Below, one piece after another: positions 1 to 64,000 of a stretch of DNA of 64,000 bases (position 1 is its first letter; every line of letters begins with the position of its first letter). A model generated the notes under the pieces. The model was not told the DNA's origin and did no database searches. It worked only from the letters and a program-made list of their open reading frames with translations. Made by a program: the position numbers and the translations under genes. The stretch is taken from positions 1-64,000 of the forward strand of contig CALWLT010000023.1 in the NCBI GenBank assembly GCA_944381615.1. The letters are read 5' to 3'. This DNA is from an uncultured Lachnospiraceae bacterium. GTDB taxonomy: Bacteria; Bacillota; Clostridia; Lachnospirales; Lachnospiraceae.

Positions 1-13
1 TTATAATATCCAT
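1..13 (-). CDS. 5' end of an unidentified gene (runs off the window)
   Basis: An ATG at 13-11 on the minus strand is preceded by AAAGGAGTG at 31-23, a good ribosome binding site 9 nt away. Only the codons for Met-Asp-Ile-Ile are inside the window, so the product cannot be named. It lies downstream of clpC in the same orientation. A TATAAT at 65-60 could serve as its -10, but no convincing -35 is visible. Confidence 0.45.
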
Positions 14-109
14 GAGTATTGGCACTCCTTTCGGTTTTTGTTTTTTTTTCGTCGAAATCATTATACCTCAAGGAGCCAATACTCTTTTCATTTATTTTTT
101 ATCAACTGA

Positions 110-2611
110 CTATTTCTTTACTCCAACATCATCCGTCCCCTCCGGGGCGGAAACGGATCCCGTTTCTTCGTCTCCCTGCGAAAACCGGAGTCCATCCGCT
201 TCTCCCGAGACCGTAACCCGGCCGCCGCGAAGGACGCGTCCCTCCAGAAGCGCTTCCGAGAGCCGATCCTCCAGCTCCGTCTGGATCGTCCGGCGCAGCG
301 GCCTCGCGCCGTATTTGGCGTCATAGCCCTTCTTTGCCAGATAGCCGACCGCGCTGTCCTCGATCTGAAGCGTGATGTCAAGCTGCTTCTTCGTCCGGCC
401 GGAGATATTCTTCAGCATAATTCCCGCGATCTCGCGGATATTGGCCTCCGACAGCGGATGGAACACTAAAATCTCGTCGATCCGGTTTAAAAATTCCGGC
501 TTAAAGAGGCGTTTTACCTCTTCCATCACGCGCTCCTTCATAAATGCGTAATCCGCCTCCTCATCCGTCTGCGAGGCAAAGCCCAGGCGCTTGGGCGAAA
601 TGATATTCTCCGCCCCCGCGTTGGAGGTCATGATCAGCACCGTATTCTTGAAATCCACCTTCCGTCCCTGTGCGTCCGTGATGTGGCCGTCGTCCAGGAT
701 CTGCAGAAGGATGTTAAATACGTCCGGATGCGCCTTCTCAATCTCGTCGAACAGGATCACGCTGTAGGGGTTGCGGCGCACCTTCTCGCTCAGCTGTCCG
801 CCCTCCTCGTAGCCCACATAGCCCGGCGGGGAGCCGATCAGCTTGGAGACGCTGTGCTTCTCCATATACTCCGACATATCGACGCGGATCATGGCGTTCT
901 CCGTCCCGAACATGGCCTCGGAAAGCGCTTTGGAAAGCTCCGTCTTGCCGACGCCGGTCGGCCCCAGGAACAAAAACGAACCGATCGGGCGTCTGGGATC
1001 CTTCAGGCCGACGCGGCCGCGGCGGATCGCCCGCGCCACGGCGGACACCGCCTCCTCCTGCCCGACGACGCGCTCATGCAGCACCGACTCCAGATGCAGA
1101 AGCCGCTCCGACTCCTCCTCGGCCAGCTTGCGCACCGGGATCTTCGTCCAGTCGGACACCACGTCCGCGATTTCATTTTCCCCGACGATCAGGCGGCGCG
1201 ACTCCTTTTCTTTCTGCCACTTCTCGCGGATTCTGGCAATCTTTTCCCGCTTCTTCTCCTGCCGCTTCTTGATCTCGCCGGCCTTCTCGTACGCCTCCGC
1301 CCGGATGGCCGCCTCCTTCTGTTCTTCCAGCTTCGCGATCTCCGCCTCCAGCTTTTTGATCTCCTCCGGCTCTGTATAGACCGTCAGGCGGACCTTGGAT
1401 GCCGCCTCGTCGATCAGATCAATCGCCTTGTCCGGCAGGAAGCGATCGCTAATATAGCGGGCCGACAGGCGGACGGCCGCCTCCAGCGCCTCCCCGGTAA
1501 TCGTGACGTGATGGTGCTCCTCGTAGCGCCCTTTCAGCCCCTTCAGGATGGCAAGCGACTCCTCCTCCGTGGGCTCGTCGACCATAACCGGCTGGAACCG
1601 GCGCTCCAGCGCCGCGTCCTTCTCGATGTGCTTGCGGTACTCCTCGACGGTGGTCGCGCCGATCAGCTGAAGCTCCCCGCGCGCCAGCGACGGCTTTAAA
1701 ATATTGGAAGCGTCGAGCGCTCCCTCCGCCCCGCCGGCGCCGATGATCGTGTGAATCTCGTCGATAAACAGCAGGATATCGCCGTCCTCCCGGATCTCCG
1801 CGAGGACCTTTTTGATCCGCTCTTCAAATTCGCCCCGGTATTTGGATCCGGCCACCATGCCGGAGAGATCCAGGCTTACTACCCGCTTTCTGGCAATGGT
1901 TTCCGGGACGCTGCCGGAGACGATGAGCTGGGCCAGCCCCTCGACGACCGCCGTCTTGCCCACGCCCGGCTCGCCGATCAGGCAGGGATTGTTCTTCGTC
2001 CGGCGGCTCAGGATCTGGATCACGCGGCGCATCTGCGCCTCGCGGCCGATTACCGGATCCAGCTTTCCCTCCCTGGCCATCTGCGTCAGATCGCGGCTGA
2101 AGCTGTCCAGATTCGGCGTATTGCCCTTCTCCTTGCGGATCCGCGCCGCCGCGTCCTCCTGGCCCGCCGGCGCGTCCTCGCCCATCGCGCCCAGCAGATC
2201 CGTGTAAAGGCGCTGAATGTTGACGTTCATCGTATTCAGCAGGCGGCAGGCCGTCGATTTCCCGTCCTTGATGATCGCGATCAGAATGTGCTCCGTCCCG
2301 ATCAGCGGCGCTTTGAAAAAGACGGCTTCCTCATAGCTCGCCTGCAGCACGGCCCGCGCGCCTGGCGTGTATTCGATCTGTCCCGCCAGGCGCGTCGGCA
2401 CCGCCGGCGTGATCAGGCGCTCCATCAGCTCCAGCACGCGCTCCTTCGTTACCTCGTGGCGTTCCAGCACCGCCGCCGCCACGCCGCTCCCTTCCCGGAG
2501 CAGTCCTAAAAGCAGATGCTCGGTTCCCACATAGCCGTGCTCCAGCTCCTGAGCCGTCTCCACCGCCAGGCGAATCGCCTCCCTGGCCTTCTGTGTAAAA
2601 CGATCCGTCAT
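110..2611 (-). CDS. clpC: ATP-dependent Clp protease ATPase subunit ClpC
   Basis: Hsp100 AAA+ unfoldase of 833 residues that feeds substrates, including arginine-phosphorylated proteins, to ClpP. It has the double Clp N-domain (about 1-145), a first AAA module with Walker A GEPGVGKT (about 213-220), a middle region with a coiled coil and a UVR-like helix (about 430-470), and a second AAA module with Walker A GPTGVGKT. Length fits the family (about 810-850). I chose the ATG at 2611 over one 8 codons upstream because GGAGGA lies 9 nt before it and ClpC proteins begin near MTDRFTQKA. It is the last gene of the GntR-mcsA-mcsB-clpC operon. About 226 bp containing tandem repeats separate it from mcsB. 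Confidence 0.97.
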   Translation of the reverse strand: MTDRFTQKAREAIRLAVETAQELEHGYVGTEHLLLGLLREGSGVAAAVLERHEVTKERVLELMERLITPAVPTRLAGQIEYTPGARAVLQASYEEAVFFKAPLIGTEHILIAIIKDGKSTACRLLNTMNVNIQRLYTDLLGAMGEDAPAGQEDAAARIRKEKGNTPNLDSFSRDLTQMAREGKLDPVIGREAQMRRVIQILSRRTKNNPCLIGEPGVGKTAVVEGLAQLIVSGSVPETIARKRVVSLDLSGMVAGSKYRGEFEERIKKVLAEIREDGDILLFIDEIHTIIGAGGAEGALDASNILKPSLARGELQLIGATTVEEYRKHIEKDAALERRFQPVMVDEPTEEESLAILKGLKGRYEEHHHVTITGEALEAAVRLSARYISDRFLPDKAIDLIDEAASKVRLTVYTEPEEIKKLEAEIAKLEEQKEAAIRAEAYEKAGEIKKRQEKKREKIARIREKWQKEKESRRLIVGENEIADVVSDWTKIPVRKLAEEESERLLHLESVLHERVVGQEEAVSAVARAIRRGRVGLKDPRRPIGSFLFLGPTGVGKTELSKALSEAMFGTENAMIRVDMSEYMEKHSVSKLIGSPPGYVGYEEGGQLSEKVRRNPYSVILFDEIEKAHPDVFNILLQILDDGHITDAQGRKVDFKNTVLIMTSNAGAENIISPKRLGFASQTDEEADYAFMKERVMEEVKRLFKPEFLNRIDEILVFHPLSEANIREIAGIMLKNISGRTKKQLDITLQIEDSAVGYLAKKGYDAKYGARPLRRTIQTELEDRLSEALLEGRVLRGGRVTVSGEADGLRFSQGDEETGSVSAPEGTDDVGVKK

Positions 2612-2696
2612 GTATCGCAGTCCTCCTTCTTCCATCCGATTTCCTGATATCTGAAACAGCCCGGTTCACAGGCTGTCCGTTTTTTCATGCACTTTC

Positions 2697-2840
2697 TGCG
2701 GCGCGCCGGGTCCGGCTGCTGTCCTGCTGCCCGCTTACTGCGCGCCGGGTCCGGACGCTGTCCCGCTTCCCGCTTTCTGCGCGCGCCGGGCCGGACGCTG
2801 TCCTGCTTCCCGCTTTCTGCGCGCGCCGGTCCGGCCGCTA
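2697..2840. repeat. Imperfect tandem repeat between mcsB and clpC
   Basis: Four GC-rich copies with a period near 40 bp, each starting with a form of TGCGCGCCGGGTCCGG followed by CGCTGTCCTGCTTCCCGC. They fill most of the mcsB-clpC spacer. No coding role is apparent. The repeat could form RNA structure in the operon transcript, or it may be simple repeat expansion. Confidence 0.75.
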
Positions 2841-3887
2841 TCTTGCATCGCCCTCTTCCAGGGGCGGCAGGCTGTTGCGCAGAAATTCGCCCCGCGCTGT
2901 CTCCAGCTCCGCCTTGTTTAACGGCCGGCTCGAAAGCTTCTGCAGGTTGGCCGGCTGGCTCCCAATCATCAGGGCGTACATACTGACCGGCCCAGCGGGC
3001 TTTAAAAGGCCGTCGGCAATCCCCGCCCACACGTGCGACAGGTAGGTCAGCGCCTCCTTCAGGGACAGACGGCGCGCATAGCGCAGAATCCCGTACGATT
3101 TATACGCCTCGTCCTCCCGCATCAGCCGGTTCTTCTCCAGCGATTTCTCCCGGATCTGGCGTTCCTGGGCCGACAGCTGCCCGGCCACGTTAGAAACCAG
3201 ATCCAGGATCTCCTGTTCCGTGACGCCCAGCGTCTTCTGGTTGACAATCTCATACAGATCGCCAAAGTTCTCCGTCCCGCGCCCGTACACGCCGCGCACG
3301 GTCGTCCCGAAGCGCCCCATGTCCCCCAGAAGCTCCCCGAACCGCCGGCTGGCGGCCATGGAAGGCAGGTGGACGATCACGGAAGCCTTCATTCCCGTCC
3401 CCACATTGGTCGGATAGGAAGTCAGGTAGCCGTACTTCTCGCTGAAGGCATAGGGGATCTTCTCATTGATATAATCGTCCAGGCGATCCGCTCTGGCGTA
3501 ACACTCCTCCAGGGCAAGGCCCGGCTCCAGGACCTGAAGCCGGATGTGATCGTCCGCATTCAGCACCATGCTGACCCGCTCATCCTCCGAACAGAGGATT
3601 CCGCCCGGCGTCTTCTTCTTTGCCAGCGTCTGGCTCAGGAGACGCCGCTCCCGCAGGGCCGTCCGATCCAGCTGTTCCATGGAATCCAGATCCCGGTACT
3701 CATAATCGCGCCCATCCCGGTCGGGCAGATCGCGAAACTCCCGCTTCAGCCGGCTGATCATCATCCGCGCCTCTTCCCCGTCCAGGCGGGAGGGAAAACG
3801 GTATTCCTCCCAGTTGCGCGACAGGCGCACCCGGCTGGAAACGATATTCGACGGGTCGTTCTTTACTTCCTCAAACCACTTCGTCAT
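2838..3887 (-). CDS. mcsB: Protein arginine kinase McsB
   Basis: ATP:guanido phosphotransferase-fold kinase of 349 residues that phosphorylates arginine on proteins and marks them for ClpC-ClpP in Gram-positive bacteria. Family motifs are visible: SSRVRLSRN near the N-terminus (about 17-25), the nucleotide/substrate loop CSEDERVSMVLNADDHIR (about 98-115) and GRGTENFGDLYEIVNQ (about 202-217). Length matches B. subtilis McsB (about 360). The start overlaps the mcsA end by 17 bp, with GGGAGAGG as ribosome binding site, which indicates translational coupling. It should need McsA as activator. Confidence 0.96.
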   Translation of the reverse strand: MTKWFEEVKNDPSNIVSSRVRLSRNWEEYRFPSRLDGEEARMMISRLKREFRDLPDRDGRDYEYRDLDSMEQLDRTALRERRLLSQTLAKKKTPGGILCSEDERVSMVLNADDHIRLQVLEPGLALEECYARADRLDDYINEKIPYAFSEKYGYLTSYPTNVGTGMKASVIVHLPSMAASRRFGELLGDMGRFGTTVRGVYGRGTENFGDLYEIVNQKTLGVTEQEILDLVSNVAGQLSAQERQIREKSLEKNRLMREDEAYKSYGILRYARRLSLKEALTYLSHVWAGIADGLLKPAGPVSMYALMIGSQPANLQKLSSRPLNKAELETARGEFLRNSLPPLEEGDAR

Positions 3888-4437
3888 GCTTTTCCTCTCC
3901 CTTCAGCGCCCGGATCCGGTCGCGCAGCAGCGCCGCTTCCTCGTAATTCTCCTCTTCCAGAGCCGCCGCAAGCTGCCGCTTCAGCTGATTCAGCTGCTCC
4001 TCGCGGCTCAGCTCCAGCTGGCCGGTCCTCGTTACCTCGGCCCCCGCCCCGCTTCCGCGGCGGATCCGGGGATGCTTTCCCGTGTGGGCCGCGTTCCCCT
4101 GCAGCTTGCGGATCTTTTCCCGGATCAGCGGATCAAAGACATGATAACAGTCCGCGCAGCCAAAACAGCTGTTCTTGATAAATTCCCCGTACGTCGTCCG
4201 GCAGGTCGGGCAGACTACCTCCGTCTGCGGCTGCTGGGCCGCCGTGGAATCAGTTACCCCCAGCAGGCTGGAAAGCAGCTTCCCCAGCGGAAATTCTCCC
4301 TCCAGGATCGCCGAATACGCCCCCAGATCCATCTCCCGGGCGCACTGCGAACAGAGATTGTGCTCCGTCTTGACCCCGTTATAAACCTCCGTATATCTGA
4401 TATTCGCCTCGCGAATTCCGCATTTCTCACATAACAT
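3871..4437 (-). CDS. mcsA: McsA, zinc-finger/UVR activator of McsB
   Basis: Small adaptor protein of 188 residues. Four CxxC pairs can be seen (CEKC, CSQC, CPTC, CADC), fitting two zinc-binding modules. The C-terminus is a UVR motif (about residues 150-182), a helical hairpin used by McsA and UvrB/UvrC-type proteins. The ATG at 4437 is preferred to the one five codons upstream because the upstream ATG lies inside the GGAGGGG ribosome binding site. It overlaps mcsB. In the family, McsA stimulates the McsB kinase. Confidence 0.93.
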   Translation of the reverse strand: MLCEKCGIREANIRYTEVYNGVKTEHNLCSQCAREMDLGAYSAILEGEFPLGKLLSSLLGVTDSTAAQQPQTEVVCPTCRTTYGEFIKNSCFGCADCYHVFDPLIREKIRKLQGNAAHTGKHPRIRRGSGAGAEVTRTGQLELSREEQLNQLKRQLAAALEEENYEEAALLRDRIRALKGEEKHDEVV

Positions 4438-4454
4438 GCTTCTCCCCTCCATCC

Positions 4455-4832
4455 TCAGCGCGAAAAAGCGTCATAAATCGAATCCACCAGCTCATGTACC
4501 TCCGCGCGGCTTACCCGCCTGCACACGCCGCGCGCCAGAATCACGCTCAGATCCTGACGCATCTCCCTGAGCGCCCGCAGCTTGTCGTTCTCCAGGGCGA
4601 TTACCGCGCCGCGGCGGCGGTCCAGGCGGACAAATCCTTCCTGCCTGAGCACGGAATAGGCCTTATTTACCGTATGCATGTTAATCCCGATGTGTTCCGC
4701 CAGCTGGCGCACGGAAGGAAGCGTATCCCCTTCCCGGATCCGATCCGTGGCGATCCCGATTATGATCTGGTTTCTGAGCTGAATATAAAGCGCTTCGTCA
4801 CTGTTAAAATCAATCTCCACAAGCACACTCAT
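4455..4832 (-). CDS. GntR-family (YtrA-type) transcriptional regulator
   Basis: Short GntR regulator of 125 residues with an N-terminal winged helix-turn-helix (motifs IQLRNQIIIGIATDRI, LPSVRQLAEHIGIN and VNKAYSVLRQEGF). Only a short C-terminal helical tail follows, typical of the YtrA subfamily. The ATG at 4832 is preferred because the family starts near this residue; its ribosome binding site is weak. It is the first gene of the mcsA-mcsB-clpC operon, where CtsR is usual in Firmicutes. An inverted repeat over the promoter suggests autoregulation. The effector is unknown. Confidence 0.88.
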   Translation of the reverse strand: MSVLVEIDFNSDEALYIQLRNQIIIGIATDRIREGDTLPSVRQLAEHIGINMHTVNKAYSVLRQEGFVRLDRRRGAVIALENDKLRALREMRQDLSVILARGVCRRVSRAEVHELVDSIYDAFSR

Positions 4833-4860
4833 ACATACGACACCATCTTTCGTTGTTTTT

Positions 4861-4900
4861 TTGTTATATGTATTGTATAACAAAGTGAACAATCCGTCAA
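4861..4900 (-). promoter_or_regulatory. Promoter and putative GntR operator of the clpC operon
   Basis: On the minus strand, TTGACG (4900-4895) and TACAAT (4877-4872) are spaced by exactly 17 bp, a good sigma-A promoter. A perfect inverted repeat, TTGTTATA (4861-4868) and TATAACAA (4876-4883) with a 7-bp spacer, covers the -10. Binding by the GntR protein encoded just downstream would block RNA polymerase. The binder is inferred. Confidence 0.75.
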
Positions 4901-4921
4901 TCTCTTTTTTCTTCCAGAAAA

Positions 4922-4954
4922 GAGGCCGCTGCAAAAGAGCGTCTTCCGGCGGCC
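4922..4954 (-). terminator. Intrinsic terminator after the cohesin gene
   Basis: GGCCGC/GCGGCC stem-loop on the minus strand, followed by TCTTTTC, about 75 bp after the stop of the 5029-7467 gene and before the GntR promoter. Confidence 0.55.
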
Positions 4955-5028
4955 CCCGTCTTTGGACGTCCCCGTTTCTTCTCCCTGCAGCGGTCTGTTT
5001 CCCGCATTGAATCTAATTCTTATGCCTC

Positions 5029-7467
5029 TTATTCGTTCAGATCAATCCACTCGAAATCATCGGACGGGGAGGAATTCTTTCCTCCGGCCGCCGGCCTGCG
5101 CGAGGACTGCGTCTCCCGTGCGGCCGCCGTCTCCCGCGAAGCGGCCTGGCGTGCGCGGCGCGCGTCCTCTTCGCGTTCCCGCTCCAGGCGTTCTCTCGCC
5201 TGACGCGCCCTTCTGGCCCGCTCCAGCTCCCGCTGGCGGATGGCCTCTTCCATCCCGGCGTCAAACTCGCGGCGCGTCTCCCGGCCGCCGTTTCGGCCAA
5301 AGCGCCCGTCCTCCGGCGCGAAGGATCCGCTGCCATAGCGATCCGTCTCATTCTTCGCGTAACGGCCGCTTTCATAGCGCTCTGCCTCTTCCCTCGCCGG
5401 GCGGCTGCTTCTGTAGCGCTCTGCCTCTGCCCCCGTCTGGCGGCCGCTTCCGTAGCGCTCTGCCTCTTCCCCCGTCCGGCGGCCGCTTCCGTAGCGCTCT
5501 GCCTCTGCCTGGCGGCTGCTCTGTGCGTACCGCTCTTCCCGGTATGCGCCGTTTAACCCGTCTGCCTCATCCCTGTCTTCATACGCCGGGCGGCTGCTCC
5601 GCCCGTACCGCTCCTCCCGGTACGCCTGATAAGCGCCGTCCTCCCGGCCGTAGCGTCCGCCGTCATGCCGCTCTGCCCCGGCTCTCTCCGGACGGCCGCC
5701 GCGGCGGTAGCTCTCTTCTGCCGCCGCGCCGTAGCGCTCTGCTCTCGCAGCAGATGCGTTCTGCCCCGCTTCTGCCACGCTTCCCCGGCGCAGATCATAC
5801 GTCTGAACCGCGTGCCGCCGGTTGGCAACGTCCCGTTCGTCCCCCGCCCGGCGTTCCGTGCGCCCGGCCGCCTTTGCCGCATTCTCCGCAAAGACGCGGT
5901 CGTCTCTTGCCGGGCCCTTTCCCGGCCGGCGTCCATCCGCCCGCTCCGTTTCGCCGCGGGGAAGCCGGTTCGTCCTGACCTCCATCCGTTCGCGGTTTCC
6001 GGACGGCTGCGTCCTGACCTGCGGACGGCTCTCGCCGCCCCGGCTCCTTCTGTGGAGCAGGAGATTGACCACAATCAGGAACAGAACCAGGCAGATCACA
6101 ATCAGCGCGATGATCACGATCAGCCGGATATTATAATCCTCGCACAGGGAATTATACTGATTCAGAAGCTCCTCAACCTGCGCGTCGTCGTACTGCGTCG
6201 CCAGGGACGGATCTTCAAAATAGCGCTGGAAGGTCTTTTCCCCGATGTCGTAGCGGTAAAGCCCCTTCTCGCCGTTTTCATTCATACCGTAAACCACGCA
6301 GTAGCGCTGTTCCTCATCGCTCTGCCATACCCAGCCCTGCACCTTGTAATTTCCGTTGAGCTGGATCGTCGTGCGCGCAAATCCGGCCGGAATCGCCACG
6401 CTGTCGTCCGGCGGCAGCACCAGGATCGATTTTGCCGTCACGTCAATCGTCACGTAGGGCGACAGAGCCCCCGTCTCCGGCACATAGATATAGAGCGAGC
6501 CCGCCCCGGAGCCGTCCTGCAGATAGATCAGCGTCAGATCGTTGCCGACGCCGCACATAACCTCCGCCCCTCCGTAGGTACAGGTCGACTGCGTATAGCC
6601 CTCCGGCAGGATCGCCGCGTCAAACGAGGACGCCACCGTGTACGTAACCCCGTCTACCTCCGCGGTCTGATCGCCCATGACCGCAGCTCCCGTCTGGAGC
6701 GCGCCGGCATCCTGCGAGGGAACCTCCGTCGTCTCCAGCTTGGTCACGGTAATGGTATAATCCTTCGTCGTCTGGCCATCCTCGGCCGTTACCCGGCAGG
6801 TAACCGTATTTTCGCCGATCGTAAGCCCCGAATTTCCGTTTACCACCACCCGGGCCCCGCTGTCGCTCACATTGGCGCTGACCGCCAGCTTCTCGACGTC
6901 CGAGCCCACCTGTACCGTGTAGGACGTCACATCCGGAGAAAACGCCGGAGAGAGCGTCCCCGGAGATACCGTCAGCGAAGAAAGCGACGCATCGCTGGAA
7001 TACGTCGCCGGCGCATTGACCTTAATCGCGGAAGAACCGACCTGCGTCACGTCGACCGACTGCGCGTCCACATCGTAGACCTCGTAGCTGCCGACGGTAA
7101 TCGAAGTATTGCCCGCCTGCAGGGCCTTAAAGCGCAGCGAATAGGAAAACTGCGTCGTCGTGCTGGAATCCATGGTGCCCACCAGGCGCACGGAACCGGC
7201 CCCGCCGCTGGCGTTCTCTCCGCTCACAAACTCGATGCAGGCCGGATCATAGGAAAGCATCACATCCGACGCCCCCAGCGTCCCGTCCTGCGTGGTAATT
7301 TTTACCGATACCTGAAACTCCTGCCCCACCGTAACGCTGGGGTCTGAAAATGCGATCCGGGCGGTACCCGCCAGCGCGGTAAGCGCGCTGCCCGGCGCCG
7401 GCGCGGCTACCGCCAGCACAAGCGCCGCAAGAAACCCGATCGCGATTGTCTTCCATCTTCTGTTCAT
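5029..7467 (-). CDS. Membrane-anchored cohesin-domain protein with charged cytoplasmic tail
   Basis: Protein of 812 residues. A signal peptide (1-33) is followed by a cohesin-like domain (about 35-150; features include VGQEFQVSVKI, SDVMLSYDP and LRFKALQAGNTSITVGSY). Next is a cadherin-like beta-sandwich (about 157-242), then an uncharacterised extracellular region. One strong membrane segment (about 445-470, IVIIALIVICLVLFLIVV) precedes a roughly 340-residue Arg/Glu/Ser/Tyr-rich tail. The tail carries repeats of the form AERYGSGRRTGEE and ends in a coiled, ERARRARQARERLERE-like stretch. By topology the tail would be cytoplasmic. Cohesins bind dockerins, and the gene 13 bp upstream encodes a dockerin protein, so the two are probable partners. 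The function of the tail is unknown. Confidence 0.8.
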   Translation of the reverse strand: MNRRWKTIAIGFLAALVLAVAAPAPGSALTALAGTARIAFSDPSVTVGQEFQVSVKITTQDGTLGASDVMLSYDPACIEFVSGENASGGAGSVRLVGTMDSSTTTQFSYSLRFKALQAGNTSITVGSYEVYDVDAQSVDVTQVGSSAIKVNAPATYSSDASLSSLTVSPGTLSPAFSPDVTSYTVQVGSDVEKLAVSANVSDSGARVVVNGNSGLTIGENTVTCRVTAEDGQTTKDYTITVTKLETTEVPSQDAGALQTGAAVMGDQTAEVDGVTYTVASSFDAAILPEGYTQSTCTYGGAEVMCGVGNDLTLIYLQDGSGAGSLYIYVPETGALSPYVTIDVTAKSILVLPPDDSVAIPAGFARTTIQLNGNYKVQGWVWQSDEEQRYCVVYGMNENGEKGLYRYDIGEKTFQRYFEDPSLATQYDDAQVEELLNQYNSLCEDYNIRLIVIIALIVICLVLFLIVVNLLLHRRSRGGESRPQVRTQPSGNRERMEVRTNRLPRGETERADGRRPGKGPARDDRVFAENAAKAAGRTERRAGDERDVANRRHAVQTYDLRRGSVAEAGQNASAARAERYGAAAEESYRRGGRPERAGAERHDGGRYGREDGAYQAYREERYGRSSRPAYEDRDEADGLNGAYREERYAQSSRQAEAERYGSGRRTGEEAERYGSGRQTGAEAERYRSSRPAREEAERYESGRYAKNETDRYGSGSFAPEDGRFGRNGGRETRREFDAGMEEAIRQRELERARRARQARERLEREREEDARRARQAASRETAAARETQSSRRPAAGGKNSSPSDDFEWIDLNE

Positions 7468-7480
7468 CTCTGATTCCCGC

Positions 7481-9937
7481 CTAATTCAGTTTTTCGATTC
7501 CCAGGATATCCTTCTGCATCAGCAGCACATCCATGATATCCACTTTTCCGTTGCCGTTTACGTCGGCCGCCGCCGCGCCCGCCCCGTCAAGCGTTCCGAG
7601 GCCCAGAATATGGCGCTGCGCGTTCAGTACATCCAGAATATTCAGCCTCCCGTCGCCGTTGGTATCTCCGCGCACGGACGAGGACGCGGCCTGTCCTCCC
7701 GTCTGAGAAGACGATCCGCCTCCCGCGCCCTGGCCGCCGGCAGATCCTGAGCCGGATGCCGGGCCAGAACCGCCGGGCAGCGCCGCACCCGCGCCGGGCG
7801 CGATCAGCTGTCCGTCTCCTTCCGTTCCAAACCCGCTGACGCCGACGCCGGGCGCCGACTGACCGGACAGATCGGGCGCCGCCGTCTCAACCGGAGGCGT
7901 TACGCCGCCGGAGGAAGTTCCCGAAGAAGATCCCCCCGTCTGAGCAGAGGAATCGGGGCCCAGGATCTCCACATCCGAACCGGGGCCGGTTGCCCCGGGA
8001 CCGGCCGCAGAACCGGACGAACCGGATCCGGACGAAAGCCCGCCGACTCCGGCCGTATACGTAGGCCCGTTCTGCTGCCGGACAATGTGCAGCACATAAT
8101 AGCGGATCGCGCCGTTCTGCGCCTGAACCGCCACTGTGATATCGTTGATGCCGCTCTGCAGATCCACCGTGCCCGTCCCGGCCACGATCGCGCTCGAATC
8201 CAGCGCCGTCGCCGAAACCGTCACGCTGGCAACGGACGGATCTACGATCAGATCGTAGGACTCCGTATCGCGGTTAAACGTCGGCGTCAGGGCAAAGCCG
8301 TCCACCCCCAGCGCCGCCAGCTTATTGTTGGGGCTTCCGTCCAGCGTGGGCTGCACGCAGGCAGACTCCGGCATATTCAGATAGACCGGAATGGAGAATT
8401 CCAGCGCCGTCGTCTTCAGAGCCGTAATTTTGGACAGAGTAAGCCCTTCCGACGCAGCCGCCTGCACGTTCGTCATATACTGATGCTTGTAGAGGTTGTC
8501 CCCCTGCACGTTAAATTTCTTGAGATAGAGCGTATTCTGCCCCTTCTTGACATAGTTTTCCCCGTAATAAATCGCGCCGCCGGCGATGGATTTCTCCACG
8601 CTGTTCCACGGACGCCCGTAGCTTCCCGACTGCGAAGCCCACCAGAGCCCCCGCTCGACGGCCCCCATGGATCCGGACTGATACGCTTCAATATTAAAGA
8701 AATTATAATATCCCTCGTAACCGGACACCGTCCCCGAAATGCTGCGCCCCGTCCCCTGGCTTCCCTGCTCCTGTAAAATCATGGAGGCCAGAATATAGGG
8801 GTTTACGCCCGACTGCGAAGCCGCGCTGAGAATGATGTCCACATAAGACGCCGCCCCCGTGACCGCAGGCTGATACGCCGCCTGCGCCGCAGGCGCGCCG
8901 TCCCCCGCGCTCTCCGAAGAAAATCCTCTTCCCCCCGACCCGGGGCCGGAAGGCGCCATGACACGGATTGCCGCGTGATCGCTGATGGAGGCGACCGGCG
9001 AGATCAGCGCCTGATCTCCCGAAGAAGGCCCTGACGCACCGGGGCCCGTCGCCGCAGGTCCGCCGGAAGACGAAGAATCGCCCGAAGCAGCCGGACCGGA
9101 GGCCGGACCCGACGCAGACGGACCGCTTCCCGAAGAACCGCCTGAGGAGGCGCCCCCCTGTACGGCGGTTACCGTCCCCGAGAGAAACGTCCCGCTTACC
9201 ATGTTCTCCAGCCCCTCCCGCGTATGGATGGAGCTGTCGTAAGACTGATTCATAAACTGGAAAATATATTTTTCATTCAGGAAATTGCGGGGATCCATAT
9301 AATAGCGGATGATATCCTCGGAGGCCTGCACCCAGGAATTGCCGTCGAAGCCGGGCCAGGTTCCCGTATCCCAGTCGTAGGCTCCCTCCGCCGTCGACTT
9401 CCAGGAAGAAATGCTGCTGCGGCTGACCAGGTTGCGCCCGATCACGCTCTCATTCCTGATTACCTCATTCCAGTCCAGGTTGGTGTGGAAAGCCGTAAAC
9501 GTCCAGCTGGGAAACTGCGCGTGCAGCTCGCGCAGCCCCTGCTTGTAGCTCTCCGGAAAGCCCTGGCTGTTCAGGTAACTCTCAAAATCGGCGTCCGAAG
9601 TGATGACCGTCGGGAATTTGATATACTGACTGGAGACGTAGCCCGTCTGCTCGCCGCCGCTGCCGCTGAAACGGATCTGATACCACAGCACGCCGTCCGC
9701 CGCCGTCTGCTCGCCGATGACGGTAACCGGAGCGCCCTGCGAGAGCCGCGCCACCACCTGATTGGACGTGCCGGGCGCGCTGCGGACGTTCAGCGACGTC
9801 GCATTGACCGACGCCGTGCGCTCCTCAGCCAGTCCCGTTATGCCGAAAAGAGGACGGCCGCCGGCCATGCAGGGCGAAACCGCCAGGATCAGCCCCAGCA
9901 GAAACGCCGCCGCCCTCTTAAACCTCATCTTTTTCAT
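7481..9937 (-). CDS. Secreted GH73-like glucosaminidase with SH3 and dockerin domains
   Basis: Protein of 818 residues. After a signal peptide (about 1-37) comes a bacterial SH3 domain (about 40-107). A glucosaminidase-type region follows, in two parts: SYKQGLRELHAQFPSW to GLENMVSGTF (about 130-255) and VDIILSAASQSGVNPYILA to NTLYLKKFNVQGDN (about 365-475). A Gly/Ser/Ala/Pro-rich insert of roughly 95 residues separates them. Then come a cadherin-like domain, another Gly/Ser linker and a C-terminal type I dockerin with two calcium repeats (GDTNGDGRLNILDV, ADVNGNGKVDIMDV). The start at 9937 has GGGGAG 7 nt upstream. It probably cleaves peptidoglycan glycan strands and docks on the cohesin protein encoded next. 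Confidence 0.82.
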   Translation of the reverse strand: MKKMRFKRAAAFLLGLILAVSPCMAGGRPLFGITGLAEERTASVNATSLNVRSAPGTSNQVVARLSQGAPVTVIGEQTAADGVLWYQIRFSGSGGEQTGYVSSQYIKFPTVITSDADFESYLNSQGFPESYKQGLRELHAQFPSWTFTAFHTNLDWNEVIRNESVIGRNLVSRSSISSWKSTAEGAYDWDTGTWPGFDGNSWVQASEDIIRYYMDPRNFLNEKYIFQFMNQSYDSSIHTREGLENMVSGTFLSGTVTAVQGGASSGGSSGSGPSASGPASGPAASGDSSSSGGPAATGPGASGPSSGDQALISPVASISDHAAIRVMAPSGPGSGGRGFSSESAGDGAPAAQAAYQPAVTGAASYVDIILSAASQSGVNPYILASMILQEQGSQGTGRSISGTVSGYEGYYNFFNIEAYQSGSMGAVERGLWWASQSGSYGRPWNSVEKSIAGGAIYYGENYVKKGQNTLYLKKFNVQGDNLYKHQYMTNVQAAASEGLTLSKITALKTTALEFSIPVYLNMPESACVQPTLDGSPNNKLAALGVDGFALTPTFNRDTESYDLIVDPSVASVTVSATALDSSAIVAGTGTVDLQSGINDITVAVQAQNGAIRYYVLHIVRQQNGPTYTAGVGGLSSGSGSSGSAAGPGATGPGSDVEILGPDSSAQTGGSSSGTSSGGVTPPVETAAPDLSGQSAPGVGVSGFGTEGDGQLIAPGAGAALPGGSGPASGSGSAGGQGAGGGSSSQTGGQAASSSVRGDTNGDGRLNILDVLNAQRHILGLGTLDGAGAAAADVNGNGKVDIMDVLLMQKDILGIEKLN

Positions 9938-10022
9938 CCGTATTCTCCCCGCTCGCCGCCCCCTCCTGCGGCGTCCCTTTTTTCGCGCAAAAAAAAGAAG
10001 CTTCATTTACAATATTAGGTAT

Positions 10023-10052
10023 ATTATAATGAAAACTACCATAATATGTCAA
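10023..10052 (-). promoter_or_regulatory. Strong sigma-A promoter for the dockerin-cohesin operon
   Basis: Minus strand TTGACA (10052-10047), 18-bp spacer, TATAAT (10028-10023). Both hexamers match consensus. It reads toward the gene starting at 9937. Confidence 0.8.
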
Positions 10053-10109
10053 CCTTACGGAAAAAAGTTCACAGAATATCCAGTTTTTAACAAAAATTGT
10101 AAGAAAAAC

Positions 10110-10152
10110 TTAAAAACAGAGCGCTGCAGACGGCCCTTCCGGCCCGCAGCGC
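10110..10152 (-). terminator. Terminator of the decarboxylase operon
   Basis: Stem GCGCTGC (10121-10127) with GCAGCGC (10146-10152) and an inner GGCC-rich extension. On the minus strand it is followed by TGTTTTTAAG and a second T run. It lies about 85 bp after the oadA stop. Confidence 0.8.
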
Positions 10153-10235
10153 CCTGTCTCATATCTTATCCTCTTCTGTTTTTCAGAGGCCCCTCCGGGC
10201 CGGATCGCATCGCCTGGACGGGTAAGCCCCCGCGC

Positions 10236-11648
10236 TTAGACGGGATAAGCCCCGTTCTTTGCATCCGCCTTCTTCGGATCAATGCCCGTTCTCTGCGCCT
10301 GGCGGTACTCAAAGAATTCTTTGGCCACCTGCGGGAACAGTGCGTAGGAAAGAACATCCTCATCCTGCGTCTTCCACTGCGCCATCTCCGCCTCCAGCTT
10401 CTTAAGCTGCGGCTCGATCAGATCGGCGGGACGGCAGGTAATCGGCTTCGCATTGCCGATGGCCTTTTTCTGCACCTCCGGATTGAACGGCTTGACCGTC
10501 TGGCCGAATTCGCCCATCAGAAGCTTCTTGGACTCCTTCGTAAACATCTTGTAGCGCTGTCCCATCAGCACGTTGAGCACAGCCTGCGTGCCGACGATCT
10601 GAGAAGACGGCGTAACCAGCGGCGGCTCGCCGAAATCTTTTCTCACGCGCGGGATCTCCTGCAGCACGTCGTAATACTTGTCCTCCGCGTGCGCCTCCTT
10701 TAACTGGGAAACCAGGTTGGACAGCATGCCGCCCGGCACCTGATAGCGCAGCGTATTGATATCCACGCCCAGAACCTTGGTGTTCATCAGACCGCTCTTT
10801 AACGCTTCCTCGCGCTGCGGACGGAAGTAATCCGCAATCTCCGCCAGCAGATCCTTGTTCAGGCCCGTGTCGTAGGGCGTATTGCGGAACGTCTCGACCA
10901 TAACCTCCGTCGCCGGCTGGCTCGTTCCCAGCGCAAACGGAGAGATCGCCGTGTCGATGATATCGCAGCCGGCTTCCACCGCCTTCAGGTACGTCATGGA
11001 CGCGACGCCGGACGTATAATGCGTGTGAATGTCGATCGGAAGCTTTACCGATTCCTTCAGCGCCTTGACCAGCTCCTCGGCATGGTAAGGCGTCAGAAGG
11101 CCGGCCATATCCTTGATGCACAGGGAATCCGCTCCCATCTCCTCGATCCGCTTCGCGATCTCCTTCCAGTAATCCAGCGTGTAGGCGTCGCCCAGCGTAT
11201 AGCTGAGGGCTACCTGCGCGTGCGCCTTCTCCTTGTTGGCCGCGCGCACCGCCGTCTCCAGATTGCGGATATCATTCAGGCAGTCGAAGATCCGGATGAT
11301 ATCGATCCCGTTGGCCACGGACTTCTGTACGAAATACTCCACCACGTCGTCCGCGTAGTGGTTGTAGCCCAGGATATTCTGTCCGCGGAACAGCATCTGC
11401 AGCTTCGTGTTCTTGAAGCCGGCTCTCAGCTTTCTGAGGCGCTCCCACGGATCTTCCTTGAGGAAACGCAGGCAGGAATCAAAGGTCGCGCCGCCCCAGC
11501 ACTCTACCGCGTAGTAGCCGACCTGATCCATCTTCTCCACGATGGGAAGCATCTGCTCCGTCGTCATCCTGGTTGCAATAAGAGACTGGTGCGCATCGCG
11601 CAGCACCGTCTCGACAATCTTTACAGGCTTTTTTTCTGTATTTGCCAT
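10236..11648 (-). CDS. oadA: Oxaloacetate decarboxylase alpha subunit (biotin-dependent carboxyltransferase)
   Basis: Protein of 470 residues with the HMGL-like TIM-barrel carboxyltransferase fold and the conserved PYC-type C-terminal half, but no attached biotinyl domain. Motifs include VETVLRDAHQSLIATRM near the N-terminus, CWGGATFDSCLRF, MLFRGQN, DSLCIKDMAG and the metal-binding HTHYTSG. It would transfer the carboxyl of oxaloacetate to biotin on the separate carrier protein encoded at 12923. The start at 11648 follows AGGAGGT by 9 nt; the ATG 14 codons upstream lacks such a site. It is the last gene of the operon and is followed by a terminator. Confidence 0.93.
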   Translation of the reverse strand: MANTEKKPVKIVETVLRDAHQSLIATRMTTEQMLPIVEKMDQVGYYAVECWGGATFDSCLRFLKEDPWERLRKLRAGFKNTKLQMLFRGQNILGYNHYADDVVEYFVQKSVANGIDIIRIFDCLNDIRNLETAVRAANKEKAHAQVALSYTLGDAYTLDYWKEIAKRIEEMGADSLCIKDMAGLLTPYHAEELVKALKESVKLPIDIHTHYTSGVASMTYLKAVEAGCDIIDTAISPFALGTSQPATEVMVETFRNTPYDTGLNKDLLAEIADYFRPQREEALKSGLMNTKVLGVDINTLRYQVPGGMLSNLVSQLKEAHAEDKYYDVLQEIPRVRKDFGEPPLVTPSSQIVGTQAVLNVLMGQRYKMFTKESKKLLMGEFGQTVKPFNPEVQKKAIGNAKPITCRPADLIEPQLKKLEAEMAQWKTQDEDVLSYALFPQVAKEFFEYRQAQRTGIDPKKADAKNGAYPV

Positions 11649-11703
11649 GTTCGATTTACCTCCTGAAATGAAGTGATGCGGGCCGGCCATAGCCGGCCGC
11701 TTA

Positions 11704-12855
11704 TTATTTCACTCCGAAAATCGCCATGAAGGTTCCGGCCGCGACTGCCGTACCGATTACGCCGGCCACGTTGGGGCCCATCGCGTGCATCAGCAGGAAG
11801 TTCGTCGGATCCGCCTCGGAACCAACCTTCTGCGATACGCGGGCCGCCATGGGAACGGCCGACACGCCGGCAGAGCCGATCAGCGGATTAACCTTGCCAT
11901 GGGTTGCAATGCACATCAGCTTGCCGAAGATAACGCCGGCCGCCGTGCCCAGCGCAAACGCCACAAGACCGAGAATGACGATCTTGATCGTATCCATATT
12001 CAGGAACGCCTCGGCGCTGGTCGTCGCGCCGACCGACGTACCCAGAAGGATTACGACGATGTACATCAGGGCGTTGGAAGCCGTCTCCGTCAGCTGCTTT
12101 ACCACGCCGGACTCGCGGAACAGGTTGCCCAGCATCAGCATGCCGACCAGCGGAGCCGTCGTCGGCAGGATCAGGCAGACCACAACCGTAACGATGATCG
12201 GGAACAGAATCTTCTCCAGACGGGAAACGGGACGCAGCTGCTCCATGCGGATCTCGCGCTCCTCCTTCGTCGTCAGAAGCTTCATGATCGGCGGCTGGAT
12301 AATCGGAACCAGCGCCATGTAGCTGTACGCCGCCACGGCGATCGGTCCTAACAGGCCGGTCTGGCCGAGCTTTCCGGCCAGGAAGATCGAAGTCGGGCCG
12401 TCCGCGCCGCCGATGATGGAGATGGCGGCAGCCGCCTTGTCGTTAAAGCCCATGAAGATGGCCAGGAAATACGCGCCGTAAATACCAAACTGGGCCGCCG
12501 CTCCCAGAAGGAAGCTCTTGGGGTTGGCGATCAGGGGACCGAAGTCCGTCATCGCGCCGACGCCCATGAAGATCAGGGACGGCAGGATGCTCCACTCATC
12601 CATCAGGTAAAAGTAATGCAGAAGACCGCCAACCCCATTGGTCGAATCCTCAATCGACAGCATGATATCCGGATAAATATTAACCAGCAGCATGCCGAAG
12701 GAAATCGGAAGCAGCAGCAGCGGCTCAAATCCTTTCTGAATTGCCAGATACAGGAAAATGAAGGCCACGAAAATCATGATCATATTTCCGACAGTAAGGT
12801 TCAGGAAGGCCGTCTGCTGAATCAGATTGGACAGTGTTGTAGTGATATATTCCAT
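11704..12855 (-). CDS. oadB: Sodium-pumping decarboxylase beta subunit
   Basis: Integral membrane protein of 383 residues with many hydrophobic helices. Family motifs: [15 protein letters not shown], the catalytic/ion region, and [16 protein letters not shown] plus [15 protein letters not shown] near the C-terminus. It decarboxylates carboxybiotin and couples this to Na+ export. It serves oxaloacetate, methylmalonyl-CoA or glutaconyl-CoA decarboxylases alike, so the substrate is set by the carboxyltransferase. GGAGG lies 10 nt before the ATG. Confidence 0.95.
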
Positions 12856-12922
12856 ATTATTAATTCCTCCAACCGGGATATCTTCTATCCCATATAGTTC
12901 AGCCGGTTTTTTCAGCCGTTTC

Positions 12923-13360
12923 TCAGTTCAGCGTCGCCAGAACCGCGCCCGGCTCTACCATCTCGCCGACCGTCACGTTCACGCTGGCAACCGTTCCGTC
13001 CTGCGGGGCTACGATCTCATTCTCCATCTTCATCGCTTCCAGAATCAGGACAACCTGGCCGCGCTTCACGGGCGTACCGGGCTGAACCTTGATGCCCAGA
13101 ATCTTGCCGGGCATGGGAGCCGTCACGCTGACGCCGCCCTGAGCCGCGGGAGCTGCTGCGGGAGCCGGAGCAGGCGCAGGAGCCGGTGCGGGAGCCGGTG
13201 CAGGAGCCGGTGCAGGCGCGGGAGCCGGTGCCGGCGCAGGAGCCGGTGCTGCCGCTCTGGGAGCCGGAGCCGCCGCCTTGGGAGCCGCCGCGCCGGTAAA
13301 GCCTTCCTCAACAGTTACTTCATATGCAATTCCGTTTACGGTAATCGTATAATTTTTCAT
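12923..13360 (-). CDS. Biotin carboxyl carrier protein of the Na+ decarboxylase
   Basis: Protein of 145 residues with three parts: a short N-terminal segment (1-30), an Ala-Pro repeat linker of about 45 residues, and a biotinyl/lipoyl attachment domain. The biotinylation motif EAMKMENE is present, with the first Lys as the expected acceptor. It carries carboxybiotin between the carboxyltransferases and the beta subunit. AGGAGG lies just upstream of the start. It sits between the OadG-like gene and oadB. Equivalent to GcdC/MmdC/OadA C-terminal domain. Confidence 0.93.
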
Positions 13361-13380
13361 GGTATGTTCCTCCTGATTAT

Positions 13381-14259
13381 TTATGATTTTTTCCAGTTTG
13401 ATCCGGGTTTGCGCCGGATAGAGCGCACGACAAGCCCCTCTGCCGGGACGTCCTGCGTCGCCGCAATCGCGGCGGTAATCACTGCGACCAGTTCCAGGTT
13501 ATCCGTCACATCCTCCGCCACGGCGACCGGGACAACCGTCGGCGCCGGTGCGGGCGCGGGGGCCGGTGCAGGGGCGGGAGCCGGTGCAGGCGCAGGAGCC
13601 GGGGCAGGCGCAGGAGCCGGGGCGGGCGCAGGGGCCGGTGCGGGCGCTGCCGCTTCCTTTTTCGCCTTTAAGCTCGCCTCAAGCTTGTTGACATTCTTCA
13701 GACAGGAGATGATGAAGCTGATGAAGATCAGAACCAGGAAAACGGTTCCCATTCCCATCAGGGTGTTCATCGCCGCCTGGGACATCTTCTCTCCCATCGT
13801 GTAATCCGGCTCGAATACGAGCTCCGTGGGCGTCAGCGAGACGCTGATCCCGTCGCTGCCCAGCGTTTCCTCGGCAGACAGGGAGAAGCGAAGGCCGCGC
13901 TTTTCAAAATCGGCGTCCACCACCGCGGTGTAATTGACCTCGTCCACACGCTCTACGGTTACGGAATTGATGGAAATCATCTCTCCCAGATCGCCCTTGT
14001 AGTTAATCCAGGAGGAAATCGCCGATTCAATCACGGAATTTTTCTGTCTCTGCGCCAGAGCCAGCTGTTCCTGCAGTTCTTCATCGTCATAGCTGACGAA
14101 CTGTTCCAGATACTGCTGCGCGCCTGAGCTCATCGTCGCTTCGATCTGCTCCGGAATCGGCTCCTCGGTTACATCCGCCGCGCCGCTGCAGGCGGTCAGC
14201 GCGAAAAAGCAGACCGACACGCAGAGCATCAGCAGGATTCTCTTTATATTCTGTTTCAT
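13381..14259 (-). CDS. OadG-family lipoprotein/membrane subunit of the Na+ decarboxylase
   Basis: Protein of 292 residues. A lipoprotein-like signal (LMLCVSVCFFALTACSG) is followed by an extracytoplasmic domain of about 130 residues. One transmembrane helix comes next (about 172-192, GTVFLVLIFISFIISCL), followed by an Ala-Pro repeat linker and a cytoplasmic tail ending RRKPGSNWKKS. The helix plus linker matches OadG/gamma-type subunits, which assemble the complex. The lipoprotein N-terminal extension is larger than in classical OadG (about 80 residues). Position in the operon supports the assignment. Confidence 0.8.
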   Translation of the reverse strand: MKQNIKRILLMLCVSVCFFALTACSGAADVTEEPIPEQIEATMSSGAQQYLEQFVSYDDEELQEQLALAQRQKNSVIESAISSWINYKGDLGEMISINSVTVERVDEVNYTAVVDADFEKRGLRFSLSAEETLGSDGISVSLTPTELVFEPDYTMGEKMSQAAMNTLMGMGTVFLVLIFISFIISCLKNVNKLEASLKAKKEAAAPAPAPAPAPAPAPAPAPAPAPAPAPAPAPAPAPAPTVVPVAVAEDVTDNLELVAVITAAIAATQDVPAEGLVVRSIRRKPGSNWKKS

Positions 14260-14274
14260 AGATGTGTCACCTCA

Positions 14275-15729
14275 TTATTCGATCGTTCCATGCTTCTTGG
14301 ACGGACGTCCCTCTCTCTTGGTAAATAACATCTCGAACGCGGCAATCACACGTTTTCTCGTCTCCTTGGCATCGATAATGTCATCTACCAGGCCTCTGGC
14401 CGCAGCGGACTGGGCGCTGGCCTGCAGCTTCTCGTACTCCGCCGTCTTCTCGCGGATCAGGGAAGCGGCGTCAGAGGACGCGCCGATCTCCTCGGCATAC
14501 ATGATCTTCACGGCATTTTCCGCATCCATCACGCCGATCCGGGCCTGCGGCCACGCAAATACCAGATCCGCGCCGATGGACTTGCTGTTCATCGTTACCG
14601 ACGCGCTGCCGAACGCGTCTCCCACGATAACCGTTACCTTGGGAACGTCGGCATTGGCAAAGGCGTACGTCAGACGGCCGGCCATGCGGGCGATCTTCTT
14701 CTCCGTACATTTGCTCTGCTTATAGCCCTTTACATGAACCAGGGTAAGAAGCGGAATCTGGAACGCGTCGCAGAAGCTGACGAACGCCGCCGCCTTCTCG
14801 CAGCCGCGGGAGCTTAACGCCGCCTCAAACTCCTCTTCCTTCTCGCCTTCATCGCTGTAAATCTCGGTGCGGTTGGCCACGCAGCCCACCGTCGTCCCGT
14901 TCAGGCGGATAAACGCGGTTACCATCGTCGGATCGTAGTCCTTCTTCAGTTCCAGGAAGAAATGATCGTCCGAAATCTCCGCCAGCGCTCTGGCCGTGTC
15001 TCCCTTCCAGCCTTCCAGGTTCTCCGAAAGGCGGTTCAGATCGTCTCTGCACTCGTCGTAGGACATATCGTCCTCGTTGTTGGCCGGGAGAATGGAAACC
15101 AGGGTGCGGATCTGGGAAAGAATCTCCTCTTCCGTCCCCACCACGTCCGCCAGTCCGGCCTCTTCGCTCTGGAACGCCGCGGAAGCCGTATCGCACTTCG
15201 TCTCGTCGTTCCCCGCCAGGGCGTTGGGAGAATTGACAAACAGCTTCCCGTCCTTCTCCATGAATACGAAGTCGGCGATCGCCGAAGACACCGCCATCCC
15301 GCCGCCGCAGCTGCCAAATACGGCCGCGATCTGCAAAACTACGCCGGACGCAAGCGTCTGGCAGTAATACATCTGTCCGAACGCGTCAAGCGCGTCCGTC
15401 GCCTCCTGCAGGCGAAGTCCGGAGCAGTCCAGGAGCCCGATGACCGGAGCGCCCATCTTCATCGCCATCCGGTAAATGCCCGCGATCTTCTTCGCGTGCA
15501 TCTCGCCGACGGAACCGCCCAGCACCTCTGCATCCTGGCTGTACACATAAACCAGGCTGCCCTCGATCGTGCCGTAGCCCGTCACGACTCCGTCGCCGGG
15601 CGCTTTGTGAGCCGTCATGTTGAAATCCGTACTGCGCGCCGTAATCCGGGACCCGATTTCAACAAAACTGTTATCATCCAGAAGCCGTTCGATGCGGCTA
15701 AGAGATGATGCCCGTGCTGAATCACTCAT
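14275..15729 (-). CDS. Acyl-CoA carboxyltransferase (MmdA/PccB-type)
   Basis: Carboxyltransferase of 484 residues with two crotonase-like halves. Motifs include YSQDAEVLGGSVGEMHAKKI, GAPVIGLLDCSGLRLQEATDAL, FGSCGGGMAVSSAIADF and, in the C-terminal half, VTVIVGDAFGSASVTMNSK. Members act on methylmalonyl-CoA, propionyl-CoA or glutaconyl-CoA. Substrate cannot be fixed from sequence alone. The start at 15729 follows GGAGG by 8 nt. It is the first gene of the Na+ decarboxylase operon, so it can hand carboxyl groups to the same biotin carrier as OadA. Confidence 0.88.
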   Translation of the reverse strand: MSDSARASSLSRIERLLDDNSFVEIGSRITARSTDFNMTAHKAPGDGVVTGYGTIEGSLVYVYSQDAEVLGGSVGEMHAKKIAGIYRMAMKMGAPVIGLLDCSGLRLQEATDALDAFGQMYYCQTLASGVVLQIAAVFGSCGGGMAVSSAIADFVFMEKDGKLFVNSPNALAGNDETKCDTASAAFQSEEAGLADVVGTEEEILSQIRTLVSILPANNEDDMSYDECRDDLNRLSENLEGWKGDTARALAEISDDHFFLELKKDYDPTMVTAFIRLNGTTVGCVANRTEIYSDEGEKEEEFEAALSSRGCEKAAAFVSFCDAFQIPLLTLVHVKGYKQSKCTEKKIARMAGRLTYAFANADVPKVTVIVGDAFGSASVTMNSKSIGADLVFAWPQARIGVMDAENAVKIMYAEEIGASSDAASLIREKTAEYEKLQASAQSAAARGLVDDIIDAKETRKRVIAAFEMLFTKREGRPSKKHGTIE

Positions 15730-15766
15730 GTTTCTGTCCTCCATTCAAAAATATACTCGACAAGGA

Positions 15767-15849
15767 TTCCATATCGTGGAATACATTCCATGATGTGGAT
15801 ACCTAACCATGCCTGCACTAATTGTATAATGATTCTGTAAAAAAAGCAA
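15767..15849 (-). promoter_or_regulatory. Promoter and tandem inverted-repeat operator of the decarboxylase operon
   Basis: Minus strand TTGCTT (15849-15844) and TACAAT (15826-15821) with 17-bp spacing. Downstream of the predicted start site are two 15-bp inverted repeats separated by 4 bp: TTCCATATCGTGGAA (15767-15781) and TTCCATGATGTGGAT (15786-15800). A dimeric repressor bound here would act as a roadblock. The repressor is unknown. Confidence 0.65.
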
Positions 15850-15966
15850 GGTTTTTCGTCGAATTTTTGTATTTGAATTTATACAATTTTCCCGCCGGGC
15901 TATAACCGGACGGAATAACCGGCCGGCCCAAAAATCCGTTTACAGCCCTGCCAGCGATCCGCCAGC

Positions 15967-15994
15967 GTATTCCTTGCTATTTTTCTTATACTAT
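15967..15994 (+). promoter_or_regulatory. Possible mother-cell (sigma-E-like) promoter of the first cotJ operon
   Basis: GTATTC, 14 bp, then a TATACTAT-like -10 sit about 45-70 bp before cotJA. The match to the sigma-E -10 (CATACAnT) is partial. cotJ in B. subtilis is sigma-E dependent, which is why the site was looked for. Confidence 0.3.
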
Positions 15995-16038
15995 TCCCGT
16001 AACCAAAACCATCGATTCTGAAAAAGGAGGAACATCGG

Positions 16039-16224
16039 ATGAGTCCAGCCGAAGAAATGAAAACAGAAAAAGACAGAGCGGCCGGCCCGGCCGCTCTCCT
16101 GGCAGTCCCCGCGGTCTTTATCCAGGCCTGGGAGCCGCCGGACGGCCTTTCCCGGGCCCTCGATCAGGGCACTATCTTTCGCAGCCTCTGCCTGCCCTTC
16201 TGGAAAGGAGGCGATCGGACATGA
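16039..16224 (+). CDS. cotJA: Spore coat-associated protein CotJA
   Basis: Small protein of 61 residues carrying the CotJA core: AVFIQAWEPPDGLSRALDQGTIFRSLCLPF matches the family pattern of an aromatic/Gln-Trp segment followed by GTIF and a short hydrophobic end. AAAGGAGG lies upstream. Its end overlaps cotJB by 4 bp. It is the first gene of a complete cotJABC operon. Confidence 0.82.
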   Translation: MSPAEEMKTEKDRAAGPAALLAVPAVFIQAWEPPDGLSRALDQGTIFRSLCLPFWKGGDRT

Positions 16225-16487
16225 CGAACCGCACGTCTCTTCTCAGGGAGATCGACGAGATCAGCTTCGCCCTGAATGATCTGACGCTCTATCTGGACAC
16301 GCACCCGGACTGCAGCGAGGGCCTGAACGAATTTGCGGCGCTGGCACCCCGGCGCGCCGCGCTTTTAAAGGAATTTTCCGAGCGTTTCGGGCCGCTTACC
16401 ACCGACTGCCTGGCGCTGCCGAGCATGATAAAAGAGCCGTTTCGCTGGTGCGAAGAACCGGCTCCGTGGGAAGGAGGAAGCTTCTGA
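16221..16487 (+). CDS. cotJB: Spore coat protein CotJB
   Basis: Protein of 88 residues. Motifs typical of CotJB are visible: LLREIDEISFALNDLTLYLDTHPDC, RRAALLKEFSERFGPLT and the C-terminal PFRWCEEPAPWEGG. Start overlaps cotJA and stop overlaps the cotJC ATG (TGATG), so the three are translationally coupled. CotJB is a coat component produced in the mother cell. Confidence 0.9.
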   Translation: MTNRTSLLREIDEISFALNDLTLYLDTHPDCSEGLNEFAALAPRRAALLKEFSERFGPLTTDCLALPSMIKEPFRWCEEPAPWEGGSF

Positions 16488-17101
16488 TGTGGAATTATGA
16501 AAAAAGACTGCAGTTTCCGGTCCGCATCCGGACGCGCTGCCCGAAAACCGCCTCGCTGATTCTCAGCCAGTTCGGAGGCCCCGACGGAGAGCTGGCCGCC
16601 TCCATGCGCTATCTCTCGCAGCGCTATTCCATGCCGGACCGGCGCATTTCAGGCCTCTTAACCGACATCGGGACGGAAGAGCTGGCCCACCTGGAAATGA
16701 TCGGGGCCATCCTCTTCCAGCTGACCCGCGGCATGAGCACGGAAGAAATGGAGACGGCCGGCTTTACCGCCTACTATATCGACCACACGGCGGCCGTCTG
16801 GCCCGCCGCGGCCGCCGGCATCCCGTTTAACGCCTGCGAATTCCAGTCCAAGGGCGACGCGATAACCGATCTCACGGAGGATCTCGCGGCCGAACAGAAA
16901 GCCCGCACCACGTACGACAACCTGCTGCGCGTCATCGACGATCCGGACGTCAAGGCGCCGCTCCGTTTTCTGCGCGCGCGGGAGATCGTTCATTTCCAGC
17001 GCTTCGGAGAAGCGCTGGAACATCTGAAGCTCACGCTCTGTCAGAAAAACTGCTACTGGTTTAACCCCTCCTTTGAAAAGGAGCCGGAAACCAGGGCCTG
17101 A
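16487..17101 (+). CDS. cotJC: Intact CotJC, manganese-catalase-like spore coat protein
   Basis: Ferritin-like diiron/dimanganese-fold protein of 204 residues. Landmarks: MWNYEKRLQFPVRI at the start, SQFGGPDGELAASMRYLSQRY (about 28-48), the metal-ligand helix TDIGTEELAHLEMI, GIPFNACEFQSKGD and REIVHFQRFGEALE. The ATG at 16487 overlaps the cotJB stop and gives the conserved MW N-terminus. This intact paralogue is the reference for the split cotJC of the second operon. Confidence 0.93.
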   Translation: MWNYEKRLQFPVRIRTRCPKTASLILSQFGGPDGELAASMRYLSQRYSMPDRRISGLLTDIGTEELAHLEMIGAILFQLTRGMSTEEMETAGFTAYYIDHTAAVWPAAAAGIPFNACEFQSKGDAITDLTEDLAAEQKARTTYDNLLRVIDDPDVKAPLRFLRAREIVHFQRFGEALEHLKLTLCQKNCYWFNPSFEKEPETRA

Positions 17102-17110
17102 CCGCGCCCT

Positions 17111-18841
17111 TTATTCCTGTCCGGAGGGGCCGGACGGCGTGCCGCCGGACTCCGTATCCGGAGCCGCCGCGCCATCCGTTTCTCCCTGGGCGGCCGGCTC
17201 CGGCACGTAGGGCACGCAGCTTCCGTCCGCACCCGCCACATAGATCACGCCGTCCGCCGTTACCACGGTATTGACCGCCATCTTTCCGCTTCCGTCAAAA
17301 TAGTACCGCGCGCCGTCCACGTCGCGAAGGCCTGTCGCCATCGCCCCGCTCGCGTCAAGATAATACCGCGCGCCGCCGATCTCCTGCCAGCCCGTCTGCA
17401 TCACGCCGGACCCGTTCAGATAATACCAGACGCCGCCGATCTCCTGCCAGCCCGTCTGCATCGCGCCGGCCTCATTCAGATAATACCAGGCGCCGTCCAC
17501 CGCCTGCCAGCCGGTCGTCATCGCTCCGCCCGCGTCAAAATAATACCGCGCGCCGTCCAGATCCCGCCAGCCGGTAACCATCTTTCCGTCCGATTCCAGA
17601 TAATACCGTTTTCCGTCGATCGTCTGCCAGCCCGTCTGCATCAGGCCGTTTGCATCCAGATAATACCAGGCGCCGTCCACCGCCTGCCAGCCGGTTGTCA
17701 TCGCCCCGCTCGCGTCGAAATAGCGCCAGCCGCCGTCCAGTTCCCGCCAGCCGGTAACCATCTTTCCGTCCGCCTCCAGATAATAGCGGCGGCCGCCCGA
17801 CTCCAGCCAGCCCGTCGAGGGCGTTCCCTCCGCGTTCATGTAATACCAGTTCTGCCCGTCGTAGATCCAGGCGGATTTCTGCATCACATGATTCGCGTAG
17901 TAGTAACGTTTTCCGCCGATCGTCCGCCAGGTATTGGCCGCAATGACCTGCGTGAAATCTTTATAGAGATAATCGATGTCCACATTGCCGCTGATGCCGT
18001 TTACCGAGCCGGTATTGCTGCGCTGCCACATGGCCGGACTGTCAAACGTGTACCACTGATTGTAGCGGGCCACCCAGACGTCGTAATGCATCTTCGACAT
18101 GTCAATCTTGTTGGTCAGCCAGTACTCGTTGGCGTACACCATGGGATAATAGCCCGCCTCTTCCACCCGCCGGCAGAAGGCGTTGATCACGTCGCTGACC
18201 TCCGACGGCGACAGCGTTCCCAGCGTGCTGGCGTCCTCGGCGTCAAAGACAACCGGGAAAGAAATCGGATAATCCTTGATCAGATTCAGGACAAAATCCG
18301 CCTCCTGTTCCGCCATCTGCACAGAGGTCGCATACGAATAAATGTACGCGCCGATGCGGATCCCCGCCTGGCTCGCGCCCCGGGCATTCGCGTCAAAATA
18401 CGGATCCACATTGCCGCGGAAACGGGTGGCCAGCATGGCAAACTGCACGTTGTCCGCCGCCACCTGGCTCCAGTCAATCGACTGCTGCCAGTAGGAGACG
18501 TCGATGCCCCGGGCGATCGCCCCCACGCCAAATTCCTCCTCCGGCAGGTAGACGCCCAGGCCGGAGGTTACCGCCGACACGCCGCCGGTAACCGGCGCTG
18601 ACCCGGAGGAAGAAGTCCCCCCGGACGGAGTCGATCCCTGGGACGGCCCCGCCGTATTTCCGGAATTTCCGGCCGAGGACGGGCCCGTGGAAACCTGCCC
18701 CTTCAGCGCCGCGTCGTCGGCCGGCCCGGCAAGCGCGGGAAGCGGCTGGGCCAGGAGCGCCGCCGCAAAAAGTCCGGCCGCCAGCCGGCCCGTCTGCCGT
18801 CTGACCGCCCGTTGTATGTTTCGTTTCATTCTGTAATCCAT
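17111..18841 (-). CDS. Secreted GH25 lysozyme with C-terminal wall-binding repeats
   Basis: Protein of 576 residues. A signal peptide (1-39) and a Ser/Gly-rich linker precede a GH25 muramidase domain (about 108-300). That domain has the conserved ARGIDVSYWQ, the acidic FDAEDAS motif and DIDYLYKDF at its end. About eleven repeats of 20 residues follow (patterns GWQAVDGAWYYLDANG and GKMVTGWRDLDG), of the choline-binding/cell-wall-binding type. It should cut the MurNAc-GlcNAc bond of peptidoglycan and stay attached to the envelope. GGGGAG 6 nt before ATG supports the start. It is convergent with cotJC, 9 bp away. Confidence 0.92.
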   Translation of the reverse strand: MDYRMKRNIQRAVRRQTGRLAAGLFAAALLAQPLPALAGPADDAALKGQVSTGPSSAGNSGNTAGPSQGSTPSGGTSSSGSAPVTGGVSAVTSGLGVYLPEEEFGVGAIARGIDVSYWQQSIDWSQVAADNVQFAMLATRFRGNVDPYFDANARGASQAGIRIGAYIYSYATSVQMAEQEADFVLNLIKDYPISFPVVFDAEDASTLGTLSPSEVSDVINAFCRRVEEAGYYPMVYANEYWLTNKIDMSKMHYDVWVARYNQWYTFDSPAMWQRSNTGSVNGISGNVDIDYLYKDFTQVIAANTWRTIGGKRYYYANHVMQKSAWIYDGQNWYYMNAEGTPSTGWLESGGRRYYLEADGKMVTGWRELDGGWRYFDASGAMTTGWQAVDGAWYYLDANGLMQTGWQTIDGKRYYLESDGKMVTGWRDLDGARYYFDAGGAMTTGWQAVDGAWYYLNEAGAMQTGWQEIGGVWYYLNGSGVMQTGWQEIGGARYYLDASGAMATGLRDVDGARYYFDGSGKMAVNTVVTADGVIYVAGADGSCVPYVPEPAAQGETDGAAAPDTESGGTPSGPSGQE

Positions 18842-18942
18842 CTCTGTCTCCCCTGATCTCTTCTCCTGTCCCGTCCGGATTCTGAACCGAAAGCGGGAAT
18901 CTTGCTGTTCCGGATCCTGAATCCGGAATTTCTCACTTTCCT

Positions 18943-18971
18943 ATTTTAGCAGAGCACGCCGGGGCGGACAA
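18943..18971 (-). promoter_or_regulatory. Promoter of the GH25 lysozyme gene
   Basis: Minus strand TTGTCC (18971-18966), 17 bp, TAAAAT (18948-18943). An 8-bp inverted repeat (TTCCGGAT / ATCCGGAA, 18908-18928) lies in the leader. Confidence 0.6.
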
Positions 18972-19051
18972 TAAAATAAACTTAAATTTTCTCTGACGCT
19001 TTTATTAAGCGCCGGCCGGCGAAACGCTCCGTCCTCGCCTTCTCACAAATG

Positions 19052-19093
19052 AAAAACCCGGGATCCGCCATTTTGGCGAACCCCGGGATCCCG
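19052..19093 (-). terminator. Terminator of the BI-1 gene
   Basis: Long stem on the minus strand (CGGGGTTCGCCA with TGGCGGATCCCGG, two mismatches), followed by GGGTTTTTC. It lies 60-100 bp after the stop of the gene at 19152. Confidence 0.75.
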
Positions 19094-19151
19094 TTCTGAC
19101 CGGTTCGTTCCCACGTCCCCGTCTCTCCCGTTTTGCCCCGCAGGACTTCTG

Positions 19152-19862
19152 TCAGCTGCGGCTGCGGTTCAGAAGACGCAGGATGTAAAGGAACAGGTTG
19201 ATAAAATCCAGATACAGGCTCAGCGCAGAAAATACGGAGGCCTTCTCCAGAAGCTCCGGATTGCCGGAGTAGTACGCGTAGTTCTCGCGGATCTTGCCCG
19301 TGTCGTACGCCGTATAGGCGAGGAACAGCGCGATTCCCGCATAGCACAGAAGCGTCTCAAACGCGCCCAGGTTGATAAACCAGGACAGCAGGCCGAAGAC
19401 GATCATCAGAATCAGGCCGCCAAAGAGGATCGGGCGGATTCCGCTCAGATCCAGCTTGAAGATCAGGCTCACGCCGGCCATCAGGCCGAAGAACAGCGCC
19501 GTAGCACCGAACACCAGCACCATCTCCACCACGCCGAACACCAGGAAATAGGCGGAGAACACCACCCCGTTCAGGGCCGCATAAAACAGGAACATCCCTC
19601 TGGCCGCTCCCACGGAAATCTTGTGCACGCGCGCGCTCATATAGATGACCGTGACCAGCTCCAGGCCCGTCAGCAGCACAATCCCGTAGGGGATCTGGAA
19701 CACGAGGATGATCGCCCCCGTCATATATCCGGCCAGGGCAATTCCAAACGTCACGAGCAGACCGGCAAACATCCACAGATACGTCCTGGCGACATAAGAG
19801 GCCAGCGACTCTCTCCGATAGCCTTCCGCCTCATACATCTGATTTAAAGGTTCATAATCCAT
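19152..19862 (-). CDS. Bax inhibitor-1 (BI-1/YccA) family membrane protein
   Basis: Protein of 236 residues with seven hydrophobic segments. The family signature region near the C-terminus is visible (CYAGIALFLAYTAYDTGKIREN, then SALSLYLDFINLFLYILRLL). BI-1/YccA proteins are calcium/proton leak channels or regulators of membrane proteases. The exact role here is unknown. The start at 19862 follows GAGAGG and gives the expected soluble N-terminus. It is a single-gene unit with its own terminator. Confidence 0.9.
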   Translation of the reverse strand: MDYEPLNQMYEAEGYRRESLASYVARTYLWMFAGLLVTFGIALAGYMTGAIILVFQIPYGIVLLTGLELVTVIYMSARVHKISVGAARGMFLFYAALNGVVFSAYFLVFGVVEMVLVFGATALFFGLMAGVSLIFKLDLSGIRPILFGGLILMIVFGLLSWFINLGAFETLLCYAGIALFLAYTAYDTGKIRENYAYYSGNPELLEKASVFSALSLYLDFINLFLYILRLLNRSRS

Positions 19863-20020
19863 CTGAATCCCTCTCTTTCCGGCGGCGCACGCCGCCATCT
19901 GTAGAAAGATTATCACAACTTACGCCAAAAGTCCAGCTTTTTTCTGTCAATTCACAGAGTCTTCACAGAGCAGCGCGACGGCCGTCTCCCGCCCGCGCGG
20001 CTTTCCCCGGTCCGCGTTTC

Positions 20021-21442
20021 TCAGGCCGCTCTCCTCCGCCTTCTGCGGCGCGGCAGGCGCACCTCAAATTTTTTCAGAGGGCTGAACCAGAAGAAATAAA
20101 TGTTAAACAGCACGGAGGTCAGCGCCCAGGTCAGCGGATAGCTGAACACGACCATCAGGATCGTCGGATGCTGCGGCACCGCTAAAAGCACCCACAGCAC
20201 GCGCAGCACGCAGACGCCGCCCGCCGTCATAATCATCGGGATCCAGCAGTCCCCCACGCCGCGCAGCGCGCCGGAGTAAATCTCGATGCAGATGTAGAAA
20301 AGGAACGTCGGCACCAGAAAATGCAGGATCTCCATGCCCTTTGCGATAACCGCGGCGTCCGTCGTAAACAGCAGGTAAATCGAGCCGCCCACCGTGTAGA
20401 AGGTCGCGCTCAGAAGCACCGTGATCAGGGCCGTGATGCCCAGGCAGACAAACACGCTCTTTTTCACGCGGTCCATCTTGCCGGCCCCGTAATTCTGTCC
20501 CACAAAGGTCGTAATGGAAATTCCCAGCGCGCTGACGATCATCCAGTACAGGCTGTCGATCTTGCTGTACGCCGTCCAGGCTGCCACCGTATCGGTGCCC
20601 AGCGCGTTGACGCTGCTCTGGACGATGATGTTGGACGCCGAATACATGACCGACTGAAGCCCGGCCGGGAGGCCGATGCGCACGATCCGCATGGCCATAA
20701 AGGGATTGAGATGGATCCGGCGGATCTGCAGCTTAAAGGACTTGTCCGTCCGCGTCAGCACCAGAAACACCAGGACGGCGCTGACGATCTGCGAGGCCAC
20801 CGTGGCGACGGCCGCCCCGGCGACGCCCATGCCCACGCCCACCACCAGGATCAGGTCCAGGACAATATTGGTAAAGCAGCTGGCGATCAGGAAATACAGG
20901 GGCCGCCTGGAATCGCCCACCGCGCGCAGGATGCCGGCCCCCATATTGTAAATCAGGTTGGCCGTAATGCCCACAAAATAAATGCGCAGGTAAATCAGGG
21001 AGTCCGCCATGACATCCGCCGGCGTGCCCATCGCCTCCAGCGCCATGCGGGAAAAACTGATTCCCACCACCGTCATCACAGCCCCGCAGATCAGGGAGAA
21101 GGCGATCGCCGTGTGCACGGCCTCGCCGACGCGCTTTGCCCTCTGTCCCCCGTAAAACTGGGAGATGATGACCGTCGCGCCGGAGGAGAGCCCCACGAAA
21201 AAGCCAACCAGCAGATTGATCAGCGTCGCCGTGCTGCCCCCGACGGCCGCCAGCGCCTCCTTGCCCACGAAGCGGCCCACGACGATCGCGTCCGCCGTAT
21301 TATAAAGCTGCTGAAAAAATGTTCCAAACAGAATTGGAAAGAAAAACAGCAGAAGCTGTTTCCAGATTACGCCTTCCGTAATCGCGTTTCCGGCCGTGCT
21401 GACGGCTTTCTCTCTCTGCCCTGCGGCAGTCATGATCTTCAT
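20021..21442 (-). CDS. MATE-family multidrug/Na+ antiporter
   Basis: Twelve-helix transporter of 473 residues. N-terminal motif FFPILFGTFFQQLYNTADAIVVGRFVG and the repeated second half are typical of MatE proteins of the NorM/DinF-like group. It exports organic cations or metabolites in exchange for Na+ or H+. The C-terminus ends in a basic PRRRRRRR stretch. GGGAG lies 9 nt before ATG. Substrate unknown; it stands alone. Confidence 0.92.
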   Translation of the reverse strand: MKIMTAAGQREKAVSTAGNAITEGVIWKQLLLFFFPILFGTFFQQLYNTADAIVVGRFVGKEALAAVGGSTATLINLLVGFFVGLSSGATVIISQFYGGQRAKRVGEAVHTAIAFSLICGAVMTVVGISFSRMALEAMGTPADVMADSLIYLRIYFVGITANLIYNMGAGILRAVGDSRRPLYFLIASCFTNIVLDLILVVGVGMGVAGAAVATVASQIVSAVLVFLVLTRTDKSFKLQIRRIHLNPFMAMRIVRIGLPAGLQSVMYSASNIIVQSSVNALGTDTVAAWTAYSKIDSLYWMIVSALGISITTFVGQNYGAGKMDRVKKSVFVCLGITALITVLLSATFYTVGGSIYLLFTTDAAVIAKGMEILHFLVPTFLFYICIEIYSGALRGVGDCWIPMIMTAGGVCVLRVLWVLLAVPQHPTILMVVFSYPLTWALTSVLFNIYFFWFSPLKKFEVRLPRRRRRRRAA

Positions 21443-21626
21443 CGCAACGTACTCCCTTTCTCCTTCGCAGCGTTTTGATCTTCCGCGGCGTTTTCACGCC
21501 CGTTTCCGGCGGCGTTTTCTCTGCCGCCGGCTTACTTTATATCATATTTGCCGGATCCTGGCAATGATGGAAAGTCACAAAGAATCCGGCCGTTTTTTCG
21601 CCGGAATTTCCCAAAATTCACAAGAG

Positions 21627-22901
21627 TTACCCAAGCTCCGCGATGCGCGTAATTCCCACGTAGACATGGGAGATTTTGTACCAGGTCGCAAAGTCGGTTA
21701 CCCCCGTCTGCGGCAGGCCGAAAACGGACTGAAATTCACGCACCGCCTCCTCGGTCGCCGGCCCGTAGATGCCGTCCACGGCGATGCGGGGAATGGCGGA
21801 ATAGATGGTCGCCACGGCGTCCAGCTGCTCCTGCATCTGGCGCACCTTCTCCCCGCTCATCCCGGCGCGCAGCGGTTCGCCCGGAAACGAGGCCGGGATC
21901 CCCGCGATCATCTCCGCCGTATTGACGTAAATGCTTTCGCCGTAAAAACGGCGCAGGATCTGGATGGGGCTTAAGCCCTCCTCGCCCAGCGCGCAGGATC
22001 CCCACTGCGTCATCCAGCCCGGGCAGGTTACCATGCGCCCGTCGCAGTATTGCGTCAGGATCGGCTGGCGCACGCCCGGCCGCGAGAGATAACTGTCAAA
22101 AATATCGTCCACCACGGCGGCGATGGGTTCAAAAATATCGCGTCCCCAGATCCATTTGTGATCAAACGCCGTAGAGGACGTGATCGTAAAATCATAGCCT
22201 TGGTTGCGGTACCACTCCGTGTACACGCGGTTGAGCGTAAACGACATGATCGCCAGCACGTTGGCCACGATCGACGCCTGGGGCCAGGTCGCATAGATCT
22301 CGCTGGAGGCCACGTTTTTAATATAATCCCGGTACGGCACATAATAATCGCGCGCCGAGGCATCCGAGGGCGCCCCGTCGTGGACGACGATCGTCTGCGG
22401 GACAACCACGCGGCTCAACACGATCTCGCCGCTCTCGCCGGCCGGCTTTACCTCATCCTCCGCGATCTTGGGCGGGTACGATCCGTAAAGCGTATGCTCC
22501 GGGATGCGGATCTCCTCTCTTCCGTCCTTTCCCTCCCCCGCCGGGAACAGGCGCACCGGCTGGATGGCCGTGACGCCGGCCAGCACCTCCGTCCCGCGGA
22601 TCGTCGCCGGCTCAAACCCCGGCGCGCTGACCTCCACCGTGTATTCCGCATAGGGCCGGATCGCATTCTGATTTTCCAGGCTTAAATACGCAGGCGGAGC
22701 CGGCACGGCCGCCTGCGGCGTCTGACCGGACTGATCCGTCTCAAGCTCCTGCCCGGGCCTTCCGTCCGCAGGAAGAATCAAAACCCTGGCGTGCTCCACC
22801 GGGAAATTGTTTTCTCCGTTTACCACATCCACCCGCAGGAATCCGTCCTGCCGTTCCTTTGTCTCGCAAATCCTGACCCGTCCGTCTCGCTCCCGCCGCA
22901 T
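21627..22901 (-). CDS. Peptidoglycan-binding domain protein with SpoIID/cortex-type core
   Basis: Protein of 424 residues without a clear signal peptide. The N-terminal part (about 20-120) resembles carboxypeptidase-regulatory-like beta domains (VDVVNGENNFPVEHARVLI, YTVEVSAPGFEP). The central region has SIVANVLAIMSFTLNRVYTEWYRNQGYDFTIT, a segment common to clostridial peptidoglycan-associated proteins. The C-terminus is a PG_binding_1 domain (about 345-415; LRAGMSGEKVRQMQEQL, DGIYGPATEEAVREFQ). A role at the cell wall or spore cortex is likely; enzymatic activity is not established. Start chosen by GAGG spacing. Confidence 0.72.
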   Translation of the reverse strand: MRRERDGRVRICETKERQDGFLRVDVVNGENNFPVEHARVLILPADGRPGQELETDQSGQTPQAAVPAPPAYLSLENQNAIRPYAEYTVEVSAPGFEPATIRGTEVLAGVTAIQPVRLFPAGEGKDGREEIRIPEHTLYGSYPPKIAEDEVKPAGESGEIVLSRVVVPQTIVVHDGAPSDASARDYYVPYRDYIKNVASSEIYATWPQASIVANVLAIMSFTLNRVYTEWYRNQGYDFTITSSTAFDHKWIWGRDIFEPIAAVVDDIFDSYLSRPGVRQPILTQYCDGRMVTCPGWMTQWGSCALGEEGLSPIQILRRFYGESIYVNTAEMIAGIPASFPGEPLRAGMSGEKVRQMQEQLDAVATIYSAIPRIAVDGIYGPATEEAVREFQSVFGLPQTGVTDFATWYKISHVYVGITRIAELG

Positions 22902-22942
22902 CGCTTCATTCCTCTTTCTGCCGCGCACTTACTATATCATAT

Positions 22943-22975
22943 CAAAAAGCCGCGCCGGATATGCCCGGCGCGGCT
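22943..22975 (-). terminator. Terminator of the M24 aminopeptidase gene
   Basis: Perfect 11-bp stem AGCCGCGCCGG / CCGGCGCGGCT followed on the minus strand by TTTTTGAT, 25 bp after the stop at 23000. Confidence 0.9.
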
Positions 22976-22999
22976 GTAAAATCTTCTCTCTCATCCGTC

Positions 23000-24796
23000 T
23001 CAGACCGGCTGCGTCGCGTCCCGCAGCCAGTCCGCCTCTTCCCTGGAAAGATGCGGCGACAGCTTCTCGTAAACCTCCCGGTTGTAAGCGTTTAACCGCT
23101 CCCGGTCGGCCGGCTCCAGAAGCCCCGGATCGATGGTGTCCCGGTCGATCGGCGCCCAGGTCAAATTCTCAAAGCGCATAAACTGACCGAATTCGTTCTT
23201 CTGCGCCTTCACGCACAGCGTCAGATTTTCCGTGCGCACGCCGAATTTTCCTTCCACGTAAAGGCCCGGCTCGTCGGAGGTAACCATCCCCTCCTCCAGC
23301 ACGCAGTTATCCGAGAGATCCTCTCCCGCGCGCCAGCGCACCGCGTTGGGGCGTTCGTGGACGCTGCTCAGATACCCGACTCCGTGGCCGGTCCCGTGAT
23401 TAAAATCCAGCCCCCGCTTCCACAGAAGCTCCCGCGCCGCATAGTCCAGGTTCAGGCCGCGGCAGCCGTACGGGAAGCACACGTCCAGAAGGCGCAGCAT
23501 GCAGGCCGCCACCAGCGTGCAGCCCTCCTTCTCTTCCTTCGTGAGCGGCCCCAGGGCGATCGTCCTGGTCACATCCGTCGTCCCCTCCCGGTACTGACCG
23601 CCGGAATCGACCAGATACAGGCCGCGCGCAGAAAGGAGAGCGCCGCCTGACTCCGGCGCCGCATAGTGACACATGGCGGCATTTTCGCCGTACGCCGAGA
23701 TCGTCTCAAAGCTCGGCCCCAGGTTCCCCTCCTGCCCGCGCCGCAGCGCGTCGAGCTTTTCGGCCGCCTCCCGCTCGGTAACCCGACCGGTCTTTACCGC
23801 CTCCTTTACCCACATCAGGAAGCGGCAGAGCGCCACGCCGTCCCGGATATGGGCGCGCCGCAGATTCTCCCGCTCCGTCTCATTTTTGACCGCCTTGAAG
23901 AGCGCGGTGGGGTTCCTGCGATCCAGCACGGTAACCGAGGCGTCGAGGCTTTTCAGAAACGCGTAGCTGACCGCCTGTTTTTCCAGCAGAAGGCGCTCGT
24001 ACTTTAACGTCTGCAGCACCTTCCCGATCTCCCCGTACGGGAGCACGCGGATCCCCAGCTCCTTCAGATACGCAAGCTCCGCTTCGCCCGCCGCGCCGGG
24101 ATTCAGAAAGAGGTACGCCTGCTCCCGCCTGATCAGCAGGTTGGCGAGAAACACCGGCGTGTAGGCCACGTCGCTCCCGCGCAGATTCAGAAGCCAGGCG
24201 ATATCGGTCAGGCTGGTCAGAAGATGCGAGGTCGCGCCGCAGCGCTCCATCTCCCGGCGCAGCCGGGCAAGCTTGCTGTCGGCCGTCTCCCCGGCAGACG
24301 CCCCGTCCAGCATCCACACCGGGCCGGCCGGAAACGGCGGCCGGTCCGTCCAGAGGCCCTCCGCCGGATCCTCCTGCCAGAGCAGGCGGATCTTCTTTCC
24401 CCGAAGCGCCCGTTCCAGCTTTTCTCCGGCTTTGGCGTCCAGCACGCGGCCGTCGAAGGCCAGCGTCCCCTCCTCGGGAAGCTTTGCCTTCAGGTATTCC
24501 GCAACCGTGGGAACGCCCTCCTGCCCCATTTTAAAAAGTGTAAATCCGCTGTCCTCAAGCTGGGCGGCCGCCTGTACAAAGTAGCGGCCGTCCGTCCACA
24601 GCCCGGCCTCCCGCGCGGTCACGACCGCCGTCCCCGCCGAGCCGGTAAACCCGGTCAGCCAGGCGCGGAATTTAAAATAGTCGCTGACATACTCGGAGCC
24701 ATGGTAATCCGCCGTCGGGATCAGCCAGGCGTCGATCCCTTCCGCGCTCATCTTCGCCCGCAGGCGGGCAAGCCGTTCCTGCATTTCCTTCCCCAT
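23000..24796 (-). CDS. Xaa-Pro aminopeptidase (M24B, long form)
   Basis: Metalloprotease of 598 residues, the long aminopeptidase P form with two N-terminal creatinase-type domains (about 1-310) and a C-terminal pita-bread domain. Metal-ligand and active-site segments are visible: YLVDSGGQYREGTTDVTRT (two Asp ligands), FNHGTGHGVGYLSSVHE (His) and the Glu-containing EEGMVTSDEPGLYVEGKFGVRTEN. It releases N-terminal residues preceding proline from peptides, in the cytoplasm. GGGAGG supports the start at 24796. It lies downstream of lpdA with 58 bp between. Confidence 0.94.
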   Translation of the reverse strand: MGKEMQERLARLRAKMSAEGIDAWLIPTADYHGSEYVSDYFKFRAWLTGFTGSAGTAVVTAREAGLWTDGRYFVQAAAQLEDSGFTLFKMGQEGVPTVAEYLKAKLPEEGTLAFDGRVLDAKAGEKLERALRGKKIRLLWQEDPAEGLWTDRPPFPAGPVWMLDGASAGETADSKLARLRREMERCGATSHLLTSLTDIAWLLNLRGSDVAYTPVFLANLLIRREQAYLFLNPGAAGEAELAYLKELGIRVLPYGEIGKVLQTLKYERLLLEKQAVSYAFLKSLDASVTVLDRRNPTALFKAVKNETERENLRRAHIRDGVALCRFLMWVKEAVKTGRVTEREAAEKLDALRRGQEGNLGPSFETISAYGENAAMCHYAAPESGGALLSARGLYLVDSGGQYREGTTDVTRTIALGPLTKEEKEGCTLVAACMLRLLDVCFPYGCRGLNLDYAARELLWKRGLDFNHGTGHGVGYLSSVHERPNAVRWRAGEDLSDNCVLEEGMVTSDEPGLYVEGKFGVRTENLTLCVKAQKNEFGQFMRFENLTWAPIDRDTIDPGLLEPADRERLNAYNREVYEKLSPHLSREEADWLRDATQPV

Positions 24797-24854
24797 CTTA
24801 CACCTCCCCGCAAAAAAAAACGTTTCCCTCTGCGCCGCGTCCTTCCGGTCCCTG

Positions 24855-26276
24855 TCATCCGTTTCGCAGCGCGTCCTCTATGGCGTAGGTAATCGCCTCG
24901 CTGTAGGTCGGATGCGCCCGCATAGCCGTCGAGAGCTGGTACGCCGTCAGGCCGTTGGCGATGGCCGTCGCCATCTCCCCGATCATGTCCGTCGCCCGGG
25001 GGCACATGATCTGCGCCCCGATCAGCGTATTGGTGTACGCCTCGAAGATCAGGCGCACAAATCCCCGCCTTTTTTGCGTCAGAATGGCCTTCCCGTTCTC
25101 CGCCATGTAGGCGCTCCCGCATTTGACCTTCATGCTGCTGTTTCTGGCGTCCTCCTCGGTAAACCCGACCGAGGCGATCTCCGGATCCGTGTAAATGCAG
25201 CTCGGTACCACCGGAAGCACGACATACATGCCGCTGGGCACCACCGTAAGCTGCATCCGGTGGACGCGCCCCGCCAGATGCTCCGCCAGATAGACGGCCT
25301 GCGAAGCCGCCACATGCGCCAGGCGCATCCGCGCCACCGTGTCGCCGATGGCGTAGACATTCTCCTGCGTCGTCTTATACGTCCCCCGGATGACCGGGCG
25401 GCCCTGCTCAAGCTTTACCTCGCAGTCCTCTGCCAGCACCCGGCTCATGTCCGGCCGGCGGCCCACCGCCACCAGCACGCGGTCCGCGGCCTTCTCCCGC
25501 CAGACCCCGTCCTCCCGGAAATTGACGAACACCGTATCCCGGCCGCGGTTTTTGATCTCCATGATCTCCGCGTTGCAGCAGACCTCGATCCCCTTATCGC
25601 GCAGGTTCTCCTCCATCTGCTCCGAGATGATCGGATCCATCGGCGCCAGGATCCGCCCGTTCTGCTCCAGCAGCGTGACCTTCGAGCCGAGCGCCGCAAA
25701 GATGGTGGCCAGCTCCACGCCGATCACGCCGCCGCCGATAATGACCAGGCAGTCGAATTTCCAGTCGTCGATGCGCAGAATGTCGTAGCTGGTCATGACC
25801 TGCGGCAGATCGATGCCGGGGATGTCCGGGATGACCGGCTCCGCGCCCGTAGCCAGGATCACATGCGTCCCGCGCAATGAAAGCGTCCCCTCCCGCGTAG
25901 TTACCTCCACCCGGTTGCCGGCGTGCAGCCTGGCCTCCCCGCGAATCTGCTCCACCTCGTTCTGATCCAGGAGCTGCCGGATCTGCGCCCGAAACTGCCC
26001 GACCGCTTCCTCCTTGTAATCCTGCATCTTCGCCCAGTCAAAATCCACCTCCCGGGCCGTGATGCCAAAGCGCGACGCCCGCCGCATATCCCGGTACACC
26101 GCCGTCGCCTGCAAAAGTGCCTTGGCCGGGATGCACCCCGTGTTCACACAGGCGCCGCCCAGCTCGTCCTTCTCGATCAGGGCCGTCCTGAGCCCGAAGG
26201 ACGCCGCCCGGTACGCCGCCGTATAACCCGCCGGCCCCGCGCCGATGATAATCAGATCATACTGTCGCTCTTCCAT
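24855..26276 (-). CDS. lpdA: Dihydrolipoyl dehydrogenase
   Basis: FAD/NAD disulfide oxidoreductase of 473 residues. FAD-binding GAGPAGYTAA, the redox-active GGACVNTGCIP pair of cysteines, the NAD-binding GGGVIGVELATIF and the C-terminal dimer motif with AHPTYSE (His-x4-Glu dyad) are all present. It reoxidises dihydrolipoamide in 2-oxoacid dehydrogenase or glycine-cleavage systems. No E1/E2 or gcv genes are nearby, so the partner complex is not shown. It is in line with asnA (45 bp) and the M24 gene. Confidence 0.92.
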   Translation of the reverse strand: MEERQYDLIIIGAGPAGYTAAYRAASFGLRTALIEKDELGGACVNTGCIPAKALLQATAVYRDMRRASRFGITAREVDFDWAKMQDYKEEAVGQFRAQIRQLLDQNEVEQIRGEARLHAGNRVEVTTREGTLSLRGTHVILATGAEPVIPDIPGIDLPQVMTSYDILRIDDWKFDCLVIIGGGVIGVELATIFAALGSKVTLLEQNGRILAPMDPIISEQMEENLRDKGIEVCCNAEIMEIKNRGRDTVFVNFREDGVWREKAADRVLVAVGRRPDMSRVLAEDCEVKLEQGRPVIRGTYKTTQENVYAIGDTVARMRLAHVAASQAVYLAEHLAGRVHRMQLTVVPSGMYVVLPVVPSCIYTDPEIASVGFTEEDARNSSMKVKCGSAYMAENGKAILTQKRRGFVRLIFEAYTNTLIGAQIMCPRATDMIGEMATAIANGLTAYQLSTAMRAHPTYSEAITYAIEDALRNG

Positions 26277-26321
26277 AACCTTCCCCTCCGGTTTTCCCTC
26301 CCCCTCTCGGAGCGGGATGCT

Positions 26322-27332
26322 TTATAAAAGATGGATATGGTGCGCCTCAGCCTCCGCGCGGATGCCGTCCGGCCAGATCGAAACCTGCACCTCCCCGATA
26401 TGGGCCTTGCGCAAAAAGAACATGCAGATGCGGGACTGGCCGATGCCGCCGCCCACCGTGCAGGGCAGCTCTCCCGCCAGCAGCGCCTTCTGAAAATCGA
26501 GCTCTGCCCGCTCCTCGCAGCCGGCTTTGGCAAGCTGCTCCCGCAGCGTCTTTTCATCCACGCGGATTCCCATGGAAGAGAGCTCCAGCGCGATATCCAG
26601 CACCGGATAGTAGACGATGATATCGCCGTTTAACTTCCAGTCGTCGTAATCCGGCGCGCGCCCGTCGTGCTTCTCCCCGGATTTCAGCTTGTCGCCGATC
26701 TGCTCGATAAACACGGCGCCGTGCAGCTTCGCAATTTTATACTCCCGCTCCTTGGGCGTCAGATCGGGATAGCGATCCTCCAGCTCCTGCGTCGTGATGA
26801 ACTCGATGTGATCCGGGAGACAGCGGCCGATATACTCGTATTCGTAGGCCATATAATCCTCAGTTACCTTAAGCGCCTTGTAAACGCCCTTTACAATCTC
26901 CTCCAGCGTCTCGCGGGTGCGATCCTCCCTGGCGATAACCTTCTCCCAGTCCCACTGATCCACGTAGATCGAATGGATATTATCCGTATCCTCGTCGCGG
27001 CGGATTGCGCTCATATCCGTGTAAAGCCCCTCTCCCACGCCGAAGCCGTAGCTCTTTAACGCCATCCGCTTCCATTTGGCCAGCGACTGCACGATCTCCG
27101 CTTCCCGGTCGCCCTGCTCAAGGATGCCGAAGGTTACCGGGCGCTCGACCCCGTTCAGATTATCGTTAAGGCCCGATTCCGGAAGCACAAACAGCGGGGC
27201 TGACACCCGGGTCAGATGAAGCTGTCTGGCCAGCTCGCGCTGGAAAAAGTCCTTGATGATCTTGATCGCAATCTGGGTTTCTCTAAGGCTCAGGGCCGGC
27301 TCATAGGAGTCCGGCGTAATTAAATGATCCAT
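26322..27332 (-). CDS. asnA: Aspartate-ammonia ligase (asparagine synthetase A)
   Basis: Class II aminoacyl-tRNA-synthetase-like enzyme of 336 residues that makes asparagine from aspartate, ammonia and ATP. Motifs: [49 protein letters not shown] and the C-terminal [23 protein letters not shown]. Length fits E. coli AsnA (330). The start at 27332 has AGAGG upstream; the open frame extends a further 83 codons, which are not conserved and cross the promoter. It heads a likely asnA-lpdA-pepP transcript. Confidence 0.96.
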
Positions 27333-27416
27333 TCTCTCATCCTCTTTCTGTCCATAATGATAATCGATCTGCCGCGGGATCCGGCCGCACCGCCGGCCCG
27401 CGGTTATGTACGCCTC

Positions 27417-27445
27417 ATTATAGCATTTCTCCCGCAAAATGGGAA
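27417..27445 (-). promoter_or_regulatory. Promoter of asnA
   Basis: Minus strand TTCCCA (27445-27440), 17 bp, TATAAT (27422-27417), with an extended TG upstream of the -10 (TGCTATAAT). Confidence 0.65.
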
Positions 27446-27475
27446 TAGAAAGATTTCTGAAAATAAAAAAAAGGG

Positions 27476-27503
27476 TTGCTTTTTTAGATTTTTCTGGTAT
27501 AAT
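27476..27503 (+). promoter_or_regulatory. Promoter of tRNA-Pro
   Basis: TTGCTT (27476-27481), 16 bp, TATAAT (27498-27503), 20 bp before the tRNA. Confidence 0.75.
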
Positions 27504-27522
27504 TGAAAAACGTGAGTGAGAC

Positions 27523-27596
27523 CGGGGTATGGCGTAGCTTGGTAGCGCGCTCGGCTGGGGGCCGAGAGGTCGCAGGTTCAAATCCTGTTGCCCCGA
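27523..27596 (+). tRNA. tRNA-Pro (GGG)
   Basis: Cloverleaf read by eye: acceptor CGGGGTA pairs with TGCCCCG, anticodon stem CTCGG/CCGAG encloses CTGGGGG (anticodon GGG), and the T arm is CAGG-TTCAAAT-CCTG. Discriminator A; CCA is not encoded. Confidence 0.95.
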
Positions 27597-27671
27597 TTTT
27601 TTCTCTTAGAATCAAAGATTCCGGCGCTTGAAGGGCGCCGGTTTTTTTCATACAAAAAAGAGGGATGCGAA

Positions 27672-28454
27672 TTGATAAGCTTTGATCTGGACATGACGCT
27701 TCTTGATCACCGCACGGACCGGATTCCCGACAGCGCGCTTGCCGCCATCGAAAAACTGCGCCAGAAGCACCGTATCATCCTGGCCACCGGCCGCGACATG
27801 GACAATTATTACAGCATCGCCTACCGCGATCTCATCCGCCCGGACGCCATCGTCCACATGAACGGAGCCAAGATCACGGTCGGCGGCCGCCTCGTCTTCG
27901 AGCATCTTTTTGAACAGGATCTGGTGCGCCGGCTCCTTGCCTTCTGCGAGGAGAACGGCTACGGGATCGGCGCCACCATCGGGGATGACGACTTCTATAT
28001 CCACCCGGAGATCATCGCGGCCGGAGACATCCGCTTCTGGGGAAGCTGCGGCCGCCGTTTCCAGGATCCGTACCGGCTGCTTTCCATGCCGGTGCGCGCG
28101 CTCGCATTCGTGGGAAGCCCCGAGCAGGCCGCCCATGTGGAGCAGGCGTTCCCGGAGCTGCGCCTTCCGCTGTTTGCCAGCGGCCACGGGGCCGACGTGG
28201 TCAGACGCGGAATCTCCAAAGCCGAGGGACTGCGCCGTCTGGCCGTCCTCTTCGGGGAGAACCCGGACCTGTCCGCCACCGTCGCCTTCGGCGACAGCTT
28301 AAACGATCTGGAGATCATCCGCGAGGCCGGAACCGGCGTCGCGATGGGCAACGCGGTCGACGAGCTGAAGGCGGCCGCCGATTTCGTGACCTCCTCCATC
28401 GAGGACGACGGGATCTACCGGGCCTGTCTCGCCCTCGGCCTTATTGAAGCATAG
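27672..28454 (+). CDS. HAD-superfamily (Cof-type) phosphatase
   Basis: Protein of 260 residues. The nucleophile motif FDLDMTLLDH is near the N-terminus, motif II is ILATGR, and the C-terminal motifs include KAEGLRRL and VAFGDSLNDLEII, all typical of Cof-like HAD type IIB enzymes acting on small phosphorylated metabolites. Start choice: TTG at 27672 with GAGGG upstream, since a longer frame would run into tRNA-Pro. It shares the transcript direction of the tRNA. The 3' end overlaps the opposing 28441 gene by 14 bp. Substrate unknown. Confidence 0.88.
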   Translation: MISFDLDMTLLDHRTDRIPDSALAAIEKLRQKHRIILATGRDMDNYYSIAYRDLIRPDAIVHMNGAKITVGGRLVFEHLFEQDLVRRLLAFCEENGYGIGATIGDDDFYIHPEIIAAGDIRFWGSCGRRFQDPYRLLSMPVRALAFVGSPEQAAHVEQAFPELRLPLFASGHGADVVRRGISKAEGLRRLAVLFGENPDLSATVAFGDSLNDLEIIREAGTGVAMGNAVDELKAAADFVTSSIEDDGIYRACLALGLIEA

Positions 28455-28665
28455 GAGCGCCATCCAGGATCTGCGCCGCCTCCTGCGGCGTCAGGTTGCG
28501 CTCCTCCAGAAGCTGCGCCAGCTGTCCCAGCTCGGCCTCCCGCTTTTCGCGCAGAAGCTCCCGCTCCCGGGCCTTCAGCTCCCGCAGCTGCGCTTCCACC
28601 TCTTCTATCTCGCCCCGCAGGCTCTCCAGCTTCTCGCTGCAGGTTCTTCTTTTTCCTCTTGGCAT
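28441..28665 (-). CDS. Small coiled-coil protein, unknown function
   Basis: Protein of 74 residues with a basic N-terminus (MPRGKRRTC), a heptad-rich charged helix (about 10-50, LESLRGEIEEVEAQLRELKARERELL) and a short C-terminal helix ending NLTPQEAAQILDG. The layout resembles DUF4315-like small helical proteins, but that is only a resemblance. AGGAGA lies upstream of the ATG. Codon use looks like its neighbours. Confidence 0.6.
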   Translation of the reverse strand: MPRGKRRTCSEKLESLRGEIEEVEAQLRELKARERELLREKREAELGQLAQLLEERNLTPQEAAQILDGAPMLQ

Positions 28666-28803
28666 ATTACCGTCTCCTTTCTCCTGACATTTTTTCCCGA
28701 ATCAGTAAAAGATATGCCAGATCGGAAAGAAAAAGAACCGGCCGCCGGAAAAAAGCCCCGAAAAAAAGGAGGAGCCGGGTGGTCAGACCATCCGGCTATT
28801 ATG

Positions 28804-28970
28804 AAAAAAATTTCTGAATGTCGCATCCAGTTTCACTCAGGAGAGATTCTCGGACTCCCTTGCGACTACGGTTTTAGTATAACTGCAAAATGTGACCGCT
28901 GTTTGGAAATTCTGTGAACATATTTTGAACGGACGGTAAATCTTCTGTAAAGGGAAGGTTTCCGTCCGTT
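28804..28970 (-). other. Spacer with possible structured leader RNA
   Basis: This gap of about 320 bp holds no gene. On the minus strand TATACT (28881-28876) has no good -35. It is followed by a closed stem GTCGCA (28866-28861) / TGCGAC (28825-28820) enclosing an AGGGAG...CTCTCCT hairpin, then seven Ts (28810-28804). A 9-bp inverted repeat, AACGGACGG/CCGTCCGTT, lies at 28928-28970. It could be a small RNA or the leader of the 28441 gene. No known riboswitch was recognised. Confidence 0.3.
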
Positions 28971-28985
28971 TACGCCCCGGTCCGG

Positions 28986-29213
28986 TCAGTTCGTGCAGCC
29001 GCAGGTCGTCGTGGTCGTGCAGCCGCAGGAGCCGGAGGACGGACGCGCATTTACGCCCGCGTCGTAACCGGCGCGGTAGCCGGCCGCATAGCCGTCGTTG
29101 TATCCCCGGCGATAGGCCGCGCTGTCAGCGGCGCCCCCCGCGCCTCCCGTCTGGCCGCAGCCACAGTGGCAGTGGCATCTGCATCCGCATCTATTATTAA
29201 AGAAACAACACAT
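28986..29213 (-). CDS. Small Cys/Gly/Tyr-rich protein, possible spore-surface component
   Basis: Protein of 75 residues. The N-terminus is packed with Cys and His (CGCRCHCHCGCG). The middle has a Tyr-Gly periodic stretch (YRRGYNDGYAAGYRAGYDAG), and the end is again Cys/Thr-rich. There is no signal peptide. Cys-rich and Gly/Tyr-rich small proteins are common in spore coats, and an exact sigma-K-type promoter match lies upstream, so a coat/crust role is a reasonable guess. It could instead be a metal-binding protein. AGGAG supports the start. Confidence 0.6.
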   Translation of the reverse strand: MCCFFNNRCGCRCHCHCGCGQTGGAGGAADSAAYRRGYNDGYAAGYRAGYDAGVNARPSSGSCGCTTTTTCGCTN

Positions 29214-29247
29214 ACCTGATATACTCCTTTTTCTTTGTTTTATAGTA

Positions 29248-29274
29248 TATGGTATGTACGATAAGACAAAGCGT
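29248..29274 (-). promoter_or_regulatory. Candidate sigma-K promoter of the Cys-rich protein gene
   Basis: Minus strand AC (29274-29273), 16 bp, CATACCATA (29256-29248), an exact fit to AC-N16/17-CATAnnnTA. The predicted start is about 30 bp before the ATG. Such short motifs can occur by chance. Confidence 0.45.
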
Positions 29275-29279
29275 GACCG

Positions 29280-30728
29280 TCAGAACCTTCTCCAGGTTTC
29301 TCTGGAAAAAAGGATCAGCATGGGAAAGATCTCCAGACGGCTCGCCAGCATGTCAAAAATCAGGACCACCTTGGAAAAATCCCCGAACGAGCTGAAATTC
29401 CCGGTCGGCCCCATGATTCCCAGGCCCAGATCCAGGCCCACGTCGTTGAAGGCCGCCGCCACCGCCGTGAAATTCGTCACCAGATCGAAGCCGTCGGCCG
29501 AGATCAGGAGCAGCGACACGACAAACACCAGCAGATAGGCCGCCATGAACACATAGATGGAACGGACGGTCTCCGAATCCACCGGTTTGCCGTCAATCCA
29601 GATCTTGCGCACAATCTGCGGATGCAGAAACTGCATGATCTCGCAGTACACGGACTTGATCAGGATCAGCACCCGCGAGATCTTGATCCCGCCGCCGGTG
29701 CTGCCGGCACAGGAGCCGACGAACATCAGAACCAGCAGCACGGTTCTCGGGATCTCCGGCCAGTCGTCAAAGTTGGTGCTCACATAGCCCGTCGTGGTAA
29801 TAATCGAAGCGACCTGAAACGCCGCGTGATGGAACGCCCGCTCGATCCCGCCGTACATCGGCGTGATGCTGACCGTGATGATCGCGATCGAGGCCAGGAT
29901 AAACGCAAGATAGACGCGCACTTCCTCGCTCTGGAAGGCCCGCCTGAATTTCCCCATCAGGAGAAAGAAATAGAAATTGAAATTGATGCCGAAGAGGATC
30001 ATGAACACGGTAACCACGTTGCGGATATAGGGCGAATAATACGTCATGCTGCTGTTTCGCACGCCGAAACCGCCGGTGCCCGCCGTGCCGAAGGTAATGG
30101 CTAGCGCGTCGAAAAGCGGCATCCGTCCGGCCAGCAAAAGAACCAGCTGCAGGACCGTCAGGCCGATATAAATCAGGTACAGCGCCTTCGCCGTGTTCTG
30201 CACCCGCGGCAGGAGGCGGCTGACGCTGGGCCCCGGGCTCTCCGTCTTCAGAAGATTCATATGGAAACCGCCGCCCGTCATGGGCAGCAGGCAGAGCAGA
30301 AAGACCAGCACGCCCATGCCGCCGATCCAGTGGCTGAAGCTGCGCCAGAACAGCATGCACTTCGGGAGGGACTCCACATCCGTCAGGATGCTGGCCCCCG
30401 TCGTCGTAAAGCCGGACACCATCTCAAACAGGGCGTCCACCGGGCTTTCAATGCTGCCGCTCCAGAGGAACGGCAGCGCTCCCGTCACGCTCAGAAGAAT
30501 CCAGCTCAGCGCCACCGCCACAAAGCCTTCCGCCGTGTAGAATACCGGATTGGAGGGACGGCTTAAAACCATGGGAATCCCGAAAAGCAGGCACAGTCCC
30601 ATGGAGACCAGAAACCACTGGCCGCACGGCTCCCCGTAGATCAGGGCCACCAGGCACGGAAGCAGCATAAACGCCGCCTGCACGTTCAGAACCCATCCCA
30701 GGATGAAAAAGATCATGCCATAATTCAT
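29280..30728 (-). CDS. trkH: TrkH/KtrB-type K+ transporter subunit, second copy
   Basis: Membrane protein of 482 residues with four M1-P-M2-like units. Selectivity-filter-like loops are visible: SGFTTTGASILTDVE, FGTAGTGGFGVRN, ITTTGYVSTNFDDWP and the fourth loop near VAAAFNDVGLDLG. SCAGSTGGGIKISR is a conserved TrkH segment. It forms the K+ pathway with cytosolic TrkA. It is the third gene of a trkA-trkH-trkH unit, 24 bp after the first trkH, and is closely similar to it along its whole length. Confidence 0.93.
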   Translation of the reverse strand: MNYGMIFFILGWVLNVQAAFMLLPCLVALIYGEPCGQWFLVSMGLCLLFGIPMVLSRPSNPVFYTAEGFVAVALSWILLSVTGALPFLWSGSIESPVDALFEMVSGFTTTGASILTDVESLPKCMLFWRSFSHWIGGMGVLVFLLCLLPMTGGGFHMNLLKTESPGPSVSRLLPRVQNTAKALYLIYIGLTVLQLVLLLAGRMPLFDALAITFGTAGTGGFGVRNSSMTYYSPYIRNVVTVFMILFGINFNFYFFLLMGKFRRAFQSEEVRVYLAFILASIAIITVSITPMYGGIERAFHHAAFQVASIITTTGYVSTNFDDWPEIPRTVLLVLMFVGSCAGSTGGGIKISRVLILIKSVYCEIMQFLHPQIVRKIWIDGKPVDSETVRSIYVFMAAYLLVFVVSLLLISADGFDLVTNFTAVAAAFNDVGLDLGLGIMGPTGNFSSFGDFSKVVLIFDMLASRLEIFPMLILFSRETWRRF

Positions 30729-30752
30729 CGCCGTTCCCCCGCTGTCTTTTCT

Positions 30753-32198
30753 TTAGAATTTCCGCCACGTATCCCTTGAAAACAGAATCAGCAGCGGGAA
30801 GATTTCCAGACGGCCCGCCAGCATGTCAAAGGTCAGGACCAGCTTGGAAAAATTGCTGTAGGCGCTGTAATTGCCTACCGGCCCGACCATGCCAAGGCCC
30901 GGCCCCACGTCGTTAAAGGTGGCGGCTACCGCCGTGAAATTCGTTACCGCGTCGAAATTATCCAGCGACACCAGAAGCACCGACGCCGCGAAAATAACCA
31001 GGTACACGACCAGGAAGACGTTGGTGGAGCGGACTACCTCATGCTCGACCAGCTTCCCGTCCATCTTTACCTTTTTGACCGCATTGGGATGAAGCACCTG
31101 CGTCATCTCCTTGCAGGCCGTTTTCATCAGGATGACCACGCGGGACACCTTGATGCCGCCGCCGGTACTGCCGGCGCAGGCGCCGATGAACATTAGAAGC
31201 ACCAGGATGGCGCGCGACAGCTCCGGCCACTCGTCAAAGTTCGCCGTGGCGTACCCCGTCGTCGTGATGATCGAGGCCACCTGAAAGGCCGCATGGCGCA
31301 GCGACTCGGAGAGGCCGCTGTACATCGGCATGATATTGACGGTAATAATGGCGATCGAGACGGCGATGATCAGCAGATAGGAGCGCACCTCCTCGCTGCC
31401 GAAGGCCTGCCGGAATTTGCGTATCAGGATAAAGAAATACGCGTTAAAATTCACGCCGAACAGGATCATGAAGATCGTCGTCACATTCTGCAGATACGGC
31501 GAGTAATCCATCATGCTGCTGTTCTTAATGGCGAACCCGCCGGTGCCCGCCGTGCCGAAGGTAATGGTAAGCGCGTCGAACAGGGGCATCTTCCCCAGCA
31601 GAAGAAGGATAATCTGCAGGATCGTCAGCCCGATGTAGATCTCATAGAGGATCTTCGCCGTGCTCTTGACCGTCGGCAGCATCCGGCTCACGCTGGGGCC
31701 CGGGCTCTCCGCCTTCATCAGGTTCATATGCGTGCCGCCGCCCCCCAGCGAGGGAAGCAGGCTTAAAATAAAGACCAGGACGCCCATGCCGCCGATCCAG
31801 TGCGTAAAGCTTCTCCAGAACAGCAGGCAGTGCGGAAGCACCTCCACGTCCGTCAGGATGCTGGCGCCCGTCGTCGTAAAGCCGGACACCGTCTCGAACA
31901 GGGCGTCCACCGGGTTTGTGATGTAGCCGCTGATGAGAAACGGAAGCCCTCCCATGATACTTAGGAGAATCCAGCCCAGCGAGACGGCCACGAAAGCCTC
32001 CGCCGTATAAAACACCGTATTTTTCGGTTTCCGTATAACCAGAGGCGTTCCGATGAGAAAGCTGATTCCCATGACGATGGGAAAGCACCATCCCGCCGTT
32101 TCCCCGTAGATGACCGCTACGATACAGGGCAGCAGCATAAATGCCGCCTCTACGTTCAGAATCCACCCCAGAATATAAAATACAATGGAATAATTCAT
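30753..32198 (-). CDS. trkH: TrkH/KtrB-type K+ transporter subunit, first copy
   Basis: Membrane protein of 481 residues, paralogue of the next gene. The same four filter loops are present: SGFTTTGASILTDVE, FGTAGTGGFAIKN, ITTTGYATANFDEWP and VAATFNDVGPGLG, plus ACAGSTGGGIKVSR. It begins 15 bp after trkA. The two copies share start MNY and end with RDTWRKF/RETWRRF, pointing to tandem duplication. Each could form a homodimer, or they could pair. Confidence 0.93.
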   Translation of the reverse strand: MNYSIVFYILGWILNVEAAFMLLPCIVAVIYGETAGWCFPIVMGISFLIGTPLVIRKPKNTVFYTAEAFVAVSLGWILLSIMGGLPFLISGYITNPVDALFETVSGFTTTGASILTDVEVLPHCLLFWRSFTHWIGGMGVLVFILSLLPSLGGGGTHMNLMKAESPGPSVSRMLPTVKSTAKILYEIYIGLTILQIILLLLGKMPLFDALTITFGTAGTGGFAIKNSSMMDYSPYLQNVTTIFMILFGVNFNAYFFILIRKFRQAFGSEEVRSYLLIIAVSIAIITVNIMPMYSGLSESLRHAAFQVASIITTTGYATANFDEWPELSRAILVLLMFIGACAGSTGGGIKVSRVVILMKTACKEMTQVLHPNAVKKVKMDGKLVEHEVVRSTNVFLVVYLVIFAASVLLVSLDNFDAVTNFTAVAATFNDVGPGLGMVGPVGNYSAYSNFSKLVLTFDMLAGRLEIFPLLILFSRDTWRKF

Positions 32199-32213
32199 CG
32201 CTTTGCTCCCTAT

Positions 32214-33572
32214 TTATTTTTTCAGAATGTCGCGGATATCATGAAGTCCCCGCTGGCTCGTAATCACAACGACCGTATCGCCCACCTGGATGCTGTCCTG
32301 GCCTCTCGGGATATGAATCACGCCGCCGCGGTTGATGCAGGCGATCAGCAGGTTCTTTTTCAGACTGATGTTCATCAGCGGAATATCCGTAACCTCTGAT
32401 TTTTCGCGGATCACGAACTCCAGCGCCTCCGCCCGGCCGTCCAGGATGTGATAAAGCGTCTCCACGTTGCTGCCGATGGTATTCTGCATCGCGCGCACGT
32501 ACTGGATGATGTAATCCGATGTAATATACTTCGGATATATTAAAGTGCCGAGATCCAGCTTGCTGAGCAGCTCGTCAAACGCGATCCGGTTGACCTTGGT
32601 AACCAGCTTGGCCCCGCAGTTCTCTCTGGCGAACAGCGTCAGGAACACGTTCTCCTCGTCCATATTGGTCAGCGTCACGAACGCCTCCGTCGAGGTAAGC
32701 CCCTCTTCCATCAGAAGACGCCGGTCCGTTCCGTCCCCGTTGATGATCAGCGCTCCCGGCAGGTTCTCCGTCAGGAACTCGCAGCGGGCGCGGTCTTTCT
32801 CTACAATCTTGACGCGCACATGCATGGACGCCAGCTGGCGGGCCAGATAATAGGAGATCGTTCCGCCTCCCACGATCAGCACGCTCTTGGCCCGGTTCGT
32901 ATGTATGCCGAGGTTGTGAAAGAAGCCGACCGAATTCTTCGGCGTGGCAATGAAGCTGACCAGGTCGCCGTCCTGCAGGACAAAATTACCGTCCGGGATC
33001 GTGACCTCATCGCCGCGCTCCACGCCGGCAAACAGCACCGTTCCGCCAATCTGGTTGTCGATCTCCCGCACCGACTTGCCGCTTAAGCGGAACTCCGGCT
33101 TGACCTTAAACTTCAGAAGCTCTACGCGGCCTCTGGAAAACGGATCGATCCGGATGGCGGAGGGAAGGCGGAGGACTCTCGAAATCTCCATCGCCGCCGC
33201 CAGCTCCGGATTGATAATCATGGAAATGCCCAGCGTCTGCTTGATAAAATTGATCTCATTGCTGTAAACCGGGTTGCGGACGCGCGCAATCGTGTGGCAT
33301 TTTCCCGCCTTGCGCGCGATCAGGCAGCAGAGCAGGTTCATCTCGTCTGAACCGGTCACGGCAATCAGGATATCCGCGGTCTGAACCCCGGCCTCCATCT
33401 GCATGGCGATGCTCGCGCCGTTTCCCACCAGCTTGATGGCGTCGATGTCCTCCGAGAGAGTCTGAAGCCGTTCGGGGGACGTATCGATCATGGTCACATT
33501 GTGATCCTCCTGCACCAGATCCTCAGCCAGGGCAACCCCGACTTTTCCGCAGCCGATAATGATAATGTCCAT
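32214..33572 (-). CDS. trkA: Trk system K+ uptake regulatory protein TrkA
   Basis: Cytosolic protein of 452 residues with two RCK modules, each an N domain with a nucleotide-binding Rossmann motif (IIGCGKVGVALAEDL near 5; LIVGGGTISYYLARQL near 230) followed by a TrkA-C domain. It gates the TrkH channel in response to ATP/ADP or NAD(H), and TrkA-C domains can bind c-di-AMP in Firmicutes. First gene of the unit with a good promoter upstream. No ydaO-type leader is visible. Confidence 0.95.
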   Translation of the reverse strand: MDIIIIGCGKVGVALAEDLVQEDHNVTMIDTSPERLQTLSEDIDAIKLVGNGASIAMQMEAGVQTADILIAVTGSDEMNLLCCLIARKAGKCHTIARVRNPVYSNEINFIKQTLGISMIINPELAAAMEISRVLRLPSAIRIDPFSRGRVELLKFKVKPEFRLSGKSVREIDNQIGGTVLFAGVERGDEVTIPDGNFVLQDGDLVSFIATPKNSVGFFHNLGIHTNRAKSVLIVGGGTISYYLARQLASMHVRVKIVEKDRARCEFLTENLPGALIINGDGTDRRLLMEEGLTSTEAFVTLTNMDEENVFLTLFARENCGAKLVTKVNRIAFDELLSKLDLGTLIYPKYITSDYIIQYVRAMQNTIGSNVETLYHILDGRAEALEFVIREKSEVTDIPLMNISLKKNLLIACINRGGVIHIPRGQDSIQVGDTVVVITSQRGLHDIRDILKK

Positions 33573-33658
33573 AGCTATTCTGTTCTCCTCTATGAAAGAA
33601 TTTCGTTCTGCCGGGCCGAAAAAACGGCGCCGTTTCCCGCGCCGTCCGGCTCACTTAT

Positions 33659-33687
33659 TATATACCACTGTCCCGTTTTTTTTTCAA
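33659..33687 (-). promoter_or_regulatory. Promoter of the trkA operon
   Basis: Minus strand TTGAAA (33687-33682), 17 bp, TATATA (33664-33659), reading toward trkA. Confidence 0.6.
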
Positions 33688-33691
33688 TCAT

Positions 33692-33745
33692 AAAAAAAGC
33701 CCTTCGCGAAAAATTAACTCAACTTTCGTAACAAAGGGCTTTTTT
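33692..33745 (-). terminator. Terminator between opu and trkA
   Basis: Stem AAAAAAGCCCTT / AAGGGCTTTTTT with T runs on both strands. It would stop opu transcripts before the trkA promoter region. Confidence 0.85.
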
Positions 33746-33827
33746 CTTTATTTTTTGTTTTTTTTCCAGATCATGGCAAAAACGATCCAAATTGCGGCAA
33801 ATATATCAATCGTATATTATAGAGATC

Positions 33828-35036
33828 CTATACGAGAGAGGAAAGAACGGCCGCTTTGGAGACGATCCCCGTCAGGCTCCCGTCCTCCTCCAGCACGGCG
33901 ATCGGATACTTGGATTCCGCCGCCAGCGGCAGGATCTCGCTGATCACGGTGTCGGGCGTCGTCGTCGCCACGTCGGTCGCGCAGACGTCCCGCAGCGCCA
34001 GGTTTTCCCGCCGCGCGCGGATCGCCGCCTCGACGTTGACGATCCCCACGAGATTCATCTTCCGGTTTACCACGTAGGCCGACGAGACGTCGCTCTCCTT
34101 CATCTCGCGCAGGGCGAAATCCGGCGAATCCGACTCCTTGACCACGCAGGGCGTGATCATGACGTGGCGGGCGCAGAGCACCTTGGTCATATCGGCGCTG
34201 CCGATAAACTCCCGCACATAATCGTCCGCCGGGTTGGCGCTCATCTCCTCCGGCGTCCCCACCTGGATCAAGCGGCCGTCGCGCATGATGGCCACGGTGT
34301 CCCCCAGCTTGAACGCCTCGTTGATGTCGTGCGTGATGAAGACCACCGTCTTCTGCAGCTTGCGCTGCAGAGAGAGCAGCTCAAACTGCATATCCTTGCG
34401 CACCAGGGGATCCAGGGCGGAAAACGGCTCGTCCATCAAAAGCACTTCGGGGTCGTTGGCCAGCGCGCGGGCGATGCCGACCCGCTGGCGCATGCCGCCG
34501 GAAAGGCTGGTAATCGCCGTGTGCTCATGTCCCTTTAAACCCACCATCTCGATCATTTCCATTGCCTTGCGCTCCCGCTCCACGCGCGGCACGCCCTTGA
34601 CCTCCAGCCCGTACACCACGTTGCCCAGCACGTCGCGGTGGCTCATGAGGCCGAAATTCTGAAAGACCATGGAAATCTTCTCCCGGCGGTACTCATTGAG
34701 ATCCTTTTTCCCGAACTGGTCGATCTTGCTGTCCTCAAACATGATCGTGCCCTCGCTGGGCCGGTTGAGCATGTTCAGCATCCGGATGATCGTCGATTTG
34801 CCGGAACCGGAGAGGCCGATGATCACGAACACCTCGCCCCGCTTTACCTGGAAGCTCACGTCCCAGAGCGCCACGGTCACGCCCGTCTCCCGGAAGACCT
34901 GGTCCTTGTTTTTCCCTTCCTTCATCATCCGCGCCGCCTCGGCCCGGTTTGATGTTCCGTACAGTTTCGTTAAATGGCTCACGCGGATAATATAATCCTG
35001 CCGTCCGTCCTTATTCGTTTTCTTCGCTTCTTCCAT
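33828..35036 (-). CDS. opuAA: Glycine betaine/proline-type ABC transporter ATPase with CBS pair
   Basis: Protein of 402 residues. The ABC domain has Walker A GLSGSGKST, signature LSGGMRQRVGIARAL and Walker B VLLMDEPFSALDP. The N-terminal extension before the ABC fold and the C-terminal tandem CBS domains (about 275-400) are diagnostic of the OpuA/ProV group. CBS domains sense ionic strength or c-di-AMP in relatives. The start lies inside the end of the permease gene (26-bp overlap) with AGGAGG, so translation is coupled. Confidence 0.94.
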   Translation of the reverse strand: MEEAKKTNKDGRQDYIIRVSHLTKLYGTSNRAEAARMMKEGKNKDQVFRETGVTVALWDVSFQVKRGEVFVIIGLSGSGKSTIIRMLNMLNRPSEGTIMFEDSKIDQFGKKDLNEYRREKISMVFQNFGLMSHRDVLGNVVYGLEVKGVPRVERERKAMEMIEMVGLKGHEHTAITSLSGGMRQRVGIARALANDPEVLLMDEPFSALDPLVRKDMQFELLSLQRKLQKTVVFITHDINEAFKLGDTVAIMRDGRLIQVGTPEEMSANPADDYVREFIGSADMTKVLCARHVMITPCVVKESDSPDFALREMKESDVSSAYVVNRKMNLVGIVNVEAAIRARRENLALRDVCATDVATTTPDTVISEILPLAAESKYPIAVLEEDGSLTGIVSKAAVLSSLV

Positions 35037-36900
35037 CCGGATTCTCCTCCTTCCTCTTGAGCCATCCCTGCGTCAGCCGGTCCAGCAGGATCGCCACGAT
35101 CACGACGGCGGATCCGGCCAGCAGGCCCCTGCCGATCTCGATGCGGTTGACGCTGATCAGCACCTCCATGCCGAGGCCCGAAGCGCCGATCATCGAACAC
35201 GTTACTACCATGGCCATGGCCATCATCAGCGTCTGGTTGACGCCGGTCAGAATCGTCGGCAGCGCCTGCGGAATCTGTACCTTAAACAGGCACTGCATCC
35301 TCGTCGAGCCGAAGGATCGCGCCGCTTCCACCACCTCCGGATCCACCTGCCGGATTCCGTGGCTGGTCAGGCGGATGACCGGCACGATGGCGTAGATCGT
35401 CGTGGCGATCACGGCCGGCGCCTTGCCCAGGCCGAAGAACAGGACGGCCGGGATCAGGTACACGAACACCGGCATCGTCTGCATGGTGTCCAAAATAGGC
35501 CGGATGATCACATTGGCCCGGTCGCTTCCCGAGATGAGGATGCCGGTCGGCAGTCCTAAAAGCAGGGAAATGACCACGGAAGCCAGCACGATCGAGAGCG
35601 TCTCGTACATCAGATCCCACAGCCCGATGACCCCGACCAGGAACAGAAGCGCCGCATAAAGCAGGCCGGTCAGCGGCTTTTTGCTTAAACGGAACCCGGC
35701 GAAGAATACCAGGAGAATCAGAAGCCACCAGGGAATCAGGTTCAGGATCCCGTCAATCAACTGAATCAGGCCGTTTAACGCGCCGCGGATGGCGTCAAAA
35801 AAGCCCGAGAACTGCGCGGCAAAATTTTTTACCGACGTATCGAACGCTTCCACGTCGATGGGAAGCACGAACGGGAAATCAAAGAAATAATTGATGCCCT
35901 CTTCCGAGAGGCCCAGCGCCCCGCGCACATCCTCCAGCTGATCCGCGTCCAGCCACGCCTCCATCAGCTCCGGATGCTCGGTCAGAAACCAGCGGGCCGT
36001 CTCGTTGTAATCGTCGCCCGTGTCCTGCATATGCGCCAGCGCCTCCGAGGTCAGCGCGCTGCTTGTCTCGTATTTCTCCAGGAAGGCGCAGAATTCCGGC
36101 TCTTGCTCATAAAACGCATTGCTGACGCCGATCGTCACGTCGACCGACGGGCAGGCCGTCTTTCCTTCCTTGTACTGCGCGTCGTCCACATAGGGGTAAT
36201 CGTCCAGCAGCACCAGATCGTATTTTCCGGTCAGCCAGGTCGGCTCCCAGTAATAGCCCACGATCGGCTCTCCCTTCTCGTACGCCGAGGTAAAGGCCGC
36301 CGAGAGCGCCGAATCCGAGCCGGGCTGGAAGAAATTGTACATCTGATCCAGACCGTTGTACTGGACCTTCTTTAACATGATCTCATTGATCTCCCAGCCG
36401 GGAATCGCGCCGTAGATGCGCCCCATGCCGGGGTTCTCATCATCCGGGAACAGATCGGCATAACCGGCCAGATCCTGTACCGTCTTCAGATCCGGCGCCA
36501 TTGGCTCAATCCCGCGCTCCTCGTCCCCCTCAATCACATAGCGGGGCACGTAAAAGCCCTGGATATTGTCGCCGAAGTTGGTTCCCAGCTCCTTAAACAG
36601 GCCGGCTTCCAGATCCTCGTCGTAGCCGGTCAGGTTGTCCGTCCACTCCTCCATATTGACGTCGATCTCGCCGTTCTTAAGCGCCTCGTGCATGATGGGC
36701 GAAGATCCCGGCACTTCCTTCCACGTATAACCGAACGCGGCCTCCGCAATCAGGCCGGCCACCGCATTGTGGAACTTCACGCTGTCCCAGCCCACGTCCG
36801 CAAATACAATCTCTCTTGACTTCGATGCGCATCCGGAAAGCCCGGCGCCGGCCGCCAGGACTGCCGCCAGAAGCGCGGGCCATACTGTCCGTTTTCCCAT
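35011..36900 (-). CDS. OpuA-type permease fused to substrate-binding domain
   Basis: Protein of 629 residues. A lipoprotein signal (LLAAVLAAGAGLSGCAS) is followed by an OpuAC-like binding domain (about 28-330; DVGWDSVKFHNAVAGLI, PGSSPIMHEALKNGEIDVNMEEW). The C-terminal permease half contains the ABC inner-membrane motif (EAARSFGSTRMQCLFKVQIP). Fusions of binding protein and permease are known in OpuA of lactic acid bacteria, but there the binding domain is C-terminal; here it is N-terminal. The expected substrate is glycine betaine or a related compatible solute. GGAGGGG supports the start. Confidence 0.9.
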   Translation of the reverse strand: MGKRTVWPALLAAVLAAGAGLSGCASKSREIVFADVGWDSVKFHNAVAGLIAEAAFGYTWKEVPGSSPIMHEALKNGEIDVNMEEWTDNLTGYDEDLEAGLFKELGTNFGDNIQGFYVPRYVIEGDEERGIEPMAPDLKTVQDLAGYADLFPDDENPGMGRIYGAIPGWEINEIMLKKVQYNGLDQMYNFFQPGSDSALSAAFTSAYEKGEPIVGYYWEPTWLTGKYDLVLLDDYPYVDDAQYKEGKTACPSVDVTIGVSNAFYEQEPEFCAFLEKYETSSALTSEALAHMQDTGDDYNETARWFLTEHPELMEAWLDADQLEDVRGALGLSEEGINYFFDFPFVLPIDVEAFDTSVKNFAAQFSGFFDAIRGALNGLIQLIDGILNLIPWWLLILLVFFAGFRLSKKPLTGLLYAALLFLVGVIGLWDLMYETLSIVLASVVISLLLGLPTGILISGSDRANVIIRPILDTMQTMPVFVYLIPAVLFFGLGKAPAVIATTIYAIVPVIRLTSHGIRQVDPEVVEAARSFGSTRMQCLFKVQIPQALPTILTGVNQTLMMAMAMVVTCSMIGASGLGMEVLISVNRIEIGRGLLAGSAVVIVAILLDRLTQGWLKRKEENPDGRSEENE

Positions 36901-36942
36901 GTAACCCCTCCTTACTCATCCTTCTCAACACCATTTGCAACA

Positions 36943-36971
36943 AGTATAACAAAAATTGCCCCGCTGTTCAA
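36943..36971 (-). promoter_or_regulatory. Promoter of the opu operon
   Basis: Minus strand TTGAAC (36971-36966), 17 bp, TATACT (36948-36943), about 45 bp before the start codon. Confidence 0.75.
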
Positions 36972-37136
36972 GAAAATATGCTGAAATTAATATTATTTTA
37001 ATATAATATACCGTTTTTTCTCTTACTCGACACGGTTTTTCAGAAAAGTTCCGGTATCCTGCATTGTTGCATTTTTCCCGTTAAATCGGAAAAGGCAAAA
37101 ACCAGAGGCCGCCCGGCGCTTTTGTTCCGAAAAAGC

Positions 37137-37164
37137 TTGACATTCCCCCGGGAAATGTTATAAT
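37137..37164 (+). promoter_or_regulatory. Promoter of tRNA-Gly
   Basis: TTGACA (37137-37142), 16 bp, TATAAT (37159-37164), 9 bp before the tRNA. Confidence 0.85.
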
Positions 37165-37173
37165 GAAAAACAC

Positions 37174-37244
37174 GCAGATATGGTTCATCGGTAGAACGCC
37201 AGCTTCCCAAGCTGGAAAGGCGGGTTCGACTCCCGTTATCTGCT
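37174..37244 (+). tRNA. tRNA-Gly (CCC)
   Basis: Cloverleaf read by eye: acceptor GCAGATA pairs with TATCTGC, anticodon stem CCAGC/GCTGG encloses TTCCCAA (anticodon CCC), T arm CGGG-TTCGACT-CCCG. Discriminator T; a T-rich run follows directly. Confidence 0.94.
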
Positions 37245-37348
37245 TTTTTCTTTTGCCGGAAACCGAACATACGTTTGTGTGGCAGTCTGTCAAACGAATC
37301 CGGCTTTGCAGAGCAGATACGAAAGAGCAGATACGAAGGAGGAACCTC

Positions 37349-38434
37349 ATGGATAAAAAAACGGGAATCATCAGTCAGAGACGGCGCGGGCGGCGCAGCC
37401 GGCGCGGAGAGAAAAAAGCCATCCGGGCAATCGCGACGCTGATCATCGTCCTCATCGCCGCCGCGACCGGACTTCTGGATCCGGACGCCCTGTCCGGACG
37501 GCCGGGAGTGGAAACCGCCGCCTCCCTCCCGGCTCCCGATCTTCCGCCGGATGCGGACGCCTCGTTCCGCGCCGATTTTCTGGACGTGGGCCAGGGCCTG
37601 TCCGTCCTCATCGAAGCAGACGGAGAATTTCTGCTCTTTGACGGCGGCGACCGCGACGCGTCTTCCTACGTCGTCGCCGCCCTGCAGGAACGGGGCGTCA
37701 CTCAGCTTTCCTACCTCGTCGCCTCCCACTACGACGCCGATCACCTAAACGGCCTGGTCGGCGCACTCCACACCGTCGACGTTCAGACCGTGCTGGGGCC
37801 GGACTACACGGCTGATTCCAAAGTGTACCAGTCCTTTTTAAACGCCGTCGACGGCCAGGGACTGACCGTGACGGCGCCGGTCCCCGGGACCCGCTACCCG
37901 CTGGGCGACGGGTATTTTGACGTCCTGGCCCCGCTCTCCGCCTCCTACGAGGACGAAAACGACTACTCCATCGTCCTGCGCTTTGCCTGCGGCGACACCT
38001 CCCTGCTTCTGACGGGAGACGCCCAGCGGGAAAGCGAGGAGCAGATGATGGAGGTCTGGCCCGATCTGGAAAGTGACATCCTCTGCGTGGGCCACCACGG
38101 CTCGCCCTCTTCCTCCAGCGGCGCGTTCCTCGACCGGGTCGCCCCCTCCCTTGCCGTCATCAGCTGCGGCGAGGACAATCCCTACGGCCACCCCTCCCCG
38201 GAAGTGCTTGAGCGCCTCTCCGAGAGAGGCATCCGCACGCTGCGCACGGATGAAAACGGCGCCGTTACCATCCTCGGGGACGGCCATACGTTCCAGGTCC
38301 TTACACAGAGAGAAGCGGCGCAGCAGGCTGAACTTCCGGCGCTCAGGCAGGCCGCCGTCCCGCTTCCCGGACAGGCCGCGGCTCCGCTTTTCAAACAGGC
38401 CGCGGCTCTGTCCCTCTGGGACAGAGCCGCTTAA
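37349..38434 (+). CDS. ComEC-like metallo-beta-lactamase domain protein
   Basis: Protein of 361 residues with a basic N-terminus, one membrane segment (about 25-45) and an extracellular metallo-beta-lactamase domain. Metal motifs: LDVGQG, SHYDADHLNG (HxxxDH), LLLTGDA and GHHGSPSSS. This is the C-terminal domain type of ComEC, here without the ComEC channel. Such stand-alone proteins are probably secreted or surface nucleases/phosphodiesterases. AGGAGG 6 nt before ATG fixes the start. The low-complexity C-terminus encodes a hairpin. Downstream of tRNA-Gly and convergent with cotJC. Confidence 0.88.
   Translation: MDKKTGIISQRRRGRRSRRGEKKAIRAIATLIIVLIAAATGLLDPDALSGRPGVETAASLPAPDLPPDADASFRADFLDVGQGLSVLIEADGEFLLFDGGDRDASSYVVAALQERGVTQLSYLVASHYDADHLNGLVGALHTVDVQTVLGPDYTADSKVYQSFLNAVDGQGLTVTAPVPGTRYPLGDGYFDVLAPLSASYEDENDYSIVLRFACGDTSLLLTGDAQRESEEQMMEVWPDLESDILCVGHHGSPSSSSGAFLDRVAPSLAVISCGEDNPYGHPSPEVLERLSERGIRTLRTDENGAVTILGDGHTFQVLTQREAAQQAELPALRQAAVPLPGQAAAPLFKQAAALSLWDRAA
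38402..38433. other. Perfect hairpin at the ends of convergent genes
   Basis: GCGGCTCTGTCC / GGGACAGAGCCGC with a 4-nt loop lies within the last codons of the gene above, 13 bp from the cotJC stop. No T run follows on either strand. It may act as an RNA 3' end stabiliser or weak bidirectional terminator. Confidence 0.5.
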
Positions 38435-38445
38435 CCTGATTGCCG

Positions 38446-38953
38446 CTATTTTGTTTTTACCGAATCAAATTCCGGATTAAACGCGTAGAAATTTTTGCTG
38501 TCCAGGTGTTCCTGGAGATTTCGCAGCGCTTCTCCGAAGCGCTGGAAATGGACGATCTCGCGTTCCCGCAGGAAACGGATGGGATCGCAGACTTCCGGAT
38601 CCTTGACCACGCGCAGGATGTTGTCGTACGTGGAGCGGGCCTTCTGTTCGGCCGCGAGATCCTCCGTGAGATCGGTAATCGCGTCGCCCTTGGACTGGAA
38701 CTCGCAGGCATTGAAGGGGATCCCCCCGGCGGCCTGCGGCCAGATCGCCGTCGTGTGGTCGATGTAGTACGGCCCGAACCCGGACTCCACCACCTGCTCC
38801 GGCGTCAGGTTCTTCGTCAGCTGGCGGACGATGGCGGCAATCATTTCCATGTGCGCCAGCTCCTCGGTGCCGATATCCGTCAAAAGCCCCTTTTGCATCG
38901 CGTAGGGCATGGTATAGCGCTGGGACAGATAGCGCATGGAGGCGCCTATCTCC
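38446..38953 (-). CDS. cotJC: cotJC of second operon, 3' part (split by intervening element)
   Basis: Encodes the C-terminal 168 residues of a CotJC protein: EIGASMRYLSQRYTMPYAM, the metal-helix TDIGTEELAHMEMI, GIPFNACEFQSKGD, REIVHFQRFGEALR and the end. It aligns colinearly with the intact CotJC at 16487-17101 from residue 35 on. Upstream codons enter the element and reach the in-frame stop of the Gfo/Idh gene, so no proper start exists here; the first internal ATG is at 38937. The missing N-terminal 34 codons lie at 50394-50293. With the element removed, the two parts join in frame inside the shared GGPDG codons. As it stands the gene cannot give full CotJC. Confidence 0.95.
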
Positions 38954-38968
38954 CCATCCGGCCCGCCG
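38954..38968. repeat. Left attachment core (attL) of the cotJC element
   Basis: CCATCCGGCCCGCCG, identical to 50294-50308. To its left is cotJC coding sequence, to its right element DNA. The element arm (38969-38988) contains GCAGAAACAGATTGTC, the near-inverse of the right-end arm. Confidence 0.93.
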
Positions 38969-39009
38969 CATGGCAGAAACAGATTGTCCGCCCGCTGCGG
39001 CTTCTCCCG

Positions 39010-40008
39010 TCACGCCTCGAACGGGTACGTCACGCCCATCTTGCGGCGAATCTGATCCAGAATTTCCATCATAGTCAGGATCTCGTGATGCGGCATCTGC
39101 GGGCACTCCTTAAGCCCTGCCGCCAGCGCGTGCCGGCAGGCCTCAAACTGATAGACGTAGCCGGTCTGCGTCTGCTCGGGCCGGGGGACCCGCTTTACCA
39201 GCCTGTGATCCCGGTCATAGATTTCCATCCATTCAAAATTATTGACATTTCCCACGATCAGGTACCCGTCGGTGCCGTAGACAATCCCCGTCCGATCTGA
39301 GGGCCCGTTTACCGAGGCATAAATATTGCAGCAGATCTCCCGTCCGCCGCTCTGAATGGTCATGGCGATCTGATCCTCCAGATCCACACCGGTATCCGCC
39401 TTTTTCGCCTGCGCGCAGATCCCGGTTATCTCATCGCCGGCAATCAGGGAGACAAAGGTCAGCGGATAAATCCCCACGTCCAGCAGCGCGCCGCCGGCCC
39501 GCTCCGGATCCAGAATCCGCGGCTTGTCTGTAACCGGATACCCCAGATTCGCGCTGATTGCGTTGACCTTACCGATCACGCCGCTCCAGACCGTCTCGCG
39601 AATCGTCTCCGCCATCGGCATATAGCGCGGCCAGATTGCCTCCGCCAGGAATACGCCCGCCTGACGGGCCTTTTCCAGGAGCGCCCGGGCCTGCGCGGCG
39701 TTGGCCGTAAAGCTCTTCTCTACCAGAACCGGCTTTCCGGCGTCGATGCACATCCCCGCGTGAAGCGCGTGATGCGAGTGCGGCGACGCGACATACACCA
39801 GATCCACCTCCGGATCGCACAGAAGCGCCTCGTAGGTTTCGTATACCCTGCAGTGCGGAAATTTCCCGGCAAACGCATCCGCGCCTTCCCGGCTGCGGGA
39901 GGCCGCGGCGCAGACCTCTATATGCTCCATGGTGCGGATGGCCTCTGCCATCTCCACCGCCATCAGCCCCGTCCCCAGAATCCCGACTCTGAGCCTGTTC
40001 TCTCCCAT
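39010..40008 (-). CDS. Gfo/Idh/MocA-family NAD(P)-dependent oxidoreductase
   Basis: Protein of 332 residues. The Rossmann motif GILGTGLMAVEMAEAI is at the N-terminus, then VASPHSHHALHAGMCIDAGKPVLVEKSF, which holds the family EKP-like signature (EKS here). A C-terminal alpha/beta domain with AGGALLDVGIYPLTF follows. Members oxidise or reduce sugars, inositols and trans-dihydrodiols. Last gene of the element operon. Its stop is 42 bp from the element boundary and in frame with the cotJC 3' part. Substrate unknown. Confidence 0.9.
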   Translation of the reverse strand: MGENRLRVGILGTGLMAVEMAEAIRTMEHIEVCAAASRSREGADAFAGKFPHCRVYETYEALLCDPEVDLVYVASPHSHHALHAGMCIDAGKPVLVEKSFTANAAQARALLEKARQAGVFLAEAIWPRYMPMAETIRETVWSGVIGKVNAISANLGYPVTDKPRILDPERAGGALLDVGIYPLTFVSLIAGDEITGICAQAKKADTGVDLEDQIAMTIQSGGREICCNIYASVNGPSDRTGIVYGTDGYLIVGNVNNFEWMEIYDRDHRLVKRVPRPEQTQTGYVYQFEACRHALAAGLKECPQMPHHEILTMMEILDQIRRKMGVTYPFEA

Positions 40009-40127
40009 TGTTTTCCATCCCTTCCGCGCGGCCGCAGATCCGCGGCCGGCGCCGTTTTTCTTTCATTATAAACCGCGGAAAAGAAAAAGGGAAGAAGCAG
40101 CTGCCGCCGCATGTTACAACCCGCATG

Positions 40128-41093
40128 TTACAGATTCACGACGTGAACCGGATTTCCCGCCAGAAACGCGCGGATGTTTTCTTCTGTCATCTCCATAATC
40201 CGCTGGCGCGCCTCCCGGGCCGCCCAGGAAATATGCGGCGTAATGATGCAGTTTCGGGCTTTCAGAAGAGGATTATCCGGCCGGATCGGCTCCTCTGACA
40301 CCACGTCCAGCGCGGCGGCATATACCTTCCGGCTGTTCAGCGCCTCCGCCAGATCCGCCTCCCTTACCAGCTGCCCCCGGCTGTTGTTAATCAGGATCAC
40401 GCCGTCTTTCATCCCGGCGATCGTCTCGCGCCGGATCAGCCCCTCTGTTTCCGGAAGCAAGGGACAGTGCAGAAAAATCACATCCGCACGGGAGAACAGC
40501 TCCTCCTGGCTGACGTACTTTGCCACCTGCCGCCCGGCATCGCTCTCCCGCGCGTCGCTGGCAATCACGTTCATCCCCATGGCCCCGAGGATCCGGGCCG
40601 TCGCCTGTCCGATTCTTCCCAGGCCGATGATTCCCGCCGTTTTTCCGGACAGCTCAATCATGGGATAATCCCAGTAACACCAGTCCGGGCAGCTCTCCCA
40701 GCGCCCTTCCCGCACCGTCCGGTCGTGATGGCCGTAATGCGCGCAGATTTCCAGCAGAAGCCCCACGGCATACTGGCTGACCACCTGCGTCCCGTATGAG
40801 GGAATGTTCACGACCGGAATTCCCTTTGCGGCAGCGTACGCGCCGTCCACGATATTATATCCCGTCGCCATGACCGCGATCAGCCGGATCTGCGGGCAGG
40901 CGTCTATCGTTTCCCGGGAGACCGGCGTTTTATTCGTGACCACAATCTCGGCCGCTCCGATCCGCCGCGCCACAAGAGACGGATCGGCAACCGGCGTCCG
41001 GTCGTAAACCGTCAAATCGCCCAGCTTCTCCAGTCCTTCCCAGCTCAGATCGCCGGGATTCTCCGTATATCCGTCCAGTACCACAATCTTCAT
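40128..41093 (-). CDS. D-isomer-specific 2-hydroxyacid dehydrogenase
   Basis: Protein of 321 residues with the split catalytic domain and central NAD domain. Motifs: VVTNKTPVSRETID, GYNIVD, the nucleotide-binding GLGRIGQATARILGAMGMNV, the catalytic Arg region NNSRGQLVREADL, the Glu-containing DVVSEEP and ITPHISWAA with the catalytic His. It is most like glycerate/hydroxypyruvate-type dehydrogenases. In this cluster it could reduce or oxidise a 2-oxo/2-hydroxy acid produced by the aldolase. Confidence 0.9.
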   Translation of the reverse strand: MKIVVLDGYTENPGDLSWEGLEKLGDLTVYDRTPVADPSLVARRIGAAEIVVTNKTPVSRETIDACPQIRLIAVMATGYNIVDGAYAAAKGIPVVNIPSYGTQVVSQYAVGLLLEICAHYGHHDRTVREGRWESCPDWCYWDYPMIELSGKTAGIIGLGRIGQATARILGAMGMNVIASDARESDAGRQVAKYVSQEELFSRADVIFLHCPLLPETEGLIRRETIAGMKDGVILINNSRGQLVREADLAEALNSRKVYAAALDVVSEEPIRPDNPLLKARNCIITPHISWAAREARQRIMEMTEENIRAFLAGNPVHVVNL

Positions 41094-41120
41094 GTTTCCC
41101 CGTCTCCTTTTTACGTCTTA

Positions 41121-41240
41121 TGCGCGGCCGGATCCAGCCGTCTTTCCGCCTGCGCGGCCGGGTCCGGCCTTCTCTCAGCCCGTGCGGCCGGGTCCGGCCA
41201 TCTCTCAGCCCGCGCGGCCGGATCCGGCTGTTTCCTGCCG
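41121..41240. repeat. 30-bp tandem repeat (about 4 copies)
   Basis: GCGGCCGGRTCCRGCC recurs at 41124, 41154, 41184 and 41214, an exact 30-bp period. It spans the spacer between the dehydrogenase and aldolase genes and the last codons of the aldolase. Each unit contains a GGCCGGRTCCRGCC inverted repeat. Confidence 0.85.
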
Positions 41241-42029
41241 CAGCCCGGCGGCAATCTCTTTCATCTTCGCCCCTTCCCGGTTCCAAAATGTTTTCAGAAT
41301 CGCCAGCTGATCGCCGAGCGCGAAATCCTTTACCCCGAGATCCGCGTAATATCCGGCCTCTGCCGCAGACTGGATCTCGCACCGGGGCCTGACACCGTGG
41401 GCCAGGGCCGCCGCGATACACCTGCGCTCCGCCTCCTTTACCTCCTCTTCGTGCTCCGCCCGGTTCCAGCCTCTGCTCATACAGTAATCATTCGGTCCGA
41501 ACTGGATCAGATCCACGCCGGGAACGGAACAGATCTCGTCGATCTGTTCCACGGCCTCTTCCTTTTCGATCATGAAGCAGAGCACGATCTCCTCCAGCCG
41601 CTTTGCGTGCTCCATCGCCGGGATATGCGACTGGCCGCCGATATATCTCCCGTTCGGATAGCCGAAGATCCCCGTTCCTCCCGGCTTCCTGGGTTTTACC
41701 ATGCTAACGCTCTCTCTTACCTGATCGGCATTCAGATGATCCACAAACAGGATCCCCTGAAAACCTGCCTGGATCGCCTTCTGCGCCACATAGCCCCGCC
41801 CCTGAAAATCCACTTTGATCATCGTCCCCATCTTTCCCAGCTCCGCCGCGCGCGCCAGATTGGGCAGATCCGTAAAGTCATACGGCGCGTACTCCGCCAG
41901 GAATTCCACATAATCAAAATTTCCGCTCTGCCCGATTACCTCCGTAAAAAACGGATTGGTGCTCCAGATCCTGGTTGAAACCAGCGGAAGCTGATGATCC
42001 AGATGATAGCGCAGCCTGTTTTCTCTCAT
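41205..42029 (-). CDS. HpcH/HpaI-family aldolase/citrate lyase-like protein
   Basis: TIM-barrel protein of 274 residues. Key segments include MIKVDFQGRGYVAQKAIQAG, GILFVDHLNAD, VLCFMIEKEEAVEQIDEI (metal-ligand Glu) and GVDLIQFGPNDYCMSRG (metal-ligand Asp). Class II aldolases of this family cleave 4-hydroxy-2-oxo acids to pyruvate and an aldehyde. Here it probably acts on a sugar-acid-derived intermediate. The start at 42029 follows AAAGGA. The C-terminus runs into the 30-bp repeat array. Confidence 0.85.
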   Translation of the reverse strand: MRENRLRYHLDHQLPLVSTRIWSTNPFFTEVIGQSGNFDYVEFLAEYAPYDFTDLPNLARAAELGKMGTMIKVDFQGRGYVAQKAIQAGFQGILFVDHLNADQVRESVSMVKPRKPGGTGIFGYPNGRYIGGQSHIPAMEHAKRLEEIVLCFMIEKEEAVEQIDEICSVPGVDLIQFGPNDYCMSRGWNRAEHEEEVKEAERRCIAAALAHGVRPRCEIQSAAEAGYYADLGVKDFALGDQLAILKTFWNREGAKMKEIAAGLRQETAGSGRAG

Positions 42030-42124
42030 AAATCCGCATCCTTTCATTCATCCTGCCTCGTTCCCGTTTCATCCGGCTTTTTCTCTCTTTACCGCCTTAA
42101 CGGGCGCCTCTCTTCTCTTAGCGA

Positions 42125-43462
42125 TCATCCGGCTTTTTTTCTGCAGGCGACCGCCAGGGAGAGCAGGCCGGCGGCCGCCTCGTCCTTCATCGCGGACAGG
42201 CGGCACGGCTTTCCGGAAACGCGCCGGATTCGATCAACCAGCTCCGGCGTTTTCCAGTTGACCCCGCCCGCGCAGACGATCCCCGTTACCTGTTCCGCCG
42301 AACCGGCCAGAATCCGGATATAATCCCAATACGTCTCCGCCATGTTCTGATACGCGGCGGCAAAGAGCGTCCCCAGACGCAGATTCTGCCGGGAAATCCC
42401 GGTTATGGCCCCTCCGCCCGGAAAAAGCGAATTGCGGTAAAAATTCATATCAACCCTGAGCCCCTCCGGCTCCTCCCCCGCAAGCGCATGGATCGTCTCC
42501 CATACCTCCGGCTCGGAAAGGGATTTTCCCGTTACCTGTTCCGCCGCTTCCTGTATAAAATGAATCAGTACCTGAAGGTTCCGGCCGGACGGCATGTCCG
42601 AGATCGTATACAGATACCGGTTTCCAAAATAGGGCCGTATCTCATACGGTCCGGGCAAAAACTCCGCCGAGGGGCGGATGACCTGGGCGGCCGTCGCCGT
42701 ATTGATGACAACCTCCCCCTCCCGGACGCTGCTGCCCAGCACGGCCGTCTGCATGTCCCCGTAGTCCGGATACACCCGGATCCGGCATCCCTCTTCCTGA
42801 TAAATCCCGCAGACCTGAAAATCTTCTTGCGCCACCTCTGGAAACGACAGGCGGCTCAATCCGCAGGTTTCCAGCAGCTCCGCCGCCAGGCACTGTTTCT
42901 TTACATTCAGGATTCCAACCGGCGCCAGGCTTTCCGCATGAGCGATGTTTCGCCCCGTCAGCGAATGGATCAGATAGGAGCCCAGCGTGTAGAGCGTCCC
43001 GTCCGCCATCCGCGGTACCTCCTCCCGCAGCAGGGCAAAGAGATTGCAAAGGCCCATGGACGGTTTCAGATAAACCCCGTTTTCCAGCATGTCCTCTCTG
43101 GAAATCTTCTGCTTCAGAAATTCCAGATACGTTGTCCCCCCGCCCGGCACAGGCCGCAGGCAGCGCGTATCCTGCCAGGACACATAGCGATCCGCCCGGC
43201 CCGCCTCCGAGTACACAAAGCCGTGCATCTGGACCGAAAGAAACAGCCCCTCGATACCTCCTCCGGTCTGCCGGACAAATTTCCGGATGAGTTCCCGGAC
43301 GCGGGCCGCGATCAAGCCGGGATCCAGCTCATATGCGTCATCCGGAAGCCCGGCCGCCCGCTCCGGCATCCTCTCCGTCTGCCGGTCCGCAATCCTTCCC
43401 TGCTCTGCATCGATCAGAAACGCCTTGATATAACTGCTGCCAATATCGATGCCGATATCCAT
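42125..43462 (-). CDS. FGGY-family carbohydrate kinase
   Basis: Kinase of 445 residues with two actin-like domains. The N-terminal phosphate motif IGIDIGSSYIKAFLI, substrate-region GLFLSVQMHGFV, and the C-terminal ATP-site VCAGGVNWKTPELVDRI and KDEAAAGLLSLAVA are visible. Members phosphorylate sugars such as xylulose, ribulose or sedoheptulose. By analogy with E. coli lyxK next to yiaKLMNO, an L-xylulose-type substrate is possible but not shown. The start at 43462 follows AAAGGAG. Confidence 0.88.
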   Translation of the reverse strand: MDIGIDIGSSYIKAFLIDAEQGRIADRQTERMPERAAGLPDDAYELDPGLIAARVRELIRKFVRQTGGGIEGLFLSVQMHGFVYSEAGRADRYVSWQDTRCLRPVPGGGTTYLEFLKQKISREDMLENGVYLKPSMGLCNLFALLREEVPRMADGTLYTLGSYLIHSLTGRNIAHAESLAPVGILNVKKQCLAAELLETCGLSRLSFPEVAQEDFQVCGIYQEEGCRIRVYPDYGDMQTAVLGSSVREGEVVINTATAAQVIRPSAEFLPGPYEIRPYFGNRYLYTISDMPSGRNLQVLIHFIQEAAEQVTGKSLSEPEVWETIHALAGEEPEGLRVDMNFYRNSLFPGGGAITGISRQNLRLGTLFAAAYQNMAETYWDYIRILAGSAEQVTGIVCAGGVNWKTPELVDRIRRVSGKPCRLSAMKDEAAAGLLSLAVACRKKAG

Positions 43463-43481
43463 GCCGCACTCCTTTCCTGCC

Positions 43482-44201
43482 TCAGCCAATCAGCGAAAAC
43501 GCACTATTCTCCCCATCCGGCTGCTCTCTGGCCTGCTCGATCCCGCGCAGCACGTCTTTAATCGCCGCTTCCTGCGAATGATAGCGGACATATTCCACCA
43601 CGTCCGGATCCCGGTCCATCAGCATTTCCACGATCTTTTTATGCGATTCATAATAGTCGTGCTCGTTCCTGTCCGGATCCAGCGACGCGTTGAAATAAAT
43701 GAGCGTCGAGATCATCGGGGAGATGGTCCGCATACACTGGATCAGCGTTGCGTTCTCCGTCATCACAAACACTTCGTCGTGGAACCGATCGTGCGCATCC
43801 AGCATCGTCATACGGCGTTCCTCCCGATCTTCGATCTGGCGCACCGAATAAAATTCTCCCACGATCTGAAGCAGCTTCCTGAAATTATTGTTTTTCTTTT
43901 CCAGAATAATCCGGCAGGCCGCGCATTCCAGCACGCTTCGCGTCAGGCACAGATCCTCCAGATATTTATCCGTCACGGCAAGAATCTCCTTGCGTCCGTT
44001 TTCCTTTTCAATCATCAGCCCGTCCGATATCAGGGCGCGGAACACCACCCGCACCGAGCTGCGCGATACGCGGTATTTCTCTGCGATCTCCGTCTCGCTG
44101 ATCCCGGTCCTGTCTTTGTATTTTCCCAGCAAAATATCCCTGCGCATCCCGGACAGGACCATGCTGACCGTTGACTGACGTTCAAATTCCGTTCTTGCCA
44201 T
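43482..44201 (-). CDS. GntR-family (FadR/FCD) transcriptional regulator
   Basis: Protein of 239 residues. The N-terminal winged helix (about 15-75; SETEIAEKYRVSRSSVRVVFRALISDG) is followed by an all-helical FCD domain with metal/ligand-binding His/Asp residues (LDAHDRFHDEVF, RYHSQEA). It lies inside the catabolic operon and is the likely sensor of the pathway substrate. It is a good candidate to bind the TGTCGACA palindromes upstream of the operon. Confidence 0.9.
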   Translation of the reverse strand: MARTEFERQSTVSMVLSGMRRDILLGKYKDRTGISETEIAEKYRVSRSSVRVVFRALISDGLMIEKENGRKEILAVTDKYLEDLCLTRSVLECAACRIILEKKNNNFRKLLQIVGEFYSVRQIEDREERRMTMLDAHDRFHDEVFVMTENATLIQCMRTISPMISTLIYFNASLDPDRNEHDYYESHKKIVEMLMDRDPDVVEYVRYHSQEAAIKDVLRGIEQAREQPDGENSAFSLIG

Positions 44202-44223
44202 ACCCGCTTCTCTCCCTCGTCCT

Positions 44224-45510
44224 TTATTGCCCCAGACTCATCATCGACGGCAGCAGCGTGCTGATCTGGGGGAAGATAACCAGAATGATTAAAGCCACGA
44301 TTAAAATCAGATACCAGGGAACCAGCGCCTTAATCAGTCTCGTCATAGATATTCTACCAACTTTTGACACAGCAAACAAGCATGTTCCGAACGGAGGGGA
44401 AATCACTCCTATCATCAGGTTAAAAACCATGACAATCCCGAAATGGATCGGATCGATCCCGTACGCCATGGCCATCGGAAAGACAATCGGCGTCAGAATC
44501 GTAATCGCGCTGACCGTCTCCATAAACATCCCGACAATCAGGAACGCCAGGTTAAATAAAATCCAGAAAACCCATTTTGAATCGACCACCTGCATCAGCG
44601 ATTCCATCAGCTGCTGCGGAACGTTGGCCCGGATCAGCGCGCTGCCGAAAAAGGTGGACACTGCCAGGAGAATGCAGATCGGACCCGCATCGACAACCGT
44701 CTCCCGCAGCACCTCCAGATAGGAGCGGAGCGAAATCGCCCGGTAAACAACGATCCCCAGAAACGACGCGTACACGACGCAGACGGCCGCCGCTTCCGTG
44801 GGCGTAAAAATCCCCGTATAGATCCCGAGCAGGATGATGACCGGCGTAAAGCACGGCAGAATCCCGTTCTTCAGATCCGTCAGCGTATGATTCCAGGAAA
44901 TAAACGGATCCCGCGGGTATTTCCTGCGCACGGCATAGAGCGTGACCAGGGCCGTCATGCAGAGCGCGATTACCACACCCGGAAGCAGGCCGGCAATCAG
45001 AAGGCCCCCGACCGAAGTTCCCGACACCATCCCAAACACGATGAGCGGCATACTGGGCGGAACGATCGGCCCCAGCGTAGAAGACGCCGCCGTAACCGCG
45101 CAGGAAAAATCCCGGTCATACCCCGCGTCATCCATCGCCTTTACTTCAATCTGGCCCAGGCCGGCCGCATCGGCAATCGCCGTCCCCGACATCCCCGCAA
45201 AGATAAACGAGCCCAGAACATTTACGTGCCCGAGGCCGCCCGGGACGCCGCCGACGATGGCCCGCGCCGCCTTAAACAGCCGATCCGTGATCCCGCAGGA
45301 GTTCATCAGTTTTCCCGCAAACAGAAACAGAGGAATGCAGAGAATCGTAAAGCTGTTAATTCCGTTAATCATATTTGAGGTAATACTCATCCACTTGATT
45401 CCCGTGCTGAGCTGCATGATTACCACCCCCGCCGCCGCAATCGCGTACGGCACCGGGAATCCCAGCAGAAATAAAACGGCCAGAACAAACAAACCCGCCA
45501 CCGGACTCAT
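44224..45510 (-). CDS. dctM: TRAP transporter large permease DctM
   Basis: Membrane protein of 428 residues with about 12 helices. Typical DctM segments: FTILCIPLFLFAGKLMNSCGIT, GSFIFAGMSGTAIADAAGLGQIE, TLGPIVPPSMPLIVFG and the C-terminal GVISPPFGTCLFAVSKV. It is the Na+-coupled translocation subunit. The start at 45510 overlaps the dctQ stop (ATGA); a frame open for 67 further codons upstream is out-of-frame dctQ sequence. Closest functional analogue is YiaN. Confidence 0.95.
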   Translation of the reverse strand: MSPVAGLFVLAVLFLLGFPVPYAIAAAGVVIMQLSTGIKWMSITSNMINGINSFTILCIPLFLFAGKLMNSCGITDRLFKAARAIVGGVPGGLGHVNVLGSFIFAGMSGTAIADAAGLGQIEVKAMDDAGYDRDFSCAVTAASSTLGPIVPPSMPLIVFGMVSGTSVGGLLIAGLLPGVVIALCMTALVTLYAVRRKYPRDPFISWNHTLTDLKNGILPCFTPVIILLGIYTGIFTPTEAAAVCVVYASFLGIVVYRAISLRSYLEVLRETVVDAGPICILLAVSTFFGSALIRANVPQQLMESLMQVVDSKWVFWILFNLAFLIVGMFMETVSAITILTPIVFPMAMAYGIDPIHFGIVMVFNLMIGVISPPFGTCLFAVSKVGRISMTRLIKALVPWYLILIVALIILVIFPQISTLLPSMMSLGQ

Positions 45511-46091
45511 CCTTTCTTCCTCCTTTCTTCCATCTCCAGCTCTTTCCTGATTTTCTCCGTCTCCGCCTCCATCTCCCGCCGGTTCTGCTCTTCCTGCGTC
45601 GGCACCGTCTCCGGCCCGAACATCAGGGAATACGCGCGCAGCAGATTCGCTGCCAGCAAAAGAAAAAACGTGCACAGAATGACCGCGTAGATCCACCACA
45701 TCTGCAGCCACTGGACCGTCGAGCCGCGCAGGTTCCCCCGGAACGCATTCGACATGTTGATATACATGCTGTACAAAAACATGCAGCTGTATCCCGCCAT
45801 CACAATGTGGAAAAGGCCCATCGCAATTTTTCTTCCTTTTTCCGTCAGAAAATCAAACAGAACCGTAATTCTCAGATCCTGGCCTCTCCTCGACGCGATC
45901 GGCCACAGGATAAAGACAAACAGGACATAACAATATCTGGCCATTTCTTCCGTTCCGGAGGTCGCGACCCCCAGCCTTCTGGTCAGAATCTGCAGTACGA
46001 TGATCGCGATAATCACAATCAGGAAAAACACGCACAGATCAATCAGCCGGTTCTCTATTTTTTCTATCGTCCTTTCTATTTTTTCCCGCAT
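45507..46091 (-). CDS. dctQ: TRAP transporter small permease DctQ
   Basis: Protein of 194 residues with four membrane helices (for example LIDLCVFFLIVIIAIIVLQI) and the conserved pattern GTEEMARYCYVLFVFILWPIASRRG. A charged cytoplasmic tail (KIRKELEMEERRKKG) is longer than usual. The start at 46091 follows GAGG; upstream in-frame ATGs lack ribosome binding sites. It pairs with DctM. Confidence 0.9.
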   Translation of the reverse strand: MREKIERTIEKIENRLIDLCVFFLIVIIAIIVLQILTRRLGVATSGTEEMARYCYVLFVFILWPIASRRGQDLRITVLFDFLTEKGRKIAMGLFHIVMAGYSCMFLYSMYINMSNAFRGNLRGSTVQWLQMWWIYAVILCTFFLLLAANLLRAYSLMFGPETVPTQEEQNRREMEAETEKIRKELEMEERRKKG

Positions 46092-46202
46092 ACGGCACCT
46101 CATTTCCAGCCCTTTGCCTTTCAAAAGGGCGGAACGGGAATTCCCCGTCCCGCCCTGTAGATTGCTGCCCCTCATTCATTTCCCCGTAAAGCAGGGGTCC
46201 GG

Positions 46203-47294
46203 TCACTCTGCGGAGCATTCCTCAATCAGCGCCATTACCTCCTCGTAGCTCATCGCCCATTCCCCGGACTCAAACTGAGATTCCCAGAACGGGATGCACT
46301 CCTCTCTTGCCGCTTCCACGTCAAATTCCACAACCTCGCAGCCCGCGTCCTGATAGGCTTTCATCCACTGCTCTTCCTCTGCTTCGCCCTGCTCTTCTCC
46401 CCAGGCGATTGCCTCCTGACCGGCCTTAAGAAGCGCCTCCTGGTACGGTGCGGGAAGCGATTCAAACAGGTCATTGTTCATGCAGATGATCGCCACCTCC
46501 ACCACATGATCGGTATTGATCACATAATTTACCACCTCCGGCACGTTCAGATAGCCGGACTCGCTCAGCGGATTCTCGCACCCCTCTACCACGCCGGTCT
46601 GAATCGAGGTGTAAAGCTCATTCAGAGAAAGCGGAACCGTTACTGCTCCCAGCGCCTGCCATGCGGAATTCCAGAGCGCGCTGGAATTCATCCTCAGCTT
46701 CAGCCCGGAAAGATCCTCCACGCTCTCCAGCTTTTTCGTCGCCACGACCTTCCGCATGCCCCGGTAAAAGCCGCCGCACAGATCCTTCACATGGTACTCA
46801 TCCGCCCATGACTGCCTGACCTGCCGGATCACGTCGCTGTCGTAAACATTCATGTACGTTTCCCGATCCGTAATCATAAACGGCGCCTGCGTCCAGGCGT
46901 AATCGGTCGAATAGAGCCACCAGGGCATGGAACCGGTCCCCACAAATTCCAGCTCCCCGGCCGACAGCTGGCTCATGGAGTCATTCTCTGAGGCCAGCTG
47001 CCCGTCCGGATACACGGTAATCGTAACGGCCCCATCCGTATACTGGCTGGCCAGTTCCGCAAATTTTTCATACGCCTGCACGACAACCGTCGTAGAGCCG
47101 TACGTCGTGGCCAGCGCCCAGTTATACTCCGTGTCAAAGCTCTCTCCCGCCGCGGCCCCTTCCTGAGACGTTTCCCCCTCATTTGCCGCCGTTTCCTGCT
47201 GCGCCTGCGTCTCTGCCGGCTGTGTTCCCCCTGAACACGCCGCAAGATTCAGGACCATAATCCCAATCAAACCGATTGCTATCGTTTTTTTCAT
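46203..47294 (-). CDS. dctP: TRAP transporter solute-binding protein DctP
   Basis: Lipoprotein of 363 residues: signal with the lipobox LNLAACSG, a Gln/Glu/Ala linker, then the two-lobed DctP domain. The conserved Arg that binds the substrate carboxylate is expected in LSGLKLRMNSSALWNSAWQALGAV, followed by LYTSIQTGVVEGCENP. This implies an acidic substrate. Gene context with a YiaK-type reductase suggests 2,3-diketo-L-gulonate or a similar sugar acid. GGAGG supports the start at 47294. Confidence 0.93.
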   Translation of the reverse strand: MKKTIAIGLIGIMVLNLAACSGGTQPAETQAQQETAANEGETSQEGAAAGESFDTEYNWALATTYGSTTVVVQAYEKFAELASQYTDGAVTITVYPDGQLASENDSMSQLSAGELEFVGTGSMPWWLYSTDYAWTQAPFMITDRETYMNVYDSDVIRQVRQSWADEYHVKDLCGGFYRGMRKVVATKKLESVEDLSGLKLRMNSSALWNSAWQALGAVTVPLSLNELYTSIQTGVVEGCENPLSESGYLNVPEVVNYVINTDHVVEVAIICMNNDLFESLPAPYQEALLKAGQEAIAWGEEQGEAEEEQWMKAYQDAGCEVVEFDVEAAREECIPFWESQFESGEWAMSYEEVMALIEECSAE

Positions 47295-47350
47295 GCGCTT
47301 CTCCTCCTTCTGTATTATCCTGAGATCTTTCAGAAATCTTCTCTCCCGTC

Positions 47351-48364
47351 TCATTCCCGCAGCATCTCTGACACCCTGTTCCAGATGCTTTCTTCCACCG
47401 GGATCCCGTGCGCCAGGTTTTCCTCCCGGGCAATGGACTCCGGCTCGCCCGGATATAAAACCGGCTTCTCCGGATCCACCGGTGCCGCGCTTTTTACGTC
47501 CCTTAAAATCTCCTCGACGATCGTCTCCGTCCGCTTTGGTGGGTTCCCTTTCGCGGGATCGACGGCGATCATGATCTGGGTCAGCCCGAGCTCCTCCTCA
47601 AAGGTCCCGATCCGGAATACCGGATTTCCGTCTGTCAGCACGGTTGCAATCAGATCCAGCGCGATCGAGATTCCGCTCCCCTTCCAGTATCCCATCGGGA
47701 GGACCCGCATCGACTGCTCGATCTCCTCCGGATCCGTCGTCAGCCTTCCCTGCGTGTCGTATCCCCCGTACACCGGGAGCTGACGGCCCTGGAATTTGTA
47801 CGATTCCATCTTCCCGTACGAAAACTGGGCGACCGCACAGTCGATTACCACGTGCTTTCCGTTTGCGCGCGGAATGGCAAACACGATCGGGTTGTTTCCG
47901 ATCTTCACGTCCTTCCCGCCCCACGGCGGCATATTCGGCAGCGTATTCGTCCAGCAGATTCCGATGCAGCCTCTGTCCGCCGCCTGAAAGCCGTAGCTTC
48001 CCCCGCGCATCCAGTGATTATTGTTCCCCAGCGCCACGATCCCGACGCCGTACTGAAACGCCAGATCACAGGCCCGATCCATCGCTTTTTTCGCATTCAG
48101 CGGCCCGAACCCCCGGTGTCCGTTCCACCGTTCCAGCGCGCCCGCCTGAAGCTCCGCCGTCGCCTCCGCCTGCGGATCGATGAGCCCCCGATCCAGATAA
48201 TCGATTACCCGCGGGAACCGGTTTAACCCATGCGAATATACGCCGCAGAGGCTGTTTCCGGCAAAAAGCTCCGCCGCCTCCAGCGCCCGGGATTCTGAAA
48301 ATCCTTTTTGCTCCAGAATCCGTTTTAAGACATCTCTCATCTCCTGATACGAAACTCTTCGCAT
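47351..48364 (-). CDS. dlgD: 2,3-diketo-L-gulonate reductase-like (YiaK) LDH2/MDH2-family dehydrogenase
   Basis: NAD(P)-dependent dehydrogenase of 337 residues in the malate/L-lactate dehydrogenase 2 family. It carries segments I recognise from E. coli YiaK: CGVYSHGLNRFPRVIDYL (catalytic His), NNHWMRGGSYGFQAADRG, GICWTNTLPNMPPWGGK, GRQLPVYGGYD and VLPMGYWKGSGISIALD. It should reduce 2,3-diketo-L-gulonate to 3-keto-L-gulonate, though related sugar acids are possible. First gene of the element operon. Confidence 0.87.
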   Translation of the reverse strand: MRRVSYQEMRDVLKRILEQKGFSESRALEAAELFAGNSLCGVYSHGLNRFPRVIDYLDRGLIDPQAEATAELQAGALERWNGHRGFGPLNAKKAMDRACDLAFQYGVGIVALGNNNHWMRGGSYGFQAADRGCIGICWTNTLPNMPPWGGKDVKIGNNPIVFAIPRANGKHVVIDCAVAQFSYGKMESYKFQGRQLPVYGGYDTQGRLTTDPEEIEQSMRVLPMGYWKGSGISIALDLIATVLTDGNPVFRIGTFEEELGLTQIMIAVDPAKGNPPKRTETIVEEILRDVKSAAPVDPEKPVLYPGEPESIAREENLAHGIPVEESIWNRVSEMLRE

Positions 48365-48414
48365 ATGTTTTTTTTGTCTCCTTCTCTGCGTACCGCGATC
48401 TTCCTGGTTTCCAT

Positions 48415-48500
48415 ATATGTCGACATATCATAAAAACTGTCGTTTTTATGATCTCATCATACTCTCTTATCCGTCGGCGGTCAATATGAATTGTCGACAA
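48415..48500 (-). promoter_or_regulatory. Promoter and operators of the element catabolic operon
   Basis: Minus strand TTGACC (48484-48479), 17 bp, TATGAT (48461-48456). Perfect palindromes TTGTCGACAA (48491-48500, just upstream of the -35) and ATATGTCGACATAT (48415-48428, in the leader) share TGTCGACA. Between them, an 11-bp inverted repeat ATCATAAAAAC / GTTTTTATGAT (48427-48452) covers the start site. This fits dual-operator control by the GntR protein at 43482. Confidence 0.78.
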
Positions 48501-48516
48501 ATATATTTTCTGATTT

Positions 48517-48735
48517 TTAGTGATTCTGCTGTGGATTTTCTGCTTTTTCTTCCCTTTTCTGTTCTGTTTTTTCTTCCGCGCTCCCGCCATACCCCGCGGC
48601 CCGCATCATCCGCTCCAGCAGCGCCTCCCCCGCGCGTTTCTGTTCCTCTTTCGTAAGGCCGTCCATCTCCCTGCTTTCAGCCAAAACCTCCCCGTTTCCG
48701 GTCAGAAGCCGGTTGCAGAACGCCGCTTCCTTCAT
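48517..48735 (-). CDS. Small helical protein divergent from the recombinase; possible recombination directionality factor
   Basis: Protein of 72 residues from the ATG at 48735, preceded by GGGAGAG. It has a compact N-terminal half (MKEAAFCNRLLTGNGEVL), a helical middle (LTKEEQKRAGEALLERMMRAAGYGG) and a Lys/Glu-rich tail. I do not recognise a family. It is the only small gene next to the recombinase, transcribed away from it. Large serine recombinases usually need a small directionality factor for excision, often encoded nearby, so this is a candidate by position only. Confidence 0.55.
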   Translation of the reverse strand: MKEAAFCNRLLTGNGEVLAESREMDGLTKEEQKRAGEALLERMMRAAGYGGSAEEKTEQKREEKAENPQQNH

Positions 48736-48820
48736 GCGCTTCTCTCCCTTCGCTCTTTCTTTTATTGTACCGGCGCGCGCCCCGGCGCATGACGCGATCT
48801 TCTTTTTGCGCCGCATCCGT

Positions 48821-48828
48821 CATACGAT
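48821..48828 (+). promoter_or_regulatory. Candidate mother-cell -10 upstream of the recombinase
   Basis: CATACGAT lies 30 bp before the recombinase ATG. It differs by one base from the sigma-E -10 CATACAnT. No good -35 is seen, so this is tentative. In B. subtilis spoIVCA is sigma-E dependent. Confidence 0.28.
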
Positions 48829-48857
48829 CGCTGTAACAGAGCAGCGGGAGGCCGGAT

Positions 48858-50279
48858 ATGAAACGGGGAGCCGCCTACATCCGCGTCAGCACCGACGAGC
48901 AGATGGATTTAAGCCCGCAGTCCCAGCTGGACGCCATCCGCGCGTACGCCGCGCAGCAGCAGATCGATCTGAAGGAACCATGTATTTTTATGGAAAAGGA
49001 GGGACGCAGCGGGAGAAAGGCACAGAACCGGCCGGAATTTCAGCGGATGATCGCCGCCGCCCGGACAGTTCCCCGCCCGTTCGACGTGATTCTTGTCTGG
49101 AAATTTTCGCGCTTTGCACGCAACCAGGATGAGAGCACATTTTATAAGGGGATTCTGCGGAAAAAGCTGGGAATCGAAGTGATCAGCATCTCCGAGCCGG
49201 TTATGGAAGGGATGTACGGCCGGCTGATCGAACTGATTATTGAATGGCAGGATGAATTCTATTCCTACAATCTCGGCGCGGAGGTGCGCCGCGGCATGAC
49301 AAAGAAAGCGCAGCAGCACGGCTACCAGCTCCCGCCCTGTCTGGGCTATGCGGCGGCCGGAGGCGGGCGGCCGTTTCTCATCCTGGAAAACGAATATGCC
49401 GCCGTCGAGCGCATTTTCTCCCTCTATGGCGAAACGGGGCTGGACCGGACGGCCATCGCCCGCCGGCTCAACGAAGAAGGGTTCCGCACCAAGCGCGGCC
49501 GGCTCTTCGACCGGCGCTCCGTGACCCGCGTCCTGGAAAATCCCTTCTACGGCGGGACCGTCGTCTGGAACGGCCTCTCGTTTCCGGGTGGGCACGAGGT
49601 AAAACAGAGCGTGGCGGCCCTCTATCCCCTCTGCCAGAAACGGCTCCGGGAGGAAAAAAAGGCGCCCCGGCGGCGCGACGCCTCCGCCTGCCGCCACTGG
49701 GCGTCGGGCCTTCTGCGCTGCTCCGTCTGCGGCGCGTCCCTTTCCTACCACCCGGATCCGTCGGGAAAAGGCGGCGTCTTTACCTGCTGGAAATACGCCC
49801 GCGGCCTTCACAGAGAATCCTGCTCCATCTCCGCCGCCCGCGCGGAAAACGCTTTTTTCCACTCGCTCGATCAGCTTTTCCTCCCCGCTTTGCCAGAATC
49901 CGGACGGCGGTACGCCCCATCCGCTCCGGACCCCACAGAGGAAAAGGCGCGGCTGATCCGGCAGAAAAAATCCCTGGAACAAAAAAGAAAGCGCATCCGC
50001 GCGGCCTACGAGGCAGGCGCCGACTCCCTGGAAGAATACCGGGAACGCTGCCTGCGCCTGCAGACAGAAAAAGAGCAGATCGAAGCCTCTCTCTGCTCTC
50101 TGAACAGGCAAACGGAGTCCTTTCCCTCCCTTGCCATCCGCGGCGGCGCCGATCTCCTGCGCGCTGCGCAGGTGCCGCCCGCCGTCAAAAGCGCCGCGCT
50201 GCGAAGCATCCTTACCGCCGCGATCTACGACCGGGCGGCCGATCAGATTACCTTCTGCTACCGGCTGCCACAGAGCTAG
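48858..50279 (+). CDS. Large serine recombinase (SpoIVCA-type) of the cotJC element
   Basis: Protein of 473 residues. The resolvase domain (about 1-150) starts AAYIRVSTDEQ, with the catalytic Ser in RVST, and has WKFSRFARN. The recombinase domain (about 160-275) contains GYQLPPCLGYA, TAIARRLNEEGFRTKRG and VTRVLENPFYGG. A zinc ribbon (LRCSVCGASL ... FTCWKYARGLHRESC) and a coiled coil (about 355-425) follow. Size and domain order fit SpoIVCA and phage serine integrases. The ATG has GGGAGG upstream. The stop lies 15 bp before the right att core. It should excise the element by attL x attR recombination. Confidence 0.95.
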   Translation: MKRGAAYIRVSTDEQMDLSPQSQLDAIRAYAAQQQIDLKEPCIFMEKEGRSGRKAQNRPEFQRMIAAARTVPRPFDVILVWKFSRFARNQDESTFYKGILRKKLGIEVISISEPVMEGMYGRLIELIIEWQDEFYSYNLGAEVRRGMTKKAQQHGYQLPPCLGYAAAGGGRPFLILENEYAAVERIFSLYGETGLDRTAIARRLNEEGFRTKRGRLFDRRSVTRVLENPFYGGTVVWNGLSFPGGHEVKQSVAALYPLCQKRLREEKKAPRRRDASACRHWASGLLRCSVCGASLSYHPDPSGKGGVFTCWKYARGLHRESCSISAARAENAFFHSLDQLFLPALPESGRRYAPSAPDPTEEKARLIRQKKSLEQKRKRIRAAYEAGADSLEEYRERCLRLQTEKEQIEASLCSLNRQTESFPSLAIRGGADLLRAAQVPPAVKSAALRSILTAAIYDRAADQITFCYRLPQS

Positions 50280-50394
50280 ACAATCCGTTTCTTCCATCCG
50301 GCCCGCCGTACTGGCTCATAATAAACTGGGCGATTTTGGGATTGGGCCGGGTAATCCGGACCGGATACTGAAGCCGTTTTTCATATCTCCACAT
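50248..50394 (-). CDS. cotJC: cotJC of second operon, 5' part (split by intervening element)
   Basis: The ATG at 50394 follows GGGGAGGTG and lies 3 bp after the cotJB stop. Codons 1-34 encode MWRYEKRLQYPVRI through SQYGGPDG, colinear with the intact CotJC N-terminus (MWNYEKRLQFPVRI ... SQFGGPDG). After GGPDG the frame crosses the att core into element DNA, adds 14 unrelated residues (RNGLSSSVAAGSRR) and stops at TAA 50250-50248, antisense to the recombinase 3' end. The matching 3' part is at 38953-38446; joining them gives a predicted 202-residue protein. Confidence 0.95.
   Translation of the reverse strand: MWRYEKRLQYPVRITRPNPKIAQFIMSQYGGPDGRNGLSSSVAAGSRR
50279..50308. repeat. Right attachment site (attR): element arm plus core
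   Basis: Core CCATCCGGCCCGCCG (50294-50308) is identical to 38954-38968. The element arm GACAATCCGTTTCTT (50279-50293) is the near-inverse of the left-end arm. The centre of symmetry of the joined arms falls on the CC at 50303-50304, the likely crossover dinucleotide. Confidence 0.93.
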
Positions 50395-50397
50395 CGC

Positions 50398-50652
50398 TTA
50401 CACCTCCCCTTCCCAGGGCCAGGAACGCGTGATCCAGTCCCACTGCTGCGGATTTTCGCTGGCATCGATCGAAAGCGGGCCGAAAGCGTCCTCATAGGCC
50501 TTTACGGCCTCGCGGCGCATGGCCGTTACCGTGCGGTAAAATTCGAGCGCCTGCCGATCGTCCGGATGCGTATCCAGATACAGGATCACGTCGTCCATGG
50601 CGAAGCTGGCCTCGTCGATTCGTTTCATCAGAGCTCTCGCTGTCTCATTCAC
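50398..50652 (-). CDS. cotJB: Spore coat protein CotJB (second operon)
   Basis: Protein of 84 residues: LMKRIDEASFAMDDVILYLDTHPDD, RREAVKAYEDAFGPLS and the end WITRSWPWEGE match CotJB and the paralogue at 16221. Its ATG overlaps the cotJA stop by 4 bp, and its stop is 3 bp before the cotJC ATG, so the operon is intact up to the element insertion. Confidence 0.92.
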   Translation of the reverse strand: MNETARALMKRIDEASFAMDDVILYLDTHPDDRQALEFYRTVTAMRREAVKAYEDAFGPLSIDASENPQQWDWITRSWPWEGEV

Positions 50653-51050
50653 CGGCAGGCACCTCCCATCATAAACGGCAGATCCAGAGCCGGGAAAATG
50701 GTTCCGCGCACAAACCCGGCCTCCAGCGAATACGGCTGCTGCCAGCGCTGCACGGGAACGTACGCCATCCCGATCGGGAAATGCGAGGGATCACAGGCGC
50801 CGTTTCCCGACGGCGCAATCTCTGCGGCGGCCGCTTTACCGCTTCCCTGCGGCATCATCGCCGCTTCATCCGGCTTTGCCGGGCACACCGCCCGGTTCGC
50901 GTCCGGGCGCGGCGGCGCGATCACGTCAATCCGGCCCGCCGCAAAGGCCGGCGGCACACAGCCCGGCATCTCCCAGGGCCGCGGGCCGCACTCGGCCTGC
51001 GGCCGGCGCGGCCCCCTTCTGTCCGGACAGGGTTCCTGATAACAATTCAT
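50649..51050 (-). CDS. cotJA: Spore coat-associated protein CotJA, long form (second operon)
   Basis: Protein of 133 residues. The last 40 residues hold the CotJA core (FPIGMAYVPVQRWQQPYSLEAGFVRGTIFPALDLPF). The preceding 90 are Pro/Cys/Arg-rich and have no counterpart in the 61-residue paralogue at 16039. The ATG at 51050 is chosen because GGAAGG lies 9 nt upstream; a TTG three codons earlier is possible. CATAAGATA upstream (within 51060-51095) resembles a sigma-K -10 without a matching -35. Confidence 0.82.
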   Translation of the reverse strand: MNCYQEPCPDRRGPRRPQAECGPRPWEMPGCVPPAFAAGRIDVIAPPRPDANRAVCPAKPDEAAMMPQGSGKAAAAEIAPSGNGACDPSHFPIGMAYVPVQRWQQPYSLEAGFVRGTIFPALDLPFMMGGACR

Positions 51051-51135
51051 ACGATTCAACCTTCCTTTTTTGTTCTATCCTATCTTATGCCGGAAGGTGT
51101 TTTTTGCAACAGAGCCCCGTCTTCTGCGCCCGTTC

Positions 51136-51543
51136 CTATTTCGCCGGCGTCTTTGCGCACAGCGACCGGATCACGTCCTTGCGCGTGATGATCCCGATAA
51201 AATTTTTCTGATCGTCTAACACCGGCACGAAATTCTGATTGAGGATCTTGTCCAGCAGATCCTCCATGTCCGCGTCAATGGAAACGGGACGGTTGTCCAG
51301 CCGCCTCGGGATTTCCGTGATCCGGATCCGCTCGGCGTCGCGCAGGTTTAAGTCAAACTTGTTCTTGATCCCCCACAGCAGATCGCCCTCCGTGATCGTC
51401 CCCAGATATTTCCCCTGCTTCGTGATAATCGGAACCGCGGAATACTTGTGGTGCTCCATTTTTTCCAGCGCCTGCCGCAGGGTATCGTCCTCATTTATGT
51501 ATGCCACCTCGCTCTTGGGCGTCAAAAAAAATAAAATATTCAT
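51136..51543 (-). CDS. CBS-domain pair protein
   Basis: Protein of 135 residues made of two CBS repeats: VAYINEDDTLRQALEKMEHHKYSAVPIITKQGKYLGTITEGDLL and PVSIDADMEDLLDKILNQNFVPVLDDQKNFIGIITRKDVIRSL. It resembles the YkuL/CbpB class of stand-alone CBS proteins, some of which bind c-di-AMP or AMP. GAGGAG supports the start. It stands alone between cotJA and the LUD gene. Confidence 0.9.
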   Translation of the reverse strand: MNILFFLTPKSEVAYINEDDTLRQALEKMEHHKYSAVPIITKQGKYLGTITEGDLLWGIKNKFDLNLRDAERIRITEIPRRLDNRPVSIDADMEDLLDKILNQNFVPVLDDQKNFIGIITRKDVIRSLCAKTPAK

Positions 51544-51665
51544 CGCTCTTCTCCTCTTGCTGTCTTTTTTCTTATCATAGCAGACAGATTGAAATATTGT
51601 CTGAAGAAATCATTAGTTTTTTCGCACAAATCCGGAAAACGGCCTCCGGCCGCTGATCACGAAAC

Positions 51666-52256
51666 TCAGTATCCCAGTTCCTCCCCGATAAAGACCAGCT
51701 CGGCCTGCATCCCGTTGCCGGGCCGCGCCGTGATGACCATGGAATGGCAGATGCGCTCGGGGCTGTCGCAGTCCAGGCAGCGGCCGGCTGCAACGCAGGG
51801 CGTTTTGACCCCGAGGCGCGCCGCGTTCTTCGGCGCCGCCACGTTGCGGGCGCGCCAAACGGCCGATTCCAGATCCGGACAGATCTTGTTGGATCCCACC
51901 AGCACGTACAGCTTCTCCGGGCCGTAAAGCATCTGCGACGTGCGGTTCCCCGTCCCGTCGATGTTTACGATCTCTCCCGTCTCCGAAACGGCGTTGGCGC
52001 CTGTCACATAGATCTTCGCCGTCCGCGCCTTTTTAAGCGTCTCCCGCCCCGGGACGTCCCAGTGCCAGAACACCTCGTTATGTTCCTTCAGCAGCGGAAA
52101 AAGCCCCATTTCCTGCACGGTCACGCTCCCGCCGATGGCGACGCTGGTTCCCTGGATGTTCTCTGCCAGATAACGGGCCGCCTCCTTCCCGGAATCAAAA
52201 AACGACACCGAAAACCCGTGCTTTTCAAACTGCGCGCGCAAAACGTCTTTTTTCAT
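51666..52256 (-). CDS. LUD-domain (lactate-utilisation type) protein
   Basis: Protein of 196 residues covering a LUD domain (DUF162/LutC-like): VAIGGSVTVQEMGLFPLLKEH, VTGANAVSETGEIVNIDGTGNR, LYVLVGSNKICPDLESA and RCLDCDSPERICHSMVI near the end. Proteins of this stand-alone type are widespread in Clostridia and their reaction is not known. Note the C-terminal cysteine pair. GGAGGAGG supports the start; a good promoter precedes it. Confidence 0.88.
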   Translation of the reverse strand: MKKDVLRAQFEKHGFSVSFFDSGKEAARYLAENIQGTSVAIGGSVTVQEMGLFPLLKEHNEVFWHWDVPGRETLKKARTAKIYVTGANAVSETGEIVNIDGTGNRTSQMLYGPEKLYVLVGSNKICPDLESAVWRARNVAAPKNAARLGVKTPCVAAGRCLDCDSPERICHSMVITARPGNGMQAELVFIGEELGY

Positions 52257-52303
52257 GATGCCCCTCCTCCTTTACTGCTTTAATCCCGCAAAGTATTTGT
52301 TCC

Positions 52304-52359
52304 ATTATACTCTTTTTCCCGCGCGGATGCAAACCATTTTCCCGCGCGGATACAAACCG
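52304..52359 (-). promoter_or_regulatory. Promoter and 23-bp direct repeat upstream of the LUD gene
   Basis: Minus strand TTGCAT (52332-52327), 17 bp, TATAAT (52309-52304). TTTTCCCGCGCGGATGCAAA (from 52314) is repeated once with one change (from 52337), period 23 bp, covering the -35 and upstream region. It may be a regulator site; CCCGCGCGG is also palindromic. Confidence 0.65.
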
Positions 52360-52478
52360 GAAAATGCGGCAGAACGCCGCGGGAAACAGACAGGCCCGCA
52401 GCTGCGGCCCCGCCGGCTCCCCGCGGCGCCTGCCGCGGATCCGAAAACAGATTCCTGACAAATTTTTTAAACGCCCGC

Positions 52479-53240
52479 TCACTCCAGGTAGTCCAGCGCA
52501 TCCACCGGCTCGCCGGCATGCGTCAGCCGGAAGTAGACGTTGTCCCCCTCGACCGAATAATATTTGGTCGGCTCCGCGATATAGCCCAGCGTCGTATTGC
52601 CCGACACATACTGATTCTCCGCGACCTGGATGTCCTTGAGCTGGCCGCAGACGGCCGTGTACTCGCTCCCCAGATCCAGCACGACATAATTGCCGATCTC
52701 CTCGTCCGAACCGATCTCCAGGACGCGGGCCTCCTTCGGCGCGCACACCGGATCGCTTACCTCTCCCTGGATAATCAGGGCCGGGTTGCATTTGTACTGA
52801 TCCAGCGTCGGGAAATAGGTCGTCGTCTCCATGCTGTAATCGATGAGGACGTTGCCCCGCACCGGCCAGGAGAGCCGATCCGTCCCGTTGTAATCAAGCG
52901 TGACTGCCCGCGCCGCGCTCCGGCCGCTCTCTGCCGCCTGCGCGGCTTCTTCTCTTTCCCCGCTCTTATCCGACGGAGAATAGGACGCGTCAGAGCTTCC
53001 CGCCGCCCGCGCCCGGGTTTCGGCTTCCTTTTTTTCTCTGGAGCCGGCCCGGTTCTGCGGCGTTTCCTCCGCCAGAATCCCCTGCGTATCCGGCCGCTCC
53101 AGATAGGGCGTCTGATCCTGCGCCGGATCTCCCCTGCGGATTTTCATCGCGCCCGCCGCGGCAACCACCGTCAGCAGGCCCAGTACCATCATGACCAGGA
53201 CGAGTTTGTCCCGAAACAGCTGATTGACTTTGTTTTTCAC
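52479..53240 (-). CDS. SpoIIQ-like protein with degenerate LytM (M23) domain
   Basis: Protein of 253 residues: one membrane helix (about 12-32, LVLVMMVLGLLTVVAAAGAM), a low-complexity Glu/Ala/Ser/Arg linker, and a C-terminal LytM-like domain (about 125-250; CAPKEARVLEIGSDEEIGNYVVLDLG). The metal ligands of active M23 enzymes are not seen: no HxxxD before the core, and the HxH position reads YTAVCGQL. B. subtilis SpoIIQ is likewise inactive and works in the engulfment channel with SpoIIIAH. GTG at 53240 after GAGGTG is preferred to an ATG that would overlap spoIID. It follows spoIID directly. Confidence 0.75.
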   Translation of the reverse strand: MKNKVNQLFRDKLVLVMMVLGLLTVVAAAGAMKIRRGDPAQDQTPYLERPDTQGILAEETPQNRAGSREKKEAETRARAAGSSDASYSPSDKSGEREEAAQAAESGRSAARAVTLDYNGTDRLSWPVRGNVLIDYSMETTTYFPTLDQYKCNPALIIQGEVSDPVCAPKEARVLEIGSDEEIGNYVVLDLGSEYTAVCGQLKDIQVAENQYVSGNTTLGYIAEPTKYYSVEGDNVYFRLTHAGEPVDALDYLE

Positions 53241-53280
53241 GTTTATCACCTCGGTAATAGTGTTGCCGGGGCGCATCATT

Positions 53281-54198
53281 TTATTCAGCAATCAGCTCGG
53301 TATTTTTGTAATAAAATTCCAGAATTTCCGCGGCCGTCCATCCGTCCTTCGCCTTCTCGTTCGCGCCGTACTGGTCGAGGCCGTAGCCATGGCCGATCCC
53401 GCAGGCGCTGACGCGGATCGCGTCGCCGTCTTCCTCCAGCCAGAACGCCGGCGAGGGAAGCGCAAGCGCATAGCGGATCTCGTCGCCGCTGTAGATCCTG
53501 GAGCCGGCCTGAAATTCCTTCACGTAGCCGGCGCTGTCCTTCTCGACGACCTGCAGCCGCTGCGGCACCTCGTCCGGCAGAAGCCCGGGGGAATCCGCCA
53601 TGGAATTTAACCGGGAGGCGACCTCCGCGCGCGAGAGGATCTGCGTCGTCAGATAGCCGTCCCCCTCCCGGTCCTTTGGCGCGTCCACGCTCTGCAGATA
53701 CGGGTGCGATGCGTCCCCCTGCCTCGTCTTCCCGGCGCTCAGCCGGTGGAACAGCGGCTCGATGTAATCCCCGTTCCAGTACAGTGCCTGTCCGGCCGTC
53801 TCCCGCACCGCCTGGCGAAGGCGCGGATACGCCGTCTGAAACGTTTCCCGCCCCCAGGCCGCCTCCATCTGCTCCGGCTCCAGGATATCCATATCGAGCG
53901 CCGACTCCGCAATCGAGCGCTCCTTCCCCATCTGGCGCAGCACGGCCGTCCGCGCCGCAACCGCCTGCGCCTTGAGTGCCTCCATCTCATACTCCGCAGG
54001 AATCTGCACCGCCAGGAGGCCGACCAGATATTCTTCCAGATCCACCGACGCGCGGCCCTCGCCGCGATCCAGGATAATCGCGCGCCCCGCCGTCTGAACG
54101 GCCTTTCCGCGCTCCATGCCGTCCGGGCCCGCCAGGGCGAGCGTCGTCAGGTAAGGAACCAGCAGGGCCGCCGCGCACGCTGCCAATAATTTCCGCAT
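53281..54198 (-). CDS. spoIID: Stage II sporulation protein D, lytic transglycosylase
   Basis: Protein of 305 residues. Signal/anchor helix (5-23), then the SpoIID domain: VDLEEYLVGLLAVQIPAEYEMEALKAQAVAARTAVLR contains the catalytic-region Glu residues, and the end has SACGIGHGYGLDQYGANEKAKDGWTAAEIL with the zinc-site-associated GHGxGxxQ motif. SpoIID trims denuded glycan during forespore engulfment in the mother cell. A possible sigma-E promoter lies upstream. It is adjacent to the spoIIQ-like gene. Confidence 0.93.
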   Translation of the reverse strand: MRKLLAACAAALLVPYLTTLALAGPDGMERGKAVQTAGRAIILDRGEGRASVDLEEYLVGLLAVQIPAEYEMEALKAQAVAARTAVLRQMGKERSIAESALDMDILEPEQMEAAWGRETFQTAYPRLRQAVRETAGQALYWNGDYIEPLFHRLSAGKTRQGDASHPYLQSVDAPKDREGDGYLTTQILSRAEVASRLNSMADSPGLLPDEVPQRLQVVEKDSAGYVKEFQAGSRIYSGDEIRYALALPSPAFWLEEDGDAIRVSACGIGHGYGLDQYGANEKAKDGWTAAEILEFYYKNTELIAE

Positions 54199-54230
54199 AA
54201 AAAACCGGCTCCATTCTCTGTCCTGCGATC

Positions 54231-54259
54231 AGTCTATGAATGGAACCGGTCCGATATAC
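54231..54259 (-). promoter_or_regulatory. Candidate sigma-E promoter of spoIID
   Basis: Minus strand GTATAT (54259-54254), 15 bp, CATAGACT (54238-54231), one mismatch to the -10 CATACAnT. It lies about 33 bp before the ATG. spoIID is sigma-E dependent in B. subtilis. Confidence 0.42.
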
Positions 54260-54273
54260 ATGAAACTAAAAAA

Positions 54274-54813
54274 TCAGGAAAAGCCGTCCAGCTGCCAGCG
54301 AAAGAGGCTCTTTCGCTTCAGGGAAAGCGTCCCCTTTCGCGCAATCGTCTCGGTCGGCGCGCGCTCCGAAAGCCCCTTTTCCAGCCGCAGCTTTACCTGC
54401 ACGCGGTATTCGTAGACGGCCGTCCCGTCTTCCGCCGCAAGCGGCGTGAGCGAAATCTCCCGCACGCCGGCCTGCTCGACCTCGCCCGAGGCGATCGGCG
54501 AAAGCAGGAGCAGATACGGCATCCCGCAGGCGGCCAGCGACTCCTTGCCGTCCTCCGTCAGAAGCGGGCCCCAGGCGTCCTCATAGACCTGCGGGATCCC
54601 CGTCCCGTAAAGCGCCGGCAGATCCAGGGAGCGTTTGACCGTATAAAGCCGGCCAAGCCACTCCTCTGCCTGCCGTTCAGGCGACGAGAGCGAAAACAGA
54701 AAGCAGCCAAGCGACGCCAGGAAAAGCGCCGCCGCCGTCAGAAGCGCCGCCGCAGAAACGCCGCCTCTGCGCGGGCGCGCGCGTTTTCTTTCCGGGATCT
54801 TACCTCTTCTCAC
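54274..54813 (-). CDS. Single-pass membrane protein of unknown function
   Basis: Protein of 179 residues with a very basic N-terminus (MRRGKIPERKRARPRRGG), one membrane helix (about 20-43) and an extracytoplasmic domain that looks like a small NTF2/DUF-type fold (repeated beta strands ending KGTLSLKRKSLFRWQLDGF). I recognise no family. It starts with GTG inside the end of glgP (14-bp overlap), so it is co-translated with glgP. It sits just upstream of spoIID. Confidence 0.6.
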   Translation of the reverse strand: MRRGKIPERKRARPRRGGVSAAALLTAAALFLASLGCFLFSLSSPERQAEEWLGRLYTVKRSLDLPALYGTGIPQVYEDAWGPLLTEDGKESLAACGMPYLLLLSPIASGEVEQAGVREISLTPLAAEDGTAVYEYRVQVKLRLEKGLSERAPTETIARKGTLSLKRKSLFRWQLDGFS

Positions 54814-57277
54814 GAGACGTTTCCTTTACCTCAACCTTTACTTTTTCCAGATGCCAGATATCGCGGACGTACTCCTCGATGGTGCGGTCCGAAGAGAACT
54901 TGCCGGAGCAGGCCACGTTGAGCATCGCCGCGCGGGCCCACCATTTCTCATCCCGGTACGCCGCCTCGACCCGCTTCTGCGCCTCGGCGTAGGAGCGGAA
55001 ATCCTTCAGGATAAAATACGTATCCGCCCGCGCGCTGTTTTTCGTGTTCAGGAGCGAATTGTAAATGTCGCGGAACAGTTCCGGATCCTGCGGCGAATAA
55101 TAGCCGTTGATCAGCTGCATCAGCACGCGGCGGATGTCCTGATCCGTATTGAAGATCTCCTCCGGATCGTAGCCGCCGTTTTTCTCGTACTGGATGACCT
55201 CCTCGGCCGACATGCCGAAAATAAAGGCGTTCTCCTTTCCGACCTCCTCCACGATCTCCACGTTGGCGCCGTCCATGGTGCCCAGCGTCAGCGCGCCGTT
55301 TAACATGAACTTCATGTTGCCCGTTCCGGACGCCTCCTTGCTGGCCGTGGAAATCTGCTCGCTGACGTCGGCGGCCGCGAAAATCATCTCCGCGTTGGAT
55401 ACCTTGTAATCCTCGATAAAGACTACCTTGATCTTTCCGTTGATCGAGCGGTCGTTGTTGATCACGTCGGCCACCGAATTGATCAGCTTGATGGTCTTCT
55501 TGGCGATCTGGTAGCCGGCCGCCGCCTTCGCGCCGAAGATAAAGGTGCGCGGCACCATCTCCATATTCGGATTGTCCTTCAGCTGGTTATAGAGGAACAT
55601 CACATGGAGGATATTGAGCAGCTGGCGCTTGTATTCATGCAGGCGCTTGACCTGGACGTCGAACATCGAGCGCGGATCCACTTCGATGCCGTTGTGCTCG
55701 CGGATGTATTTCGCCAGGCGCAGCTTGTTATGATACTTGATATTCATAAACTCCTGCTGGCATTTTTCGTCGTCCACATACACGCTTAAGCGGTGCAGGT
55801 GCGGCAGGTCCGTGATCCACTCGCCGCCGATCTTGTCGGTAATCCAGTCGGCCAGCAGCGGGTTGCCGTGCAGCAGGAAGCGGCGCTGGGTAATGCCGTT
55901 CGTCTTGTTGTTGAATTTCTGCGGCATCATCTCGTAGAAATCTTTCAGCTCCTGCTTCTCCAGAATCTCCGTGTGCAGCTTCGCCACGCCGTTGACCGAA
56001 AAGCCCGCCACGATCGCCAGGTGCGCCATTTTGACCTGCCCGTCAAAGATGATCGCCATCTTCCGGACCTTCTCATAATTGTTCGGATACTTCGCCTGCA
56101 CCTCCAGGAGGAAGCGGCGGTTGATCTCCTCTACAATCTGATAGATGCGCGGCAGCAGGCGGGAGAAGAGCTCGATCGGCCATTTCTCCAGCGCCTCCGC
56201 CATGATCGTGTGATTGGTGTAGGCGCAGCAGCGCGTGGTAATCCCCCACGCCTCGTCCCAGGTTAATTTCTCCTCGTCCAAAAGAATGCGCATCAGCTCC
56301 GCCACGGCGACCGTCGGATGCGTGTCGTTCATCTGGAAGACGACCTTCTCCGGCAGCCGGTGGATGTCGTTTCCATTGACCTCCTTAAAGCGCTTTACCG
56401 CGAGCTGCAGGCTGGCGGAGATGAAGAAATACTGCTGCTTTAAGCGCAGCTCCTTGCCCGCGTAGTGGTTGTCATTCGGATAGAGGACCTCCACCAGGTT
56501 CTTGGCCAGATTCTCCTGCTCCACCGCCTTCTGGTAGTCTCCCTTGTCAAATGCCGCCAGGCTGAACGTGTTGACGGGCTGGGCGTCCCAGATGCGCAGC
56601 GTGTTGACCATGTGGTTTCCGTAGCCGACGATCGGCATGTCGTAGGGGATCGCCAGCACAGACTGGTAGCCCTCCTGCACGAAGGTGTTGCGCTGCCCGT
56701 CCCAGACGGTCTTCACGTATCCCCCGAATTTGACCTCCGTCGCGTACTCCGGGCGGCGCAGCTCGAACGGATAACCGTTTTTCAGCCACTCGTCCGGCAC
56801 CTCGATCTGGTAGCCGTTCTCGATCTTCTGCTTGAACATGCCGTAGTGGTAGCGGATGCCGCAGCCGTAGGCCGGATAGCCGAGCGTAGCCAGCGAATCC
56901 AGGAAGCAGGCGGCCAGGCGGCCCAGGCCGCCGTTGCCCAGAGCCGGATCCGGCTCCTGATCTTCGATGACGTTTAAATCGAAGCCCAGCTCCTCCAGCG
57001 CTTCCCGGACCTCCTTCTGCGCGCCCAGGTTAATCAGGTTGTTGCCCAGGGCGCGGCCCATCAGGAACTCCATGGAAAGATAATAAACCTTCTTGGCCCC
57101 CGTCTCGTCAAACACCTTCTGCGTCGCGATCCAGTCGTCGATGACCGCGTCCTTGACGGCGAACGAAACGGCCTGGAATACCTGCTGCGGCGTGGCCTCG
57201 TCGATGGTCCTGCGGTACAGGTTCTTGACATTCTCGATAATGTCCGCCTTGATCTTCTCTTTATTATACGTCCTCAT
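54800..57277 (-). CDS. glgP: Glycogen/maltodextrin phosphorylase
   Basis: GT35 enzyme of 825 residues that releases glucose-1-phosphate from alpha-1,4-glucans. It has YLSMEFLMGRALGNNLINL, GNGGLGRLAACFLDSLAT, FQMNDTHPTVAVAELMRIL and the pyridoxal-phosphate lysine motif EASGTGNMKFMLNGALTLGTMDGANVEI near 645. Length is normal (about 800-840). GGAGG precedes the start. It lies 12 bp after ileS in the same direction, an unusual partnership probably reflecting read-through transcription. Confidence 0.97.
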   Translation of the reverse strand: MRTYNKEKIKADIIENVKNLYRRTIDEATPQQVFQAVSFAVKDAVIDDWIATQKVFDETGAKKVYYLSMEFLMGRALGNNLINLGAQKEVREALEELGFDLNVIEDQEPDPALGNGGLGRLAACFLDSLATLGYPAYGCGIRYHYGMFKQKIENGYQIEVPDEWLKNGYPFELRRPEYATEVKFGGYVKTVWDGQRNTFVQEGYQSVLAIPYDMPIVGYGNHMVNTLRIWDAQPVNTFSLAAFDKGDYQKAVEQENLAKNLVEVLYPNDNHYAGKELRLKQQYFFISASLQLAVKRFKEVNGNDIHRLPEKVVFQMNDTHPTVAVAELMRILLDEEKLTWDEAWGITTRCCAYTNHTIMAEALEKWPIELFSRLLPRIYQIVEEINRRFLLEVQAKYPNNYEKVRKMAIIFDGQVKMAHLAIVAGFSVNGVAKLHTEILEKQELKDFYEMMPQKFNNKTNGITQRRFLLHGNPLLADWITDKIGGEWITDLPHLHRLSVYVDDEKCQQEFMNIKYHNKLRLAKYIREHNGIEVDPRSMFDVQVKRLHEYKRQLLNILHVMFLYNQLKDNPNMEMVPRTFIFGAKAAAGYQIAKKTIKLINSVADVINNDRSINGKIKVVFIEDYKVSNAEMIFAAADVSEQISTASKEASGTGNMKFMLNGALTLGTMDGANVEIVEEVGKENAFIFGMSAEEVIQYEKNGGYDPEEIFNTDQDIRRVLMQLINGYYSPQDPELFRDIYNSLLNTKNSARADTYFILKDFRSYAEAQKRVEAAYRDEKWWARAAMLNVACSGKFSSDRTIEEYVRDIWHLEKVKVEVKETSREKR

Positions 57278-57289
57278 TCTTCCTCCTCA

Positions 57290-60200
57290 TCAGTCCGCCG
57301 TCTTCTCGACGCCCAGGCGGACCGTTTCGCCATTGATGTTCCACTCTTTTTCATAGCCGCCCGTCTGCCCCGCGCAGATCGAATCAGCCAGCACCTCCGC
57401 CCGGATGGCGTCGCCGTGCTTGGCGAAAATCCGGTCGATGGCCTCGTTCCCGGCCTCGTAGATGCGGATGTGGTTCATGACCTCAAAACCGGCCTCCTTG
57501 CGCATGGTCTGGATCTTGCTGATGATCTCGCGCACAAAGCCCTCTTCCACCAGCTCCGGCGTCAGCTTCGTGTCGATGACCACGGTAACCGCGCCGTCGC
57601 TCTCGGAAACGTAGCCCTCTACCTGCGCCGCGTCGATCAGCAGATCGTCTTTTTCCAGGACGACCGGCACGCCGTCAAATTCAAATTTCAGGCAGCCCTC
57701 TGCGTTGAGCGTGTCCATGGCCGCATTGCCGTCCAGCTCTGCGAGGGCCTGTTTAATGTGCCCCAGCTGCTTTCCGTATTTCGGTCCCACCGTCTTAAGC
57801 TGCGGCTTGAAGCTGTAGGAGGTAAAGGCGCGCACGTCGTCCGTAAACGCGACCTCCTTTACGTTCAGCTCGTCCTCGACAATCTCGCAGAAATATTCCG
57901 GAAGCGCCTGCGGAGCTCTGACAAACATGCGCGCGATCGGCTGGCGGTTCTTGATGTTCGCGCTGTTGCGGGCCGCGCGTCCCAGGACGACAACCTTTAA
58001 GACCTCGTCCATGCGCGCCTCCAGATCCCGGTCGATCCACTCGCTCTTAACCGCCGGGAAATCGCACAGATGCACGCTCTCCGGCGCGGATTTGTCGATG
58101 CTTCTGACCAGGTTCTGGTAGATGTCCTCCGTCATGAAGGGGATCATGGGCGCCGCCGCCTTCGCGATCGTGACCAGGCAGGTATAGAGCGTCATATAGG
58201 CGTTGATCTTATCCTGCTCCATGCCCTTGGCCCAGAACCGCTCGCGGCTCCTGCGCACGTACCAGTTGCTCATATCGTCCACGAACTCCTGCAGCGCGCG
58301 CGCCGCCTCCGGAATCCGGTAATTTGCCAGATGATCGTCCACCGCGCCCACGGTCGTGTAAAGGCGCGAGAGGATCCAGCGATCCATCACGGACAGCTTC
58401 TCATACTCCAGCTGATACTTCGTCGCGTCAAAGGAATCAATATTCGCGTACAGCACAAAAAATGCGTACGTGTTCCACAGCGTCCCCATGAATTTGCGCT
58501 GTCCCTCAATGACCGCCTTGCCATGGAAGCGGTTGGGCAGCCAGGGCGCGCTGTTGATGTAGAAATACCAGCGGATGGCGTCCGCGCCGTACGTCTCGAG
58601 CGCCTCGAACGGATCCACCGCGTTGCCCTTCGATTTGGACATCTTCTGCCCGTTCTCGTCCTGGACGTGCCCCAGCACGATCACGTTGCGGTAGGGCGCC
58701 TGGTTAAAGAGCAGCGTCGAGATGGCCAGCAGCGAATAGAACCAGCCTCTCGTCTGATCCACCGCCTCGGAAATGAAGTCCGCCGGGAACTGCTGCTTGA
58801 ACAGCTCCTCATTCTCAAACGGATAATGATGCTGGGCAAAGGGCATGGAGCCGGAATCAAACCAGCAGTCGATGACCTCCGGCACGCGGTGCATCTCCCT
58901 GCCGCACTCCGGGCAGCGGATGGTCACGGCGTCGATGTAGGGACGGTGAAGCTCGATATCGTCCGGACAGTTGGAGGACATCGCCTTCAGCTCCGCGATG
59001 CTGCCGATCGCGTGCTGATGCCCGCACTCGCACTCCCAGATATTTAACGGCGTGCCCCAGTAGCGGTTGCGGCTGACGCCCCAGTCCTGCACGTTCTCCA
59101 GCCAGTCGCCGAAGCGTCCCTTGCCGATGCTCTCCGGGATCCAGTTGATCGTATTGTTGTTGCGGATCAGATCCTCTTTGACCGCCGTCATCTTGATAAA
59201 CCAGGACTCTCTGGCGTAATAGATGAGCGGCGTATCGCAGCGCCAGCAGTGCGGATAGCTGTGCTCGAAGACCGGCGCGCTGAACAGAAGGCCCTTTTCC
59301 CGCAGTGCCTTTAACACCTCCGGATCCGCCTTCTTGCAGAACATGCCGGCCCACGGCGTCTCCTTCGTCATCTGGCCCTTGGCGTCCACCAGCTGGACGA
59401 AGGGCAGATCGTATTTCTTTCCGACCTTGGAGTCGTCCTCGCCGAACGCCGGCGCAATGTGGACGACGCCCGTGCCGTCCGTCAGAGTAACGTACGTATC
59501 GCAGGTCACATAAAACGCTTTTTTCTTCTGCTTTCTGCAGGTCTCCACCGCGCAGTCAAAGAGCGGCTCATACTCCTTATATTCCAGATCCGTTCCCACG
59601 AAGCTCTCCAGCACCTCGTAAGCGCCTGCGCCCAGCACCGTATCGCAGAGCGCCTGCGCCATGTAGTAAACGGTTCCGTCCTCCTTCATGCGCACCTTCA
59701 CGTACGTCTCCACCGGGTTCACGCACAGCGCCACGTTCGACGGCAGCGTCCACGGCGTCGTCGTCCAGGCCAGGATATACGCGTCCTCGCCCTTTACCTT
59801 AAACCGGGCGACGGCCGAGCGCTCCTTCACATCCTTATATCCCTGCGCCACCTCGTGGCTGGAGAGCGGCGTCCCGCAGCGCGGGCAGTAGGGCACAATC
59901 TTGAAGCCCTTATAGAGAAGGCCCTTCTCCCAGATCTGCTTTAACGCCCACCACTCCGACTCGATGAAATCGTTGTGGTACGTCACATAGGGGTGCTCCA
60001 TATCGGCCCAGAAGCCGACGGTCGAGGAGAAATCCTCCCACATCCCCTTGTATTTCCAGACGCTCTCCTTGCAGTGCTCGATAAACGGCTCCAGGCCGTA
60101 CTGCTCGATCTGCTCCTTGCCGTCCAGGCCCAGCTTCTTCTCCACCTCCAGCTCCACCGGAAGTCCGTGGGTGTCCCAGCCGGCCTTGCGCGGCACCATG

Positions 60201-60430
60201 TAGCCCTTCATGGTGCGGTAACGGGGGATCATATCCTTGATCACGCGGGTCAGCACATGGCCGATATGCGGCTTTCCGTTGGCCGTGGGCGGGCCGTCGT
60301 AAAACGTATACGTCGGGCCGTCCTTGCGGCTGTCGATGCTCTTTTCAAAGATCTGGTTGTCCTCCCAGAACTTCTCCACCTTTTTCTCCCGCTCCACAAA
60401 ATTCATGTCTGCAGAAACTTTCTCGTACAT
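57290..60430 (-). CDS. ileS: Isoleucyl-tRNA synthetase
   Basis: Class I synthetase of 1046 residues. HIGH-type motif PHIGHVLT (about 50), KMSKS loop (KMSKSKGNAVDPFEAL, about 600), the large CP1 editing domain and the C-terminal anticodon-binding region are present. It has the long eukaryote-like (IleRS2) architecture, including TYTFYDGPPTANGKPHIGH and WDTHGLPVELEVEKKLG. IleRS2 enzymes often tolerate mupirocin; this is family knowledge. The start at 60430 follows AGGAGG. A T-box leader controls it. Confidence 0.96.
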   Translation of the reverse strand: MYEKVSADMNFVEREKKVEKFWEDNQIFEKSIDSRKDGPTYTFYDGPPTANGKPHIGHVLTRVIKDMIPRYRTMKGYMVPRKAGWDTHGLPVELEVEKKLGLDGKEQIEQYGLEPFIEHCKESVWKYKGMWEDFSSTVGFWADMEHPYVTYHNDFIESEWWALKQIWEKGLLYKGFKIVPYCPRCGTPLSSHEVAQGYKDVKERSAVARFKVKGEDAYILAWTTTPWTLPSNVALCVNPVETYVKVRMKEDGTVYYMAQALCDTVLGAGAYEVLESFVGTDLEYKEYEPLFDCAVETCRKQKKKAFYVTCDTYVTLTDGTGVVHIAPAFGEDDSKVGKKYDLPFVQLVDAKGQMTKETPWAGMFCKKADPEVLKALREKGLLFSAPVFEHSYPHCWRCDTPLIYYARESWFIKMTAVKEDLIRNNNTINWIPESIGKGRFGDWLENVQDWGVSRNRYWGTPLNIWECECGHQHAIGSIAELKAMSSNCPDDIELHRPYIDAVTIRCPECGREMHRVPEVIDCWFDSGSMPFAQHHYPFENEELFKQQFPADFISEAVDQTRGWFYSLLAISTLLFNQAPYRNVIVLGHVQDENGQKMSKSKGNAVDPFEALETYGADAIRWYFYINSAPWLPNRFHGKAVIEGQRKFMGTLWNTYAFFVLYANIDSFDATKYQLEYEKLSVMDRWILSRLYTTVGAVDDHLANYRIPEAARALQEFVDDMSNWYVRRSRERFWAKGMEQDKINAYMTLYTCLVTIAKAAAPMIPFMTEDIYQNLVRSIDKSAPESVHLCDFPAVKSEWIDRDLEARMDEVLKVVVLGRAARNSANIKNRQPIARMFVRAPQALPEYFCEIVEDELNVKEVAFTDDVRAFTSYSFKPQLKTVGPKYGKQLGHIKQALAELDGNAAMDTLNAEGCLKFEFDGVPVVLEKDDLLIDAAQVEGYVSESDGAVTVVIDTKLTPELVEEGFVREIISKIQTMRKEAGFEVMNHIRIYEAGNEAIDRIFAKHGDAIRAEVLADSICAGQTGGYEKEWNINGETVRLGVEKTAD

Positions 60431-60513
60431 GTTCCTTCCTCCTGAATCATAAATCGTCCGCCCGGCCCGCCGGATGCGGGCTTTTACCCGTCCCCGCGGC
60501 CCGGCCGCCAGAC

Positions 60514-60803
60514 AAAAAAACGGCTCCGTCCCGTAACAGGACAAGGAGCCGCTTGCTTTAACCACCTATTACTGCATACATGCCATATGCGCTCCCGGTA
60601 ACGGGGGATTCCGTCGGCGCCTACTGACCTTCGCGTTCAGCCCGAGACTCCGGAGTGATCTTCACAGCCGCCCTACTCACAGCGGGCTCTCACTGTCCCC
60701 GCCTCGCTTTGGCTTTCCCTGCGGCGCTACTCTCTCCTTCTGCGTCTTTTCCCTCGATTTCTCCGCGCGCCTGCGGCGCAGCCCCGGAAAAATCTGTTTC
60801 AAC
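60514..60803 (-). ncRNA. T-box riboswitch of ileS
   Basis: Leader between the ileS promoter and gene. On the minus strand, stem I is closed by AGCCCG/CGGGCT and contains GAAGATCAC with ATC (60659-60657) as likely Ile specifier. AGTAGG and CCCCCGTTACCGG follow. A T-box segment AATAGGTGGTTAAAGC carries TGGT to pair with tRNA ACCA. The terminator GGCTCC...GGAGCC with TTTTTTT is at 60551-60514. Uncharged tRNA-Ile would favour antitermination. Stem assignments were made by eye. Confidence 0.85.
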
Positions 60804-60809
60804 GCGTAC

Positions 60810-60838
60810 ATTGTAAATGTTTTTGCGGCGGATGTCAA
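60810..60838 (-). promoter_or_regulatory. Promoter of the ileS leader
   Basis: Minus strand TTGACA (60838-60833), 17 bp, TACAAT (60815-60810). Confidence 0.85.
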
Positions 60839-60889
60839 GAGGCCAAACCAGCTATTTGACATATCTTTCACAAACATATTACAAATCTT

Positions 60890-60917
60890 TTGCATTTCCC
60901 CGTCTTTATGGTATACT
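60890..60917 (+). promoter_or_regulatory. Promoter of pncB
   Basis: TTGCAT (60890-60895), 16 bp, TATACT (60912-60917). It reads through the hairpin repeats into pncB, giving a leader of about 200 nt. Confidence 0.65.
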
Positions 60918-61096
60918 ATGAGCACTTGGCGAGGTTTTCTCGAGCCTAGTGCGAGTCATACCTGAACACTTGGCGAGCCGGAGCCGCAGGCGAACGGGGA
61001 GCCTAGTGAGAACGGTATACTATGAGCACTTGGCAAGGTTTTTTCGAGCCTAGTGCAAGTCATACCTGGGCACTTGGCGAGGTTTTTTCGAGCCTG
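60911..61096 (+). repeat. Cluster of hairpin repeats in the pncB leader
   Basis: Four copies of a hairpin-forming unit starting CACTTGGC and ending GAGCCTAGTG: 60922-60952, 60967-61008 (longer GC-rich loop), 61026-61056 and a shortened one at 61070-61096. Copies 1-2 with flanks GTATACTATGAG and AGTCATACCTG repeat as copies 3-4 with a 104-bp period. Units look like RNA stem-loops or mobile repeat units; their function is unknown. Confidence 0.8.
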
Positions 61097-61124
61097 AGTA
61101 TATGCAACGACAAAGGAGAAGGAT

Positions 61125-62585
61125 ATGGACACTCGTAATTTTTCCCTGCTGACCGATCTGTATGAGCTGACGATGATGCAGGGATATTTCAAGGAAAAGG
61201 ACGCCAACGAGACGGTGGTCTTCGACGTATTTTACCGCAGCAACCCGGACGGAAACGCGTTCTCGATCTGCGCCGGCCTGGAGCAGGTCATCGACTACGT
61301 CAGGAATCTGCACTTTTCGCAGGAGGATGTGGATTATCTGCGAAGCGTCGGCCTCTTTGAGGAGGATTTCCTCCAGTATCTGTTAAACTTCCGTTTTTCC
61401 GGCGATATCTACGCCATCCCGGAGGGGACGGTCATCTTTCCCCGGGAGCCGCTTGTCAAGGTAATCGCCCCCATCATGGAAGCGCAGCTGGTCGAGACGG
61501 CCATTTTAAATATCATCAACCATCAGAGCCTGATCGCCACCAAGACCTCCCGCATCGTCTACGCGGCCCGCGGGGACGGCGTGATGGAATTCGGCCTGCG
61601 GCGGGCGCAGGGGCCGGACGCCGGCGTCTACGGCGCCCGGGCCGCCATGATCGCCGGCTGCATCGGCACCTCCAACGTGCTGACCGGCAAGCTCTTTCAC
61701 GTCCCGGTCAAGGGAACCCACGCGCACAGCTGGATCATGAGCTTCCCGGACGAGCTGACGGCATTCCGCGCCTACGCCCGCATCTACCCGTCCGCCTGCA
61801 TCCTGCTCGTGGACACCTACGATACGCTGGCCTCCGGCGTTCCCAACGCCATCCGCGTATTCAAAGAAATGCGGGAGGCCGGCATTCCACTGACCTTCTA
61901 CGGAATCCGGCTCGACAGCGGCGACCTGGCCTACCTCTCCAAGCAGGCCCGCATCATGCTGGACGAAGCCGGCTTCCCGGACGCCGTCATCTCCGCCTCC
62001 AACGATCTGGACGAGTACCTGATCGACAGCCTGAAGATGCAGGGCGCCGCCATTACGTCCTGGGGCGTAGGCACCAACCTGATTACCTCCAAGGACTGTC
62101 CCTCGTTCGGCGGCGTGTACAAGCTGGCGGCCATCCGCGACAAAAAGACGGGGCGGTTTATCCCCAAGATCAAGCTGTCGGAAAATACCGAGAAGGTTAC
62201 CAACCCGGGCAACAAGACAGTGTACCGCATCTACAGCCGCCGCACCGGCAAGATCATCGCCGATCTGATCTGCCTGACGGAAGAACAGTTCGACGAGTCC
62301 GATCCGCTTCTTCTGTTCGACCCGATCGAGACCTGGAAAAAGACGCACCTCGCCCCCGGCGCCTACACCATGCGGGAGCTTCTGGTGCCCATATTCCGAA
62401 ACGGCGTCTGCGTCTATCAGTCGCCCGGCGTCATGGAGATCCGCGATTACTGCAGGAAGGAGCAGGAGACGCTCTGGGAAGAGTCCCGGCGCCTCGTCAA
62501 CCCGCACGAGATTCATGTGGACCTCTCCAACGAGTTATGGCACGTCAAGAAGCGCCTGCTCGACAGCTATCACTACAACGATTAA
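61125..62585 (+). CDS. pncB: Nicotinate phosphoribosyltransferase
   Basis: Protein of 486 residues that converts nicotinate and PRPP to nicotinate mononucleotide in NAD salvage. Family features: LLTDLYELTMMQGYF at the start, EFGLRRAQGPDAG, GTHAHSWIMSF (phosphorylated His region), YGIRLDSGDLAYLSKQAR and GVGTNLITSKDCPSFGGVYKL. Length matches bacterial type enzymes (about 480-490). AAGGAGAAGG precedes the ATG. It is the only plus-strand gene in the last 13 kb and has its own terminator. Confidence 0.95.
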   Translation: MDTRNFSLLTDLYELTMMQGYFKEKDANETVVFDVFYRSNPDGNAFSICAGLEQVIDYVRNLHFSQEDVDYLRSVGLFEEDFLQYLLNFRFSGDIYAIPEGTVIFPREPLVKVIAPIMEAQLVETAILNIINHQSLIATKTSRIVYAARGDGVMEFGLRRAQGPDAGVYGARAAMIAGCIGTSNVLTGKLFHVPVKGTHAHSWIMSFPDELTAFRAYARIYPSACILLVDTYDTLASGVPNAIRVFKEMREAGIPLTFYGIRLDSGDLAYLSKQARIMLDEAGFPDAVISASNDLDEYLIDSLKMQGAAITSWGVGTNLITSKDCPSFGGVYKLAAIRDKKTGRFIPKIKLSENTEKVTNPGNKTVYRIYSRRTGKIIADLICLTEEQFDESDPLLLFDPIETWKKTHLAPGAYTMRELLVPIFRNGVCVYQSPGVMEIRDYCRKEQETLWEESRRLVNPHEIHVDLSNELWHVKKRLLDSYHYND

Positions 62586-62606
62586 CAAAAGATTCCAGCG
62601 CTGAAC

Positions 62607-62658
62607 AAAAAAACGCATCCGGAAGGTTCCCGGCCCGGGGCCTGGAACCTTCCGGATG
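62607..62658 (-). terminator. Terminator of yebC
   Basis: 15-bp stem CATCCGGAAGGTTCC / GGAACCTTCCGGATG, followed on the minus strand by CGTTTTTTTG. The stem can also fold on the plus strand after pncB. Confidence 0.85.
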
Positions 62659-62664
62659 AGAAAA

Positions 62665-62706
62665 GAGGGCAGAGGCGGCCATCCAGCCGCGCCTGCCCTC
62701 TTTTTC
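62665..62706 (+). terminator. Terminator of pncB
   Basis: Stem GAGGGCAGAGGCGGC / GCCGCGCCTGCCCTC (one mismatch) followed by TTTTTCGC. Confidence 0.85.
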
Positions 62707-62719
62707 GCATTCGCGCGTA

Positions 62720-63448
62720 TTATTCATCCCAGTTGTGATACGTGGCCTGCACGTCGTCGTCCTCATCCAGCAGATCCAGGATGCGGTTCATCTTCTTGAT
62801 GGCGTCCTCGTCCGTCAGCTCCACCCAGGTCTGGGGGATCATGGTCACGTCAGCCTGCAGCATGGGAACGCCCGCCTGCTCCAGCGCCTCGCGCACGGCC
62901 GAGAAATCGTCCGGATCCGTGATGACCTCATAGCTGTCCTCTTCCTCGGAGAAATCCTCCGCGCCCGCGTCCAGCGCCAGCATCATCAGTTCATCGGGAT
63001 CCATTTCGCACTCTTCCTTGTCGATGATGATCTGGCCCTTCTTGTCGAACATAAAGGAAACGCTTCCCGGCGTCCCCACGTTGCCGCCGCCCTTGGTAAA
63101 GGCGCTGCGCACGTTGGCCGCCGTACGGTTCTTGTTGTCCGTCAGGGCATCTACGATGATCGCCACGCCGCCGGGGCCGTAGCCCTCATATGTAAGGTTC
63201 TCATAATTGACCGCGCCCGCGTCTCCGGCCGCCTTCTTGATTCCCCGCTCAATGGTATCGTTCGGCATGTTGTTGGCCTTGGCCTTGGCAATCACGTCAC
63301 GCAGGCGGCTGTTATTGGCCGGATCCGCGCCGCCCTCCTTGACCGCAACCGCGATCTCACGGCCGATGACCGTAAAAATCTTGCCCTTTGCGGCGTCGTT
63401 TTTTTCCTTTTTATGCTTGATATTGGCAAACTTTGAATGTCCTGACAT
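62720..63448 (-). CDS. YebC/TACO1-family protein
   Basis: Protein of 242 residues: [25 protein letters not shown] at the N-terminus, then [36 protein letters not shown] and [11 protein letters not shown]. YebC proteins were described as transcription regulators and more recently as ribosome-associated factors that help translate proline stretches. That second role is interesting here given the long Ala-Pro linkers at 13-14 kb. The start at 63448 follows GAGGAG; the 33-codon upstream extension is not conserved. Confidence 0.93.
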
Positions 63449-63563
63449 GACAACACTCCTCTTTCTGCTGGTATTCCCTCTGAATGGCTCCGGGCGGCTT
63501 CTGCCCGGCATCTTTTCTATTCTAGCACCGATCCGCAGCCTTGGCAAGTAGTTTTCCCTGCCG

Positions 63564-63911
63564 CTATGTATCCAGCTCCAGGCTGATCCGCAGGGCCCGG
63601 TTTACCTCCTCAAGAAGCGGCTCGTCGATGTGGCAGATCCGCTCCTTCAGCCGCTGCTTGTCGATGGTGCGCAGCTGTTCCAGTAAGATCACGGAATTGC
63701 GGACCATGTCGCAGCGCCTGGCGTCCAGCTCCACATGCGTCGGAAGCTTCGCCTTGTTCATCTTCGAGGTAATCGCCGCGCAGATGACCGTCGGGCTGTG
63801 CCGGTTGCCCACATCGTTCTGAATGATCAGCACCGGGCGGACGCCGCCCTGCTCCGAGCCCACGACGGGCCGCAGATCCGCATAATAAATGTCTCCTCGT
63901 CTGATAATCAC
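63564..63911 (-). CDS. MazF/PemK-family toxin endoribonuclease
   Basis: Protein of 115 residues: [31 protein letters not shown] at the N-terminus, [20 protein letters not shown] in the middle, and [15 protein letters not shown] toward the end, all typical of MazF/NdoA. It cleaves mRNA at short sequences. The start is GTG at 63911 with GGAGAG upstream. No complete antitoxin gene is in the window; it should lie upstream, beyond 64000, or the toxin may be solitary. Confidence 0.92.
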
Positions 63912-63970
63912 TGTCTCACTCTCCGTCCATACGATTCCTGATGTCCTTAGTATTGACAGTTCTGAGCCGT

Positions 63971-64000
63971 TTATTCCGGCCCTACGATCATCATATGAGG
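63971..64000 (-). CDS. 3' end of the gene upstream of mazF (partial)
   Basis: One minus-strand frame runs in from the window edge and stops at TAA 63973-63971, ending MMIVGPE. Only nine codons are visible. It could be the antitoxin or an alanine racemase-type neighbour; the sequence does not decide. Confidence 0.25.

What the first reader, a model, noticed from the sequence alone, without database searches (positions are those of the whole stretch)
38446..51050. cotJC is split by an 11.3-kb intervening element whose precise removal restores the gene in frame
Codons 1-34 of a second cotJC are at 50394-50293 (ending GGPDG), directly after cotJA-cotJB. The remaining codons, beginning EIGASMRYLSQRY, are at 38953-38446. 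Both ends carry the same 15 bp, CCATCCGGCCCGCCG. Collapsing the two copies to one gives QYGGPDGEIGASMRYLSQ with no frameshift, a 202-residue protein matching the intact 204-residue CotJC at 16487 along its whole length. Known cases of this architecture (skin in sigK, SP-beta in spsM, elements in gerE) are excised in the mother cell to rebuild a sporulation gene. I know of no described cotJC case.
Basis: partly seen in the sequence, partly recalled or inferred. Interest (0 to 1): 0.97.

Follow-up and report, generated by a model that had tools for sequence, protein, structure and literature searches.

The report
Spore gene split by excisable elements
In this bacterium a spore-coat gene is cut in two by an 11.3-kb DNA element that carries its own recombinase and is predicted to be cut out precisely during spore formation to rebuild the gene; the same gene is interrupted at the same few places, sometimes twice, in dozens of related genera, which makes a likely and apparently undescribed case of programmed genome rearrangement directly testable.

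Summary
A second cotJC is split after codon 34 by an 11,340-bp element bounded by a 15-bp direct repeat; it encodes a serine recombinase beside the 5' exon and a sugar-acid catabolic operon, with no phage structural gene recognised. Collapsing the repeat gives an open 202-aa CotJC. The pattern is far larger. Of 183 family genomes with a cotJC match (299 searched), 69 hold complementary pieces, 13 of them (two weakly) three pieces, at four recurrent sites at or near the metal-ligand motifs of this Mn-catalase-like protein. Splits recur across class Clostridia, including a genome I identify as Ruminiclostridium cellulolyticum H10. No comparable split was seen in SpoIVA (103 genomes) or PurC (61). 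Where it can be tested the split copies are under strong purifying selection: 30 synonymous and 0 nonsynonymous differences between two congeners; dN/dS at most 0.08 among five species sharing one ancestral element. So the exons are used, and excision by the resident recombinase, most likely in the mother cell, is the best mechanism. Excision and timing are inferred, not observed; promoter evidence is weak; in four genomes one junction does not rejoin in register. Ten paper searches found no cotJC case.

The parts
50649..51050 (-). cotJA, first gene of the interrupted operon (ORF listed to 51059 from a TTG; the ATG is at 51050)
   Evidence: ORF, sequence; cotJA-like small ORFs cluster with it
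50398..50652 (-). cotJB
   Evidence: ORF; homologues lie directly before cotJC in other loci
50293..50394 (-). cotJC 5' exon, codons 1-34, ending GGPDG
   Evidence: listed there as G000:C23:50275-50394
50294..50308 (-). 15-bp core repeat at the 5' exon (one recombinant attachment site)
48858..50279 (+). serine recombinase, 473 aa; Resolvase, Recombinase and Zn-ribbon domains; predicted to catalyse the excision
   Evidence: Pfam; PDB resolvase-domain relatives; relatives of 34-58% identity beside split cotJC
48517..48816 (-). 99-aa ORF; its inner part belongs to a small-protein family found in other A-site elements; candidate recombination directionality factor (prediction only)
   Evidence: it was one of four seeds of the profile; no Pfam, NCBIfam or PHROGs match
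47351..48364 (-). cargo: 3-dehydro-L-gulonate 2-dehydrogenase family
   Evidence: above the NCBIfam cut-off
44224..47354 (-). cargo: TRAP transporter (DctP 46203-47354, predicted small permease 45507-46175, DctM 44224-45711)
   Evidence: for DctP and DctM; the small permease rests on position and length only
39010..44201 (-). cargo: GntR/FCD regulator 43482-44201, FGGY kinase 42125-43489, HpcH/HpaI aldolase 41205-42047, 2-hydroxyacid dehydrogenase 40128-41093, Gfo/Idh oxidoreductase 39010-40008
   Evidence: Pfam, all above the gathering score
38954..38968 (-). 15-bp core repeat at the 3' exon (the other recombinant attachment site)
38446..38953 (-). cotJC 3' exon, beginning EIGASMRYLSQRY, to the native stop
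16039..17101 (+). second, uninterrupted cotJ operon with the intact CotJC paralog (ATG at 16487)

Best explanation
This is an intervening element in a spore-coat gene: an 11,340-bp segment with its own serine recombinase and a metabolic operon splits cotJC, and it is predicted to be excised precisely between its two 15-bp repeats during sporulation, most likely in the mother cell, so that a full-length CotJC can be made. Shown: the split, the repeats, the open joined frame, the recombinase, and the same architecture at four recurrent sites in many relatives. Shown for relatives that share an insertion, not for this element itself: the exons evolve under strong purifying selection while split. 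Inferred: that the recombinase makes the excision, that a small co-encoded protein sets its direction, and that it happens only in the mother cell, so that the spore genome keeps the element and its cargo.
For: 15-bp repeat and open joined frame. 34 splits with both sides fetched (from 32 genomes): 31 share an in-register core of 4-15 bp and join without an internal stop; the other three share 2-3 bp in register (read by eye). A serine-recombinase ORF lies in the fetched stretch of all 34, one of them (G155) only 273 aa long. Complementary pieces in 69 of 183 cotJC-bearing genomes, hand-classified from the listings; 46 of the 82 splits lie on one contig, all colinear and on one strand; 52 of the 69 genomes have no full-length copy listed. 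Controls: SpoIVA 99 of 103 full length; PurC no element split in 61. Selection: 30 synonymous and 0 nonsynonymous differences between G299 and G301, both split at the same site, against 38.5 and 14.5 in their intact paralog; five species sharing an ancestral 4.7-kb element have cotJC dN/dS 0-0.08 and an intact recombinase at 0.09-0.135. Known relatives of this architecture are excised in sporulation (PMC5595907, PMC5025042, passages).
Against: No read, junction or expression evidence was available. The window's genome has an intact CotJC paralog, as have 16 more of the 69 genomes. No relative found shares this very insertion, so its own age and selection are untested. Mother-cell-type promoter motifs upstream of the recombinases are only weakly enriched: 14 of 45 against 8 on the reverse strand and a shuffle mean of 6.1, maximum 11; the window's recombinase has no strict match. 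In four genomes of genus g325 (G329, G499, G500, G501) the second junction has no in-register core; three of them could rejoin in frame only with about four codons lost. C. difficile cotJC-type mutants are reported to lose catalase activity without a coat defect (PMC11222575, passage), so the gene may be dispensable in some hosts.
Confidence: 0.82

Rival explanations
1. cotJC is simply a favoured integration target for prophages, conjugative elements and cargo elements: the host tolerates its loss, and no sporulation-linked excision is needed or happens.
For: Several recombinase families use the gene; some elements of about 39 kb are prophages with tail and lysis genes; many genomes keep an intact paralog; CotJC is reported dispensable for coat formation in C. 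difficile (PMC11222575).
Against: Exons stay under strong purifying selection across species that inherited the split, the recombinase too; a middle exon lying between two elements is conserved as well; 52 of 69 genomes have no full-length copy listed.
Confidence: 0.12
2. The pieces work as separate polypeptides, or are joined after transcription or translation, and the DNA is not rearranged.
For: The 3' piece has an internal ATG and could be translated alone (38446-38937).
Against: The breaks fall at or near the metal ligands inferred from Mn catalase, so no piece holds the whole site; direct-repeat cores and recombinases accompany the splits, and no intein or intron was recognised in the ten ORFs scanned.
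Confidence: 0.03
3. The split genes are decaying pseudogenes left by insertions.
For: Four g325 genomes have an out-of-register second junction; one recombinase (G155) is short; some relatives carry frameshifted cotJC without an element (G037; G369).
Against: No internal stop in 31 joined genes; dN/dS at most 0.08; 30:0 between G299 and G301.
Confidence: 0.02
4. Assembly or binning artefact.
For: The window's genome is in 45 contigs, and 36 of the 82 splits have their pieces on different contigs.
Against: The window split lies within one contig; five g325 genomes show two splits along one chromosomal contig; controls on the same genomes show no such pattern.
Confidence: 0.01

Closest known systems
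gin element in gerE of Bacillus cereus ATCC10987 (PMC5595907; introduction and passages seen)
   Same: 28.6-kb element without phage-related genes, serine recombinases, inside a short sporulation gene of the mother cell, reported to be excised in sporulation.
   Different: Target gerE in a bacillus, three recombinases. Here the target is cotJC in Clostridia, one recombinase and a catabolic operon; excision is not shown.
skin in sigK of B. subtilis and C. difficile (PMC5025042 passages)
   Same: Serine recombinase in the element, direct-repeat attachment sites, interrupted mother-cell gene; in C. difficile the directionality factor, not the recombinase, is under sigma-E and SpoIIID.
   Different: sigK is a sigma-factor gene and has one interruption site in the cases I know (recalled); cotJC is a coat gene with at least four sites and up to two elements in one gene.
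SP-beta in spsM, vfbin in spoVFB, yin in yabG (PMC10747680 and PMC6957869, passages)
   Same: Elements interrupting sporulation genes and rejoining them on excision.
   Different: Described as prophages or prophage-like. Some cotJC elements are prophages, but the window's and several small ones are not recognisably phage.
Heterocyst elements of cyanobacteria, such as the fdxN element with XisF (recalled; only a weak XisF profile match)
   Same: Developmental excision by a recombinase in a terminal cell; cargo genes inside.
   Different: Different phylum, genes and differentiation.
CotJC and manganese catalases (PDB 1jku, 4r42)
   Same: The joined protein aligns along nearly its whole length, including the five residues that I recall as metal ligands.
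   Different: The gene is whole in those; here the four break sites lie at or near the ligand codons.

Membership tests
Sporulation gene-intervening element (skin, SP-beta, gin, vfbin, yin kind) | Element lies inside a gene of sporulation | tested here: met
   Joined CotJC matches CotJC orthologues and Mn catalases; it follows cotJA and cotJB
Sporulation gene-intervening element (skin, SP-beta, gin, vfbin, yin kind) | Direct repeats at both ends whose collapse restores the frame | tested here: met
   15-bp repeat, 202-codon open frame
Sporulation gene-intervening element (skin, SP-beta, gin, vfbin, yin kind) | Site-specific recombinase encoded in the element | tested here: met
Sporulation gene-intervening element (skin, SP-beta, gin, vfbin, yin kind) | Exons remain under selection in the interrupted state | tested here: inconclusive
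   Met for relatives sharing an insertion; for the window's own insertion no relative shares it, only its dN to congeners is not raised
Sporulation gene-intervening element (skin, SP-beta, gin, vfbin, yin kind) | Excision occurs, as joined gene and circle | not testable with these tools
   No reads or cultures
Sporulation gene-intervening element (skin, SP-beta, gin, vfbin, yin kind) | Excision confined to the mother cell by a sporulation-controlled recombinase or directionality factor | tested here: inconclusive
   Promoter motif scan weak; candidate directionality factors only by position and conservation
Large serine recombinase | Resolvase catalytic domain plus Recombinase and Zn-ribbon domains in one protein | tested here: met
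   PDB resolvase-domain relatives
Prophage | Phage structural, packaging or lysis genes | tested here: not met
   Ten other element ORFs: no Pfam/NCBIfam phage family in those scanned; PHROGs gave only four matches of unknown function, to the metabolic proteins. Some other cotJC elements do meet it
CotJC (Mn-catalase family) | Metal-ligand residues present in the joined protein | tested here: met
   E35, E65, H68, E136, H169 align with 1jku E35, E66, H69, E148, H181; that these are the ligands is recalled

The most novel reading that the evidence does not exclude
cotJC is a class-wide, multiply interrupted bacterial gene: across Clostridia unrelated serine-recombinase elements (prophages, an ICE-like element, and small islands with metabolic cargo such as cellulases) have docked at four sites marked by its metal-ligand codons, and in many species the gene exists in the germ line only in two or three pieces that are assembled into a working catalase gene by successive excisions in the doomed mother cell, while the spore keeps the islands. 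The elements are thus inherited stably and hidden in a gene that vegetative cells do not need.
Probability: 0.7. Interest if true: 0.97.

Novelty: new variant of a known kind. Interest (0 to 1): 0.93.

Why it matters
Developmentally excised elements in spore formers are known from a handful of genes. Here one short coat gene holds them at four sites, in 69 of 183 cotJC-bearing genomes of one family sample and in many further families, in 11 to 13 of the 69 twice in one gene. That would make programmed gene assembly a common part of clostridial sporulation, explain why cotJC often looks truncated or missing, and show how metabolic islands (here a sugar-acid pathway, in R. cellulolyticum the cel44O and cel5I cellulase genes) can sit stably in a chromosome. 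It can be tested in a tractable laboratory strain by PCR.

Tried and rejected
Recombinase relatives found in named genomes (13 loci) do not flank cotJC, so recombinase homology alone does not predict the target. A sigma-E/sigma-K-type motif was sought upstream of 45 recombinases and gave only weak enrichment; I do not rely on it. Small ORFs were clustered to find directionality factors: 7 of 7 C-site recombinases are preceded by one conserved small protein, and a second family accompanies A-site elements (four of its hits are the seeds, L026 and L116 are independent strong hits, L089 and L117 weak, L088 and L029 not significant, and members also occur near related recombinases outside cotJC). 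Phage records hold only relatives of the recombinase below 60% identity (best-listed row 34.5%). Frameshifted or contig-edge cotJC (G037, G369, G011, G016) and a divergent paralog in two pieces (G265) were left out of the census. Eleven genomes with an unpaired piece (G048, G228, G173 for its missing middle, G272, G225, G208, G057, G132, G280, G212, G184) were not counted for that piece; G173 is counted for its complementary A pair. G097 and G106 count as three-piece only through weak third pieces. The class-level list was cut at E 1.4e-25, so I give no rate for it. The PurC list was also cut, below its orthologues.

Literature: ten searches. Papers seen in passages: PMC5595907 (also its introduction), PMC10747680, PMC6957869, PMC10083194, PMC11222575, PMC3551867, PMC4976890, PMC5025042. 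Others in listings only. The word cotJ does not occur in the main text of PMC5595907, PMC10747680, PMC6957869 or PMC10083194. The library holds open-licence papers only.
Full report
OBSERVATION. The 15-mer CCATCCGGCCCGCCG occurs twice in the 64-kb window, at 38954-38968 and 50294-50308, and not on the other strand. Joining the flanks at one copy gives a 202-codon CotJC with no stop. The 5' exon follows cotJA-cotJB directly and both exons are on the minus strand. The element is 11,340 bp, 58.0% G+C against 59.4% for the window. The same genome has a second, uninterrupted cotJ operon at 16039-17101.

CONTENT. Reading from the 5' exon: a serine recombinase on the opposite strand, then a 99-aa ORF, a 3-dehydro-L-gulonate 2-dehydrogenase, a TRAP transporter, a GntR/FCD regulator, an FGGY kinase, an HpcH/HpaI aldolase, a 2-hydroxyacid dehydrogenase and a Gfo/Idh oxidoreductase. 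PHROGs matches to these ORFs are few and of unknown function. So this is a recombinase with a sugar-acid catabolic operon, not a recognisable prophage.

RELATIVES IN THE GENUS. Among eight genomes of the genus, four have an intact orthologue 84-89% identical to the joined gene; the window's is split after codon 34; G222 is split near codon 136, about 20 kb apart; G299 and G301 near codon 64, 2.8 kb apart. These are different sites in one gene with different recombinases.

CENSUS. Of 299 family genomes, nearly one per genus, 183 have a cotJC match. The listings of all 183 (G000 and G222, 59, 61, 61) were classified by hand: 69 genomes have complementary pieces at a site; there are 82 such splits (A, codons about 28-34: 31; B, about 61-68: 30; C, about 134-136: 12; D, about 172-176: 9); 13 genomes have two splits, of which G097 and G106 rest on weak third pieces, leaving 11. 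46 of the 82 have both pieces on one contig, all colinear on one strand. 52 of the 69 genomes have no full-length copy listed.

JUNCTIONS. For 34 splits with both sides fetched, 31 share an in-register core of 4-15 bp and join without an internal stop; where a second element follows, that one has to be joined as well. The other three share 3, 2 and 2 bp in register, read by eye; two bases are what I recall as the serine-recombinase crossover. A serine-recombinase ORF of at least 250 aa lies in the fetched stretch of all 34; that of G155 is only 273 aa. Sites go with recombinase families: one main family at A, two at B, one with DUF4368 at C, one at D. Single-locus elements run from 2,370 to 16,883 bp; others span about 36-42 kb, and by coordinates up to 87 and 117 kb. 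Four of the five elements of about 39-42 kb that I sampled carry tail or lysis genes (G227, G138, G047, G014; the one protein tried of G223 matched only a family of unknown function). Small elements carry single cargo genes such as a sulfate permease or a hemerythrin.

WHY THESE SITES. The joined protein aligns with Mn catalases. The residues that I recall as metal ligands in 1jku fall at E35, E65, H68, E136 and H169; cores at A lie just before E35, at B around E65 and H68, at C on the codons up to E136, and at D three to seven codons after H169. The recombinases thus seem to target the gene's least variable codons; that is inference.

CONTROLS. In 150 genomes of the same family SpoIVA, a mother-cell gene 2.4 times longer, was found in 103; 99 hits are full length. 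The other four are an N-terminal truncation (G042), closely spaced pieces on one contig (G097), two contig edges (G105), and one C-terminal hit whose N-terminal part was not found (G121). PurC has 61 genomes at 41% identity or more; the exceptions are a contig edge (G006) and overlapping, partly inverted pieces in a contaminated genome (G005).

SELECTION. G299 and G301 share the B-site split. Their joined cotJC differs by 30 synonymous and 0 nonsynonymous changes, their intact paralog by 38.5 and 14.5. The window's split copy is no faster than intact orthologues (dN 0.08-0.10 to the four intact congeners, 0.01-0.10 among those), while its intact paralog is faster (0.16-0.20). No relative shares the window's own insertion, so its age is unknown.

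OUTSIDE THE FAMILY. In a class-level sample 130 of 196 genomes match, many with pieces at the same sites (list cut). Of 20 such loci fetched, 13, from 13 families, have a serine recombinase in the fetched stretch and five show both exons; one (G369) is a frameshift, and in the rest the far side was not fetched or no recombinase was seen. In genus g325 none of 11 genomes has a full-length orthologue listed: six have three pieces, four have two, one has only the 5' piece. Five species share one A-site element end to end (84.8-94.3% over about 4.65 kb), so that insertion is ancestral; cotJC dN/dS among them is 0-0.08 over 169 codons of three exons, and the recombinase is intact in all five with dN/dS 0.09-0.135.

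A NAMED STRAIN. In G437 the cargo genes are GH44-dockerin and GH5-CBM17/28-SLH. Their ORFs are 2,586 and 2,793 bp, 871 bp apart and divergent, exactly as reported for cel44O and cel5I of C. cellulolyticum (PMC3551867, passage); a resolvase gene beside cel5I is reported too (PMC4976890, passage). The contig length, 4,068,724 bp, is also the size I recall for strain H10. So cotJC exon 2 lies in the cel44O-cel5I intergenic region, with exons 1 and 3 beyond the two recombinases. Both junctions rejoin in register (6-7 bp cores) to an open frame.

AGAINST. In G329, G499, G500 and G501 the second junction has no in-register core; the three sister species could rejoin in frame on a 3-bp match with about four codons lost from a loop, which is a guess. 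Promoter evidence is weak. Directionality-factor candidates rest on conservation and position only.

MECHANISM. Best reading: the recombinase, helped by a small directionality factor, excises the element in the mother cell, where cotJ is needed; the spore chromosome keeps it. In C. difficile skin the factor, not the recombinase, carries the mother-cell control (PMC5025042, passages), which fits the missing promoter signal at the recombinases but does not prove it.

NOVELTY. Ten searches of the open library found no interrupted cotJC (calls listed under Tried and rejected). The kind of system is known; the target gene, the four sites, the two-element genes and the class-wide spread appear new.

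Noticed in passing
L093 (G060 C68:14663-15088 and 18203-18628): Two tandem 3' pieces of cotJC about 3 kb apart with one 5' piece on another contig; could be a duplicated exon or nested elements.
   Followed up: no
G173 C40, C44, C67: Pieces 1-32, 27-65 and 167-198 suggest three interruptions (A, B, D) in one gene; the middle piece was not found.
   Followed up: no
L098 11326-11424 (R. cellulolyticum H10 as identified): cotJC exon 2 lies inside the cel44O-cel5I intergenic region, whose promoters were mapped without mention of a cotJC exon in the passages seen.
   Followed up: partly
L103/L104, L105/L106, L107/L108, L099/L100: In four g325 genomes the second cotJC junction is out of register although the exons are conserved.
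   Followed up: partly
L081, L082 (G222 C1:24004-44321): The C-site element of a congener has large ORFs that look conjugative (ICE-like), judged from sequence only.
   Followed up: no
G265 C1:414386-416693: A divergent CotJC paralog (47-57% identity) in two pieces about 1.7 kb apart on a single-contig genome.
   Followed up: no
G037 C11:1050-1645; L125 (G369): Frameshifted cotJC without an element, so true decay also occurs.
   Followed up: partly
window 41124-41228: Three 30-bp tandem units near the 3' end of the HpcH/HpaI aldolase gene.
   Followed up: no
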